A stretch of 64,000 bases of DNA from Patiria pectinifera (Eukaryota > Echinodermata > Asteroidea > Valvatida > Asterinidae). The translations under genes and the position numbers were made by a program. The stretch is from positions 3,797,770 through 3,861,769 of the forward strand of contig CM057142.1 in assembly GCA_029964075.1 (NCBI GenBank). The letters run 5' to 3'. The notes beneath the pieces were generated by a model. The model saw nothing but the letters and a program-made list of their open reading frames with translations. It was not told the DNA's origin and ran no database searches. This document shows positions 1 through 64,000 of this stretch, in pieces (the stretch's first letter is position 1; every line of letters starts with the position of its first letter).

Positions 1-521
1 CGTGGGTTAGGCTGGTTACCGCCCAACAATCAGGTTTTTTTGGTTGGAATAAAACATTTAAGTTGAAAATTCATTAATATAAAAAAGGGGCATGCAACTT
101 TTAACATTGCCTGCAACACCTGTAATGTCTGTGGCAATATGAAAAGCTCATCAATACATCTGCTTGAGACTTTCTTGCCATAAATCTTAAAAGAATCTCT
201 CGTGAATTCTTGGGTTTTTTGGGGTTGTTCTTGTTGCTATTCACTAGAACATGACAACTTTTCAATAGGTATTGATGGCATTATTGGCACAGATGTGTAC
301 AGACAGGAAAAAGTCCAGTTGTTGTCATGGAGGACATTTCATTGGTTGTCATTCAAATTACTCGTGCATGCATGTACAAACCTGTGCCCGCACGCAGTGT
401 GTCCCTCCCACCGGGGCTCTCAAAACTGGTCACAAAGCGTCATTTACTGTTCTTGCACGGAGTCTAGTCACCAATGCAAACTTCCAGGATCATTGCTGTG
501 TTGCCGTGTTCATCTCTGCAG

Positions 522-619
522 GTTTGTTTCTGTATGGCGCTTGCCTCAGAGGGGACTGCCCTGCCAATGACTTATGTGCAATCATCAAGAAGATGGACAT
601 TCCGTCGGAAGAACTCACA
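522..619 (+). CDS. RAB3GAP2: RAB3GAP2 exon a (first in window)
   Basis: Acceptor CTCTGCAG precedes it and donor ACA|GTGAGT follows. It enters in phase with two bases of a split codon, then reads [11 protein letters not shown] and [11 protein letters not shown], and ends on a complete codon. The exon it joins lies off the window. Confidence 0.82.
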
Positions 620-3600
620 GTGAGTACAATCAGATGTGGACTAGTGAGGGTTTGCTGTAACATCATGTGGAAGAATCTCTTTTGAGAAGATGTGTGGTTC
701 TGAAAAGAACCAGTTGCTTGTGAAACTTGACGTTCCGAGTGTCCCCCAAAAAGTTGTGCAAGCAGATATCCATTTCTCAAAACTACTTAACACGAGTATG
801 TCATCTTGATGCCGTTCATGCAAACTAGAGATCTAACAGAGTGTAAAAGGCTATGGGTTTTTCATCCATTCCCAATGGGATTAATACTTTAAGGGCCTCC
901 TCTTTCATTGAAGAGTGCTTCTTACTTGGAGCATTTCCTTAACGAGGCAAAGTCTGTGACTTATTTAAAGAAGAAATGTTAGACAAAATTGTTTGCATGA
1001 AGTGATGTCTTTTTTATAAACCTCTGTACCTGGATTGTGTGGACACATTTATCAAAGTTTCATTTTTTTTCATGTAGTTCACTATTTCTTAAAGGGAATA
1101 TACAACAAATATAAAAAAAACAAAATTACCAAATTATTATGAATACCTTACTGGACTGTTAGTGAATGACAGTCTCAAGCATCCTATAAAATTGTGGCAC
1201 CTGGTGTGCTGTCATTTTCAAGAAAAGTGGTATTTTTGTATCAATTTCCAATGCTGGTCGGCTGACCAGCTTTGGAAAAACTGGCCAAATACTGCCCTCA
1301 ATTTACCATATTTAGTGAGTCTGCATTTAGTTTGCAATCGATTGCACACCTATGAATGGGTACAAGCCAGCTAGACTGGTTCCCTGACCTTACAATTCCC
1401 CAAAGTCCGTAAATTGCTCTGTTTCATCTTAAGTGGGGTCAGGGAACCAGACGATATGAATATGATTGCTTTTCTTTGTTTTTCCAGCATCTACAGACAC
1501 AAAACTTCAAACAAGTCAGTCTAATAATATTTGTTATAAAATACTGAACCCCCAAATCCATCCATTTCTGAAAATTACAGCATAAGTAAATGTATGTTCC
1601 CTTTAAACAGAAAAAATGCAACAGGTTTGCCTGTCTCTCTTTCTTTGTAGATTTTACTGTTCAAAGTTTGGCTCCAGAATGAGCAAGATTTGCTCAGGCC
1701 CGTCTCCCATACGGTAAACTTACACCGCCTCTTGGTGGCGCTCTTCGAATACAACGGCCAGAACAGAGAGAGGACGTGCTGGAAGGAAGTCCAGAGTCTC
1801 CTCAGCCAATCAGAGAGGGTTGGAGCCGGGCTGATGGCAGCCGTGGTTGCCAGGCAGGTTGCTATGGATACAACCAGCCAATCAGAAAAGGAGGTGAATA
1901 GACCTGTTAAATGTTGTACTTGAAGCTTAAGTTTTAGATTGTGTTCATGATCAGAAATTTCATCTCATAGTTTTCCTTACATAGTAAAAAGTATTTGGGC
2001 AATTATAATGGCAAATTTGCGAACAGGTTGTCCAAACGTTTTGGGCTTCTACTTATCAGCAGTGAGTGCTGTTATTTCTTTGTTGTGTTAATTTGCTGGC
2101 CATACTTCCAGTTTAATTCAATTTTTAGCCGTATTTCTGAAATCACAAAGCCCTTTTTCTTAGCTAATGTTAAATAAATTAAGGTTATTGTTTCATATGA
2201 TTGCTTGTTTTGTTGGTTTTAATATTTTCAATATGTAGATATTTTAATGTTGTGAAGGTAATTGTATGCATGTCTGTCGAGACAATGTTAATTTCCCAAT
2301 GTGGGATAAGAAAGTTTTTATCTATCTATCTAAATCATATTTCTTTTCAAATTTGGATCCAAAATATGCATCCCCCTCATGCATAATTCATCAACTTTTT
2401 TCCAATGTCTAGAGCTTGGAAACCATGGAAACCAACAAGGCCGACCCTCAGGGGATGACAAGCCAAGACCCAGGGGACAGCCCCATGGATGTGGACACAC
2501 CCAGTGCCGAATGGGTGGACGTAACCCTGGACAGACCGGTTTGGGATCAGCTAGCCCGACGCTTGGAGGACGTGGTGTCCCTCAGCTGTCTTGTGCATGC
2601 CAAACCAAGCAAGGTAAGGCTTGGAATTGATACCCATACGAACAGAGATTTCAATACAAACAGTAGAGAAACAACAGATCACTAAGGTGTAGGAAGGTAC
2701 AATAATAACATCTTTGAGCAAGTTTGGAGGGAGGACTGTGGTTAACTGTTGTTCGACTAACTCCAGGATGCAGGATGGTTGCATGATTCCGTCGCTGGTT
2801 TATACCAATATCTCACACATCATAATACGCAGCAGAGAGCCAAGATCAAGAAGTTTTGTGATTATGTTTTGACAAGCCTTTGACAGGAGCCATCCATGCA
2901 CAGATCTAGAGGGTATTAAAAATAATGTTACCCCCCCTGCTCTGACACCCCCCCCCCTCAAATATGACAATTGTACTGGTAATATTGTCCGCCTGTGCAC
3001 AGCATTTGGACAGAGCCAGCTGAGGTACGGGGGTATTTGTACACAATTCTGTAATATAGTCCTCATGATCGTGGGATTGGAACATCGCTCCCATTGAAAG
3101 TATGATACATACTAATTGAAAATTTACTGAGAGAAAAAAAGTCAAATCGAATTTGTTGAAAAGCACAGGGAATGCAACTTTGAAGAACTTTATTGGGGGC
3201 ATCAAGCCTCATGTTAAAGAAGCTTCCTCGATCCTGCAAAATCCTGCAGATCAATTGTTGGATTTTGAAAGATTCAAGAGGGTTGGGGTTAAGTGGTTAT
3301 TGTGAAGCCTGTATTTCACGTTCCATTCCACAGGGATCTTTCACCAATTCTGAGAAGGCTCACAGCAAGGCGTGGTCTGCTACTCAGGACAGTGGGGTGA
3401 TATTCAGTGATGCACAACCCATCCAGGTGTCCATCACCAAGATCCTAGAGGGAGGAAAAGGTCAGTCATAGAGGTCATAGTTCAAAGGTCATCACTGGCT
3501 TCTGTGATAACCATTACAACTCCTACATAATATCAAATATAATAGACAAGTCTGTTGCATATTTTGATGTCAAATTTCTTTTAAAAATATGTCTACTTTA

Positions 3601-6600
3601 AAGTAGAAATGATAAACTGGATGTATACATAACAAAAGTACAATGATTTTGTGATATTAGATATGAAAGATAACGCTTTATCTTATTTTTTTTCCAGTAC
3701 CAATCTTTGAGTCACTGATGAATCTCATTGAAGTTGTGTTTTACTCATCTTTTTGTCTGTGGATATATCTGTAGGTGTCATAGCGGAATATGTAGCAAGA
3801 TGGGTGGCCCAGAACAGTGTACCCCCTAGCTTCCTGTCAAACTGCTCAGGAAGCAACCATGCAATTGCAGGGGTGTCGTCTGAGGGGCTGTCTCTAGGCG
3901 ATGACGCTCAACAAGTTCAAGGTATGAACAATTTCTTATTTCACTTTTGGTTTTCCTCCCACCTCTAAAACTGTAATTTCTTCTCAATGTCTTCTCTCTA
4001 CAGGTTTCTTCAGGCTTGTGAGCTACAGTGGTTAGGCCCTAAAAAAAAGTCTCCGGTTTCTGGTATGTGAGCACGTCGTCGTAGCCATGCGCGTCGGCAA
4101 AATGAAAAAGGTTTTGTTTTTTCAATGAAAGATGATGTCTCAAAACCGCCAAACTCACTGGTTTGACTGGAATCCTGCTGCTGCACAATTTTAACTTGTT
4201 TTTAGATGGGGTTACGATCGAGAATTAGCTTTATGTGGCCTCTCTGGACTCCCATATATTTGCACTAAGTTTAGTCGGGCACCATTTGCAGTCATCAGCC
4301 GACATTTGAAGAAAAAAAACTACTTTTTGGGCAAGCTCCATACCAGAAACCGGAGACTTTTTTGGGGGGGGGGGGCCTTAGGGCGCTTTTGAGGAATCCT
4401 TGGTTGTATTACCAGAAATAAACAGTAATAATATAATATCTTTAAAATAAATGAAGAATATGCAAGGAAGCAAGAAGATTTAATTATAAGAAAAATAATA
4501 TGAATCATAGAGCATGCATGCCAACGTCACCCATCAATTTACTGTTGCTATATTTGTTCTTGTCACAGAACTGCTTCAGGCGTTATGTCTACGGTTCCCT
4601 CGTAGTTTGGCCCATGATATCATGCAGGCTCATTGCACATGGGAGTACATAGTCCGCTGGAACAAGAACCCCGAGGTAAGGAAGCATAGGGACCTGGGCT
4701 TAAAAGATCTAAGCAGGAAACTGAGAAGTTAGGAAATAATAATATAATAGTAATAATAACGGGTTCTTATATAGCGCTTTTAACTGTGATCAAAGTGCTT
4801 CGCATTATTATTACCCCTGATCATTGGGCCAATTAAACATTCCAAATACCATCTCAGCTCCCTGGGGAGTATACAGCTAGATGCTGCCTGTTAGGCGCAA
4901 AGCAAGCTAATTTAATCACAATAACCATCTCTGCCCTCACAGGTACCAATTTACTCCTGGGTGGAGAGAAGCAATAAGTGTAAAGTGCCTTGCCAAAGGG
5001 CACACGTACAATAACCCCAGGCTGGACTCGAACCCACAACCTGCAGCTTTACCCGCAGACCACGAATCCAATGCCCTTAACCACAAGGGCACAGCACTCC
5101 ACAAAATGTTTTGTCTTGAACAGGATTCATATTTGAAGATTGTCAGTTTTTTTTAGATGAAAGTTTGTGTCATTTGGTAGTTTTCAGATACTTATGCTAT
5201 CAGTGAAATAGTTCTACAGTTACATGATCGGTTTTGAAATGTTTATCAGTGCTTGTGTGACGTCAACACATGGGTTGAAAAATCATGACTACTGTAACGC
5301 AGATTTGGCATTGCTAAGTTAAAAACACTCTGCCGTTTGGTGAGAATAAGGGGTGGGGATGCTAACCACCATGGAATCATTGAAGTAACGTGTACATCAC
5401 ATCTGTTTGTTGCCAGGTAACAGACTTATTCAAATCAGCCTTGGGTCATTTGCAGACGATACGTAATCCTCTGCTACAACATGGTGAGTATGCAGAGAAT
5501 AACAATCCAAATTCAATAGGATATGCCCGGTCCCTTTACAAGTGACAAGCCCACAAGTCAAAAAAATTAATAGGTCACATGATGCTTCTTTTGTTCTAAG
5601 ACATTTGAAAAGCTTGTGACAAGATCTGAACAACTTGTGATTGGCTTGTGATTTGCTTATGAAAGCTTTTTAAAACTTTACTATAAGGCCAAAAAAATAA
5701 TAAATACTCGGTCTCTGGTCAGACCAAAGTTGATGCAGCGACACGTTTTTTTTTTTTTCAAGCTTGGATTGTACAGACAAGGTGGGGTACTATTTTTGCC
5801 TTTTTGGTGTCCTCATGTACATTGGTGTCCTCCATAATTTGCCTTGGTGCCCTCGATCATTTGCCTTGGTGCAATTTCCCATTCCTTGGTGCTCCTTGGT
5901 ACAAAAATTTGAGGCGGTGCAGCAATAGAGGGCGCTGTTGGAGCTACCGCGGATAATTTTGGAAAAGGAAAAGATTGACGGGCATGATTGAAATCGAGGC
6001 GCGCGCTGACCAGAGACAGACTATTTTTTTTTTTTGGCCTAACCCTGGAAATGCTTCATGTTACAGTAATTTGATACGCATGATAAGGCTGTATATGAGT
6101 CTTTTCTTGTATCTTCTTGCATCCACATTGTAGGCATAGCCAGCATGATGTGGCATACATTTTCCGTCAAGAAGGTGTCCACGACAGCTTTTCTCATCGA
6201 CAAAATTGGCAAGGCGCCGAAGGATAGACTGTGTCGGAAGGTAGCGTATTAATGTCTCTTTGTTTTTCCAACTTCTTGCTTTATATATTTCTGGATTGTT
6301 ATATCGCCCTGGTATGTATTCTATGCACAAACAGTTGCAACCGCTTTCGAAGAGCGCCCTAGGGAGGGGCACACAGTATGGGGTACTTGTTGGCGCGTGT
6401 TTGGCTTAAAGTATGCCTAATTTTATTGTGAATGTGCTCATGCCCATATCATCTGCTCGTGAGCGCCAGGCGCCGTCGGCAATGCATTCAAATGTCCCTC
6501 CCAGTGGTCTCCCCCAACTCTCCCTTTCTTACCGTTGAGGGGGTACTTGTGCATGCAGGCCACAAGAAACCAATGAAGTAATCAATTATATGTGTTTACA

Positions 6601-9600
6601 AACCGGACCTTTCTACTGCTTCCTGCAACTTTGAGTTTTTCAGCCTCCAATATCAAAATGTTCATAAACAATTTGGACGATTCACAATGCAGTGCGCCAC
6701 CAAGAGTTTGCTGTGGAGAGTCCATTTTTCAAGTTTACGGTCGACAAAACATGGCCCATTTGAATGAGTGTCAGTAGACAACTTCAGCTAATTTGTCACA
6801 AATTGGGGCATGGCGTTCTGCCGCCTTACAAAAAACACCATATTGATAAAAAGAAAAGAAAAGGGCAAACATATTCTTGAATCATACGCTAATGAAACTA
6901 GTGACTGGAAAAAACTTACAATTACAAATGTCCCGCGCTGCAAATTTGTCGACCATCTCCCACAATGCACTGGGAAAAATGAACTCTCCGTTGCAAACTC
7001 TTGGTGGCGCACTGCATTGTGAATCGCCCAAATTGTGGTTTTTGTGACCCTTTCATTCATCGTTATTCCTATTTTTTTTATTGAGAAGAATGAAAAAAAA
7101 GGATGTTAAAATATCGATCAAGCAAAACAAACAAATGCAAATTCAAAACAAGTCAAAAAGCTCTGATAGTGATAGTGCAAACCTAATTAGAAACTGTTGC
7201 CATTGAACTACATTGTATGCAACAAACTGTTACTTATAATCTATATTTTACTGTTTTTTTTGTCCCAGGATGTTGGCATGAGCGACGTTTCATTAGAGTC
7301 TTTCATCGGACTGTGCTGTGAACTCCTGGATATGATTTATGTGGTAAGTGCCGGATTCATGTTTGCGCTAGCAGTAAGCAGAGCCCTGGAATTGGGCCGC
7401 GGTTCTTGTAATGAGTCATACCATGTATGGATTTGGGGATCAGTTTGTACTTAATAATAGAATGTAATGCTTGTGTCCACGGGCAAGACAATTTGTATCA
7501 ATTGCCTGTCTGAGCTGGGAGCAGATGGGTTCCTGAAAGGGCAGCACAATCTCAAATTGATCCGATGAACAGGAGTTACAAAGACATATCACCTAGAACG
7601 TCATATGGATGGAATTGGAACCAGATCAAAAATCTCTTTTGATTTTTCCTCTGTGTAAGAGCCCATTTGAGAATCATGACCCAATTGGGAATAATCCAAT
7701 CTGTGACACGGTTTATCCCCTTAGGTGGAGACTGAGTCTTCCTTGGTACCTTCTCTGGAGATAGAGGAGCTTTGGCAAGACGTTCAGGGTCCAACACCGT
7801 TGGCCGAGCTAGCTATCAGCCAGCCACTACCAAACCACTACATGGTGGATTTACACAAGCAACTGACAACGTCATTACATGCAAGTGAGTATGGTCATGC
7901 TGCTAACCCTCCTGTACAGGGTGAGTAAAAAAAGCCTGAAACCCAAATGTTGGGACCATTGTTTTAGGGAAGCTCTGCATGTAGCATTTTCAAAATCTAG
8001 GATATGAAAGCCCAATTCAATAGCTTTCTTTTAGTACAAAAATCATTCAATTCACTCATGTACTTTTCAAGTTACGGCGTTTTAAACACAACCACCGTTT
8101 TAAAGTTCTGTCCACGGATCACAAAAAAGGTGTGCGTTCTTTTAGCAAAACAAAAATAATTCACACACATCCTATATGTGATTTGTTTACGTTTTGCTGA
8201 AAGAACACTGAACTTTTTTGTGATCCATGGACAGAATGGTGGTTGTGTTTAAAATTCCATAACTTGAAAAGTACATGAATGATTTGAATGATTCTTGTAC
8301 TAAAAGAAAGCTTATGAATTGGGCTTTCCTATCCTAGATTTTGAAAATGCTACATGCAGAACTTCCCTAAAACAATGGTCTCAACATTTGGGTTCCTTTT
8401 TTTTTTACTCTTCCTGTATTAATAAAAATATGTACAACTTCACCCTTTTATCAGTGAAAATGCCATTTAAAGTTTGTTGACTACTGTGATATAGGATATT
8501 TCTATGCATCGTCGAAGATAAAAAAAAAAACATGTCCCATATTAATTGTTATGTGAGTAACTCACTATACAAGAAATAGATTAAATCACTGCAGTGTAAC
8601 CTTTTGATTACTGTGAGTTTTCCTGCCAGATATGAGACTGAGAGGTTGCAGTTCTCTGTTGGTAGGCATGCAGGCTCTACACTTATATAATGTACATATG
8701 CAACAGTGTATATGTGGAAATTTATATGCAATGCAGTGTGTATGATATATAACTGTCACATTTATAGACTGGACACGTGACCATTCTAGACTAACAAACT
8801 TACAGTATCCAAGACTCGATATAACCAAAATGTTTTATTGTTTGTAATTTTTTTTAATTGGTGTTTTACCCATAAACTGTATTCGGCAGTTTTGTACACA
8901 CTAACTTGGAAATTTGTTGCTGCATGCATGCTACGTTGTTCATATCTAGGGCATGTTTGAACTCACCATCAGTGTCAAGAAATGTTTCCTTCACGACTCA
9001 AAGCACTTTCATCTGGAGCCAAACTCGTGGTGCAGCTGAGCTCAGAAATTCGCTATATACAGAAAAAATATACTTAACAGAAACATGTCACCAGCCAAAC
9101 TGTCATGTGATTTATATTGCCGATTTTTTTTTCCACAAATGAAGTTAAGCCATTGTGCAACGTTTTGTGAAATCAGCTGCTGTTCTGTTTCAACAATTTT
9201 CATTGTCTGAAATGATCTGAGATTAATCAAGGTTTCTCATTTTTCTGGTCAGTTTTGGTGTTCAACACAAAGTCCATCAAACCACTCAAGGTCCTGTTTG
9301 ACTACAAAGCAAGGAATGCCTTCTTCAGGGACCTGGACGCGCCAGTCATGCAGCCCACGGGGGAGGTCGACCAGGGTCTGCAGAGGAACAGGGATCAGGT
9401 CAGCCTGCAGCATTTTATTGTCAAACACTTCTTAATAATCCATTTATTTTTGTCTCGCCTGAAATTTGTTCAGGAAAGAGACTATGCAATCACTATGTCT
9501 GTATGTATGTAGTATGTATGTAGTATGTGGTATTTTGGTTAAAGTTTCGTAACATTAGTCTCATTTCAAAAGTTAAAGTCTAATTGGAACCAAACTTGGG

Positions 9601-12063
9601 TCATAGATGCAACATGGCAACCTTCATATGATAATGAAGTCAAGGGTCACATACCAAGGTCAAAGGTCATCTGAATTCAAGTTGTAGAATAGGCTGAACA
9701 TGTAAAATTGATCTCATTTGAAAAGTTGAAGTCCAATTGGAACCAAACTTGGGTCATAGATGCAATTTGGCAATCTTCATACTGATTAGTCACTCTTTAA
9801 AGATAATCACGAAAGCAGGCGAGAGGCATGATTCGAGAACCATCTTGTTTATTCAGCCCCATTCTGTAAACTATGCGTCTCAAACTCCATTCTCCCACCA
9901 TGTAATTCTTGAAGTTGTCTCCTCTCAATTTCCAGTTCATGATGAGAATCATCACAGATGCCGTGGAGAGTCTACCTCCGAATCACTCCATGGACCCCAA
10001 GCAAGCCGAGCCCATCTGCCACTCGCCACCAGTCATGCCGTCCAGCCCCGGCCCGCTGGACGTCCGCAGGATACGCAGGAGTCACCCGGCCCACACCTGG
10101 CCGGGAACCGTGGTCCAGCTGGCCATAGCCTTCGGTGGGGACGTGGACAGGCTGAAGAGGCATCATGTCTGTGAGCTGTTCAAGAGTGGCTATGATGCCA
10201 TTGCTCAAGAGGTACAGTAGTAGCCGTAGGCCCTAGGCACCAGTGTTCCGTAGGCTGTACTCCACACTAAGCACCAGTACCAATTTCATGTTGATGCTAA
10301 GCTGTACTAAGCAAACCAGGCTAAACCGGTAGCTCTAAAAGCCTGTTGGCATACTGTGGTATTTTTCGTAGGCTCTCAAATTTTTGTAGGCCCCGAATTT
10401 TTTGTAGGCACTTTCCCTGCTGTGCCTATTGGATAATCCAGGCCTGAGTTGTAGGTTTGGATCAACTCCAGTGTTTGACGCAGCTTAAAACCTGTTTCAG
10501 ATTGGTACTCCAGATTTGTATGGAACCAAGTAGTATGACGATCGACTTGGGTCCACCAAAATAGATGTTATTTTCATACATGAAACCTTTTTTAAAATTA
10601 ATTTTCCATTGACTAATCTTATCGAATCATTCTAAACAACTTAAACAGTCAATCTGTTGATTAGTCAATACTAGCTGTTTGTAACATCAAAGCTTTCATT
10701 TGGCATAATCTGCAACGCTTACATCTTTACATTGATGATTAGCTCATGAATCTCAATTTTCTTTCATTCAGCAAATTAAAGGACAGTGCTTATATGATGA
10801 ATATTGATGTTGTGTTTTCCATATTCAATAGTATGCATGTTAATGTTCTGTTTTTTGCATATTCAACTGGTCATTGTGCCAACAGGTAATGCCCAGAGTC
10901 AGCTGATGAATATTAACAACCCGTTTTCCATATGTTAATGTTCTGCTTTGCATATTCAACTGGTCATTGTGCCAACAGGTAACGACCAGAGTCAGCTGAT
11001 GCATATTAACAACCCGTTTTCCATATGTTAATGTTCTGTTTTGCATATTCAACTGGTCATTGTGCCAACAGGTAACGACCAGAGTCAGCTGATGCATATT
11101 AACAACACGTTTTCCATATTCATCAGGTTTTGGTGACCGTAACAGACCACACCCAGATGGCGGTTCAGCTGATCAACGTGATAGGTCTGCGCCTAGCTCA
11201 GGTGTTTATTGTGGATGCAAACGCAGCCAGCGTGGCTCGCCAGTCTTCCCTTCCTGCCTCGCTGATAACGTGGCTCAAAGTCTTAGTAAGAACTTTTTAG
11301 TATTTGTCATCACTTAGAACAGCATGGGCTGCCGTTATAATTTGTGACCTGTCTGAGAAAATGACAAGTCAATTTGCCAAAAAAAAATGTTTGATTTCTG
11401 AGTTTGTTTGGTTTGAGTTGTTTGGTTTATGTTAATGGTATCAACATAAAAAGAACAAGAGTTGCAGAGGAGTCCAACAATTTTATAGAATTTTGCCAAC
11501 ATAATTGCTGGCAAACCCTCATAGGTTCTTCAAAATCCACCTGTTTTACAAAATTGAGTAAAGTAGAATCGAGCCGCTGTTTCACAGAGAGCAGACTATA
11601 TATATGTTTAGCATGCGCATGTACTAAGTTTCATAGTTGCATATTGGGTAGGAAAATTTAGCCTAGGGTTCAAAATCAGTGGGCAACACTAAACACATTA
11701 CTTGTTTCCTTTCCCGAAAAGTCTGCAAAACATTAGAAGGTTATTGAGGACTGTGTGGAAAGTTTTCTTAGGAGTGAAAACGCAAGGCCGGCATTTACTT
11801 TGTTTGTTTTTCATTCAGATTGTTTGTAATTAATAGAGTTATTTTAGACATTGGCTGATCACTTTTTAAGAAAAAAAAGAATCAGAGTTTAATCGATTTT
11901 TATTCTTGAAACACAGGCTAAAGAGTCGAGTCTGCGATGTCCACATCCCCCGATTCCAGACACGGCCCATCTGGTCAGCAAAGCCGTCGGTCTACTCCCA
12001 GAGAAACACCCCCAGTACGCACTAGGATTGCAGCTCGTTGAGGCTGTGGGGTCCCTCACTTGA
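522..12063 (+). CDS. RAB3GAP2: RAB3GAP2, Rab3 GTPase-activating protein non-catalytic subunit (3' half, 14 exons)
   Basis: The encoded protein pairs with RAB3GAP1 to form the Rab3 GAP and Rab18 GEF complex, a cytosolic regulator of exocytosis, ER structure and autophagy. Fourteen exons, each with AG acceptor and GT donor, join without a frame break: 522-619, 1651-1893, 2413-2613, 3334-3460, 3775-3921, 4569-4675, 5417-5483, 6134-6240, 7269-7343, 7725-7884, 9253-9398, 9936-10211, 11127-11285 and 11917-12063. They give about 686 codons, roughly the C-terminal half of a protein of about 1,390 residues in vertebrates. Family-specific stretches include [42 protein letters not shown] and the C-terminal [19 protein letters not shown] before TGA. 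This matches the RAB3GAP2 C-terminal domain. The 5' exons are off the left edge. Identification rests on recalled family sequence, not on a search. Confidence 0.93.
1093..1602. mobile_element. Possible TTAA-flanked MITE in RAB3GAP2 intron
   Basis: AGGGAATATAC at the left and its near inverse GTATGTTCCCT at the right are each bordered by TTAA (1089-1092 and 1603-1606), the piggyBac-type target. The terminal repeat is only 11 bp with one mismatch, so this is tentative. Inside, CTGGTTCCCTGACC near 1377 pairs with GGTCAGGGAACCAG near 1436. The same GGGGTCAGGGAACCAGAC string recurs near 48,695. Confidence 0.35.
1651..1893 (+). CDS. RAB3GAP2: RAB3GAP2 exon b
   Basis: Acceptor TTTCTTTGTAG, donor GAG|GTGAAT; 81 whole codons starting [15 protein letters not shown] and containing [19 protein letters not shown]. 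The 12-base string CAGCCAATCAGA occurs twice inside the exon, giving a repeated SQSE peptide. Confidence 0.87.
2413..2613 (+). CDS. RAB3GAP2: RAB3GAP2 exon c
   Basis: Acceptor AATGTCTAG, donor AAG|GTAAGG; 67 codons. It starts with an acidic, low-conservation stretch ([12 protein letters not shown]), followed by [20 protein letters not shown]. Confidence 0.87.
3334..3460 (+). CDS. RAB3GAP2: RAB3GAP2 exon d
   Basis: Acceptor CATTCCACAG, donor AAAG|GTCAGT; reads [14 protein letters not shown] to TKILEGGKG and leaves one base that completes a Gly codon with the next exon. Confidence 0.85.
3775..3921 (+). CDS. RAB3GAP2: RAB3GAP2 exon e
   Basis: Acceptor ATCTGTAG, donor CAAG|GTATGA. It reads [20 protein letters not shown] and continues through a Ser/Gly-rich linker to DDAQQVQ. 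The phase fits both neighbouring exons. Confidence 0.87.
4035..4377. mobile_element. Harbinger-like MITE, about 340-bp family, copy 1
   Basis: The ends are inverted: GGCCCTAAAAAAAAGTCTCC at the left and the inverse with a long G run at the right. Both copies of TTA (4032-4034, 4378-4380) are intact, a TWA duplication typical of PIF/Harbinger elements. CTCCGGTTTCTGGTATG and its inverse CATACCAGAAACCGGAG sit just inside. There is no coding capacity. A relative in the opposite orientation is at 49,767-50,109. Confidence 0.7.
4569..4675 (+). CDS. RAB3GAP2: RAB3GAP2 exon f
   Basis: Acceptor TTGTCACAG, donor CGAG|GTAAGG. It encodes [20 protein letters not shown] and [12 protein letters not shown], among the most recognisable blocks of the family. 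Confidence 0.93.
4735..5102 (-). mobile_element. tRNA-derived SINE in RAB3GAP2 intron
   Basis: On the minus strand the 5' end (right side) is tRNA-like. It has an A-box-like TGTGGTTAAGG around 5074-5084 and a perfect B box GGTTCGAGTCC at 5024-5034, about 40 bp apart, as in Pol III internal promoters. The body continues through TATATAAGAACC-type sequence to a TTATTATTA-rich 3' tail near 4740. No clear target duplication was seen. Confidence 0.65.
5417..5483 (+). CDS. RAB3GAP2: RAB3GAP2 exon g
   Basis: Acceptor GTTGCCAG, donor CATG|GTGAGT. It encodes [20 protein letters not shown]. The phase matches both neighbours. Confidence 0.87.
5687..6039. mobile_element. Harbinger-like MITE, 353 bp
   Basis: The left end GGCCAAAAAAATAATAAATA and right end ATTTTTTTTTTTGGCC are inverted, followed inward by GGTCTCTGGTCAG / CTGACCAGAGAC. 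TAA flanks both ends (5684-5686, 6040-6042). It lies between exons g and h. There is no transposase frame. Confidence 0.7.
6134..6240 (+). CDS. RAB3GAP2: RAB3GAP2 exon h
   Basis: Acceptor CATTGTAG, donor AAG|GTAGCG. It encodes [20 protein letters not shown] and [14 protein letters not shown], strongly RAB3GAP2-like. Confidence 0.92.
7269..7343 (+). CDS. RAB3GAP2: RAB3GAP2 exon i
   Basis: Acceptor TTTGTCCCAG, donor GTG|GTAAGT; 25 codons, [20 protein letters not shown]. Confidence 0.92.
7725..7884 (+). CDS. RAB3GAP2: RAB3GAP2 exon j (two possible donors)
   Basis: Acceptor CCCCTTAG. It encodes [20 protein letters not shown] and continues to [10 protein letters not shown]. The conserved donor is GCAA|GTGAGT after 7884. 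A second donor, CAGG|GTGAGT after 7920, lies in the terminal inverted repeat of an inserted transposon. It would add 36 bases (12 codons, no stop) and keep the same phase. Family conservation favours 7884. Confidence 0.87.
7917..8416. mobile_element. Tc1/mariner-like MITE (500 bp) with about 220-bp inverted arms
   Basis: The element runs from CAGGGTGAGTAAAAAAAG to the inverse ending TTTACTCTTCCTG, flanked by TA on both sides (7915-7916, 8417-8418). The arms stay inverted for about 220 bp each, for example CCAAATGTTGGGACCATTG against its near inverse. It starts 32 bp after the donor of exon j, and its left terminus carries a consensus GTGAGT donor. Confidence 0.75.
9253..9398 (+). CDS. RAB3GAP2: RAB3GAP2 exon k
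   Basis: Acceptor TTCTGGTCAG, donor CAG|GTCAGC. It encodes [20 protein letters not shown] and [19 protein letters not shown], matching the conserved C-terminal domain. Confidence 0.93.
9559..9787 (+). repeat. 153-bp tandem duplication in RAB3GAP2 intron (1.5 copies)
   Basis: The block starting TCTCATTTCAAAAGTTAAAG at 9559 recurs at 9712 with several substitutions. It includes AACCAAACTTGGGTCATAGA in both copies. The first copy carries repeated AAGGTCA-type strings. Confidence 0.7.
9936..10211 (+). CDS. RAB3GAP2: RAB3GAP2 exon l
   Basis: Acceptor AATTTCCAG, donor GAG|GTACAG; 92 codons. [18 protein letters not shown] is followed by a Pro/Ser-rich linker and then [20 protein letters not shown] and [17 protein letters not shown]. 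The exon is GC-richer than the surrounding introns. Confidence 0.92.
10838..11125 (+). repeat. 93-bp tandem repeat, about 3 copies, abutting the exon m acceptor
   Basis: TTAATGTTCTG starts at about 10840, 10935 and 11028. Each copy contains CATATTCAACTGGTCATTGT and GCCAACAGGTAA. The last copy ends in the functional sequence TTTTCCATATTCATCAG. An earlier TTTTCCATATTCAATAG near 10815 resembles a decoy acceptor. Confidence 0.8.
11127..11285 (+). CDS. RAB3GAP2: RAB3GAP2 exon m
   Basis: Acceptor ATTCATCAG, donor TTA|GTAAGA; 53 codons including [18 protein letters not shown] and [13 protein letters not shown] 93-bp tandem repeat abuts the acceptor. Confidence 0.92.
11917..12063 (+). CDS. RAB3GAP2: RAB3GAP2 terminal coding exon
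   Basis: Acceptor GAAACACAG; encodes [20 protein letters not shown], then [20 protein letters not shown] and a TGA stop at 12061-12063. The end is where the vertebrate protein ends, minus a few residues. Confidence 0.94.
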   Translation, partial: AKESSLRCPHPPIPDTAHLVSKAVGLLPEKHPQYALGLQLVEAVGSLT

Positions 12064-14850
12064 AGGGAACAAACACATTGAAGCTCCAAAACCAACTGAG
12101 CTAGTTCATCCAACTTTTTATGCATTATGAACAGGGGCAAGGCGAGACCTATTTGATTGGCAAGGTTTTACCACAAATTGCCAACAGACGCTCTGTGCTG
12201 GAGTGTAGCCAGGAATTTTTGTTATTGTCATTCACAAAATCAATAAGTGGGGGAAGGGGGGGGGGGGAGGGCTGGACACCATCAGACTATTGGAGACGCT
12301 GTTCAAAGCCAATGATCTTTGACACTATCGGACAATAGGTGGCGTCCTTCAACAGACAGATGCATGATTTTTCAGACAGGACAACAAATTTGCTGTCAAA
12401 ACTGAAAGAATTTGAGAGGAGGGGGGCGGGGTTTGACAACCCGAACCCTTTGTCTAGCGAAGCTTGTGATGGTTCATTTGCGGACTTGGGGCTCTAAATG
12501 TCGTCTGAAAGAAGTTATGGGGACCCCCCTTTTGCTACGACCCTATGATATAATACAAAATGTTATCTGAAAAGTCTGAAGATCAACTTTAAATTTTAGC
12601 AGAGTCAGGCTTTGAAGCCAATACCAATGGGAGTTTTGGTTTGTCACTCAACAAATCAAAATAAATATCTGGAAATTTCATAAGTTGAGCTACAAGTTAG
12701 TGTACCAGATCAAGTATTTTCATATTCATTTGATTCTTATCCATGTTAGATATGGGAATCTGTGGCAAACGAAGGAAAGATTAATTTTTTATCGGCCCCA
12801 TCCTCAATTATCTTCGCCCCACTCACGCTTTACATTTTGCATCCATGCTGAATTCAGTATCCGTAATTCAATGCTATTGTCAAGCTCTCATTTTACGTTT
12901 GGAAAAAAAAAGTTCTAAAAAATAAATTGTGAATTCTTGTATGATAAACTGAATGTCACTAGGGCCATCAATGAGGCCTAGTCGTTATCTGTGTTAAAAC
13001 CTTGAGTCCAATTTGCTTTGAAAACAATATCTTCAATAAAAGGTTTTCATTTCCATATTTGTTGCAAGAAAACTATCAAGTTGTTCTAAAATGGGAAATC
13101 ACAACATCAAAATGTTACTCTAACCTTAAATATCGTGACAATTGGTGGTTTATCAGCTATGATCCCCACTGATATGAAATCAACGACTATCAAAAATAAA
13201 TATGCTTCCACTATAGATATTCAAATTCAGCTTACTATACTATTCAAGTGAATATAAATGAACATATATTTAATTGATGTAAATATCAATTTCTTTTTAA
13301 TATATTGGTCTTTGACCATAGATTTAGATTGAAAACAAAACTGCTTCAGGGAATTGTTTTCTTTTCTATTCCTTTGGTAAAGCGGCTTTTAAGTACAAAT
13401 ATTTCTTTGGGCTGAAATTTTATTTTGTCTAAAAACGCATCACTGTTGTGATTTATGTTAGTGCCTTTTATTTTGTTTAAATTGTACTTGCCAAATGAAT
13501 TGTAAAAACAAGTGAACATATTAAGTTTTTCAATTTGATTTCAAACATTGGAAACCCAATCTTGTAGGATTGAGACATTATTAAATATAAGAACATCTCT
13601 TGCGCAATGCATCGTGAATAACTTCTGTACAGTTGTCATTTTGTCCATATGAACTTAGAGAAAAGGAAGATTAAATATCAGCCAATAAAAAAACAATTGT
13701 TTTGTCAACATCCTTTTGTCAAACAGAAGTCCGGTGTGATTTTTAATTATTTTTTTTCATCTTGCGATTATTTTTTTCAGACTTTTGAGGGACGGACATT
13801 ATAGAAAGAAATACATCTTTCAGACCCTCCATTCAGTTTTCAAACATTTGTTTATTGACAATCTCATCCTTTTTCTTTGAATTTCTCTATTCTGAACAAA
13901 ATCCACCAATTTCAGTCAATGAGATCAACAAATTGTTGACGTTTTTAGTCCCCCCAAGATGTTCAAAATCCTGCAAAGCTTATCCGTCTTGCCCCGGTCA
14001 ATCACATCATAGAAATCATGACTGATTCAAATTTGTGAAAAACAAATATTTAAATAGAAATGGAAAAAAAATCTGGGCGCAACAATGCTGTCAATTCTTT
14101 GTCATTTTACAAACACTGGGTAAATATATGTTGTAAATTTTAAGGTGTATTTGTTGAAATCTGCTAAATGCATTACTAAACAGTCAGCTGTGGTGGGAGT
14201 GCCCTACACCGCGTTGTGGGGAAGTTTTCTATTGTTGGGAAAATTAGGACCGAGTTCTGGGGACTTTCTGCTGTTCCCATAGTGTTTCGGTTCCCATAAT
14301 AATTAACTATCGCGCAACACATGGGCGTCAATCGGTGGGGGATATATTGTTTGTCCCCCCAAGCTAAAAATTGTAGCCTACACAATGATTCTATAGCTTA
14401 GAATAGCTGATTCAACGACTCCCAACTCAAAAATGATGTTCAGTTAAAATGATGATCTTTTGCTCAAAAAAAGTGGTTTTAAGTGGTCAGAAATTTCCTC
14501 AGATCGCACCACAGAACGTATAGAATCCAAAAACTTGGGAAATATTGTCAAATTACATGATATACAAATGGACGCCCAGCGCGCAACATCTGAGACAAAC
14601 AAAACTTAGCATACAAAAATTCCATAGGATTGCCTAAGGGGCGTGGCCAACTCGCAAACAGCTTGCTCGATGACGGCCATCTCTGTAGAACTGCAACTGC
14701 GTAGTTTACGCAATCAAGCAGGCACTGCTCAGTGTTGAAATGTGTTTGAAATACGACGTAGCCGATGCGCGTTATGCATGCAAGTTGATGCTAAAAATGC
14801 TGATGCACGTGGATGGTCTGTAGGAAATGACGTCATTTGAACGAGACCTA
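12064..14850. other. RAB3GAP2 3' UTR and intergenic DNA
   Basis: AT-rich sequence with homopolymer runs (G10 near 12250) and no convincing coding region or RNA gene. The proximal part is probably 3' UTR; its end is not determined. No organised repeat was recognised. Confidence 0.5.
12921..12926 (+). promoter_or_regulatory. Candidate polyadenylation signal for RAB3GAP2
   Basis: This is an AATAAA about 860 bp after the stop. Others lie near 12658 and 13,030. No strong GT-rich element marks one of them as the used site. Confidence 0.25.
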
Positions 14851-14968
14851 GGCCGTGTCCGAAACTGGCTTCCAGAGCTACGGCTACGTCTATTGTCAGC
14901 GCGTCCCCGCATATTTTCAATGGGCTTGGACCTAGACCTAGCTCTAAACAGCTGATTCGGATGCAGCC
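14851..14968. mobile_element. Short Harbinger-like MITE (about 120-bp family), diverged copy
   Basis: GGCCGTGTCCGAA at the left is mirrored by TTCGGATGCAGCC at the right. Length and ends match copies at 56,735-56,860 and 58,377-58,497. The flanking CTA and TGA are not identical, so the duplication has decayed or the ends are slightly off. Confidence 0.5.
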
Positions 14969-14989
14969 TGATGACTTTTCACTAGAGAT

Positions 14990-15177
14990 CTTCTAAAATA
15001 CAATTTAAAGCTACAGTCCATCATTTGCAGCTATCCAAAAAAGTAACTGACATAATTAATGTTAAAAAACATACTTGGTTGAAAGATAGTAAGGGGACTA
15101 AACTCCCTGTGAAATGATTCTTTCTGGCATGCTGTCATTTTGAAGAAATCAACGAAAGAAGGCCTTTCCAACGGTGT
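14990..15177. repeat. Dispersed repeat, copy 1
   Basis: It shares ATCATTTGCAGCTATCCAAA and GGCATGCTGTCATTTTGAAG with 55,065-55,235 in the same order and spacing. The hAT element at 15,186 inserted into this repeat. Confidence 0.6.
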
Positions 15178-15185
15178 GTCTTACG

Positions 15186-16206
15186 CAGAGTTGTAATGAC
15201 TCGAGTCAATGACTCGACTCGAGTCCGACTCGAGTCACATTTTTTGGTGACTCGACTCGACTCGAGTCCCGACAGGTAAATGACTCGACTCGACTCGAGT
15301 CACTGTGAGCAAATGACTCGACTCGACTCGAGTCCCTCACCAGAATGACTCGACTCGACTCGAGGAAGGCTAATAAGACTCGAGTCCCAAAAATAAAAGC
15401 AAAACTTATTTGCGAAAAATATTTGCAATGACTTACGCCGCGCCGTTCGCTTTGCCAGTTTTTGTTCACGTCACGTTATGTTCGCGAATTATGTACGTTC
15501 ATATACAGCGGCCGTCTGTTTTCCTTCCTCCATAATGATACAACAAACATACACCGTGTCGCGGACTCCCACCTTGTGGTTCTATAGCATGTAATGCTAA
15601 ATCCAGAACCAGACTTAAAACGCATTTCTCAATCCGTGGTTTCATCATTGGTTTCGGGCGATTTCTTATAAAGCTCTTGGTGGAACGCTGGCTAAATTTA
15701 TGTCCCGATTTCACACACACACAAAATGGATACGGATGGGACCATCTTTAAATAATCAGAAACAGTTTTGTATAATGTAATTAGGTTTTGACGTTGTCAG
15801 CGATCAGCGAACAACAAAATCTAAACCCGAAGCCAAAACAGTTGTAAGACCGAAGTTTCACATCTTCTTATCTGTGACGTGAGCTAGCAATGGAAACTGT
15901 TGGTTGGGTACCATACAGCATACTTTATGTCTTTGGATTTTCGTAATAGACTGGTGCCTTGTATTCTTTCTCTCTTGTGTTTGTTGCTTTTTATTGTAAT
16001 TTATTATATAGTGTTCAAATATTTGTGACTCGAATTGACTCGAGCTAAATACTTGACTCGACTCGACTCGACTCGACCACACACTGTGACTTGACTCGAC
16101 TCGACTCGACCTTGTTGACCTAATGACTCGACTCGACTCGAGTCACTTCTTTAAAATGACTCGACTCGACTCGCGTCACAAAAATCAGTGACTCGTTACA
16201 ACTCTG
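15186..16206. mobile_element. Non-autonomous hAT transposon (1,021 bp) with perfect 8-bp target duplication
   Basis: The ends are CAGAGTTGTAATGA and, inverted, CAGAGTTGTAACGA. GTCTTACG occurs directly on both sides (15178-15185 and 16207-16214), the 8-bp duplication expected for hAT. Subterminal blocks of GACTCGACTCGACTCGAGTC-type repeats (about 15190-15375 and 16020-16195) resemble the repeated subterminal motifs of hAT elements. The centre is unrelated sequence without a transposase. Confidence 0.9.
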
Positions 16207-16462
16207 GTCTTACGGTTAACTGTACCTTTAAACTGTACGGGTTAGCCACACAAGGGGTTTGTGCAGAAGCAAACGGCTGCAGTTTGGCCAGATTGGCCAG
16301 ATTGAGCCCATTCATTGGCGCGCAAGGAGCGGTTATCGCATTTCAAATTTCGGGCCAGATGAGATTTTGGGAAGTCTACTTCACAGACAGTGAGTGATCA
16401 GTGGGGGGAGTGGGGGGAGGGGGGGGGGGCAACTATAAGCCTAACCTCTGGTCCAAGTAAAA

Positions 16463-16962
16463 NNNNNNNNNNNNNNNNNNNNNNNNNNNNNNNNNNNNNN
16501 NNNNNNNNNNNNNNNNNNNNNNNNNNNNNNNNNNNNNNNNNNNNNNNNNNNNNNNNNNNNNNNNNNNNNNNNNNNNNNNNNNNNNNNNNNNNNNNNNNNN
16601 NNNNNNNNNNNNNNNNNNNNNNNNNNNNNNNNNNNNNNNNNNNNNNNNNNNNNNNNNNNNNNNNNNNNNNNNNNNNNNNNNNNNNNNNNNNNNNNNNNNN
16701 NNNNNNNNNNNNNNNNNNNNNNNNNNNNNNNNNNNNNNNNNNNNNNNNNNNNNNNNNNNNNNNNNNNNNNNNNNNNNNNNNNNNNNNNNNNNNNNNNNNN
16801 NNNNNNNNNNNNNNNNNNNNNNNNNNNNNNNNNNNNNNNNNNNNNNNNNNNNNNNNNNNNNNNNNNNNNNNNNNNNNNNNNNNNNNNNNNNNNNNNNNNN
16901 NNNNNNNNNNNNNNNNNNNNNNNNNNNNNNNNNNNNNNNNNNNNNNNNNNNNNNNNNNNNNN
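16463..16962. other. Assembly gap (500 N)
   Basis: Exactly 500 unknown bases. The first known base after it falls inside a Helitron-type repeat found again at 22,149, so the contig probably broke in the array and the true gap length may differ. Confidence 0.99.
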
Positions 16963-17803
16963 AGAGATTGATCTCAAATTTGGAAGGTATACAGAAAGGG
17001 GAGTGTTATAGATGGAAATTGATATGTCAAGGTCACGTGACCTTCAATTCCGGTTTTACCGGAAGTGGTAATTTTAGAACCCTATATCATATTTTATGAA
17101 TTATTAATCTGATTAGGTTGAAACTTCACATTAATACAAAGCTATATTGACAGATAATTATATTGCATTATTATTACTGTGCACTTAATTATTGTCATGT
17201 TATGACGTCATGAATATTTAATGAGGCAATCTTTACAGTCCTATAACTATAGAACCGTTTGACCGATTGATCTCAAACCTGGCAGGTATACACACTGGGA
17301 AGTGTTACAGATACAAATTGGTATGACCGGGTCATGTGACCTCTACTTCCGGTATCACCGGAAGTGTTAATGTAAGACCCTAATTAGTATATCTAATGAA
17401 TTAGACATTTGATTGGGTTGACACCTTATATTACTATTAAACAACATTAAAGGATAAATATGTAGCATTATTATTAATGGGCAGTTTAAAGTGTTTTGTT
17501 ATGATGTCATGAATATTTAATGAGGCAATCTTTATATTCCTTTAACTTTAAAACTTTTCGACTGATTGATCTCAAACTTGGTAAATAGATAAACAGGGAA
17601 GTGTTATGAATGAAAATGTGTATGTCAAGGTCATGTGACCCTTCCGGTCTTTACCGGAAGTGCAATCATTTAAGATAATATTTTCAATTTAAAAAGTTAA
17701 TTATACGTTTTTGAAAATCTTTACATTATTTTTTGCTATCTAACAGACAATCAAAAACAAGTTGGGAACAGCTCTGTGGTTGTTCAGTTACAACCACATC
17801 TAG
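16963..17803 (+). mobile_element. Array unit E0, A-type 3' part (left end lost in gap)
   Basis: Three subunits of about 298 bp start with GATTGATCTCAAAYYTGG at roughly 16967, 17265 and 17564. Each holds a GTCA(C/T)GTGACC box and a CCGGT..ACCGGAAGT pair. The unit ends with the hairpin TGTGGTTGT (17775-17783) / ACAACCACA (17790-17798) and CTAG 17800-17803. Confidence 0.75.
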
Positions 17804-20800
17804 TTGGCTTTTCCGCAAAGTTGCGGAAAAGCCTTTGTTTTTGTTCTGGTTTTTTTTTTGGCTTTTCCGCAAAGTTGCGGAAAAGCCTTTGTTTTTGTTC
17901 TGGTTTTTTTTTTTTTCTTTCTTCTTCTTCTTCTTCTTCTTCTTCTTCTTCTTCTTTTTGTTCCACTTCAAATGCCATTGACTTTGTGCACGTTTTTTCT
18001 CAGTGCCACTTTTGGCATTAATCTTTGCTATACATCATTCAAACTTAGCATAGTCATTGTCCCTATAGCAAAGATGTGTCCCGAAGATTGACGTCATGGT
18101 GACGTCATCGACTAATTTATTATAGATTTTTGAATATTTAATTTTTCCCATAGACTTTGCACACAGAAATTAAAAAAAAATTGTCGCTTTTCAAAGGGCA
18201 TTTTCGACTCTTTGCCAGTTATTCATTAACACCAATCTTTGTCCAAGCAAAGACCCTACTCCAAACAACATTGTGGAATGATGACGTCATGATGACGTCA
18301 TCCTATGTTTATTTATAGGCAATTAAATTGTGACACTTTTAATATTTAAAAATGCATAAGAAATCAACCGTACACGTCCGCAGCATTCTGTTGCCGGCAA
18401 GTGGTACAGTAGGTTGAGGTCTTCATTTCATTCAGTGTGCGTGCAATCACGTGACCCTTGCTTCCGGTCGAAAAAGGCCCAAACCGGAAGTGGCTTATTA
18501 TTTAAATATGGTAATAGGAATGAACTTGCTTTCAACGGTGTTAGTCTCTTGGCCGATAGTATTCTTCAAATCATCTACCGATGACGTCATGCAATCTTCG
18601 AGCGCCCTCTAGCGACAGGTTGAAAATTAGCAAACATGTATTTTGAATAGATGTCTGTGGCGAAGTTTGTCGGAATCGCTTAAATATTGGTGTATATGAT
18701 GACTTTGACCCACTTAAGACGTGTGCGAAGTTTTAGGCGAATGACGTCATCAGACCGGAAGTTATAATAAAAAGACCCTTTTTCATTTGAAAATTCCTGA
18801 AAAATCAACCATGGCAGTTTTTATATTTGTTTTTACTTTAGTTGTCGATTGAAGGGTAGGTCTAAAACATTTGAAAGTTTCGAGGCGATAAGCGAACTCG
18901 AACAACTCTGCGCACGCTTAAAACTTCACGTTGACAATACCTATGCTTCAAAACATGCACAGGACAGGACGTCCACAATGTACATACATGTACATGCACG
19001 TACGTTGTACATAGGCACATACATCGTATGTCAGTCAGCCTGCAGCGCACGTGTTGCTGAGGTCAAATCCTGTCCACAGTGACCGTTTTAGCCGATTTTC
19101 GGCTAACTTTGACAGATTGTATGTTCATGCATGCGCATAGACAGGGACGTATTATAGCACTTTTGGCATTAATCTTTGTCAGATATCATTGAAAGTTGGC
19201 ATAAGCATAGTCCCTATAGCCAAGATGTGTCCCGAAGAGTGACGTCATGGTGACGTCATCAAGTGATTTATTATGGATTTATAAATAATAATTAATTTTT
19301 CTCGTAGACTTTGTACACAGCTTTCTCCACAAGTCTTTCCCTATACAACACTGATATATCTTCCCGAGTAGTTCTGAACTTCGGCTGAGAATTACTATGA
19401 AAAGGAAAAAGAAATCGTATTTTTTTACGCCTGTCATTTGATTGAAAATATTCCCAAGAGTTAGAATAGCAAGTAATATTTTATAAAAATGTTTCAGTTT
19501 AAAGGCAAATCACGCATTTAAAGGTGCAGTTTTTCTGCTGTGGGGATTTGAACATATTGGCTTAGTACACGTGTTTAAGCCACCATTTTCATAACTTGGC
19601 GATCTGGAATCGTCATCAAAGTTACAGCCAAGGAAGACCCTCATACACAAATTATGCCAAGACTATGACGTCATGATGACGTCATCATCAAGTGATTTAT
19701 TATGGATTCATGAATAATTAATTTTTCTCATAGACTTTGTACACAGCTTTCTCCACAAGTCTTTTCCTATACAACACAGATATATCTTACTGAGTAGTTC
19801 TGAACTTCGGCCGAGAATTACTATGAGAAAGAAAAAGAAATCGTATTTTTTTACGTTTGCCATTTGATTGAAAATATTCCCAAGAGTCAGAATATCAAGT
19901 AATATTTTATAAAAATGTTTCAGTTTAAAGGCTAATCACGTATTTAAAGGTGCAGTTTTTCTGCTGTTGGATTTTTAACCCATTGACTTTGTACACGTTT
20001 TCAAGCCACCATTCTTATAACTTGTCGATCTGGAATCGTCATCAAAGTTACAGCCAAGAAAGACCCTTATACAAAAACTATGCCAAGACTATGACGTCAC
20101 GATGACGTCATCACCTAATTTTTTTATTGATTTTTGAAAATTTACGTACATATTGTGAAGTCTTATATCTACAGAAATGTAAGTCCGATTGGGTTGAAAC
20201 TTGGTATGTGGCTATACCAGGATGTGTTATAGATTAAAAATGAGGTGACGTCATGATGACGTCATCCTGAGATTTTATATGAATATTTATTTTTTTGGAC
20301 CTTTTAGCCATATCTCCCGAACGCAACATGCAAAATGCAAAATTCTTTTTTGCATTTGGTCTGTTATGTTATAGCTGTTCGCACAAAACTTGAAAAATGT
20401 GTGACGTCATCATGACGTCATCAAAATGCGATTTTTCAAAACTCATATAAGGAAAGATCCAATTGTCATGAAACTTGGTGGGTAGGTAGTTAATCATACT
20501 AGTATGCAAAGTTCGAAGTGACGTCACGATGACGTCATCAAAACATTACAAAATATTTGTCGATTTTCAAAGTGCGTTTTCGACTCTTTGCCAGTAATTT
20601 ATTTAGATCGCTCTTTGTCCAAGCAAAGACCTTGTACACACGCACATACATCGTATTGCCGAGGTCAAATCCTGTCCACAGTGACCGTTTCAGCCGATTT
20701 TCGGCTAACTTTGAAAGATTTTATGTTCATTCATATTCAGGGCATATTATTGATTAAAAAAATCATAATGCGGAAAAGCCCTATGTTCTGTTGCAAACAG

Positions 20801-20814
20801 ACATAGATTTCTAG
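17804..20814 (+). mobile_element. Array unit E1, B-type Helitron-like element
   Basis: The 5' end has two copies of a 56-bp segment containing the palindrome GGCTTTTCCGC..GCGGAAAAGCC, then a T/CTT microsatellite. The body carries the paired TGACGTCA boxes, the CTCF-like core at 18602 and two diverged internal segments starting CATAGACTTTGTACAC. The 3' end has TGCGGAAAAGCC (20769-20780), the hairpin CTATGTTCTGTT..AACAGACATAG (20781-20806) and CTAG (20811-20814). The short frames inside are repeat-derived. Confidence 0.78.
17918..17957 (+). repeat. CTT microsatellite in E1
   Basis: About a dozen CTT units after a T run. The same tract in E1' (about 23,104-23,148) is longer, and shorter CTT tracts start E4, E5 and E6. 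Confidence 0.9.
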
Positions 20815-22989
20815 TTTTTCTTCTTTTTCTTTTTCCACTTTTCCCCATAGGTTTTGTACACGTTTTTATTCTACAAGCCACTTTGGCAATTATTTTAAAT
20901 CTGATCAACTTTAAACTCAACATAGTTATTAACCATCATCTGAGGAAGTGTCCCGAAACTTTTCGTCATGCTGACGTCATCACGTGATTTATTACAGAAT
21001 TTTGAATATTTAATTTTTCCCATAGACTTTCTACACAGAAATTAAAAAAAAAATGTTAATTTTCAGAGGGCATTTTCGACTCTTTGCAAGTAATTTATTT
21101 ACACCAATCTTTGTCCAAGCAAAGACCCTTATTCAAACAACATTGTGTAATGATGACGTCATGATGACGTCATCCGGTGATTAACTATAGGCAATTAAAA
21201 TGTTACACTTTTAATTTTCAAAAATGCATAAGAAATCAACCGTACGCGTCCGCAGCATTCTGTTGCCGGCAAGTGGTAGAGTAGGTTGAGGTCTTTATTT
21301 CATTTAGTGTGCGTGAAATCACGTGACCCTTGCTTCCGGTCGAAAAAGGCCCAAACCGGAAGTGGCTTATTATTTGAAAGTGGTAATAGATATGATCTTG
21401 CTTTCAATGGTGTTAGTCTCTTGGCTGATAGTATTCTTCAAATCATCTACCGATGACGTCATGCAATCTTCGAGCGCCCTCTAGCGACAGGTTGAAAATC
21501 TTTAAAAATGTATTTTGAATAGATGTCTGTGGCGAAGTTTGTCGGAATCGCCTAAATATTGGTGTATATGATGACCTTTACCCACTTAAGACGTGTGCGA
21601 AGTTTTAGGCGAATGACGTCACCAGACCGGAAGTTATAATGAAAAGACCCTTTTTCCTTAGAAAATTCCTAAAAAATCAAACCGTACAGATATAATCTTG
21701 AATTCCCCATTAAATGATAGCGTAAACATTTGCCTCAACAGTGCCAAGTTCCCAGCTTGTCAAATTGTTCACACAGTTACGCGGCGTCGGCAAAAAAATA
21801 CCGCGAAAGTTGCGGCAGAGAAAATAAAAAATGCCTACTCAACCAATGCAAGCCGCAAGTGTGTGCGTATACATTGACCAGATTCGGCATCGCCCGCTTC
21901 CCATAAACCACACACGCACGTGGTCGTGAGGAGCAGACCGACCAACAGGGTGACCGTTTTAGCCGAATTTCGGCTAAATTTGGCAGACTTTTTCGTAAAA
22001 AAACAAGTTTGACAGAAAATTTGACAGAATGGATTTTTTTGGCAGATTTCTGACAGAATCTTCAAAAATGGTTATTTTCACAATTACATAGCAAATTTGT
22101 GTATTGATAGACTCAATTTTTACAGCCTTATAACTATTGAACTATTTGAGAGATTGATCTCAAATTTGGAAGGTATACAGAAAGGGGAGTGTTATAGATG
22201 GAAATTGATATGTCAAGGTCACGTGACCTTCAATTCCGGTTTTACCGGAAGTGGTAATTTTAGAACCCTATATCATATTTTATGAATTATTAATCTGATT
22301 AGGTTGAAACTTCACATTAATACAAAGCTATATTGACAGATAATTATATTGCATTATTATTACTGTGCACTTAATTATTGTCATGTTATGACGTCATGAA
22401 TATTTAATGAGGCAATCTTTACAGTCCTATAACTATAGAACCGTTTGACCGATTGATCTCAAACCTGGCAGGTATACACACTGGGAAGTGTTACAGATAC
22501 AAATTGGTATGACCGGGTCATGTGACCTCTACTTCCGGTATCACCGGAAGTGTTAATGTAAGACCCTAATTAGTATATCTAATGAATTAGACATTTGATT
22601 GGGTTGACACCTTATATTACTATTAAACAACATTAAAGGATAAATATGTAGCATTATTATTAATGGGCAGTTTAAAGTGTTTTGTTATGATGTCATGAAT
22701 ATTTAATGAGGCAATCTTTATATTCCTTTAACTTTAAAACTTTTCGACTGATTGATCTCAAACTTGGTAAATAGATAAACAGGGAAGTGTTATGAATGAA
22801 AATGTGTATGTCAAGGTCATGTGACCCTTCCGGTCTTTACCGGAAGTGCAATCATTTAAGATAATATTTTCAATTTAAAAAGTTAATTATACGTTTTTGA
22901 AAATCTTTACATTATTTTTTGCTATCTAACAGACAATCAAAAACAAGTTGGGAACAGCTCTGTGGTTGTTCAGTTACAACCACATCTAG
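20815..22989 (+). mobile_element. Array unit E2, chimera of B-type 5' part and A-type 3' part
   Basis: To about 21,690 it follows the B-type unit (same CTCF-like core at 21474). It then has about 450 bp of sequence not in the B units, apart from the box GTGACCGTTTTAGCCGAA. From 22,149 it is the A-type module, nearly identical to 16,963-17,803, ending with the same hairpin and CTAG 22986-22989. Confidence 0.7.
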
Positions 22990-25900
22990 TTGGCTTTTCC
23001 GCAAAGTTGCGGAAAAGCCTTTGTTTTTGTTCTGGTTTTTTTTTTGGCTTTTCCGCAAAGTTGCGGAAAAGCCTTTGTTTTTGTTCTGGTTTTTTTTTTT
23101 TTTCTTTCTTCTTCTTCTTCTTCTTCTTCTTCTTCTTCTTCTTCTTCTTTTTGTTCCACTTCAAATGCCATTGACTTTGTGCACGTTTTTTCTCAGTGCC
23201 ACTTTTGGCATTAATCTTTGCTATACATCATTCAAACTTAGCATAGTCATTGTCCCTATAGCAAAGATGTGTCCCGAAGATTGACGTCATGGTGACGTCA
23301 TCGACTAATTTATTATAGATTTTTGAATATTTAATTTTTCCCATAGACTTTGCACACAGAAATTAAAAAAAAATTGTCGCTTTTCAAAGGGCATTTTCGA
23401 CTCTTTGCCAGTTATTCATTAACACCAATCTTTGTCCAAGCAAAGACCCTACTCCAAACAACATTGTGGAATGATGACGTCATGATGACGTCATCCTATG
23501 TTTATTTATAGGCAATTAAATTGTGACACTTTTAATATTTAAAAATGCATAAGAAATCAACCGTACACGTCCGCAGCATTCTGTTGCCGGCAAGTGGTAC
23601 AGTAGGTTGAGGTCTTCATTTCATTCAGTGTGCGTGCAATCACGTGACCCTTGCTTCCGGTCGAAAAAGGCCCAAACCGGAAGTGGCTTATTATTTAAAT
23701 ATGGTAATAGGAATGAACTTGCTTTCAACGGTGTTAGTCTCTTGGCCGATAGTATTCTTCAAATCATCTACCGATGACGTCATGCAATCTTCGAGCGCCC
23801 TCTAGCGACAGGTTGAAAATTAGCAAAAATGTATTTGGAATAGATGTCTGTGGCGAAGTTTGTCGGAATCGCTTAAATATTGGTGTATATGATGACTTTG
23901 ACCCACTTAAGACGTGTGCGAAGTTTTAGGCGAATGACGTCATCAGACCGGAAGTTATAATAAAAAGACCCTTTTTCATTTGAAAATTCCTGAAAAATCA
24001 ACCATGGCAGTTTTTATATTTGTTTTTACTTTAGTTGTCGATTGAAGGGTAGGTCTAAAACATTTGAAAGTTTCGAGGCGATAAGCGAACTCGAACAACT
24101 CTGCGCACGCTTAAAACTTCACGTTGACAATACCTATGCTTCAAAACATGCACAGGACAGGACGTCCACAATGTACATACATGTACATGCACGTACGTTG
24201 TACATAGGCACATACATCGTATGTCAGTCAGCCTGCAGCGCACGTGTTGCTGAGGTCAAATCCTGTCCACAGTGACCGTTTTAGCCGATTTTCGGCTAAC
24301 TTTGACAGATTGTATGTTCATGCATGCGCATAGACAGGGACGTATTATAGCACTTTTGGCATTAATCTTTGTCAGATATCATTGAAAGTTGGCATAAGCA
24401 TAGTCCCTATAGCCAAGATGTGTCCCGAAGAGTGACGTCATGGTGACGTCATCAAGTGATTTATTATGGATTTATGAATAATTAATTTTTCTCATAGACT
24501 TTGTACACAGCTTTCTCCACAAGTCTTTCCCTATACAACACTGATATATCTTACTGAGTAGTTCTGAAATTCGGCTGAGAATTACTATGAAAAGGAAAAA
24601 GAAATCGTATTTTTTTACGCCTGTCATTTGATTGAAAATATTCCCAAGAGTTAGAATAGCAAGTAATATTTTATAAAAATGTTTCAGTTTAAAGGCAAAT
24701 CACGCATTTAAAGGTGCAGTTTTTCTGCTGTGGGATTTTTAACCTATTGACTTTGTACACGTTTTCAAGCCACCATTTTCATAACTTGGCGATCTGGAAT
24801 CGTCATCAAAGTTACAGCCAAGGAAGACCCTCATACACAAATTATGCCAAGACTATGACGTCATGATGACGTCATCATCAAGTGATTTATTATGGATTCA
24901 TGAATAATTAATTTTTCTCATAGACTTTGTACACAGCTTTCTCCACAAGTCTTTTCCTATACAACACAGATATATCTTACTGAGTAGTTCTGAACTTCGG
25001 CCGAGAATTACTATGAGAAAGAAAAAGAAATCGTATTTTTTTACGTTTGCCATTTGATTGAAAATATTCCCAAGAGTCAGAATATCAAGTAATATTTTAT
25101 AAAAATGTTTCAGTTTAAAGGCTAATCACGTATTTAAAGGTGCAGTTTTTCTGCTGTTGGATTTTTAACCCATTGACTTTGTACACGTTTTCAAGCCACC
25201 ATTCTTATAACTTGGCGATCTGGAATCGTCATCAAAGTTACAGCCAAGAAAGACCCTTATACAAAAACTATGCCAAGACTATGACGTCACGATGACGTCA
25301 TCACCTAATTTTTTTATTGATTTTTGAAAATTTACGTACATATTGTGAAGTCTTATATCTACAGAAATGTAAGTCCGATTGGGTTGAAACTTGGTATGTG
25401 GCTATACCAGGATGTGTTATAGATTAAAAATGAGGTGACGTCATGATGACGTCATCCTGAGATTTTATATGAATATTTATTTTTTTGGACCTTTTAGCCA
25501 TATCTCCCGAACGCAACATGCAAAATGCAAAATTCTTTTTTGCATTTGGTCTGTTATGTTATAGCTGTTCGCACAAAACTTGAAAAATGTGTGACGTCAT
25601 CATGACGTCATCAAAATGCGATTTTTCAAAACTCATATAAGGAAAGATCCAATTGTCATGAAACTTGGTGGGTAGGTAGTTAATCATACTAGTATGCAAA
25701 GTTCGAAGTGACGTCACGATGACGTCATCAAAACATTACAAAATATTTGTCGATTTTCAAAGTGCGTTTTCGACTCTTTGCCAGTAATTTATTTAGATCG
25801 CTCTTTGTCCAAGCAAAGACCTTGTACACACGCACATACATCGTATTGCCGAGGTCAAATCCTGTCCACAGTGACCGTTTCAGCCGATTTTCGGCTAACT

Positions 25901-26004
25901 TTGAAAGATTTTATGTTCATTCATATTCAGGGCATATTATTGATTAAAAAAATCATAATGCGGAAAAGCCCTATGTTCTGTTGCAAACAGACATAGATTT
26001 CTAG
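22990..26004 (+). mobile_element. Array unit E1', near-identical copy of E1
   Basis: The sequence repeats 17804-20814 almost base for base at an offset of about 5.19 kb. Differences are the CTT microsatellite length and a cluster between about 19,280 and 19,580 of E1. Ends: hairpin 25971-25996, CTAG 26001-26004. Confidence 0.8.
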
Positions 26005-28925
26005 TTGGCTTTTCCGCAAAAAAGCGGAAAAGCCTTTCTTTTTGTTCTCATTTTTTTTCTTTCTTCTTCTTCTTCTTTTTGTCGCCTAAATCCCATAGAC
26101 TTTGTACACGTTTTTTCTCAGTGCCACTTTTGGTACTAATCTTTGTCATACATCATTCAAATTAAGCATAGTCATAGTCCTTATAGCAGAGATGTGCCCC
26201 GAAGAGTGACGTGATGGTGACGTCATCGACTAATTTATTATAGATTTTTGAATATTTAATTTGTCCCATAGACTTTGAACACAAAAATTAAGAAAAAAAT
26301 GTCGAATTTCAAAGGGCATTTTCGACTGTTTGCCAGTAATTCATTTATATCACTCTTTGTCCAAGCAAAGACCCTAATTCAAACAACATTGTGTAATGAT
26401 GACGTCATGATGACGTTATCAGGTGTTTATTTATAGGCAATTAAATTGTGACACTTTTAATATTTAAAAATGCATAAGAAATCAACCGTACGCGTCCGCA
26501 GCATTCTGTTGCCGGCAAGTGGTAGAGTAGGTTAAGGTCTTTATTTCATTCAGTGTACGTGAAATCACGTGACCCTCGCTTCCGGTCGAAAAAGGCCCAA
26601 ACCGGAAGTGGCTTATTATTTAAAAGTGGTAATAGAAATGAACTTGCTTTTAACGGTGTTAGTCTCTTGGCCGATAGTAGCCTTCAAAACATCTACCGAT
26701 GACGTCATGCAATCTTCGAGCGCCCTCTAGCGACAGGTTGAAAATTAGCAAAAATGTATTTTGAATAGATGTCTGTGGCGAAGTTTGTCGGAATCGCCTA
26801 AATAATGGTGTATATAATGACCTTGACCACCCTAAGACGTGTGCGAAGTTTTAGGCGAATGACGTCATCAGACCGGAAGTTATAATGTAAAAGACCCTTT
26901 TTCATTTGAAAATTCCTAAAAAATCAACCATGGCAGTTTTTATATTTGTTTTTACTTTAATTATTGATTGAAGGGTAGGTCTAAAACATTTCAAAGTTTC
27001 GAGGCGATAAGCGAACTCGAACATACCCTGCGCAAGCTTAAAACTTCACGTTGACAATACCTCTGCTTCAAAACATGCACAGGACAGGACGTCCACAATG
27101 TACATGTATATGCACGTACGTTGTACATAGGCACATACATCGTATGTCAGTCAGCCTGCAGCGCACGTGTTGCTGAGGTCAAATCCTGTCCACAGTGACC
27201 GTTTTAGCCGATTTTCGGCTAACTTTGACAGATTTTATGTTCATGCATGCGCATAGACAGGGACGTATTATAGCACTTTTGGCATTAATCTTCGTCAGAT
27301 ATCATTGAAAGTTGGCATAAACATAGTCCCTATAGCCAAGTTTTGTCCCGAAGAGTGCAACATGGTGACGTCTTCATGTGATTTATTATGGATTTATGAA
27401 TAATTAATTTTTCTCATAGACTTTGTACACAGCTTTCTCCACAAGTCTTTCCCTATACAACACTGATATATCTTACTGAGTAGTTCTGAACTTCGGCTGA
27501 GAATTACTATGAGAAGGAAAAAGAAATCGTATTTTTTACGCCTGTCATTTGATTGAAAATATTCCCAAGAGTTAGAATAGCAAGTAATATTTTATAAAAA
27601 TGTTTCAGTTTAAAGGAAAATCACGCATTTAAAGGTGCAGTTTTTCTGCTGTGGGATTTTTTAACTTATTGACTTTGTACACGTTTTCAAGCCACCATTT
27701 TCATAACTTGGCGATCTGGAATCGTCATCAAAATTACAGCCAAGGAAGACCCTCATACAAAAATTATGCCAAGGCTATGACATCATGATGACGTCTTCAT
27801 CAAGTGATTTATTATGGATTCATGAATAATTATTTTTTCTCATAGACTTTGTACACAGCTTTCTCCACAAGTCTTTTCCTATACAACACTGATATATCTT
27901 ACTGAGTAGTTCTGAACTTCGGCCGAAAATTACTATGAGAAGGAAAAAGAAATCGTAGTTTTTTACGTTTGCCATTTGATTGAAAATATTCCCAAGAGTC
28001 AGAATATCAAGTAATATTTTATAAAAATGTTTCAGTTTAAAGGCAAATCACGTATTTAAAGGTGCAGTTTTTCTGCTGTGGGATTTTTAACCCATTGACT
28101 TTACACGTTTTCAAGCCACAATTTTTATAACTTGGCAATCTGGAATCGTCATCAAAGTTACAGCCAAGGAAGACCCTCATACACAAATTATGCCAAGACT
28201 ATGACGTCACGATGACGTCATCACCTAATTTTTTTATTGATTTTTGAAAATTTACGTACATATTGTGAAGTCTTATATCTACAGAAATGTAAGTCCGATT
28301 GGGTTGAAACTTGGTATGTGGCTATACCAGGATGTGTTATAGATTAAAAATGAGGTGACGTCATGATGACGTCATTCTGAGATTTTATATGAATATTTAT
28401 TTTTTTGGACCTTTTAGCCATATCTCCCGAACGCAACATGCAAAATGCAAAATTCTTTTTTGCATTTGGTCTGTTATGTAATAGCTATTCGCACAAAACT
28501 TGAAAAATGTGTGACGTCATCATGACGTCATCAAAATGCGATTTTTCAAAACTCATATTAGGAAAGGTCAAATTGTCATGAAACTTGGTGGGTAGGTAGT
28601 TAATCATACTAGTATGCAAAGTTCGAAGTGACGTCACGATGACGTCATTAAAAATTTAAAAATAATTGTCGATTTTCAAAGTGCGTTTTCGACTCTTTGC
28701 CAGTAATTTATTAAGAGCACTCTTTGTCCAAGCAAAGATCTTGTACACACGCACATACATAGTATTGCCGAGGTCAAATCCTGTCCACAGTGACCGTTTT
28801 AGCCGATTTTTCGGGTAACTTTGACATATTTTATGTTCATGCATATTCAAGGCATATTATTGATTAAAAAAAATTATAATGCGGAAAAGCCCTATGTTCT
28901 GTTGCAAACAGACATAGACCTCTAG
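26005..28925 (+). mobile_element. Array unit E3, B-type
   Basis: Begins TTGGCTTTTCCGC with palindrome arms 26007-26017 and 26024-26034. CTCF-like core at 26720. Ends with hairpin 28892-28917 and CTAG 28922-28925. It is several per cent diverged from E1. Confidence 0.78.
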
Positions 28926-31802
28926 TTTTCTTTCTTCTTCTTCTTCTTTTTGTCGCCAAAATCCCATAGACTTTGTACACGTTTTTTCTCAGTGCCACTT
29001 TTGGCATTAATCTTTGTCATACATCATTCAAAGTTAGCATAGTCATAGTCCTTATAGCAGAGATGTGCCCCGAAGAGTGACGTCATGATGACGTCATCGA
29101 CTAATTTATTATAGATTTTTGAATATTTAATTTTTCCCATAGACTTTGTACACAAAATTTTAAAAAAAATTGTCGGTTTTCAAAGGACATTTTCGACTGT
29201 TTGCCAGTAATTCATGTACACCAAACTTTGTTAAAGCAAAGACCCTTATTCAAACAACATTGTGTAATGATGACGTCATGATGACGTCATCCTGTGTTTA
29301 TTTATAGGCAATTAAATTGTGACACTTTTAATATTTAAAAATGCATAAGAAATCAACCGTACGCGTCCGCAGCATTCTGTTGCCGGCAAGTGGTAGAGTA
29401 GGTTGAGGTCTTCATTTCATTCAGTGTGCGTGCAATCACGTGACCCTTGCTTCCGGTCGAAAAAGGCCCAAACCGGAAGTGGCTTATTATTTGAAAGTGG
29501 TAATAGAAATGAACTTGCTTTCAACGGTGTTAGTCTCTTGGCCGATAGTATTCTTCAAATCATCTACCGATGACGTCATGCAATCTTCGAGCGCCCTCTA
29601 GCGACAGGTTGAAAATTAGCAAAAATGTATTTTGAATAGATGTCTGTGGCGAAGTTTGTCGGAATCGCCTAAATATTGGTGTATATGATGACCGTGACCC
29701 ACTTAAGACGTGTGCGAAGTTTTAGGCGAATGACGTCATCAGACCGGAAGTTATAATAAAAGACCCTTTTTCATTTGAAAATTCCTGAAAAATCAACCAT
29801 GGCAGTTTTTATATTTGTTTTTACTTTAATTGTCGATTGAAGATTAGGTCTAAAACATTTCAAAGTTTCGAGGCGATAAGCGAACTCGAACATACCCTGC
29901 GCACGCTTAAAACTTCACGTTGACAATACCTCTGCTTCAAAACATGCACAGGACAGGACGTCCACAATGTACATGTACATGCACGTACCTTGTACATAGG
30001 CACATACATCGTATGTCAGTCAGCCTGCAGCGCACGTGTTGCTGAGATCAAATCCTGTCCACAGTGACCGTTTTAGCCGATTTTCGGCTAACTTTGACAG
30101 ATTTTATGTTCATGCATGCGCATAGACAGGGACGTATTATAGCACTTTTGGCATTAATCTTTGTCAGATATCATTGAAAGTTGGCATAAGCATAGTCCCT
30201 ATAGCAAAGATGTGTCCCGAAGAGTGACGTCATGGTGACGTCATCAAGTGATTTATTATGGATTTATGAATAATTAATTTTTCTCATAGACTTTGTACAC
30301 AGCTTTCTCCACAAGTCTTTCCCTATACAACACTGATATATCTTACTGAGTAGTTCTGAACTTCGGCTGAGAATTACTATGAGAAGGAAAGAGAAATCGT
30401 ATTTTTACGCTCCGTCATTTGATTGAAAATATTCCCAAGAGTTTGAATAGCAAGTAATATTTTATAAAAATGTTTCAGTTTAAAGGAAAATCACGCATTT
30501 GAAGGTGCAGTTTTTCTGCTGTGGGATTTTAACCTATTGATTTTGTACACGTTTTCAAGCCACCATTTTTATAACTTGGCGATCTGGAATCGTCATCAAA
30601 GTTACAGCCAAGGAAGACCCTCATACAAAAATTATGCCAAGACTATATGACATCATGATGACGTCATCATTAAGTGATTTATTATGGATTCATGAATAAT
30701 TAATTTTTCTCATAGACTTTGTACACTTTCTCCACAAGTCTTTTCCTATACAACACTGATATATCTTACTGAGTAGTTCTGAACTTCGGCCGAGAATTAC
30801 CATGAGAAGGAAAAAGAAATCGTATTTTTTTACGTTTGTCATTTGATTGAAAATATTCCCAAGAGTCAGAATATCAAGTAATATTTCATAAAAATGTTTC
30901 AGTTTGAAGGCAAATCACGTATTTAAAGGTGCAGTTTTTGTGCTGTGGGATTTTTAACCCATTGACTTGGTACACGTTTTCAAGCCACCATTTTTATAAC
31001 TTGGCGATCTGGAATCGTTATCAAAGTTACAGCCAAGGTAGACCCTCATACAAAAATTATGCCAAGACTATGATGTCACGATGACGTCATCACCTAATTT
31101 TTTTATTGATTTTTGAAAATTTACGTACTTATTGTGAAGTCTTATATCTACAGAAATGTAAGTCCGATTGGGTTGAAACTTGGTATGTGGCTATACCAGG
31201 ATGTGTTATAGATTAAAAATGAGGTGACGTCATGATGACGTCATCATGAGATTTTATATAAATTATGCAATTTTTGGACCTTTTAGCCATATCTCCCGAA
31301 CGAAACATGCAAAATGCAAAATTCTTTTTGCATTTGGTCTGTTATTTAATAGATAGACGCACAAAACTAGAAAATGTGTGACGTCATCATGACGTCATCA
31401 AAATGCGATTTTTCAAAACTCATATAAGGAAAGGTCCATTGTCATGAAACTTGGTGGGTAGGTAGTTAATCATACTAGTATGCAAAGTTCGAAGTGACGT
31501 CAGGATGACGTCATCAAAAAAATTAAAAATATATTTGTCGATTTTCAAAGTGCGTTTTCGACTCTTTGCCAGTAATTTATTTATAATTTATTTATCACTC
31601 TTTGTCCAAGCAAAGACCTTGTACACACGCACATACATCGTATTGCCGAGAACAAATCCTGTCCACTGTGACCGTTTTAGCCGATTTTCGGCTAACTTTG
31701 ACAGATGTTATGTTCATGCATATTCCGGTCATATTATTGATCAAAAAAAATTATCATGCGGAAAAGCCCTATGTTCTGTTGCAAACAGACATAGACCTCT
31801 AG
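28926..31802 (+). mobile_element. Array unit E4, B-type
   Basis: Begins directly in a pyrimidine tract (TTTTCTTTCTTC). CTCF-like core at 29591. Ends with hairpin 31769-31794 and CTAG 31799-31802. It lacks the 5' palindrome of E1 and E3. Confidence 0.78.
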
Positions 31803-34496
31803 TTTTTCTTTCTTCTTCTTCTTCTTTTTGTCGCCTAAATCCCATAGACTTTGTACACGTTTTTTCTCAGTGCCACTTTTGACATTTATCTTTGTCATAC
31901 GTCATTCAAAGTTAGCATAGTCATAGTCCTTATAGCAGAGATGTGCCCCGAAGAGTGACGTCATGGTGACGTCATCGACTAATTTATTACGGATTTTTGA
32001 ATATTTAATTTTTCCCATAGACTTTGTACACAGAAATTTAAAAAAAATTGTCGCTTTTCAAAGGGCATTTTCGACTCTTTGCCAGTTATTCATTTACACC
32101 ACTCTTTGTCCAAGCAAAGACCCTAATTCAAACAACATTGTGGAATGATGACGTCATGATGACGTCATCCTGTGTTAATTTATAGGCAATTAAATTGTGA
32201 CACTTTTAATATTTAAAAATGCATAAGAAATCAACCGTACGCGTCCGCAGCATTCTGTTGCCGGCAAGTGGTAGAGTAGGTTGAGGTCTTCATTTCATTC
32301 AGTGTGCGTGCAATCACGTGACCCTTGCTTCCGGTCGAAAAAGGCCCAAACCGGAAGTGGCTTATTATTTGAAAGTGGTAATAGAAATGAACTTGCTTTT
32401 AACGGTGTTAGTCTCTTGGCCGATAGTATTCTTCAAATCATCTACCGATGACGTCATGCAATCTTCGAGCGCCCTCTAGCGACAGGTTGAAAATTAGCAA
32501 AAATGTATTTTGAATAGATGTCTGTGGCGAAGTTTGTCGGAATCGCCTAAATATTGGTGTATATGATGACCTTGACCCACTTAAGACGTGTGCGAAGTTT
32601 TACGCGAATGACGTCATCAGACCGGAAGTTATAATAAAAAGACCCTTTTTCATTTGAAAATTCCTGAAAAATCAACCATGGCAGTTTTTATATTTGTTTT
32701 TTCTTTAATTGTCGATTGAAGGTTAGGTCTAAAACATTTCAAAGTTTCGAGGCGATAAGCGAACTCGAACATTAAAAAACGCTTAAAACTTCACGTTGAC
32801 AATACCTCTGCTTCAAAACATGCACAGGACAGGACGTCCACAATGTACATGTACATGCACGTACGTTGTACATAGGCACATACATCGTATGTCAGTCAGC
32901 CTGCAGCGCACGTGTTGCTGAGATCAAATCCTGTCCACAGTGACCGTTTTAGCCGATTTTCGGCTAACTTTGACAGATTTTATGTTCATGCATGCGCATA
33001 GACAGGGACGTATTATAGCACTTTTGGCATTAATCTTTGTCAGATATCATTGAAAGTTAGCATAAGCATAGTCCATATAGCAAGGATGTGTCCCGAAGAG
33101 TGACGTCATGGTGACGTCATCAAGTGATTTATTATGGATTTATGAATAATTAATTTTTCTCATAGACTTTGTACACAGCTTTCTCCACAAGTCTTTCCCT
33201 ATACAACACTGATATATCTTACTGAGTAGTTCTGGACTTCGGCTGAGAATTACTATGAGAAGGAAAAAGAAATCGTATTTTTTACGCCTGTCATTTGATT
33301 CAAAATATTCCCAAGAGTGAGAAAAGCAAGTAATATTTTATAAAAATGTTTCAGTTTAAAGGAAAATCACGCATTTAAAGGTGCAGTTTTTCTGCTGTGG
33401 GATTTTTAACCTATTGACTGTACACGTTTTCAAGCCACCATTTTTATAACTTGGCGATCTGGAATCTTCATCAAAGTTACAGCCAAGGAACACCCTCATA
33501 CAAAAATTATGCCAAGACTATGACATCATGATGATGTCATCATCAAGTGATTGATTATGGTTTCATGAATAATTAATTTTTCTCATAGACTTTGTACACA
33601 GCTTTCTTCACAAGTCTTTTCCTATACAACGCTGATATATCTTACTGAGTAGTTCTGAACTTTGGCCGAAAATTACTATGAGAAGGAAAAAGAAATCGTA
33701 TTTTTTTACGTTTGCCATTTGATTGAAAATATTCCCAAGAGTCAGAATATCAAGTAATATTTTATAAAAATGTTTCAGTTTAAAGGCAAATCACATATTT
33801 AAAGGTGCAGTTTTTCCGGTGTGGGATTTTTAACCCATTGACTTTGTACACGTTTACAAGCCACCATTTTTATAACTTGGAGATCTGGAATCGTCATCAA
33901 ACATACAGCCAAGGAAGACCCTCATACAAAAATTATGCCAAGACTACGACGTCACGATGACGTCATCACCTGATTTTTTTTATTGATTTTTGAAAATTTA
34001 CGTGCATATTGTGAAGTCTTATATCTACAGAAATGTAAGTCCGATTGGGTTGAAACTTGGTATGTGGCTATACCAGGATGTGTTATAGATTAAAAATGTT
34101 ATAGATTAAAAAAGGTGACGTCATGATGACGTCATCCTAAGATTTTATATGAATATTTGATTTTCTTGACCTTTTAGCCATATCGCCCGAACGCAACATG
34201 CAAAATGCAAAATTCTTTTTTCCATTTGGTCTGTTAGGTAATAGGTATTCGCACAAAACTTGAAAAATGTGTGATCTCATCAAAATGCAATTTTCCAAAA
34301 CTCATATGTGGAAAGGTCCAATTGTCATGAAACTTGTTGGGTAGGTAGATAATCAGACTAGTATGCAAAGTCCGAAGTGACGTCACGATGACGTCATCAG
34401 ATTTTATGTTCATGCATATTCAGGGCATATTATTGATTAAAAAATCATAATGCGGAAAAGCCCTGTGTTCTGTTGCAAACAGACATAGACCTCTAG
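31803..34496 (+). mobile_element. Array unit E5, B-type with internal deletion near its 3' end
   Basis: Length 2,694 bp. CTCF-like core at 32469. Around 34,270-34,400 the unit lacks one TGACGTCA pair and most of the segment that other units carry between the last pair and the terminal region. Ends with hairpin 34463-34488 and CTAG 34493-34496. Confidence 0.76.
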
Positions 34497-37400
34497 TTTC
34501 TTTCTTCTTCTTCTTCTTCTTCTTCTTCTTCTTCTTCTTTTTGTCGCCTAAATCCCATAGACTTTGTACACGTTTTTTCTACACGCCACTTTTGACATTT
34601 ATATTTGTCATACGTCATTCAAAGTTAGCATAGTCATAGTCCTTATAGCAGAGATGTGCCCCGAAGAGTGACGTCATGATGACGTCATCGACTAATTTAT
34701 TATAGATTTTTGAATATTTAATTTTTCCCATAGACTTTGTACACAAAATTTAAAAAAAAATTGTCGGTTTTCAAAGGACATTTTCGACTGTTTGCCAGTA
34801 ATTCATTTACACCAAACTTTGTTAAAGCAAAGACCCTAATTCAAACAACATTGTGTAATGATGACGTCATGATGACGTCATCAGGTGTTTATTTATAGGC
34901 AATTAAATTGTGACACTTTTAATATTTAAAAATGCATAAGAAATCAACAGTACGCGTCCGCAGCATTCTGTTGCCGGCAAGTGGTAGAGTAGGTCAAGGT
35001 CTTTATTTCTTTCAGTGCGCGTGAAATCACGTGACCCTTGCTTCCGGTCGAAAAGGCCCAAACCGGAAGTGGCTTATTATTTGAAAGTGGTAACAGAAAT
35101 GAACTTGCTTTCAACGGTGTTAGTCTCTTGGCCAATAGTATTCTTCAAATCATCTAACAATGACGTCATGCAATCTTCAAGCGCCCTCTAGCGACAGGTT
35201 GAAAATTAGCAAAAATGTATTTTGAATAGATGTCTGTGGCGAAGTTTGTCGGAATCGCCTAAATATTGGTGTATATAATGACCTTGACCACCTTAAGACG
35301 TGTGCGAAGTTTTAGGCGAATGACGTCATCAGACCGGAAGTTATAATGAAAAGACCCTTTTTCATTTGAAAATTCCTGAAAAATCAACCATGGCAGTTTT
35401 TATATTTGTTTTTACTTTAATTATTGATTGAAGGGTAGGTCTAAAACATTTCAAAGTTTCGAGGCGATAAGCGAACTCGAACATACCCTGCGCACGCTTA
35501 AAACTTCACCTTGACAATACCTCTGCTTCAAAACATGCACAGGACAGGACGTCCACAATGTACATGTACATGTACATGCACGTACGTTGTACATAGGCAC
35601 ATACATCGTATGTCAGTCAGCCTGCAGCGCACGTGTTGCTGAGGTCAAATCCTGTCCACAGTGACCGTTTTAGCCGATTTTCGGCTAACTTTGACAGATT
35701 TTATGTTCATGCATGCGCATAGACAGTGACGTATTATAGCACTTTTGGCATTAATCTTTGTCAGATATCATTGAAAGTTGACATAAGCATAGTCCCTATA
35801 GCCAAGATGTGTCCCGAAGAGTGACGTCATGGTGACGTCATCAAGTGATTTATTATGGATTTATGAATAATTGATTTTTCTCATAGACTTTGTACACAGC
35901 TTTCTCCACAAGTCTTTCCCTATACAAACTGATATATCTTACTGAGTAGTTCTGAACTTCGGCTGAGAATTACTATGAGAAGGAAAAAGAAATCGTATTT
36001 TTTTACGCCTGTCATTTGATTGAAAATATTCCTAAGAGTTAGAATAGCAAGTAATATTTTATAAAAATGTTTCAGTTTAAAGGAAAATCACGCATTTAAA
36101 GGTGCAGTTTTTTTGCTGTGGGATTTTTAACCTATTGACTTTTCCCCTTTTTTAAGCCACCATTTTCATAACTTGGCGATCTGGAATCGTCATCAAAGTT
36201 ACAGCCAAGGAAGATCCTCATACAAAAATTATACCAAGACTACGACATCATGATGACGTCATCTTCAAGTGATTTATTATGGATTCATGAATAATTAATT
36301 TTTCTCATAGACTTTGTACACATCTTTTCCACAAGTCTTTTCCTATACAACACTGATATATCTTACTGAGTAGTTCTGAACTTCGGCTGAGAATTATACG
36401 GAAGCTTAAAGTGACCATCCGAGTTTCCAAGTTTCCGAGATAATTTATCTCGGAACGACGGAATACTGAGATAAAAACATGTCTTTTCGTGATATCGCAT
36501 CTCGGAAAAACGTCTTTCCCGGAATTCGTATCTCAGAAAGACGTCTTTGCCCAATATCACATCACGGAATGACATCTTTCCCAGAAATCGTATCTCAGAA
36601 AGACGTCTTTCCCTGATGTCGTATCTCGGAAAGACATCTTCTCCTGATATCGTATCTCGGAGAGACGTCTTTCCTTGATATCGTATCTCGGAAAGATGTC
36701 ATTCCCTGATATCGTTTCTCAGAAAGACGTCTTTCCGATATATGATATCAAGGAAAGACGTCTTTCCGAGATGATATATGAGAGAAAGACGTCTTAAGAT
36801 GTTATATCAGGTGAAAACGTCTTTTCAAGATAAGATATTAGAGAAAGAACGTCTTTCCGAGATGAAAGACGTCTTTCCGAGATACAATATCAGGGGGAAA
36901 CGTCTTTCTGAGATAAGATATGAGAGAAAGACGTCTTTCCGCCAGGGAAAGACGTCTTTCCGGGATATCATATCAAGGAAAGACGTCTTTCTGAGATGAT
37001 ATCAGAGAAAGACGTCTTTCCGAGATGTTATATCTAGGAAAGACGTCTTTCAGAGATACGATATCAAGGAAAGACGTCTTTCCGAGATGATATAAGAGAA
37101 AGACGTCTTTCCGAGATGTTATATCAGGAAAAGATGTCCTTCCGAAATGCAATATCAGTGAAAGCCGTCTTTCCGAGATACCATATCAGGGAAAGACGTC
37201 TTTCCGAGATACGATATCAGGAAAAGACGTCTTTCCGAGATACCATATCAGGGAAAGACGTCTTTCCAAGACACGATATCAGGGAAACACGTCATAAATA
37301 TCTTAGTAATCCATCTTTCCGAGATAAATCATCAAAGAAACGTGGAAACTCGAATGGTCACTTTAAGCTTCCGTAGAATTACTATGAGAAGGAAAAAGAA

Positions 37401-38374
37401 ATCGTATTTTTTACGTTAACCATTTGATTGAAAATATTCCCAAGAGTCAGAATATCAAGTAATATTTTATAAAAATGTTTCAGTTTAAAGGCAAATCACG
37501 TATTTAAAGGTGCAGTTTTTCTGCTGTTGGGTTTTAACCCATTGACTTTGTACACGTTTTCAAGCCACCATTTTTATAACTTGGCGATCTGGAATCGTCA
37601 TCAAAGTTACAGCCAAGGAAGACCCTCATACAAAAATTATGCCAAGACTATGACGTCACGATGACGTCATCACCTATTTTTTTTTATTGATTTTTGAAAA
37701 TTTACGTACATATTGTGAAGTCTTATATCTACAGAAATGTAAGTCCGATTGGGTTGAAACTTGGTATGTGGCTATACCAGGAAGTGTTATAGATTAAAAA
37801 TGAGCTGACGTCATGATGACGTCATCCTGAGATTTTATATGAATATTTATTTTTTTGACCTTTTAGCCATATCTCCCGAATGCAACATGCAAAATGCAAA
37901 ATTCTTTTTTGCATTTGGTCTGTTATGTAATAGCTATTCGTACGAAACTTGAAAAATGTGTGACGTCATCATGACGGAATCAAAATGCCATTTTTCAAAA
38001 CTCATATAAGGAAAGGTCCAATTGTCATGAAACTTGGGGGGTAGGTAGTTAATCATACTAGTATGCAAAGTTCGAAATGACGTCACGATGACGTCATCAA
38101 CAATTTAAAAATAATTGTCGATTTTCAAAGTGCGTTTTCGACTCTTTGCCAGTAATTTATTTAGATCACTCTTTGTCCAAGCAAACACCTTGTACACACG
38201 CACATACATCGTATTGCCGAGGTGAAATCCTGTTCACAGTGACCGTTTTAGCTGATTTTTCGGCTAACTTTGACAGATTTTATGTTCATGCATATTCAGG
38301 GCATATTATTGATGAAAAAAAATCATAATGCGGAAAAGCCCTATGTTCTGTTGCAAACAGACATAGATCTCTAG
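34497..38374 (+). mobile_element. Array unit E6, B-type, interrupted by a foldback transposon
   Basis: Without the 979-bp insertion at 36,397-37,375 it is about 2.9 kb, like its neighbours. CTCF-like core at 35181. Ends with hairpin 38341-38366 and CTAG 38371-38374. Confidence 0.78.
36397..37375. mobile_element. 979-bp foldback transposon made of AAAGACGTCTTT palindromes
   Basis: Terminal inverted repeats of 33 bp (36397-36429, 37343-37375; one mismatch) start TACGGAAGCTTAAAGTGACC. GAATTA is duplicated at 36391-36396 and 37376-37381; uninterrupted array units have it once at this place. The interior is a long series of the perfect palindrome GAAAGACGTCTTTC, alternating with GAGAT(A)-GATATC-type spacers. 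The arrangement is itself inverted around about 36,740. There is no transposase. Confidence 0.88.
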
Positions 38375-39946
38375 TTTCTTTTTCTTTTCTCTTTCAGACT
38401 CTTCTCCATAGGCTTTGTACACGTTTTTTCTTCAGCAAGGGCACTTTGGCACTTTCTTAAATTGCATCAACCTCATACTTGGCACACACTTAGACCACCA
38501 TCCACAGATGGTCCTAGAAGAAATTCGTAATCATGACGTCATCAAGTGTCAAGTTACGTAACATTAAAGGTGCATTTTTTGTCCATAGGGTTTGTACACG
38601 TTCTTTTCTCCATAGGGTTTGTACACGTTCTTTTCTCCATAGGTTTTGTACACGTTCTTTTCTCCATAGGGTTTGTACACGTTCTTTTCTCCATAGGGTT
38701 TGTACACGTTCTTTTCTCCATAGGGTTTGTACACGTTCTTTTCTCCATAGGCATTGTGCACGTTGTTTTCTCCATAGGCTTTGTACCCATGGGGTCGGAC
38801 AACTCGACCGTTATCCAACTTGACATTTTGACAGCGTGCGCGTGCATGCCTTGCCGCCCTACAGCTGGCCAGGTCCCCGCGCACTCTACGCGGTACAGTC
38901 ATGATGCCACAGATTATGCGGCTTACATAAATGTGACGAACTTGTAGTTGGGTATGTGAGTTGGGATAATCATGATTTATCAGAAGTTAGCAACTTTAAA
39001 GAATTTCTTAAATGTTAATGTGGGATTTTTGGGGATTTGTTCAAGTGCGCCACGTTAGGAACGCTGGAAAGAATTCCATATAAGCCTCCACCTCTATGGG
39101 CCATGACAGGAAACGTCAAAGTATTTTTAAAGAAAATCTTGATTTTTTCCCCTCCTAAATTTCTGTTTCTTCGTCAGATTTACAACTTTTGGTACTTTTC
39201 AAGTCATATATAGGAAAATAACTGGAGTCCGTTTATGGAATTCTTTCCACGACGTCGTTAAATTTAATTCCCTTCTCGTCTGCTCAGTACTATTGGTATT
39301 TTCACTCCCAACATAGTTGAACACATTTCGTTTTTCCTACTTCAAATATAGACACCAGAAATAAGTTGCTAAATATAGGTACACTTTGACACTTTCCTAA
39401 ATCTATCCTCGACCCGCTATCATCATCTGCACACCTGGGTATGTCCATAAATAAGGGGTCCAAAAGTGTGACATTTTTGGTGTCCCTGTTACACCGGACC
39501 TGTTAATTTGCCATTCAAGTGTCAATAAAAATGACTTCACACTATTTTTCATTTGTTTACCAGGTAGTTTGCTTTACATAATCACTCTTAGAATCAGAGA
39601 CATGTGTCCTGAATTACAAAATCTTACACAAGTCAGATGTAACTCGGACACCAAAATTGGACCCTAAATTTATGGAATCACCCACCTACATGTACGCTTT
39701 GCACGCGCACCCATTCCCAAACGCAAAGAAAAGAGGACTGCGCACACATTGAACCACGTGTATTTAGGACGTCTGACATAAATCGACTTCACACACTTGG
39801 CACACACGGCAAAAACTTGGAATCCCCACACAAAGGTTCTGGGTTTGATAGCCGCCGATGGCCACGTCAATCTTTTTCATTCAAAGACAGAAAAAACACC
39901 GAAACAGCTCGGTGTTTGTTTACCTACAAACACAACGTCCGTCTAG
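38375..39946 (+). mobile_element. Array unit E7, different Helitron-like family
   Basis: Starts TTTCTTTTTC after the previous CTAG and contains a 27-bp minisatellite. Ends with CCGAAACAGCT, the hairpin GTGTTTGT (39912-39919) / ACAAACAC (39926-39933) and CTAG 39943-39946. The central part is single-copy in the window. Confidence 0.62.
38582..38795 (+). repeat. 27-bp minisatellite, about 8 copies
   Basis: The unit is TCCATAGGGTTTGTACACGT followed by TCTTTTC, with scattered changes in the last copies. Because 27 is a multiple of 3 it yields open frames in several phases (HRVCTRSFL repeats), which are not a gene. Confidence 0.9.
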
Positions 39947-41052
39947 TTTTTTTTTTTTCTCCTTTTTCAGACTTTTTCTCCATAGGTTTAACACACGTTT
40001 CTTCTACAAGTCCACTTTGCCACTTTTTTAAATCCGATTGATTTCAGACTTGGTACATACTTAGACCACCACCCACAGATGGTCCTAGAAGAAATTTGTG
40101 ATCATGACGTCATCAGGTGTCAGGTTACATCAAATTAAAGATGCATTTTTCCCCATATGTTTTGTACACGTTTTAAAACACACCAGTTTGGCATCTTCGT
40201 AAATCCGATCGACTTTAAACTTAATTCATACTTAGACCACCACCCACAGATGGTTCTAGACGAAATTCGTGATCGTGACGTCATCAAGTGTCAGGTTACG
40301 TCACATTAAAGATGTATATTTCCCCATAGGGTTTGTACATGTATTAAAACGCTCCATTTCGGCACTTTCGTAAATCCGATCGACGTTACACTTGGTACAC
40401 ACTTAGACCATCACCCACAGATGGTCCTAGAAGAAATTTGTGATCGTGACGTCATCAGGTGTTGGGTTACGTCACATTAAAGATGCGTTTTTCCCCATAT
40501 GTTTTGTACACGTTTTAAAACACTCCACTTTGGCACCTTCGTAAATCCGATCGACCTCAGTCTTGATACATTTTTAGACCACCACCCAAAGATGGTCCTA
40601 GAAGAAATGCGCGATCGTGACGTCATCAGGTGTTGGGTTACATCACATTAAAGATGCATTTTTCCCCATAGGGTTTGTACACGTTTTAAAACACTCTACT
40701 TTGGCACTTTTGTAAATTATGCGATCGACGTTAGACCTGGTACACACTAAGACTACCACCCAAAGATGGTCCTAGAAGAAATTCGTGATCGTACCAATGC
40801 CGAGATGGGTTATAGATGAAAATTCATGTGATGTCATCATCAAATGTCATGTGACGTCCCTTAAAGGGGCATTTTGTTCTTCATAGGCCTATATTTACAG
40901 ACCTATATGTTCGATTTGGTTATAACTTGACATGTACGTATAATGTGCTGTTATAGATGACATTGTTAGTGACGTCACTGATTGTTCATCACGTGCACAG
41001 AGTATTTTGAATATCCGAAACAGCTTGTGTTTGTCCACAAACACATCTCTAG
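39947..41052 (+). mobile_element. Array unit E8, Helitron-like with about 172-bp internal repeats
   Basis: At least four internal repeats carry GATCRTGACGTCATCA at about 40,097, 40,269, 40,441 and 40,613, each preceded by ACAGATGGTCCTAGA-like sequence and GTTTTGTACACGT. The 3' end has CCGAAACAGCT, the hairpin TGTGTTTGT (41026-41034) / ACAAACACA (41037-41045) and CTAG 41049-41052, followed by a T run. Confidence 0.7.
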
Positions 41053-43025
41053 TTTTTTTTTTTTTTTTTTTAGATAAAGCCTGCTGGCAGAGCTTACTAT
41101 TTTCTTCATGCTTTCTTAAATTTGAAAAGCCGTTTTAAAATTTTAACTTCTGGCGTTGTCGATGTCGGCCATAAGTAAAACCTTGCTTTAGGTACGCAAT
41201 TTACACATTTTGAAGATACGTGTTGGAAAATAGGAATGCAGAAATATTGTGCAAACTGTATTACTCTTTAGAAGTGTTTTAGTATTTTCTCATGAAGGGT
41301 ACATACCAAATCTAATTACTTCTGTTTACAAGTAACTTTATTATAGTAGGAAAGACTCTCAAAAAGGACGATAATATGGTATATATATATAAATTATAAT
41401 CAATGCACGTAATAACTTCGAGTAGGAAAACAGTCGACAAGTGTACAAAAACTAGCTGCCCAGTGCAAGTTTGGGCGCAATGGGTGCTAAAATATTCAGA
41501 GGAAATTGATAACTAGGGCACGATATGGATGGCTTCGTACATTTGCTGAGATAACATTTTTGTAAACATTATAAATAGTGTATATAGACAAAAACATATA
41601 ATTCCTAAGACAGTGAATTATACACGTGCGGTATTTCACACTGAGTGGACCTCTCGCGAAGTTAAAAACCATTACTTGCATTATTTAGCACGAATGTTAA
41701 TTTGGGTTTATAATTAATCGTTTTGCGGAAGTAAAAGGTAGCAAAATTAAGCACAATAACAAAGGAACACTTTCGACGCTCTATAAATGTGTTTTTTTTT
41801 TTCGAGATGACAGTACGTGTAGTTGGAAAGGTCATGGAAAAGAAGAAAACTGAAACGTGCACACAGAAATTAGCAACTCAGGTGCAGAATTTTTGTCCTC
41901 GAAAATCCAGTCATTAGAGTGCTAGTCTCGATTCAAGTCACGCGTATATCTTTCGAAGATTTTGCTTCAAACACACGTGCTGTCATTTTTTGGGAACCTG
42001 ATGTCTTTTGCTCATAAATACGTATAATGTAGGCCTACAATACGCGTTAATTTAAAATAAAAATAAAAATGCTGCTGCGCCAGATGCAATAAAGGACATT
42101 CTTTTTGCATTATTATATGGATTTTTCGTAACTCATTCAGACATTTCGAAATGTGGCTAACGAAAGCCACGTATGGGAACATTTGCAATTATCCTGAAAC
42201 TATTGAACGAGAAAATCCTTGCTCAAAGTGGAAATAGGACTGCAAAATACCCTGCAAATTCAATCCGATATCATTCCATAGAAAAAAATCATAGAGGGTA
42301 GTTTGATCTTTTTTTGGGAAAATCAGCATTTGCTCATAATTCGATGGCTTAAGCTGACGGAAATACGTATCAGATTTGATTTTACATTTGTTTTACCCGC
42401 GTTAGTAACGGAATCCGGTTATGAGAGTCAAAATATTGTGCATACGTTTTCTGTTTTTTCAAAATGTACAGTATCCACTAAGTTGTCAGTTGTTGTGCAT
42501 CCTCCTTAAGATTTTGAGCTTCAAACGAAAAATAAAAATAATAATATAAAATTAAAAATAATATGAACTATGTTACCGTGTTCCTCAAAAGACCCCGAAG
42601 GCCTGTACCATACTTTAAAAGCTTTTAGATCAATTGCAACTTACTTGTAGTACCCGGTAAAACGTAGACAATAGATAGGCTAATAGATTAACATTCTAGA
42701 GCTAATTTTATACATATTCTCACCATTCCGCCTATACTGTGGGCTAAATTTCCCAAGGGACTTGAATGTATATAACATCGATATCCTCATTTCAAATTAT
42801 TTTGCATAACACAATGTCATGGATTTTCCTATGTGTATTAACGCATGCTTATTGTCAGGCCTTAGCCACTGTACATAACAACAGCAAGCTCGGACAATAA
42901 CATTTATTTTATAATGGAAAAATGACTATTCGCTGTGTGCTCCGTTTTCATTTATTCATTCCCATGGCGTCATTGTGGTCCATTACAGGGGGGGGGGGGC
43001 GCTTAGAGGTCTTGTTTTATGGAGG
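41053..43025. other. AT-rich intergenic DNA
   Basis: No coding exon, RNA gene or organised repeat was recognised. It contains homopolymer T/A runs and a short TA microsatellite near 41,380. Confidence 0.5.
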
Positions 43026-44143
43026 CAGGGTTGGCGAATTGTTTTGATTAAAAAAAAATCAAAAAATCAATTTATCAAAAAAAAATCGGTGTTTTAAAAT
43101 TTAAATCGGATTAAAATGTTTGTTTTTTTAACTTTCAAAAGATTGATTATCTCACAATTATCGAATTATCAATATTATCTCAAAATCAACATGGAGTTTT
43201 CAGGTTCCTATAATACCCATCATCCACAAAACTCAATTCAGTATTCGAAAAATTCCAGACATTTACAATTAACACTGATAAATGCCGTTGAAAAAATGGT
43301 ATTGAATCAGTGGTTTTAAACAAAATCACTTGATTTCATTACATGCAGTCAACCTCATTGACACAAGGGTAATTAAATACTGAAGACACTCTAGAGATGC
43401 ATGGCTTGATTGATACCGTTGAGATGAGATACGTTGTGTGCGGATATAAATGAAAACGTGTTAGTTATGGTACGTGATATAACACACACAAAAACACACC
43501 TCCCGTGGCATGTGTGTATTTCATCATAAAAAATGCTTCTAATCATAAAAAATCATAAAAAATGCTTCTAATTTCAAAACGACGGGTCCTTCGAACAAGG
43601 TGGAGAACATTATGCAATGAAATCAGGCCTTACACCTTTCGAGGTACATGTATAATCTAAATTTGTATGGAGAAAAGTTAGGAATGAGACTATCGATGGG
43701 GACTTTATTACACATTTACAGATGGTATAGGTAAGCCTACAGCATCCATGTTGGTTCATGTTATTATTGTAAACAGATAGTGGAAATGATTAAAGCAAAA
43801 TCGAGTGTGCTTACCGAACAATTTATTGATATTCTACAAGAAGTCAGAATTCAAACTTGAAACAAAAACATTTAGACTGCACAGACTCGGAGAAAACAAT
43901 GATTTTGTGTAATTATACAAAAACTAAGTTGAGTCCACGTGATGTTTGAATGTGCTAACAATCTTACACTTTGTAATTAAGAGGAATCAGTTAATTTAAA
44001 TGATAAAAATGACCCTCAATCAATGTATTTTGCAAAAAGTAAGATTTTTTTAAAAGGGATTTAAATTGGTGATTTTTTAATAAAAAAAAACATTTGATTC
44101 AAATCGCAATTTAAATCAACGTGATTAAAATCAGCCAACCCTG
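43026..44143. mobile_element. hAT-like non-autonomous element, 1,118 bp
   Basis: Left end CAGGGTTGGCGAATTG and, inverted at the right, CAGGGTTGGCTGATTTT are typical hAT termini. Flanking octamers TATGGAGG and TCTGTAGG match at 6 of 8 positions. AT-rich subterminal repeats (runs of AAAATC, AATTTAAATC) occur at both ends. No transposase frame. Confidence 0.7.
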
Positions 44144-44894
44144 TCTGTAGGGAGCACTCAATGGGTATTTGAACAATAAAAAGTTTATAATTACCTTCCC
44201 CAAAATCTGAGTGTCGGGAGGAAGGGGGGAGGGGTGGGGGTGGGGCTGGCACACGGAGAGGGGGCACGGGGCTGGAGGGAAGGGTAGTGAAACCACTTTC
44301 CCCCTGCACGTCACTGTTATTCCTGTGCTCATAATCATGAAGTGTGCGCTAATATTTGTGAAATATTTGCAATGTCATGAATTCGGACACCAGCGTCGTA
44401 GAATATTCCCATCAGTTTAACAGGATAAGTAAGCACATTGAAGTTCCATTTTACCTGAAATCTCAACCCCAGTTTTACTGCAGGTTTTCCCAAATACTTT
44501 AGTACTTGTACTATTGGTCAATGAATTATGGAAATCGCACGGTAAGAGCCATGACTAACCTTGTCTATACCGTAAACATTCAGTTATCCCGCTAGGAAAA
44601 ATAAGTTACTTGAGAAATCAACATGATTTGTATCTAGCGCACTATGGGAAATTTGCATTTCCCATCAAAATGTTAATTACATACGTCCCTTTATGTGGGT
44701 CTGTTGAAATAACCCAACAAAATGGTGATATAATTATGTTTCAGCTTGTATGATGTAGCCGAGACGGTGATGAGATTGTGCCTTTCACAAGCATGGCCGG
44801 AATTTGGCACACGGTCAGAGCATTGCTGCTCCGAATGTTTCGGCTGTGGCCGCTGGCCAAAGCCGGTAACTTCGGACACAGCCTAGGTCTTGCC

Positions 44895-45111
44895 AAAGAT
44901 ATTTGGCTCATAGGGACATCTCAGATTTGTCCTTTGAAAAACTATAGGTGGAATAACAAGCAATGGCAGCCATTTAGAAAATTTTGAAAATTGCTTGTTA
45001 TTCTACCTATATTTTTGTTTCATTCAAAAGACAAATCTGAGACGTCCCTTTAGCCAAATATGTTTATGAAGACATACTCGGACTCACTGTGTGGCAAATG
45101 CCACGCTTGTA
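44895..45111. repeat. Palindromic MITE copy A (left part; interrupted by a Helitron)
   Basis: The arms ATTTGGCTCATAGGGAC to GGAATAACAAGCAA and TTGCTTGTTATTCTACC to GTCCCTTTAGCCAAAT face each other across about 25 bp. The same palindrome occurs at 60,990-61,150. Its right part (GGCACAATTCTTCCAAATAT) resumes at about 45,762 after the Helitron. Confidence 0.65.
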
Positions 45112-45754
45112 TCTATACTATAATTCAAGGAATCTCTGTCTGTCTGTCTGTCCCTCAATTATCTCCAGAACCGGGCACCGTATGAAGTTGAAAATCGGCG
45201 GGTGTATTGCTCGGGGCCACAGAATGTGCAGTGCCAAGTTTGAAGTGGTTTGGATGAGCGGTTTTCGAAAAAGCTGCAAAAAAGCAGTATTTTCGGAGGC
45301 AAACGTGGCAGCTTAGAACATAACACCACGCACTGCCGTTCTTGTCAATTGTTTACGTCATGTTTAAGCTAAAGCGCGCGTGCTCAATATGACGCAAACA
45401 GTGCAAAAAGGATGGGCACGCGCACGTTCATAGCAGGGCGATACATTGTCCAGTATGGGTGAATACTAATGGATCAATGGGTGAATAGCACTGCATGCCA
45501 TGTTTTCGTATGTGCACGGGCACAACATTTTGGCAATCGACTGAGCGACCATTGTAGGTGGTCGAACTTCAAACTTGGCCAAAATTTTGACGTAAATGTG
45601 TGCGTTCAGTTCAACCTGTGAAAACAACACCATTGAATCGCGTGCGTTGTTTGCACGAGCAGTTCTCCAAAACTCTGCAAGTATGCAATATATACCAGCG
45701 GCAAAGCAATTTGCGTTTCCCGAACATGCACATTTTAGACAGGCACTGCACTAG
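45112..45754 (+). mobile_element. Small canonical Helitron, 643 bp, inserted between A and T
   Basis: The 5' end is TCTATACTATAATTC, followed by GTCTGTCTGTCTG and CCGGGCACCGTATGAAGTTG, the familiar start of many animal Helitrons. The 3' end is CACTAG with T following. The related repeat at 61,198 reads CTTGTATCATCAAAGGCAC without interruption, so it acts as an empty site and places the insertion exactly between A (45111) and T, without target duplication. Non-autonomous. Confidence 0.82.
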
Positions 45755-46215
45755 TTATTTTAAAGGCACAATTCTTCCAAATATTTCCCCTATCTGCCCC
45801 ACTGCTGTTCCCGAACAGGGTCAATTCAGGCAATTACATGGTTTAATGTGATCAGGAAGTATGCCCTATATGAAATATGAAACTCAAATTGTTGGCGATC
45901 CCCGGACGACAATGAACCTTTATCAATTGGGGATCAGGTTGGCGTATAATCAAGGTACCAACTTTTACGACAACGTAAAGAAAAGTGTACGTGCGCCCTC
46001 TACAGTTATGCACAACAAATACACGACGCGCACAAAAACGGCGGCACGGAAATTTGCGGCCGGCCAGGCCAGGGACTGCTAACCAGTCTAAATAAACCAA
46101 GGCACCGATTGTTTTGGTGAAGTTTAGCGCGCTTTTCGTGTCTAAAAACAGGCAAATCCGATGCCAATTGCTTGATGTTCAACAACCAATAACCCGAGCA
46201 ATCCCGTGAGACATC
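45755..46215 (+). promoter_or_regulatory. Region upstream of HAAO (putative promoter and 5' UTR)
   Basis: The first part finishes the interrupted MITE. From about 46,015 the sequence is GC-richer (CACGACGCGCAC, GCGGCCGGCCAGGCC) than its surroundings, as might be expected near a transcription start. No convincing TATA box or initiator was identified, so the boundaries are not known. Confidence 0.3.
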
Positions 46216-46307
46216 ATGCCCGCCCCAGAGGTACAGGTCGATCATGTGGACGAGTGGTTGGAGGAAAATAAGAAGTGGTTTCTCCCTCCTGTGTGCAACA
46301 AAATGAT
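46216..46307 (+). CDS. HAAO: HAAO exon 1
   Basis: ATG in the context ACATCATGC; encodes [15 protein letters not shown] and [10 protein letters not shown]; donor AT|GTGAGT splits a Met codon. It is followed by a 3.9-kb, transposon-rich intron. Confidence 0.93.
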
Positions 46308-49300
46308 GTGAGTTGTTAGAGAATAGAGAGAGGCCTAACTGGTACTCAGGTACTGGTTGATCATGTTGTTACGCATGGGTGAATCTGTACCCCCGGCCTG
46401 CAAACAGGGCGCTGGGATACTCTGATGAGCTTCACAGAATCTTGTGAAGGAAGTGGCCTATGACCTATGTATAAAGTAGTCCCATAAATGTGACTGAAAT
46501 ACTGGACTACCTCCGTATATCGGCGATCGTGAAGTGAGGGCCCCTGTTTCGTTTTGATCAAATTAGAGTCAAAAATGTTTTTTATTGCTCAAAAATCACC
46601 TTTGCAATCAAAAGCAGACTTTTCTTAATTCTAATAACATCTTGCAATTTTGAACAGATTCTTGGGGTAGAAATCTAGCTCTACTGAGTGGAACGCTGAA
46701 TTACGGGTACCCCTCCATACTAGCGCTCCTCCGTTTCGTGATACTTTGAGGGCACCATCACATAGCATAGTCACAAACCCACGCGAGGACAAAAAGACCC
46801 CCAAAAACCGGTAAAGAGATTACAAATGAGAGAGACAGTTATCCTGGATTGATCTATACATTCTTGACATCCCATGAGACCCCTTATATTGTTCCCAAAC
46901 AGCGAACATTTTGGAAAAAAACAGGAAAATAGTCTGAAACTTACAGTTCAATGTGTTTGCATGGAGGTTCGGTTCTTGAATTAGCTTGTCGCGGAGGGCA
47001 TCCTGACGTGACGTCACCGTCGTTGCTCGGTCGATCGCGAAGAAAAACAAGTCGCGCTTTATCAACGACTGTTTCGTGTAATGATACGTGCTCCGATCCG
47101 CGCCGTACGACAGTATGGGCTTTGAACACACCCAAGGTGGAGACGGCTGAAACGACACGTTCTAAACAAATTAATGACGACAGAAACCCACATGAAACTC
47201 GTGTCAAAGAAAGAACTACTAATATACTGACAAATGAGAATCCCAGTATTATTTTTTCTTCTTCTGAAATTGCAATTCTGAAAATGGCAATTCAAATCGA
47301 TAGCCACATTCACTGCAGTCTCTGCCAGCGTGTTTTTCTGACACGTTCAAAACCAAAAACGATCTGCGTGATCGAGAGCGTGTATCATTACACGAAACAG
47401 TCGTTGATAAAGCGCGACTTGTTTTTCTTCGCGATCGACCGAGCAACGACGGTGACGTCACGTCAGGACGCCCTCCGCGACAAGCTAATTCAAGAACCGA
47501 ACCTCCATGCAAACACATTGAACTGTAAGTTTTCAGACTATTTTCCTGTTTTTTTCCAAAATGTTCGCTGTTTGGGAACAATATAAGGGGTCTCATGGGA
47601 TGTCAAGAATGTATAGATCAATCCAGGATAACTGTCTCTCTCATTTGTAATCTCTTTACCGGTTTTTGGGGGTCTTTTTGTCCTCGCGTGGGTTTGTGAC
47701 TATGCTATGTGATGGTGCCCTCAAAGTATCACGAAACAGTGGAGCGCTAGTATGGAGGGGTACCCGTAATTCAGCGCTCCACTCAGTAGAGCTAGTAGAA
47801 ATCACGATTTTCCTGCGCGGTTTTTGCCTTGTGATTCAGCGCGCCGTGCGTGCTCACGGTATACGCTGTCATCGTCATTTTACCCCCAAATTTTCCTCAA
47901 AAAAATCAAAACCCTGCCCTCTATCTATGACATACCTGTTTACTGAGAATGTCGCCAACTAGTTTGGTAGGTCCAATAATATTAAGGCGAAGTAAAAAAA
48001 CAAAACAAGTTTCTCGTCCCCGCCCGTTTCCTTTTTGGAGGCCGCCTGGATTTTTTTTATTATTTTTTATTTTTGAAATGTAGTAGAAAAACACCTTAAA
48101 GGTCTACAAATTCATCGGAAAATAAATACCAATACCAATACAACTCTAAATGACACTGTAAATATGTGCAGTTCTCTTGTCCAACTTGTCTTTCATCTTT
48201 AAAAGTGTCTTTGAACAGTGGAACACCAACGGTTGCAGGAAATTTTGAAAAGGCGGTCATCTTGAAAAAAATAAAAAATAAAAAATAAAAAGCCCCGCTA
48301 CCTCCCTTTTTTCAAAAACCCCGGACAAGAAACTAATTTTTTTTTTATTCGGCCTAAAGTGGATTTTGTTTCCTTATAGGAACCGGGCCCTACACTTCAC
48401 GATCACTTGTATATCAGTCACAGAGCCACGTATGGCCTGTGCGTGGAGCGTCCCGTTGCTAGGAGAGCCGAAAATTAATTAAGATCGAAATTATTTTTCT
48501 GCAGAAAATCAATCCAGCTATAGTATGACTGCTAAATAGCACAAAATCGTTAAATTCGGTACCAATTCTGAGGTCTAGTTATCCAAAAATCATGGTAATT
48601 CGTCAAAGAATGCAGACGGTTTTGAACAAGCATGGCGTCTCTGCTATTTACCAGACTGTTTCCCGGCCACCCTAATAATAGTCAAAAGGGCCAAAGGGGT
48701 CAGGGAACCAGACAAGAGCTTTAATCATCTACTGAGCGTGTGTCAACTTTGGCAAAGCACACCGCGGCTGTTACCTGTCATTCATCTTTGAAGCCCTCTG
48801 CAGTGAAGCTCTTCTTTGAAGCCCTCTTGTGTGCGCTCTTCATCTGCGGTCGCGTATTGCATGAGAGCCCTGCATCGGAGTCGATTCGAGAAGCAGTGTT
48901 GAATTAGCTGTATCAGGATTTCTTTGTCTGCATCGATGAACTCGCATGTTTTGGAAAGACTGTACGCAGTTCTGTGACATATACTCGTCTAGTGTCTGAC
49001 CCTTCTTTTGTTTGATGGATTGGAAGTTGTATAGATCTCCATTTGCATGTTCTTTTTCGGTTGGAATTACTTGTCTAGGACTGTCTTTGTATTTTGGGGA
49101 ACCCCTTTCACAAGTTTTTAGCAAGAATCCAAACCAGCTTCTGTATGCGTCAAGTGCTTCATATCAATCCTGGTCAGTACCACGGGTGAAAGTCCCTACC
49201 TGGGTAGAAATCTTGTTGGGTGGTGCCGATGGGTGCCCGGATCTACCTGGTTCCAACATGGGAACAGGAACAGTGAGACCAATCCTTTTAAGAACTGGGC

Positions 49301-52300
49301 ACCCGCTATGCTCGGATCCGGCTCCAAAAGAATTGGTTCCAGAATGAATTACTCTTTCTCTATGCACCTAAGCCGAGATCTGACTCCATAAATAAGAATT
49401 CAATTGCATGAATTGTTGAATACGATCTCCATAGATTCACAAGAAAAAGACACATATTTGAAACCAGCTTTTGTAATGGAATAACATGTATTGCATGTGG
49501 ACAATACCACATGATCGAGGAGCAATTGAGCATGAACTTCACAAGGTGACACTGTTTACGTTTAACATGCAATTTCAAACGCGCATATTTTTCAATTAAT
49601 TTCCAGCAGCTGGTTCTGGCTCGGATCTTTTTTAATGGAACCAGAACCTCCAAAAATTTGACGGGAGTACAGGACCCCATTCCACATACAGTGAGTGGAT
49701 GTGTGTTTCAGGGGTAGGTGTGATGATAGTGCCGTGCTAGGGAAACTGGCAGATTTTTTGTCATCAGGCCAAAAAAAATTCTTTGATGTCTGGTATGGAG
49801 CTTGCCCCAAAAGCAGTGCGGCGACGCGGCTTTTTGTTGTTGTTTCCCTTGTTTTTCTTCAAATGTCGGCTGATTATAAAATATACGGGAGCCCAGGGAG
49901 GCCACATAAAGCTTACACTCGATCGTAGCCCCATCTAAACACACGTTAAAATTGTGCAGCAATAGGATTCCAGTCAAACCAGTGAGTTTGGCAGTTTTGA
50001 GACATCATCTTACATTGACATTTTTTTTTTAAATTTTGCCTCGCGCATGGCTACCGCGACGCGCGCGCAGACCAGCGACCAGAGACTTTTGGGGGGGGGG
50101 GGGGGGCCCTAAACTATACATGGCTTATTTTTTGCTGCAATCAAAGATAGAATGTTTCAAATGTATACAAAAAATATATCCGTACTGTCTTCTTTTGCCA
50201 GGTGTCACTGATGGTATATTTTTTTCTATTGTAGGCACAATGCAGGCCAGATGAAGTCATTCTTTGTCGGGGGACCAAACCAACGTAAGGATTACCATAT
50301 TGAAGAAGGGGAGGAGGTAAATATTATATTGATGGAAAATTTCTCAATTATGCATTCTCTTCTAACCGACTGTGAAGCACAAAATTTGATTAATTTGTGT
50401 GGGTAAGAGGTGTACATGGTAATCCTTTTCAATCATCAGTGTTTATCATTGATAACACAAGGCCTTGCTGAACTGTGAATTTTATTTTTGTACACCGCCA
50501 CATAATAAAAACATGCAGTATGAAATTGAAATCATGAGTTGCAGCTGTTGAAACGCACAGTACTGTAAAGGTGAGTGAAGATACATGTAGCACTATAGTG
50601 CGCAGAATGGTTTTTATAATTAATCCCATTTTGTACCAGAGGTACATGCACCGGTACATGTAGCTTGGTAAAAAAAGTAGCTCCAAAATCCTTCATTGCA
50701 CAGTGCACAGCACAATACTCTCATTTTGAGCACTTACACGGTCTATGACATGAATTGTGTGCAAATATTAATTCTTCTGAAATGTACTAAGACTACCGGT
50801 ATGAGACATCCAAGATATTTGTAAAGTGCACTCTTTGTAAAATTGAAAATGTTTCATGCTCGTCCTGACAACAGATAGCATACAGTCGTACTTTACATAA
50901 CTCTCAAGAACAAGGCATTGTCGTTCCCTTTGTCCCTATAATGTAACACTCTCCCATAGACTAAGCACACAAACTCACGATCAAGGACCGTTTTCAACAA
51001 AAGATGAACTTTCGAGGACAACAATGAATCAGGAAAAAAAATCTGCATTGTGTTGCTCATGAATATGGAAATTGGCATTAATTAGCATAAGAAACCCAAA
51101 AGGCACCAAAAACCCCTTTGAAAACGAATATGAAATATAAAGTAAAATGGGACACAGAAGTATTTCAAGGATTGCATTAAAAAAAACCTATGACATGGGC
51201 CCTTTAAGCAGAGCTACTGCACACTTATGATTCAGAATTACCTCAAAATTAACTCATGCTTTGAAGTGTTGCGATAATATTTTCTGTGATCTACACAAAC
51301 CTGATGAGTTTTGAGTGGGTTTTCATGTAAAATAACATTTAATTAAAAGATGGCTTACTTTAAAAACAGGACTTTGTTTGCAATGAAAGTGGAATGTCTA
51401 TATAGCTGCAATTTTTCATCATTCTCATGATTATGTATTGGACATCAATGAATGCTCCATACGTGTAGCTTGAGATCCCCATTCAATTCCATTGAACTGA
51501 GTGAGCAATTGTGAGACAAACCTAACAAATTTGTGTTTATCAAAATATTTGATGACATTTTAAAGGAATGTTTTTGTAAACAAATGTGATCATTTATTGG
51601 TGTTATCAATGAGCTTATTGTTAATGTCTAAAGCATTTTCATATGTTTTTAAAGTAAAACAAATATTTGCATGAGAATTTCAATGGCCTTTACATTATTT
51701 TTCAAATTTACATTTACAGTTTTTCTACATGGAGAAGGGAGACATGTGCCTGAAGATTGTAGAAAAAGGAAAACACAAAGACATTCACATCAAGGAAGGA
51801 GAGGTGAGTGAATTACTTTACAAGGGCACTCTCCATTTTGTTTGCGTTATGAGTGGTAAGAATGAACTTATTTCCTTTACGCATCAGTTGTGTTGTTTGA
51901 GATTACCCATGGGTTTTGGGGAGTACATGTCGTCACCGACACCACGAACTGACACCCTCTGCATCGCATGTGTACAACAATTTTAAAAAATTCAAATTTT
52001 CTTTTTTTGCCGATATTAGCAGTTTGTATCATGAAGTTTAACATGACGAAGTTAAAATTGCTGAAATCATCTAAAATAAGCAAATTTTACTAATGAATTT
52101 TCAAGAAATTGGTCAATTCTGGTGTTTTTTGTTACCACGAATTGACACTGCACAGGGTGTCAGTTCGTGAAAACAAAAAACTACGTGTTTTCGGAGAGTG
52201 CGCGCATGCAATAGCATTAGGGAGTGTCAGTTCGTGAAAACGAAAATTGACGTGTTTTGGAGAGTGCGCGCACGTATGCGCAGTGTGTCTGCACACTCTC

Positions 52301-55300
52301 CCAAAACACGTCAATTTTTGTTTTCACGAACTGACACTCCCTAACGCTATTGCATACGCGCACTCTCCGAAAACACATAAATGTTCGCGTTTTCACGAAC
52401 TGACATCAGTCTTAATCATTTAATTGCTAATTAACTAAGCATATTTTCACAATATAACGTTTATAATTGAGTAGCAAAAGCATTTTCTCGTTAAGTGATA
52501 CTAAAACCTCTAAGATAGATGGAATATTTTACTGAGTAAATTCGTGTCAAACCTTTAAAAGCGTTTTTCTCCGATTTGTATTTCTGCAACGCTGACCACC
52601 GGGTGTCAGTTCGTGGTGTCGGTGACGATGTATGTGGCGGCACCCCACATCACTGGCAGACCTCACTTTCGCATTATAGCTTACTTACGCATGTTTGCAA
52701 GATACTTGATGAATTCGTATACAAAATATAATGGGGGAATACTGATAATGTCCCTTTTCCCTTACCCAACCAAAAACGGTTTTCGTAAGTTGTATTTTTT
52801 TTCTAGTTAGCCAAAGGCTTACTGTTTACAATTTCTTATGTCAATGGATATAGCGAAGCATTATGGGGCCCAACTGGGAAAAACTGCAATAGGACGTTTG
52901 CTATATGTGCCCCCTATGATGTTCTGATGCCCCCCTGCCCCCTCCCCACTAAAAAAATCCTAGCTTCGCCACTGCTGAGCATAAACAACACAAGGTCCGA
53001 CCCAAGACCTTGACACAGTGCATCCTTCAAAATCAGCCACACATTTTTTGCTATGTAGCCTCAATCCTGCAAAATCCTCTATTTTGCAAAGGGCATTTCA
53101 GAGGATTTGGGAAAGCTATGATTAAAAAAAGAAAAAGAAATATTTCAAAAAGATTTGCAAAGAGATTTACAAAATAAAGCAAGAAATGAAAAAAGCTGTT
53201 ATTTCACTGTTTCTTGATTCTTGCAGTGTTTCCTGTTGCCGGCCCGCATTCCACACTCCCCTCAGAGGCAAGAAAACACCATTGGTCTGGTGCTGGAACG
53301 AGAACGCAGCGAAGATGAAAAGGATGGCCTGAGGTAACATTGATGAGAGCGTTGCAGATAAACCATTTTGTTGACACTTGGTATCTCGTCAAATCATATA
53401 TCACAGGGAAACCAGTTCTCCGATTATAGCTGGAATTGCGGCTTAAAAGGTGAAACAAGGCAAAACAATAGATTGATGTGGATTATTATTCATCCAGTCC
53501 ATGTAATCTAATTGTAAGTTATAATTCAAATTCTGGCCTCACTTTCACGTTGTCTCTGACGACGTTTCGGCAATTTACAATACCCTTCTTCTGGTGACCT
53601 CTGATGTAGAGGGCGGTCCTTATATAGCTGTGCAGGATTTCTGTCGCGCACTTATACGCGACAGACGGTACGCGACAGACGACTTAGAATCTCCCGAAGG
53701 GTTATGAAGCGTCAGATTTTGTCAATACATACATACACATACAGTCTTGTTTTACCATACTCTCAAGGACTATGCTTTGTGTTTCCCTTTGTCCCTGTTC
53801 TCCCGTAGACTTTAGCACACAAACTTACTACAGAGGACCGTTCCCAACAAAAGACCCAACTCCCGAGGACTGAAAGGATCTGTTGTTCTCCCTGTGTGTG
53901 TCGGTCCTCTGGGGTTATGTAGAACACGTACAAACATACACATCTGTCACATTCACATGTCACAGGCAAGATTGTATCTGACAAAATCTGACATTTAATA
54001 ACCCTGCAACTACGCTCGTTCCTGCAGCCATAATTGTGATGTCCGAATGATAATAAACATGTTACATGTTTGTGTGTTTATAGATGATGAGTTCATCCCG
54101 AACCAGTAAAGTACAAGACTACTTTACATGCAATATGGTTGCTGGGTGGAACAGTGCACCTGGGTTCATGGGCATCGCGAGGGGGTGCCAAGGGAGCGTG
54201 CCCCCACTGGAAAACAAAACAAGAAAAACCAAGAAAAACCAAAAGAAAGGAAAAAGAGGTGCGAAGCCATATTGGTGTTAATTTGATGGGAAGGTGGGGG
54301 GGTGGGGGGGGGTTAGGGCAAATACTCCTCTGCCCACGTTCGGAAAAATGATAAATTGAGAATAAAATGAAAAAGCTAAAGAATTTTTAGGAATATTTGC
54401 TTTGCCCCCCCCCCCCCCATGGAAAAAATCCTGGCGACGCCCATGCCTGGATTCCATCTCTTGACAGTTTGGCCAATCAAATCATCCCTTCTCTTTTTGT
54501 GTGTGTCAGGTATTACATTGACGGCACCACGGAGTCTCTGTTTGAAGTTTGGTTCCAGTGTGTGGACCTTGGCACTCAGCTCGGCCCAATTATCAAGGAG
54601 TTCTTTGCCTCAGAGCAGTACAAAACAGGGAAACCTATCCCAGGTGCGTGGACCTGGCTGGCTCAATATTTAGGAGAGACAATGAGAGCATTGATCTTGG
54701 CCTGTTATTGTGTTTGGGAATTGTCAAACACACTAGATTCTGTACAAAGTATAAGGTGGACTCAAAAGTTGTTGAAAAGTTCATAGATTAATCTTGATGA
54801 TATGTGATCAGGGATGCTGTCGAGTCCATCACAAGTAAATCACAAGTCCAGTCACAAGTAACAGTGGATGACCAATAACAAAGGAATGCCTTTGCCAAAG
54901 CTGATTTGAATAGCTTGTGATTTGAATTGGGACTGGAGGACTTGTGATGGACTTGCAGGGACTTGTAACGGACTTGACTACATCTCTTGATATGATCAAT
55001 ATTAAGGCACTTATAATGCTTTGTGAAATTGTTTACCAGCGTCCTTGATTCTGTGTTAAAGGAAGAGTAGATCATTTGCAGCTATCCAAAAAGAAACTGA
55101 CAAAATTATTGTGAAAAAAGCTTTCTTGGTTTAAAGATAGTGTTGGCACTAATTAAATACCCCTGTGAATGTATCTGTCTGGCATGCTGTCATTTTGAAG
55201 AAAGCAATAAAAAAAGGTCGTTTCCAAAGACGAGTCAAATGACGCATTTTTGGAAATTCCCATTTAGGTTTGTGATTCGCGCAAGTGTTGACACGACACA

Positions 55301-58300
55301 CGCTGACATTTAGGTTTGTGATTCGCGCAAGTGTTGACACGACACACGCGCGTGCGCGGTTGTTACTATTCATCGGTTCAGTGCGTGACATTGCGTAGCT
55401 ACAATTGGCTGAATGAGAATGTGTTCCGGATGCTGATTTCGGGCTCAATCTAAAATATGACGCGGCAATTTTTGAATTAAAATCGGGATCCTAGAATATT
55501 GTTTGCTCAAAATATACACAATTCACCGAGCTAAAACTTCATCAGGTTAGTTGTAAAGCACCTGTCTTTAGATTTTGAGCACTCTTGCTGCTTCAAACGA
55601 AACAAATGCACAAATGACAAATGACTACTCTACCTTTAAATAAAACTTGAAGGCAGATTGCATAAATACAATTTAAAAACTTTGCTTAAAATTTGGGAAA
55701 ATTTGTAATCCCTGAATGTTTGAACATGTACACCACATCACATTGACGTACATTTATACTGCCAAGTCAACAAGGGTGTTTTAAGCTGATCAGTGAGCTC
55801 CCCATCACAATATGAAGTTTTTGTTGTCCATGGATAAGTCCAAAGGGTCTGATCCGTTTTTTTGGGTGTGTGTTGACCAGGAACCATCCCGGAAAACCCG
55901 CCGGTGATCATAGACACTGAGACGGAGGTGGAAGCTCCGTTCAGTCTCCTTAGTTGGATCGACAAACATCAGGAGGAGATCCAGGAGAAAGGGTTCAAGA
56001 AGCTTTTCGGAGACAAGTATCAGTTTGAGGTGTGGTGCTTTTCACGTAACGATTGTATTTGTTGACCCATTCTACAAGCCTGAATCCAATAATCCATACT
56101 TTTTTAGCAGTGATTTTATACATACTGTGCACAAGTACCCCCTCAATGGTTGGTTCAAATGCGTGTGTGCTACTGTCGCCATGTGTGTAAAGCCGGCCTC
56201 GGGCTGACATGCGATTTTCTTGCACCATGACGGAACCATCGGCATCAAGCAGAAAAGTAATGCTGAAGTCCCAAAACTGAGAAATTGTGTGATTCTCGTG
56301 GAACAAGTGGCATCTTGACACAAAATAATCGCAACCGTGCTTATGTCACCCATGGCGCAATGACGATTCCATAGACAGTCATGTAATTTCTTTAATAGTA
56401 AAAGCATGTTGATAACAATAAAAACGACCTTCCATGGCCACACACGTTCATTCTGCCATTTTTGCCGCACGCTGATTGCCTACATGACTGCCATAGATTC
56501 CTGTCTGTCAGGAACACGTCATAGAAGTTAAAATTGTTCTACTCTTGCGACTGTTGACTTATTTTTAAAACTGACTGATGCCGATCGTCTCAATATCGTC
56601 GCAGTTGCACTCGGGTCGCAACAAATCGCCATCTAATTTGTACCCGATGGTCGAAGCCCAGGCGCAGCTTGATCCTGAAAAGTCAGTCGCCGACTGTTCT
56701 GTGCTGTCGTAAGGTCAACCTGAGGGCGGCTTAAGGCCGCATCCAAGATACTTGGCTAAGCTGAAAGAACACCGGGTCTATGGCAAGTGGCTACGGCTGC
56801 GGCTGCTTCCATAGACGCGTGTGTCATTTCAAGCTGTAGCCAAGTAATTTGGACGAAGCCTAAGTCTAAAACTAACACGGGACCTGATATCACTCAGTGA
56901 ATTGTCACTGATGTGATATTCATTGAATGTGGCGCCAGTCTTGTTTTGACACTTTGGCTCAATATCTGATGGCTTTATTCACTTTTGGAAATATGTAAAG
57001 GCAAGGCAAGTTTTCCCTGTAGATTAAAACATTTTGTGCATTTAGTGGGGCCTAGACCGTTGAAATATGCATTTTGTTCTGGAACAAAAATTCTCAGGAC
57101 AAAAGTGTAACTGGGAGATTATTTCCAAACAAATATGCTCGGAGGGGGAGGAACCGTGCAACCAGAATGGGAAAGGGTGGGGGCAAGGGGAACCAGGGAT
57201 ATGGGCAAGGGGAACCAGGGAGGTGGGCAAGGGGAACCAGGGAGGGGGCAAGGGGAACCTGGCAAATCAGGGAGGGGGGTGGGGGGAAGGGGATTTGACT
57301 GGAAAGACTGACTGCACTCCAATATAATGCGTACCATATCTTTGCTTCCCCGTTAACAATACATATGAATATATGTTTTGTTTTGAATTTCAAAGTGTGA
57401 TACAGTTGAAGAAGGATTCATTTTTGCTGTTATTTTATTTGCCAGGTTGCTGTGTATGGCCCTGGGGATCATGTCGGAGGCAGTGAAGCGGCTGAGACCT
57501 GGACTTGGCAATTGGTAAGTGTCTGCTAAAAATGTGGTCCTTCCAGCTTATAGCCCAATTTTACGCCTCGGTAAACCACACAAGTCTTTGCTCATCATCA
57601 CCATTTAACACTAGCGCCTAAGTTCTGTGCTAACCCTGTAACTACAGAATCCTCAGCTATGGGATGTAAACATGGAATCCTCAGTTATGGGATGTACGTA
57701 CCTAGCTCACCTGTGAAATGCGTTACACGATAGCAATGTTGTAGTACTTGAAATCGTACTCGAGTACATTTTTGTGTACTCGCACTCGTACTCATGAGAA
57801 TGTACTCGTACTAATACTCGCAAAAAAACCCCCACCTGTACTCGTACTCATGACAAAGTACTTGTACTCGTTCTCCTGCATATGTTCTCCCACAAGAATT
57901 TAAGAAAAAATTAAGGGGTGGAAAAGAACCAATTTTTTACTGTTTGGGAGGCTTCTGCATGTGTAATGCCAAGTTTGACAGCAAAAACCCATGACAACAC
58001 ATGTGCCTCTTGAAATTTGCTCCGACTTGTAGAAAGTACTTGTTCTCTTGGAACAAAATTGCCTTGTACTCATACTCGTACTCCTACTTCTTGTAGCTGC
58101 ACATACTTGTTGCTGTTCCAGGCTATCAATTTCTTAACAACTTTGGCTGTGCAGTGATACAATTTCCGTGCAAAGTGGTCATTAGAGCATGCTAACTAAC
58201 ACGATTGTACCATGTGCGGTAATCCGTTTTCAACGTCTTTTTACTGCAGAAAGGGACGTCTGAGATCACTGTTGGAGACGAGAAGGTCAAAAAGATTGAG

Positions 58301-58940
58301 CTGACTGAGCGACAGTGCATGCTGATTCCCCAGGACACCAAGTGAGTAAAGAAGGCCAAAAAAAATTTGGTTGTTAGGCCGCGTCCCAATCTTGTGTCTA
58401 GAGCTAGGTCTAGGTCTTCGCTGGTTGCAAATCCGTGGGAACATGCTGGTAATAGACACAGCCGTATCTCTTGAAGTCCGTTGCGGACACGGCGGCCTTA
58501 ACAACATTTCTGTATTGAGAACTTTCAAGTAAACCTCCGGTTTACTTTTGAAGATTTGAAACAAGACCAGTAATGCCAACTCTTCCTGCAGTTTTAGGAT
58601 TTCCTGCCCGTTTAAATTGCGGATAACACTTAAAGCTGTTTGACCAACCCAGGCTCCATTAAAGAAAAAAAACTATTCTACTTTGTTTAGAGTCAAGTTG
58701 ATTTATTCCAAAAGATTAAAAAACAAGTCACAAAGCGGTTATTCTATGCCTCCGCACTTCAGACACGTCAACTTTTACAGTGGGGTTCAACAGCATTTGA
58801 CGATGAAGAAGTATAAAAATGTCTTCCCCGTTTAACTTTGTGTCTTTCTTGGAAGGTACACTGCCAAGCAAGGAAAGGACTCCCTGCGTCTGTCGTGCTT
58901 CCAAGACCCGCGGAAGAAGACACCAGCCAAAAAAGACTGA
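46216..58940 (+). CDS. HAAO: HAAO, 3-hydroxyanthranilate 3,4-dioxygenase (complete, 9 coding exons)
   Basis: This cytosolic Fe(II) cupin enzyme opens 3-hydroxyanthranilate with O2 to 2-amino-3-carboxymuconate semialdehyde, the precursor of quinolinate and NAD. Exons 46216-46307, 50235-50316, 51720-51803, 53227-53333, 54510-54643, 55881-56029, 57446-57514, 58250-58341 and 58856-58940 join in phase to 297 residues (human 286). Iron ligands are His52 and Glu58 in DYHIEEGEE and His96 in RIPHSPQR. The substrate residues Arg48, Arg100 and Glu110 are also present, matching human Arg43, Arg95 and Glu105. The start ATG is the only one giving the family N-terminus ([16 protein letters not shown]). A Lys-rich tail ([10 protein letters not shown]) replaces the vertebrate end. 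There is no signal peptide. Confidence 0.96.
46675..47795. mobile_element. 1,121-bp transposon with about 425-bp inverted arms and 7-bp target duplication
   Basis: Arms 46675-47097 and 47370-47795 are near-perfect inverses starting CTAGCTCTACTGAGTGGA(A/G)C. TAGAAAT is repeated directly at 46668-46674 and 47796-47802. The loop of about 270 bp has no family signature. It lies in HAAO intron 1. The class is not assignable from the ends alone. The open frames across the arms are incidental. Confidence 0.82.
47986..48354. mobile_element. TAA-flanked MITE, 369 bp, in HAAO intron 1
   Basis: The left end GGCGAAGTAAAAAAAC with inner AAGTTTCTCGTCC is mirrored by GGACAAGAAACTAA..TTATTCGGCC. TAA stands at both borders (47983-47985, 48355-48357), a Harbinger-like TWA duplication. 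Confidence 0.6.
48790..49125 (-). pseudogene. Decayed LTR-retrotransposon Gag fragment
   Basis: The minus strand encodes a Gag-like stretch ([20 protein letters not shown]). The similarity resumes in another reading frame, so at least one frameshift breaks it. No protease, reverse transcriptase or LTR was recognised nearby. It is best explained as a Ty3/gypsy-type remnant in HAAO intron 1, antisense to the gene. Confidence 0.5.
49767..50109. mobile_element. Harbinger-like MITE, about 340-bp family, inverted copy
   Basis: GGCCAAAAAAAATTC and TGTCTGGTATGGAGCTTGCC at the left match the right end of the 4,035 element. The right end is a long G run plus GGGCCC before TAA. The left flank is TCA, so the duplication is imperfect. 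It ends about 125 bp before HAAO exon 2. Confidence 0.6.
50235..50316 (+). CDS. HAAO: HAAO exon 2
   Basis: Acceptor CTATTGTAG, donor GAG|GTAAAT. Encodes [20 protein letters not shown] and HIEEGEE, carrying two iron ligands and the substrate-binding Arg. Confidence 0.96.
50880..51040. repeat. Dispersed repeat shared with 53,755-53,890
   Basis: TTCCCTTTGTCCCTAT, CCCATAGACT..GCACACAAACT and AGGACCGTT(T/C)(T/C)CAACAAAAGA occur in the same order in both places, about 75% alike by eye. Confidence 0.55.
51720..51803 (+). CDS. HAAO: HAAO exon 3
   Basis: Acceptor CATTTACAG, donor GAG|GTGAGT; 28 codons, [20 protein letters not shown] then DIHIKEGE. Confidence 0.95.
51931..52627. mobile_element. 697-bp MITE with internal 120-bp hairpin arms, HAAO intron 3
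   Basis: Ends CGTCACCGACACCACGAACT and inverse, flanked by ATGT (51927-51930, 52628-52631). The motif GTCAGTTCGTG occurs six times in all, three in each orientation. Between about 52,155 and 52,405 two arms of roughly 120 bp (TCAGTTCGTGAAAAC, GAGAGTGCGCGCATGCAATA and inverses) form a large imperfect hairpin. Confidence 0.75.
53227..53333 (+). CDS. HAAO: HAAO exon 4
   Basis: Acceptor ATTCTTGCAG, donor AG|GTAACA. Encodes [20 protein letters not shown] then [15 protein letters not shown], with the third iron ligand. Confidence 0.96.
53545..53700. repeat. Dispersed intronic repeat with GACAGAC tandem motif
   Basis: GACGACGTTTCGGCAATTTA begins a block ending in GCGACAGACGGTACGCGACAG. It looks like a dispersed repeat fragment; family unknown. 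Confidence 0.35.
54510..54643 (+). CDS. HAAO: HAAO exon 5
   Basis: Acceptor GTGTGTCAG, donor CCAG|GTGCGT. Encodes [20 protein letters not shown] then [20 protein letters not shown]. Confidence 0.96.
55065..55235. repeat. Dispersed repeat, copy 2
   Basis: The same ordered blocks as 14,990-15,177 (ATCATTTGCAGCTATCCAAA to GGCATGCTGTCATTTTGAAG). HAAO intron 5. Confidence 0.6.
55261..55350 (+). repeat. 46-bp tandem duplication
   Basis: CATTTAGGTTTGTGATTCGC at 55261 is repeated at 55307 with the same continuation (GCAAGTGTTGACACGACACA). Confidence 0.9.
55881..56029 (+). CDS. HAAO: HAAO exon 6
   Basis: Acceptor GTTGACCAG, donor GAG|GTGTGG. Encodes [20 protein letters not shown] then [14 protein letters not shown] and LFGDKYQFE. 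Confidence 0.92.
56735..56860. mobile_element. Harbinger-like MITE, 126 bp, HAAO intron 6
   Basis: GGCCGCATCCAAGATACTTGG at the left faces CCAAGTAATTTGGACGAAGCC at the right. TAA flanks both ends (56732-56734, 56861-56863). Same family as 58,377-58,497. Confidence 0.65.
57165..57295 (+). repeat. G-rich 22-bp minisatellite, four main copies
   Basis: GGGCAAGGGGAACCAGGGA recurs at about 57181, 57203, 57225 and 57248, followed by more G runs. Four or more G-tracts lie close together on the HAAO sense strand, a G-quadruplex-prone pattern in intron 6. Confidence 0.85.
57446..57514 (+). CDS. HAAO: HAAO exon 7
   Basis: Acceptor TTTGCCAG, donor TTG|GTAAGT; 23 codons, [20 protein letters not shown] and WQL, part of the second cupin fold. 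Confidence 0.92.
57734..58110. mobile_element. Probable decayed hAT-like element with GTACTCGTACTC repeats
   Basis: Two blocks of CTCGTACTC-type repeats (57750-57890 and 58060-58095) flank a unique centre, the same plan as the hAT at 15,186. The left end reads CAATGTTGTAGTACTTGA, hAT-like with changes. No matching right end or 8-bp duplication could be confirmed. Confidence 0.4.
58250..58341 (+). CDS. HAAO: HAAO exon 8
   Basis: Acceptor TTACTGCAG, donor [28 protein letters not shown] then [10 protein letters not shown]. Confidence 0.92.
58377..58497. mobile_element. Harbinger-like MITE, 121 bp, just after HAAO exon 8
   Basis: GGCCGCGTCC at the left and GGACACGGCGGCC at the right are inverted; TTA flanks both (58374-58376, 58498-58500). 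It begins 36 bp after the exon 8 donor. Confidence 0.72.
58856..58940 (+). CDS. HAAO: HAAO exon 9 (terminal)
   Basis: Acceptor [29 protein letters not shown] then KTPAKKD and TGA at 58938-58940. Confidence 0.92.
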
Positions 58941-59545
58941 AGAATAGGTCATCTTTTTAATGAACATTGCTGCGGCTACCAGAAGTAAATAGTCAAAGGT
59001 AGATTTTGCCGGTCACTTGCTAGAGGTCTACTTTTAAAAACAGTATATTTTATTGTCAGATAAACGACAAGGGGAAACTGATTAGGTGTTCCTTTAACTT
59101 TTTTGCAACCATAGCAGCTAAAATCGACAATTACCAAAATGTCCGCCACAGCCATTGACGGCCAGCATTTAGTTTTAACTAATTTTGACAACACTTGAAA
59201 ATGGTGAAGGTTTTTAAATCTGATCAACGAGTTGAGGTGTAGAGCTTAAAAATAGAAAGGATACCAGATTATTGTTGTTAATCTGAATTATATTTTTTTT
59301 ACTTTCAAAAGGGCATATAATTTGCCTTATTTTTGAAAATGATCTGGTTGTACAGCATCTTATATTCAGAAAGAATGTCACTGTATGGTCAATCAACTGG
59401 AAAAAAAAAGCAAAAAGAAAGGAGCAAAAAACCGTTAAAAAAAATTTCAACACTGAGAACAGAGTTGCAGATTGGTTGTGTTGTTCTGAATAGGAAAAAC
59501 AAGTTACTACTGCATCTAGACTGAAATAAAGATTTTCATATTTTC
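58941..59545 (+). other. HAAO: HAAO 3' UTR with AATAAA at 59525-59530
   Basis: CTGAAATAAAGATTTTCAT is followed by a T/GT-rich stretch (TTGCTTTTTTGTTTTG), a good cleavage and polyadenylation context about 600 bp after the stop. The UTR is AT-rich and contains no obvious transposon. Confidence 0.6.
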
Positions 59546-60900
59546 GTTGCTTTTTTGTTTTGTTTTAAAAAATCTGCTTTTGGAGTTTGAAATTTTAAGT
59601 TACATTTTTAGATTTTCAGCTGAATTATATAATACTGAAATGCGTTTGCTTTGCTAATATATTGCGTGTTATTAAAAGTCAAAGCTTTTAAAAATCATGG
59701 TTTCTAATTTTATATTGGATGTCATGTGTAGTTGCGCTGATCAGGTATGCAACTTCCCTCGGATCAGCTGAATTCCTCGTGTTTTTGTTATGCTTTTCTA
59801 AAATAAAAAAAACACTGTATAAAGTCTTTTACTTCCGAGGTGCATGCCTGGTGGATGCATTTTGCATGGGATAGGATCCTGCAATTGCTTATTTTTAATA
59901 CTAGCATACTGTATTCATACTATGTTCATGCTAGCTTTAAATGTTAATTGGTATATGTGCTAGACTACAATCATGAATTGTAGATAAAAATTGAAGGTTT
60001 GCACGATGAGCAATAAGTGTAAATTTGCTGTGACATGATGTGATGGCAAATCTCTGGTGTGAGCTTGTGTGGTTCTAAGACGAATTTGAGGAAACGCAAC
60101 ATCTTGGACAGTACGCTTTGCCTGTCTTCAGGAGACTGAGCAACAAAACGATTTATTCAATACCTCAATAAATCTCAGTCGTCTGATTGGTGGGTCGTTT
60201 ATCACATGTCATTGAATTATTCGTCCCAATGCACGGCGTGGCCTCACCACAAAAACAGAACTTCTATTCCGCTATAAGTCGAACTTGCATTGCACGGTGC
60301 AGCCATAACGTGCGTTGGGAGCAAAAGTATGTCATTTCAGGCAGAAAGCTCAATTTTATAGCTATTTCAGCACAAAAAGTTGCCAGAATATTGAGATTTT
60401 GCCGTCATAAATTCTCTTTTCTTTGGTGATTTGTTGTGTCAGCACATGGCATGCAGTAAGCCAAGTTAGCAACATTTTTTCACAAATGTTTTCAATGAGC
60501 AAATTTTGGAGTTCACAATTTGAACAGAAAACCCGTAAACTGAACAATGTCTTCCTGAAATGACATCACAGCAACAGCGCCCTCTGTTGTCCACAAAATC
60601 ATGGACAATTTTAATTAAGTGCACTTTTGAATAAAATTTACCCAAAAGGGATGCCAAATAGTTTTCATACATTTAAGAAGAGTAGAAAGTTGCACAAACT
60701 ATGCTCCTAAGAAAAACTTATGCAATGGACCCTTTAATATGAATTGGTCTATTTGCCCAGCATGCGACAGCGTGAATCCCTCAGTCTCCCAAAGGGAGGC
60801 AGAGCATACGTTGAGTTTCCACTATTTCTTTTCAAAACCACACAAACTCATGAAAGATATGTACTCTCCCAATGTCACCACAAATTTAACACTTATTCAT
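59546..60900. other. Intergenic AT-rich DNA downstream of HAAO
   Basis: No exon or RNA gene recognised. GCGCCCTCTGTTG near 60,578 is another instance of the GCGCCCTCT string common in this window. GCAATGGACCCTTTAAT near 60,722 resembles 51,190 and may mark a MITE end. Confidence 0.45.
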
Positions 60901-60904
60901 AATT

Positions 60905-61245
60905 GTTAGTACCGCAGATAGGTGGTGGGATTGTGCCTTTGATGATACAAGCATGGCATTTGGCACACAGTCAGAGTATGTCATGAGAAAGATCTTTGGC
61001 TATAGGGCCATCGCAGATTTGTCCTTTGAAAAAATATCGGTAGAATAACAAGCAGTGGTAGCCATGTTGAACATTTTGAAAATTGCTTGTTATTCTACAT
61101 ATATTTTTTCAAAGGACAAATCTGCGATGAACCTATAGCCAAATATTTTTCTTAAGACATACTCTGACTGTGTGCCAATTAAATGCGATGCTTGTATCAT
61201 CAAAGGCACAATTCCCCCAAACATTTCCCTTATCTGCCCTACTTG
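60905..61245. repeat. Palindromic MITE copy B (uninterrupted)
   Basis: The arms TTTGGCTATAGGGCCATCGC..GTAGAATAACAAGCA and TTGCTTGTTATTCTAC..AACCTATAGCCAAA face each other. It continues with CTTGTATCATCAAAGGCAC, where copy A carries the Helitron at 45,112. Confidence 0.65.
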
Positions 61246-62792
61246 TGTGGGTCTGTTGGTGTTTTACACTATTTTATGTGCTTTATGTTATTTTATGTGC
61301 TAACTGTTGCTCTGGTGAAAAAAAACTCTTTATATAAAATTCCTGGCTTAATAGCAGCAGTATAAAAACAATTGCAACAAAACCAGAAATAGAAAGTAGT
61401 TGATAAGCCAAAATTATTTGTGGTAAAAGCTGGTGAGAAGCTTGTAGGAAAAAAAGGAAAGTTGCCATTGGAAGAAGCAAAAGGTTTAAGTGCTGACGCT
61501 GTCAGAAGTGCCACTTGAGTGTTTTCTTTTGAAAATGACAAAGATGGAAGTGTTTTTGCCAGAAAGTTGGCACGCGTCCTCACATTATTCGTACTTTGAA
61601 AGTATTTTCATTAGTATCGTAGGCAAAGGTAACGTGTAATTGTAAAGGATAAGAAAATGGATCCAAAAGTGTGTTAAAGTTTACTAGTTTTCAGGGTAAA
61701 AACCAGGTAGTAGTGTAATATAATATATACAAATGCACATTAATACTATCATGTTATGATCTTTTATATAATCCTTGAATGCGTAATCGTTTTCAAAATA
61801 AAGTACAGAGCATCTTTGCATTTGAATCACCCGTTTTCAGTTTATATACCAGCCCCTTGAACGTCTTAATCCTGTAGGGGGGGGGGGGGGGGGGGGGGTA
61901 ATCACAGATTGAAGAGATGAAACTTTGTATATGTGTTGCAGATATATCTTTCCAACAGTTCATTCCTGGGTTTAGACATTACTGCTAAGTTTTGATTTGG
62001 TTTACTTCAAATACCAATCAATTAAGATTTGAAAGGCAATTATGTATTAAATAGTGACAGTTTATTCCTACAAACACCATTTTTAATTCAAATCATTTAT
62101 CGCAACCTCTTGATTGCATATTCACTATAGAAGTATTTCCACAAGGGTTTACACAAGGGTTCCATCCTCGTCCCCCCTCCCCCCCCAAAAGGAAACAAAC
62201 ATTTTTTTTGTTATCCAATATTCTTGCCAAATGATACTTCACATTTCCTTTCCCAACAAATAAATGGATGGTTATTTTCAATTTTCAAGCAAATACTTTG
62301 GCTTTTTGTTTAATTTGAACTTGTACAAAACTTCTATGGCATTTTCTTAAACTCCGGCTTAAGTTCAGCGGCAGCCTTGGGTACGAAACCGGCGTTTGGG
62401 AAACGGCCATGTTTTTTTTCTTCATCCGACGGCTGTTGTAAGGATTCGTATCAAGACTCCGTCTTATCCATAGTAGTTATACGTACGTCCGGCGGCCGGT
62501 CCGATCCGGTAGATGCAAACAGTAAATAGCGCCTATAAAATTAAAAGCACACATTGGCATTCACACGTGAACTACTTCTTGGACGGTATGAGTAGAAATG
62601 TAACGTTGTGTTGTTTACTTTAAGATTACTGGTGAAACTTTCGCACCTGGAGACAGAGAATGAATGAAGCATATGAAAAGACGATCGACGGTAACGTTTT
62701 TGTCTTGCAATTATCATGTTTCTGATGTTTTTATAGCGTGCATTTATGCTTGCCCAAATTTCGGACAATGCATTTGTAATTGTATACGTTCT
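61246..62792. other. Intergenic DNA with a 22-base G homopolymer
   Basis: The homopolymer is at 61877-61898. The rest is AT-rich without recognised genes. A GC-richer patch around 62,340-62,520 holds no convincing exon. Confidence 0.45.
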
Positions 62793-63674
62793 GGTACAAC
62801 TATAGAATGCAGGGCCACTTTACTCTACATCCGCGCCTCCGTACGGCTGCGTGGAGGCGTGGAGCCGCAGTGCCTACCTCCGAAAATCGATCGTGGAGTC
62901 GTGGAGCCGCAGTCGATATCTCCGAGAATTGCGCCCTCTATCGGTGCGCGTCTCTGCGACTCCGCGACTCCGCGCCTCCGCCACTCCAGTGTCCCGCGTC
63001 TCCGCGACTCTGCGACTCCACGACTCCGCGCCTCCGCCACTCCAGACAGTGCCCCGTCGCCCTCCTCCCTTCCTAATTTGCGAGCTCATTTAAAATGGAT
63101 ACGGATGCTTCGTTCTCAAAAAAAATCCGCCGAGAATAGCGCCCTCTATCGGCGCGCGTCTCTGCGACTCCGCGCCTCCGCCACTCCAGTGTCCCGCGTC
63201 TCCGCGACTCTGCGACTCCACGACTCCGCGCCTCCGCCACTCCAGACAGTGCCCCGTCGCCCTCCTCCCTTCCTAATTTGCGAGCCCATTTAAATTGGAT
63301 ACGGATGCTTCGTTCTCAAAAAAATTGCGCCCTCTATCGGCGCGCGTCTCTGCGACTCCGCGCCTCTGCGCCTCCGCCACTCAAGTGCCCCGCGTCTCCG
63401 CGACTCTGCGACTCCACCACTCCGCGCCTCCGCGCACGCCTCCGCCACTCCGCGACTCCGATCCGTACCGTGCCCCCAACACATTTACAAGCACGCCCTC
63501 CCTTCCAATCCTTCGTGAGGAGCTTAGAATTAGAAGACAAGTGCATGCATTCGCTGTACTTATTTTAGCACATTTTGCAGGTTTGCATATCTATTGCTTA
63601 CTCCTATCCATCCACGCCTCCAAGCAAAATAAAAAACCTTGCTCCGGCGTGGCCCTGCATTCTATAGTTGCTCC
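62793..63674. mobile_element. 882-bp element with 8-bp target duplication and internal about 200-bp satellite
   Basis: The terminal inverted repeat is GG(T/A)(A/G)CAACTATAGAATGCAGGGCC. TACGTTCT is repeated directly at 62785-62792 and 63675-63682. Three internal repeats starting GCGCCCTCTATCGG at 62931, 63139 and 63327 are rich in GCGACTCCGCGCCTCCGCCA-type blocks. No transposase; GG ends plus an 8-bp duplication would fit Merlin or hAT-type elements, not resolved. The Arg/Ser/Pro-rich frames are artefacts of the satellite. Confidence 0.8.
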
Positions 63675-64000
63675 TACGTTCTGACTGGGCAAATCGGACC
63701 ACGGAGAATCTGAGAATGTCTTTAATTGGGTGAATTGGCGCACTAGATTGACACTGACATGTAACTGGTGCAACCAATAATAGATGCATAGGCCATGTAG
63801 GCACAGCTAGTATACAATCTTTAAAAAGGCGATCGTGTAGTGTGGGGCCCCTGTTTTGTTTCGATCAAGTTAGATAGAATCAAGAATGTTTTTTTATTCC
63901 TAAAAAATGACATTGCCAACCTAAAGCAGACTTCTCTCAAATTACCCAGTGTTCTCCAACCTGTAAATATAACCTGGTGTTCCGCCAAGCTTGCTGAGGC
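63675..64000. other. Window end: dispersed repeat related to 46,520-46,660
   Basis: From about 63,826, GGCGATCGTG, GGGGCCCCTGTTT and AAAGCAGACTTCTCT parallel 46,522-46,625. The repeat continues past the window. Confidence 0.55.

Follow-up and report, generated by a model that had tools for sequence, protein, structure and literature searches.

How did ten transposon-like units come to stand head to tail in the genome of the sea star Patiria pectinifera? This question is raised by positions 16963–41052 of the window, the 64,000-nucleotide stretch of contig CM057142.1 analysed here. Ten units fill this interval, each closing with a hairpin and CTAG|T and each abutted by its successor (Table 1). 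A first-pass annotation of the sequence had reported such successive ends, and these were borne out. Its start of the array, at 16963, is the edge of an assembly gap rather than a true start, and unit 1 is therefore cut. The six B-type units that it put at 2.7–3.0 kb include five of 2.69–3.02 kb, while the sixth (unit 8) measures 3.88 kb because a 979-bp hairpin satellite is inserted in it. We consider it likely that the array is a stack of nested elements from four HINE/Helentron-like families, which look like independent insertions.

Table 1. Features of the array and its left edge, in window coordinates; the right-hand coordinate of each unit is the position of its CTAG|T end.
Feature	Position	Strand	Remark
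Assembly gap, 500 N	16463–16962	.	Expected under nesting: A-, B- and C/D-type heads belonging to older units
Unit 1, family A, 5′ truncated by gap, hairpin-CTAG|T end	16963–17803	+	100% identity to unit 3 over 841 bp
Unit 2, family B, complete, two heads	17804–20814	+	
Unit 2 heads, two of 54 bp: 5′ subterminal palindrome GGCTTTTCCGC...GCGGAAAAGCC plus T-run	17804–17913	+	54 bp x 2.0, 100%
Family B central tandem repeat	19240–20113	+	426 bp x 2.1
Unit 3, family A, headless body, start in own T tract	20815–22989	+	
Unit 4, family B, complete, two heads	22990–26004	+	Heads at 22990–23099
Example B 3′ module: head-arm copy, hairpin, CTAG|T	25960–26004	+	Copy GCGGAAAAGCC from 44 nt upstream of last base
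Unit 5, family B, complete, one head	26005–28925	+	Head at 26007–26034
Unit 6, family B, headless	28926–31802	+	
Unit 7, family B, headless	31803–34496	+	
Unit 8, family B, headless	34497–38374	+	Satellite insert 36397–37375
Unit 9, family C, headless	38375–39946	+	
Unit 10, family D, headless, array end	39947–41052	+	Followed by T-run and non-array sequence
Family D central tandem repeat	40011–40792	+	171 bp x 4.6

Element ends were scored with a fixed test, namely a hairpin arm of at least 6 bp that ends no more than 12 nt from CTAG, followed by T. Nine of the 15 CTAG|T sites in the array were positive and the six others negative; the tenth end, at the array edge, was unscorable by the script. 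None of the 15 CTAG|T sites in the rest of the window was positive, and 100 simulated sequences with the same dinucleotide make-up gave a mean of 0.64 and a maximum of 3 positives. All ten array ends read CTAG after a hairpin, in agreement with the canonical Helitron 3′ CTRR. The 3′ modules sort the units into four families, A to D.

In every 3′ module a head arm recurs in inverted form (family B, GGCTTTTCCGC; family A, AGCTGTTCCC; families C and D, AGCTGTTTCGG). Counted back from the last base, this copy starts at 44 (B), 39 (A), 47 (C) or 37 (D) nt, or about 10 nt less if measured from its other edge, which makes the fit to the published range of about 38–60 nt an approximate one. A palindrome is present near the 3′ end, and the repeats comprise a TTC tract and internal repeats of 426, 299 and 171 bp. 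The head is itself palindromic, and its GGC begins 2 nt past CTAG, within the 2–4 nt expected of Helentrons and HINEs, in units 2, 4 and 5, the only units in the window that bear heads; units 3 and 6–10 start within a T/C tract, and the start of unit 1 falls in the gap. Heads of the A and C/D types are present at other genomic loci. The 5′ ends of the elements read TTGGC... or T...AGCTG..., and the canonical Helitron 5′ TC is absent.

The end structure places the units in the rolling-circle class, and the subterminal inverted palindromes, together with a TT target, point to Helentrons and HINEs rather than canonical Helitrons. As judged from sequence, the units are probably non-autonomous rolling-circle transposons with HINE/Helentron-like anatomy; of the Helitron class assigned in the first-pass annotation, the rolling-circle part is kept and the canonical part is not. 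CTAG is followed by TT in all 13 flanks that lack an element match. Insertion did not take place between A and T, given that T stands on the right in all 55 readable copies outside the window and T, not A, on the left in two flanks (C20 and C4), both of which finish in T runs. T runs on both sides could hide a short target site duplication at these two loci, and none longer was seen by eye. We also considered selective conservation of the TGACGTCA sites and rejected it, since equally low variation occurs in 280 of 2000 random window sets.

Published relatives, cited here and below from the accessible portions of each paper, share much of this anatomy. HINE/DINE-1 elements, described as non-autonomous Helentrons, likewise have palindromic subterminal inverted repeats near the 5′ end and about 40 nt before the 3′ end, a 3′ palindrome, a microsatellite and central tandem repeats, a T-rich TT target and no coding capacity (PMC4067079). 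They differ in that all four families here end in CTAG and stack in one another's tracts often enough to give mirror arrays. The proto-Helentron of Phytophthora infestans resembles the present elements in its 5′ TT and 3′ CTAG ends, but it has coding capacity and its target lies between A and T, whereas the left neighbour here is T in the two flanks (PMC4067079). The Cg_HINE elements of the Pacific oyster are non-autonomous Helentrons with satellite-like central repeats and T-rich targets, as here, and without target duplication; the accessible text describes dispersed elements and no mirror-ordered stacks (PMC7492417).

We searched the 613.5-Mb genome with the last 100 bases of one B and one A unit, scored the best 40 of 1644 first-look candidates for the B query and the best 40 of 175 for the A query, and fetched 30 loci for each. 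Four of the 60 loci were the window's own; the 56 outside copies were picked for their similarity to two window ends and do not form a random sample, and some are non-independent (e.g., L043/L045, L046/L047, L080/L081 and L083/L084/L087). One (L076) is without CTAG at its end, and the other 55 have a readable end. The first-pass annotation had named solo copies whose ends lie off CTAG|T as evidence that would refute it; this test, run in part, did not do so, as T stands next to CTAG in 55 of 55 readable copies, 13 of which continue into sequence unlike the window units. A solo B copy on C20 (middle unread) has one head, one 3′ end and flanks without a unit match. Downstream of CTAG in the remaining readable copies stand a headless body (32) or a head (10).

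These arrangements are best explained by nested self-insertion. In an intact copy, a palindromic head at the 5′ end is followed by a T/C-rich tract, then by a non-coding body rich in repeats, and last by a 3′ module made up of an inverted head-arm copy, a hairpin and CTAG. A new copy (the guest) would enter at T|T, very often in the T/C tract that joins the head of an older copy (the host) to its body, so that the host head remains upstream and the host body, now headless, sits after the guest CTAG. Repeated rounds would pile up the heads and leave the headless bodies behind them in mirrored sequence, an arrangement that resembles a head-to-tail tandem array. With most insertions apparently falling just inside the start of an older copy, faulty rolling-circle copying would not be needed to explain the head-to-tail order. 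Guests may at times retain extra heads and move as multi-headed elements, and a single duplication of an [A B] pair, of 5.19-kb period, would have been added in the window.

The split points agree with this scheme. In the headless bodies outside the window, the split lies inside the pyrimidine tract by which the head of an intact copy is set apart from its body, and among 13 B-type hosts the cut leaves exactly five T in 10. These ten hosts are different copies, as their bodies are 91–98% alike, apart from the L043/L045 pair (99.4%), and their guests are both A and B. An uninterrupted counterpart was found at L062, where an A head, tract and body follow one another without a break, and this body is 99.4–99.5% like the split A body in L042.

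Repeated insertion beside an existing 3′ end had been one of two mechanisms offered in the first-pass annotation. A new copy landing on the T behind an older CTAG would account for the head that follows 10 of the 55 outside copies, some of which could indeed be such insertions, and for the position of units 1, 3 and 4 directly before the heads of units 2, 4 and 5. This process cannot yield the headless bodies (32 of 55 outside copies and six units in the window), and the leftover piece of tract that precedes the head in L038 and L041, both among the ten head-first cases, and in L098 points to tract insertion instead. We regard it as an unlikely origin of the array. Repeated insertion as such stands, but the commonest target seen is the tract behind the older copy's 5′ head, and the guest CTAG would merely come to lie against the old body.

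The order expected of nesting can be followed from one flank to the other in a cluster on C4, the sole cluster read to both flanks. On the minus strand, the left flank gives way to two A heads and one B head, after which come a B body, two A bodies and the right flank, i.e., heads AAB and bodies BAA in mirror order, and a host-type head was found upstream of the guest head, as predicted beforehand. The left flank ends in a T run, each body ends in CTAG, the first headless A body is 1339 bp long, the right flank starts TTGTTC, and both flanks are without a match to window units. The cluster was read in three pieces, with about 1005 bp of the B body and 155 bp of the last A body unread. The unit positions flanking these stretches (unit 7, 110/1113; L062, 232/388) leave 1002 and 155 bp for uninterrupted bodies, so nothing else fits in them.

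A cluster on C7 (L089) has three B heads followed by three B bodies, two of them headless. Its right end was unread, with the expected element end absent from L102, and the other two bodies must both exceed the last one in length. Tests for typed heads at C13, C3, C22, C11, C7 and C21 either covered a stretch that stops short of the host head or met a further headless unit upstream; the expected head did not lie within the stretch reached at L090, L091, L093, L094, L096 and L103, and neither a head nor an element end occurred in the L092 stretch or the C9 test. Heads are stacked at other places too. The whole genome holds 109 exact matches to the B head and 403 to the A head, and in the sample of 118 exact heads (27 B and 91 A among the matches listed, up to about 7.9 Mb on C7) there are 23 chains, each made up of two to six heads, of which five combine A and B heads (AAB, ABB, AAAAAB, AAB and AB). 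Double heads 97–99% like those of unit 2 occur at several other genomic places, and some multi-head stacks could have arisen otherwise than by nesting.

The divergence of the units gives a further means of telling the explanations apart. We compared the best identity to outside copies, over at least 1000 bp, with that to other array units, over at least 800 bp. The values were 98.6% outside against 95.6% in the array for unit 4 (unit 2 excepted), 96.3% against 95.7% for unit 5, a narrow margin, 97.3% against 95.8% for unit 6, 97.8% against 94.6% for unit 7 and 98.8% against 95.8% for unit 8; the outside set is larger and was picked by similarity to the window ends, and these margins are no test statistic. 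The best outside identities of units 3, 9 and 10 were 99.8, 98.8 and 99.5%. Because units 4–8 are closer to outside copies, the 5.2-kb duplication excepted, the array is better read as stacked independent insertions than as an amplified satellite. A B–C compound transposition, suggested by L050, was tried as well and rejected, as the B element of L050 is no closer to unit 8 than that of L051, which precedes another family.

Segmental tandem duplication with unequal crossing over, leading to satellite-like growth, finds a parallel in units 1 and 2 against units 3 and 4, which form a direct duplication with a 5.19-kb period and 28 differing columns in 3859, the substitutions lying mostly in a patch at 19283–19576. 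This pair may be either a recent duplication or an assembly effect beside the gap. Apart from units 2 and 4, the B units resemble outside copies more than they do one another, unit 5 by a small margin, and the family order along the array is not periodic. Satellite-like growth is a quite improbable origin for the array, and local amplification as its main cause was rejected on the unit identities; the satellite-like character attributed to the cluster in the first-pass annotation finds no support beyond the 5.19-kb duplication.

The other mechanism offered in that annotation was missed termination. If rolling-circle replication ran past the 3′ terminator, or copied a circle more than once, head-to-tail copies would arise in one event. 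This mechanism has been invoked for tandem Helitron arrays, with those of bat and silkworm ascribed to bypassed termination (PMC4067079), and also for plant arrays, many of which combine several 5′ ends with a single 3′ end (Xiong et al., 2016, as reported in PMC12628747). The [A B][A B] duplication has one visible joint, at CTAG|T, and could have arisen in this way. A single event should, however, leave near-identical units that each start at their own head, and an array made in this way would show the reverse order of identities, higher within the array than outside. The joined units belong to different families, the B units except the 2/4 pair are about 91–96% alike over aligned stretches, and mirror-ordered heads stand ahead of headless bodies. 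As the main cause, missed termination does not agree with the mixed-family head stacks before headless bodies or with units that are mostly closer to outside copies, and we judge it very unlikely.

Two points in the window count against nested insertion. The missing heads of the older units (3 and 6–10) are presumed to lie in the assembly gap; no paired head arms were found in the 16,462 bases to its left. The extra B head before unit 2 (17804) precedes an A body (unit 3) and breaks the typed nesting. It would be explicable if two-headed B elements move as a unit, or through the 5.19-kb duplication.

More speculatively, the head–body tract could be an evolved landing pad, by which the elements would direct new insertions to other such elements and to almost the same base each time, as the five T left in 10 of 13 B-type hosts might suggest; we hold this to be possible but rather doubtful. 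If true, families would accumulate without hitting genes, every guest would gain an extra upstream head, and heads and bodies would follow a bracket grammar that records insertion order.

Self-insertion and multi-headed Helitrons have already been published, and what is new here is the typed mirror order and the preferred tract site. FoHeli elements of Fusarium also show several short 5′ termini and one 3′ terminus, explained by self-insertion, and three tandem copies in Metarhizium were left undecided between double 5′ insertion and circle replication (PMC5148889); compared with that account, the present case adds typed families, one closed cluster in mirror order and a visible preferred tract site. 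Nested insertion also yields multiple termini in maize helitrons, which have CTAGT 3′ ends in another host and whose worked example, in the accessible text, has multiple 3′ termini (PMC3288121). Typed mirror order is not described in the Helitron/Helentron nesting and tandem-array literature examined, a body of work with subscription papers mostly outside its reach. Tandem Helitron arrays have so far been ascribed to missed termination, and typed mirror order discriminates between both explanations within an assembly. It also gives a relative chronology of insertions. A satellite-looking block can form without amplification, and nested stacks may account for assembly breaks at such loci.

Non-autonomous Helentrons are expected to have an autonomous partner that shares their termini and carries a Rep/helicase fused to an endonuclease (PMC4067079). 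Candidates for the mobilising enzyme here may be the OTU-type Rep proteins of the genome. In 20 Rep loci, searched to 1.5 kb on either side of the Rep domain, no head pairs were found and no Rep element was linked through its termini to families A–D, and no Rep-fused endonuclease was found among the best 150 of 922 candidates scored, in a search that was swamped. OTU genes have been reported for Helentrons (PMC4067079). The genome contains 148 Helitron_like_N matches, and 58 of 96 OTU matches have a Rep 1.5–4.5 kb downstream on the same strand, as counted with 103 of the 148 Rep places. DUF6570 precedes Rep in five of the seven Rep proteins scanned.

The bodies of the arrayed rolling-circle elements, which are their non-coding, repeat-rich parts, are dense in three short sequences that we take to resemble transcription-factor motifs. 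TGACGTCA occurs 106 times in the array (16963-41052) versus four times across the remaining window, while the corresponding counts are 22 versus zero for CCGGAAGT and 11 versus one for CACGTGAC; simulated sequence contained a mean of less than one copy of each. Compared with the remaining sequence, the TGACGTCA sites showed no detectable excess conservation.

Tandem repeats were found both within the array and, as short repeats, outside it (see table). The 3' part of the satellite in unit 8 aligns at no less than 98.5% with three B copies from elsewhere in the same genome (L034, L050 and L051), and the satellite therefore appears to characterise a subfamily of B instead of having been newly inserted.

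Tandem repeats in the window
Feature	Position	Location	Composition
Palindromic satellite, 979 bp	36397-37375	Within unit 8	31/62-bp units, inverted ends TACGGAAGCTTAAAGTGACCAT
Tandem repeat	62947-63460	Outside array	CGCGACTC 8-mers inside 200-bp units
Tandem repeat	15248-16185	Outside array	33-mers rich in GACTCGACTCGACTCGA

The substitutions that distinguish the duplicated blocks, units 1 and 2 versus units 3 and 4, are concentrated at 19283-19576, which may mark a patch of conversion or a misassembly close to where the contig ends.

Three family A copies (L083, L084 and L087) are followed by nearly identical flanking sequence, which looks like the end of an intron and then an exon. Two of these copies lie on contig C14, at most approximately 130 kb from the window, and the three could perhaps derive from one insertion that spread with the duplication of a gene family.

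Helitron-type Rep genes are crowded on a single contig, C7, which holds 57 of the 103 counted Rep places and comprises 44.9 Mb of the 613.5-Mb genome. This contig may represent either a sex chromosome or one that is heterochromatic.
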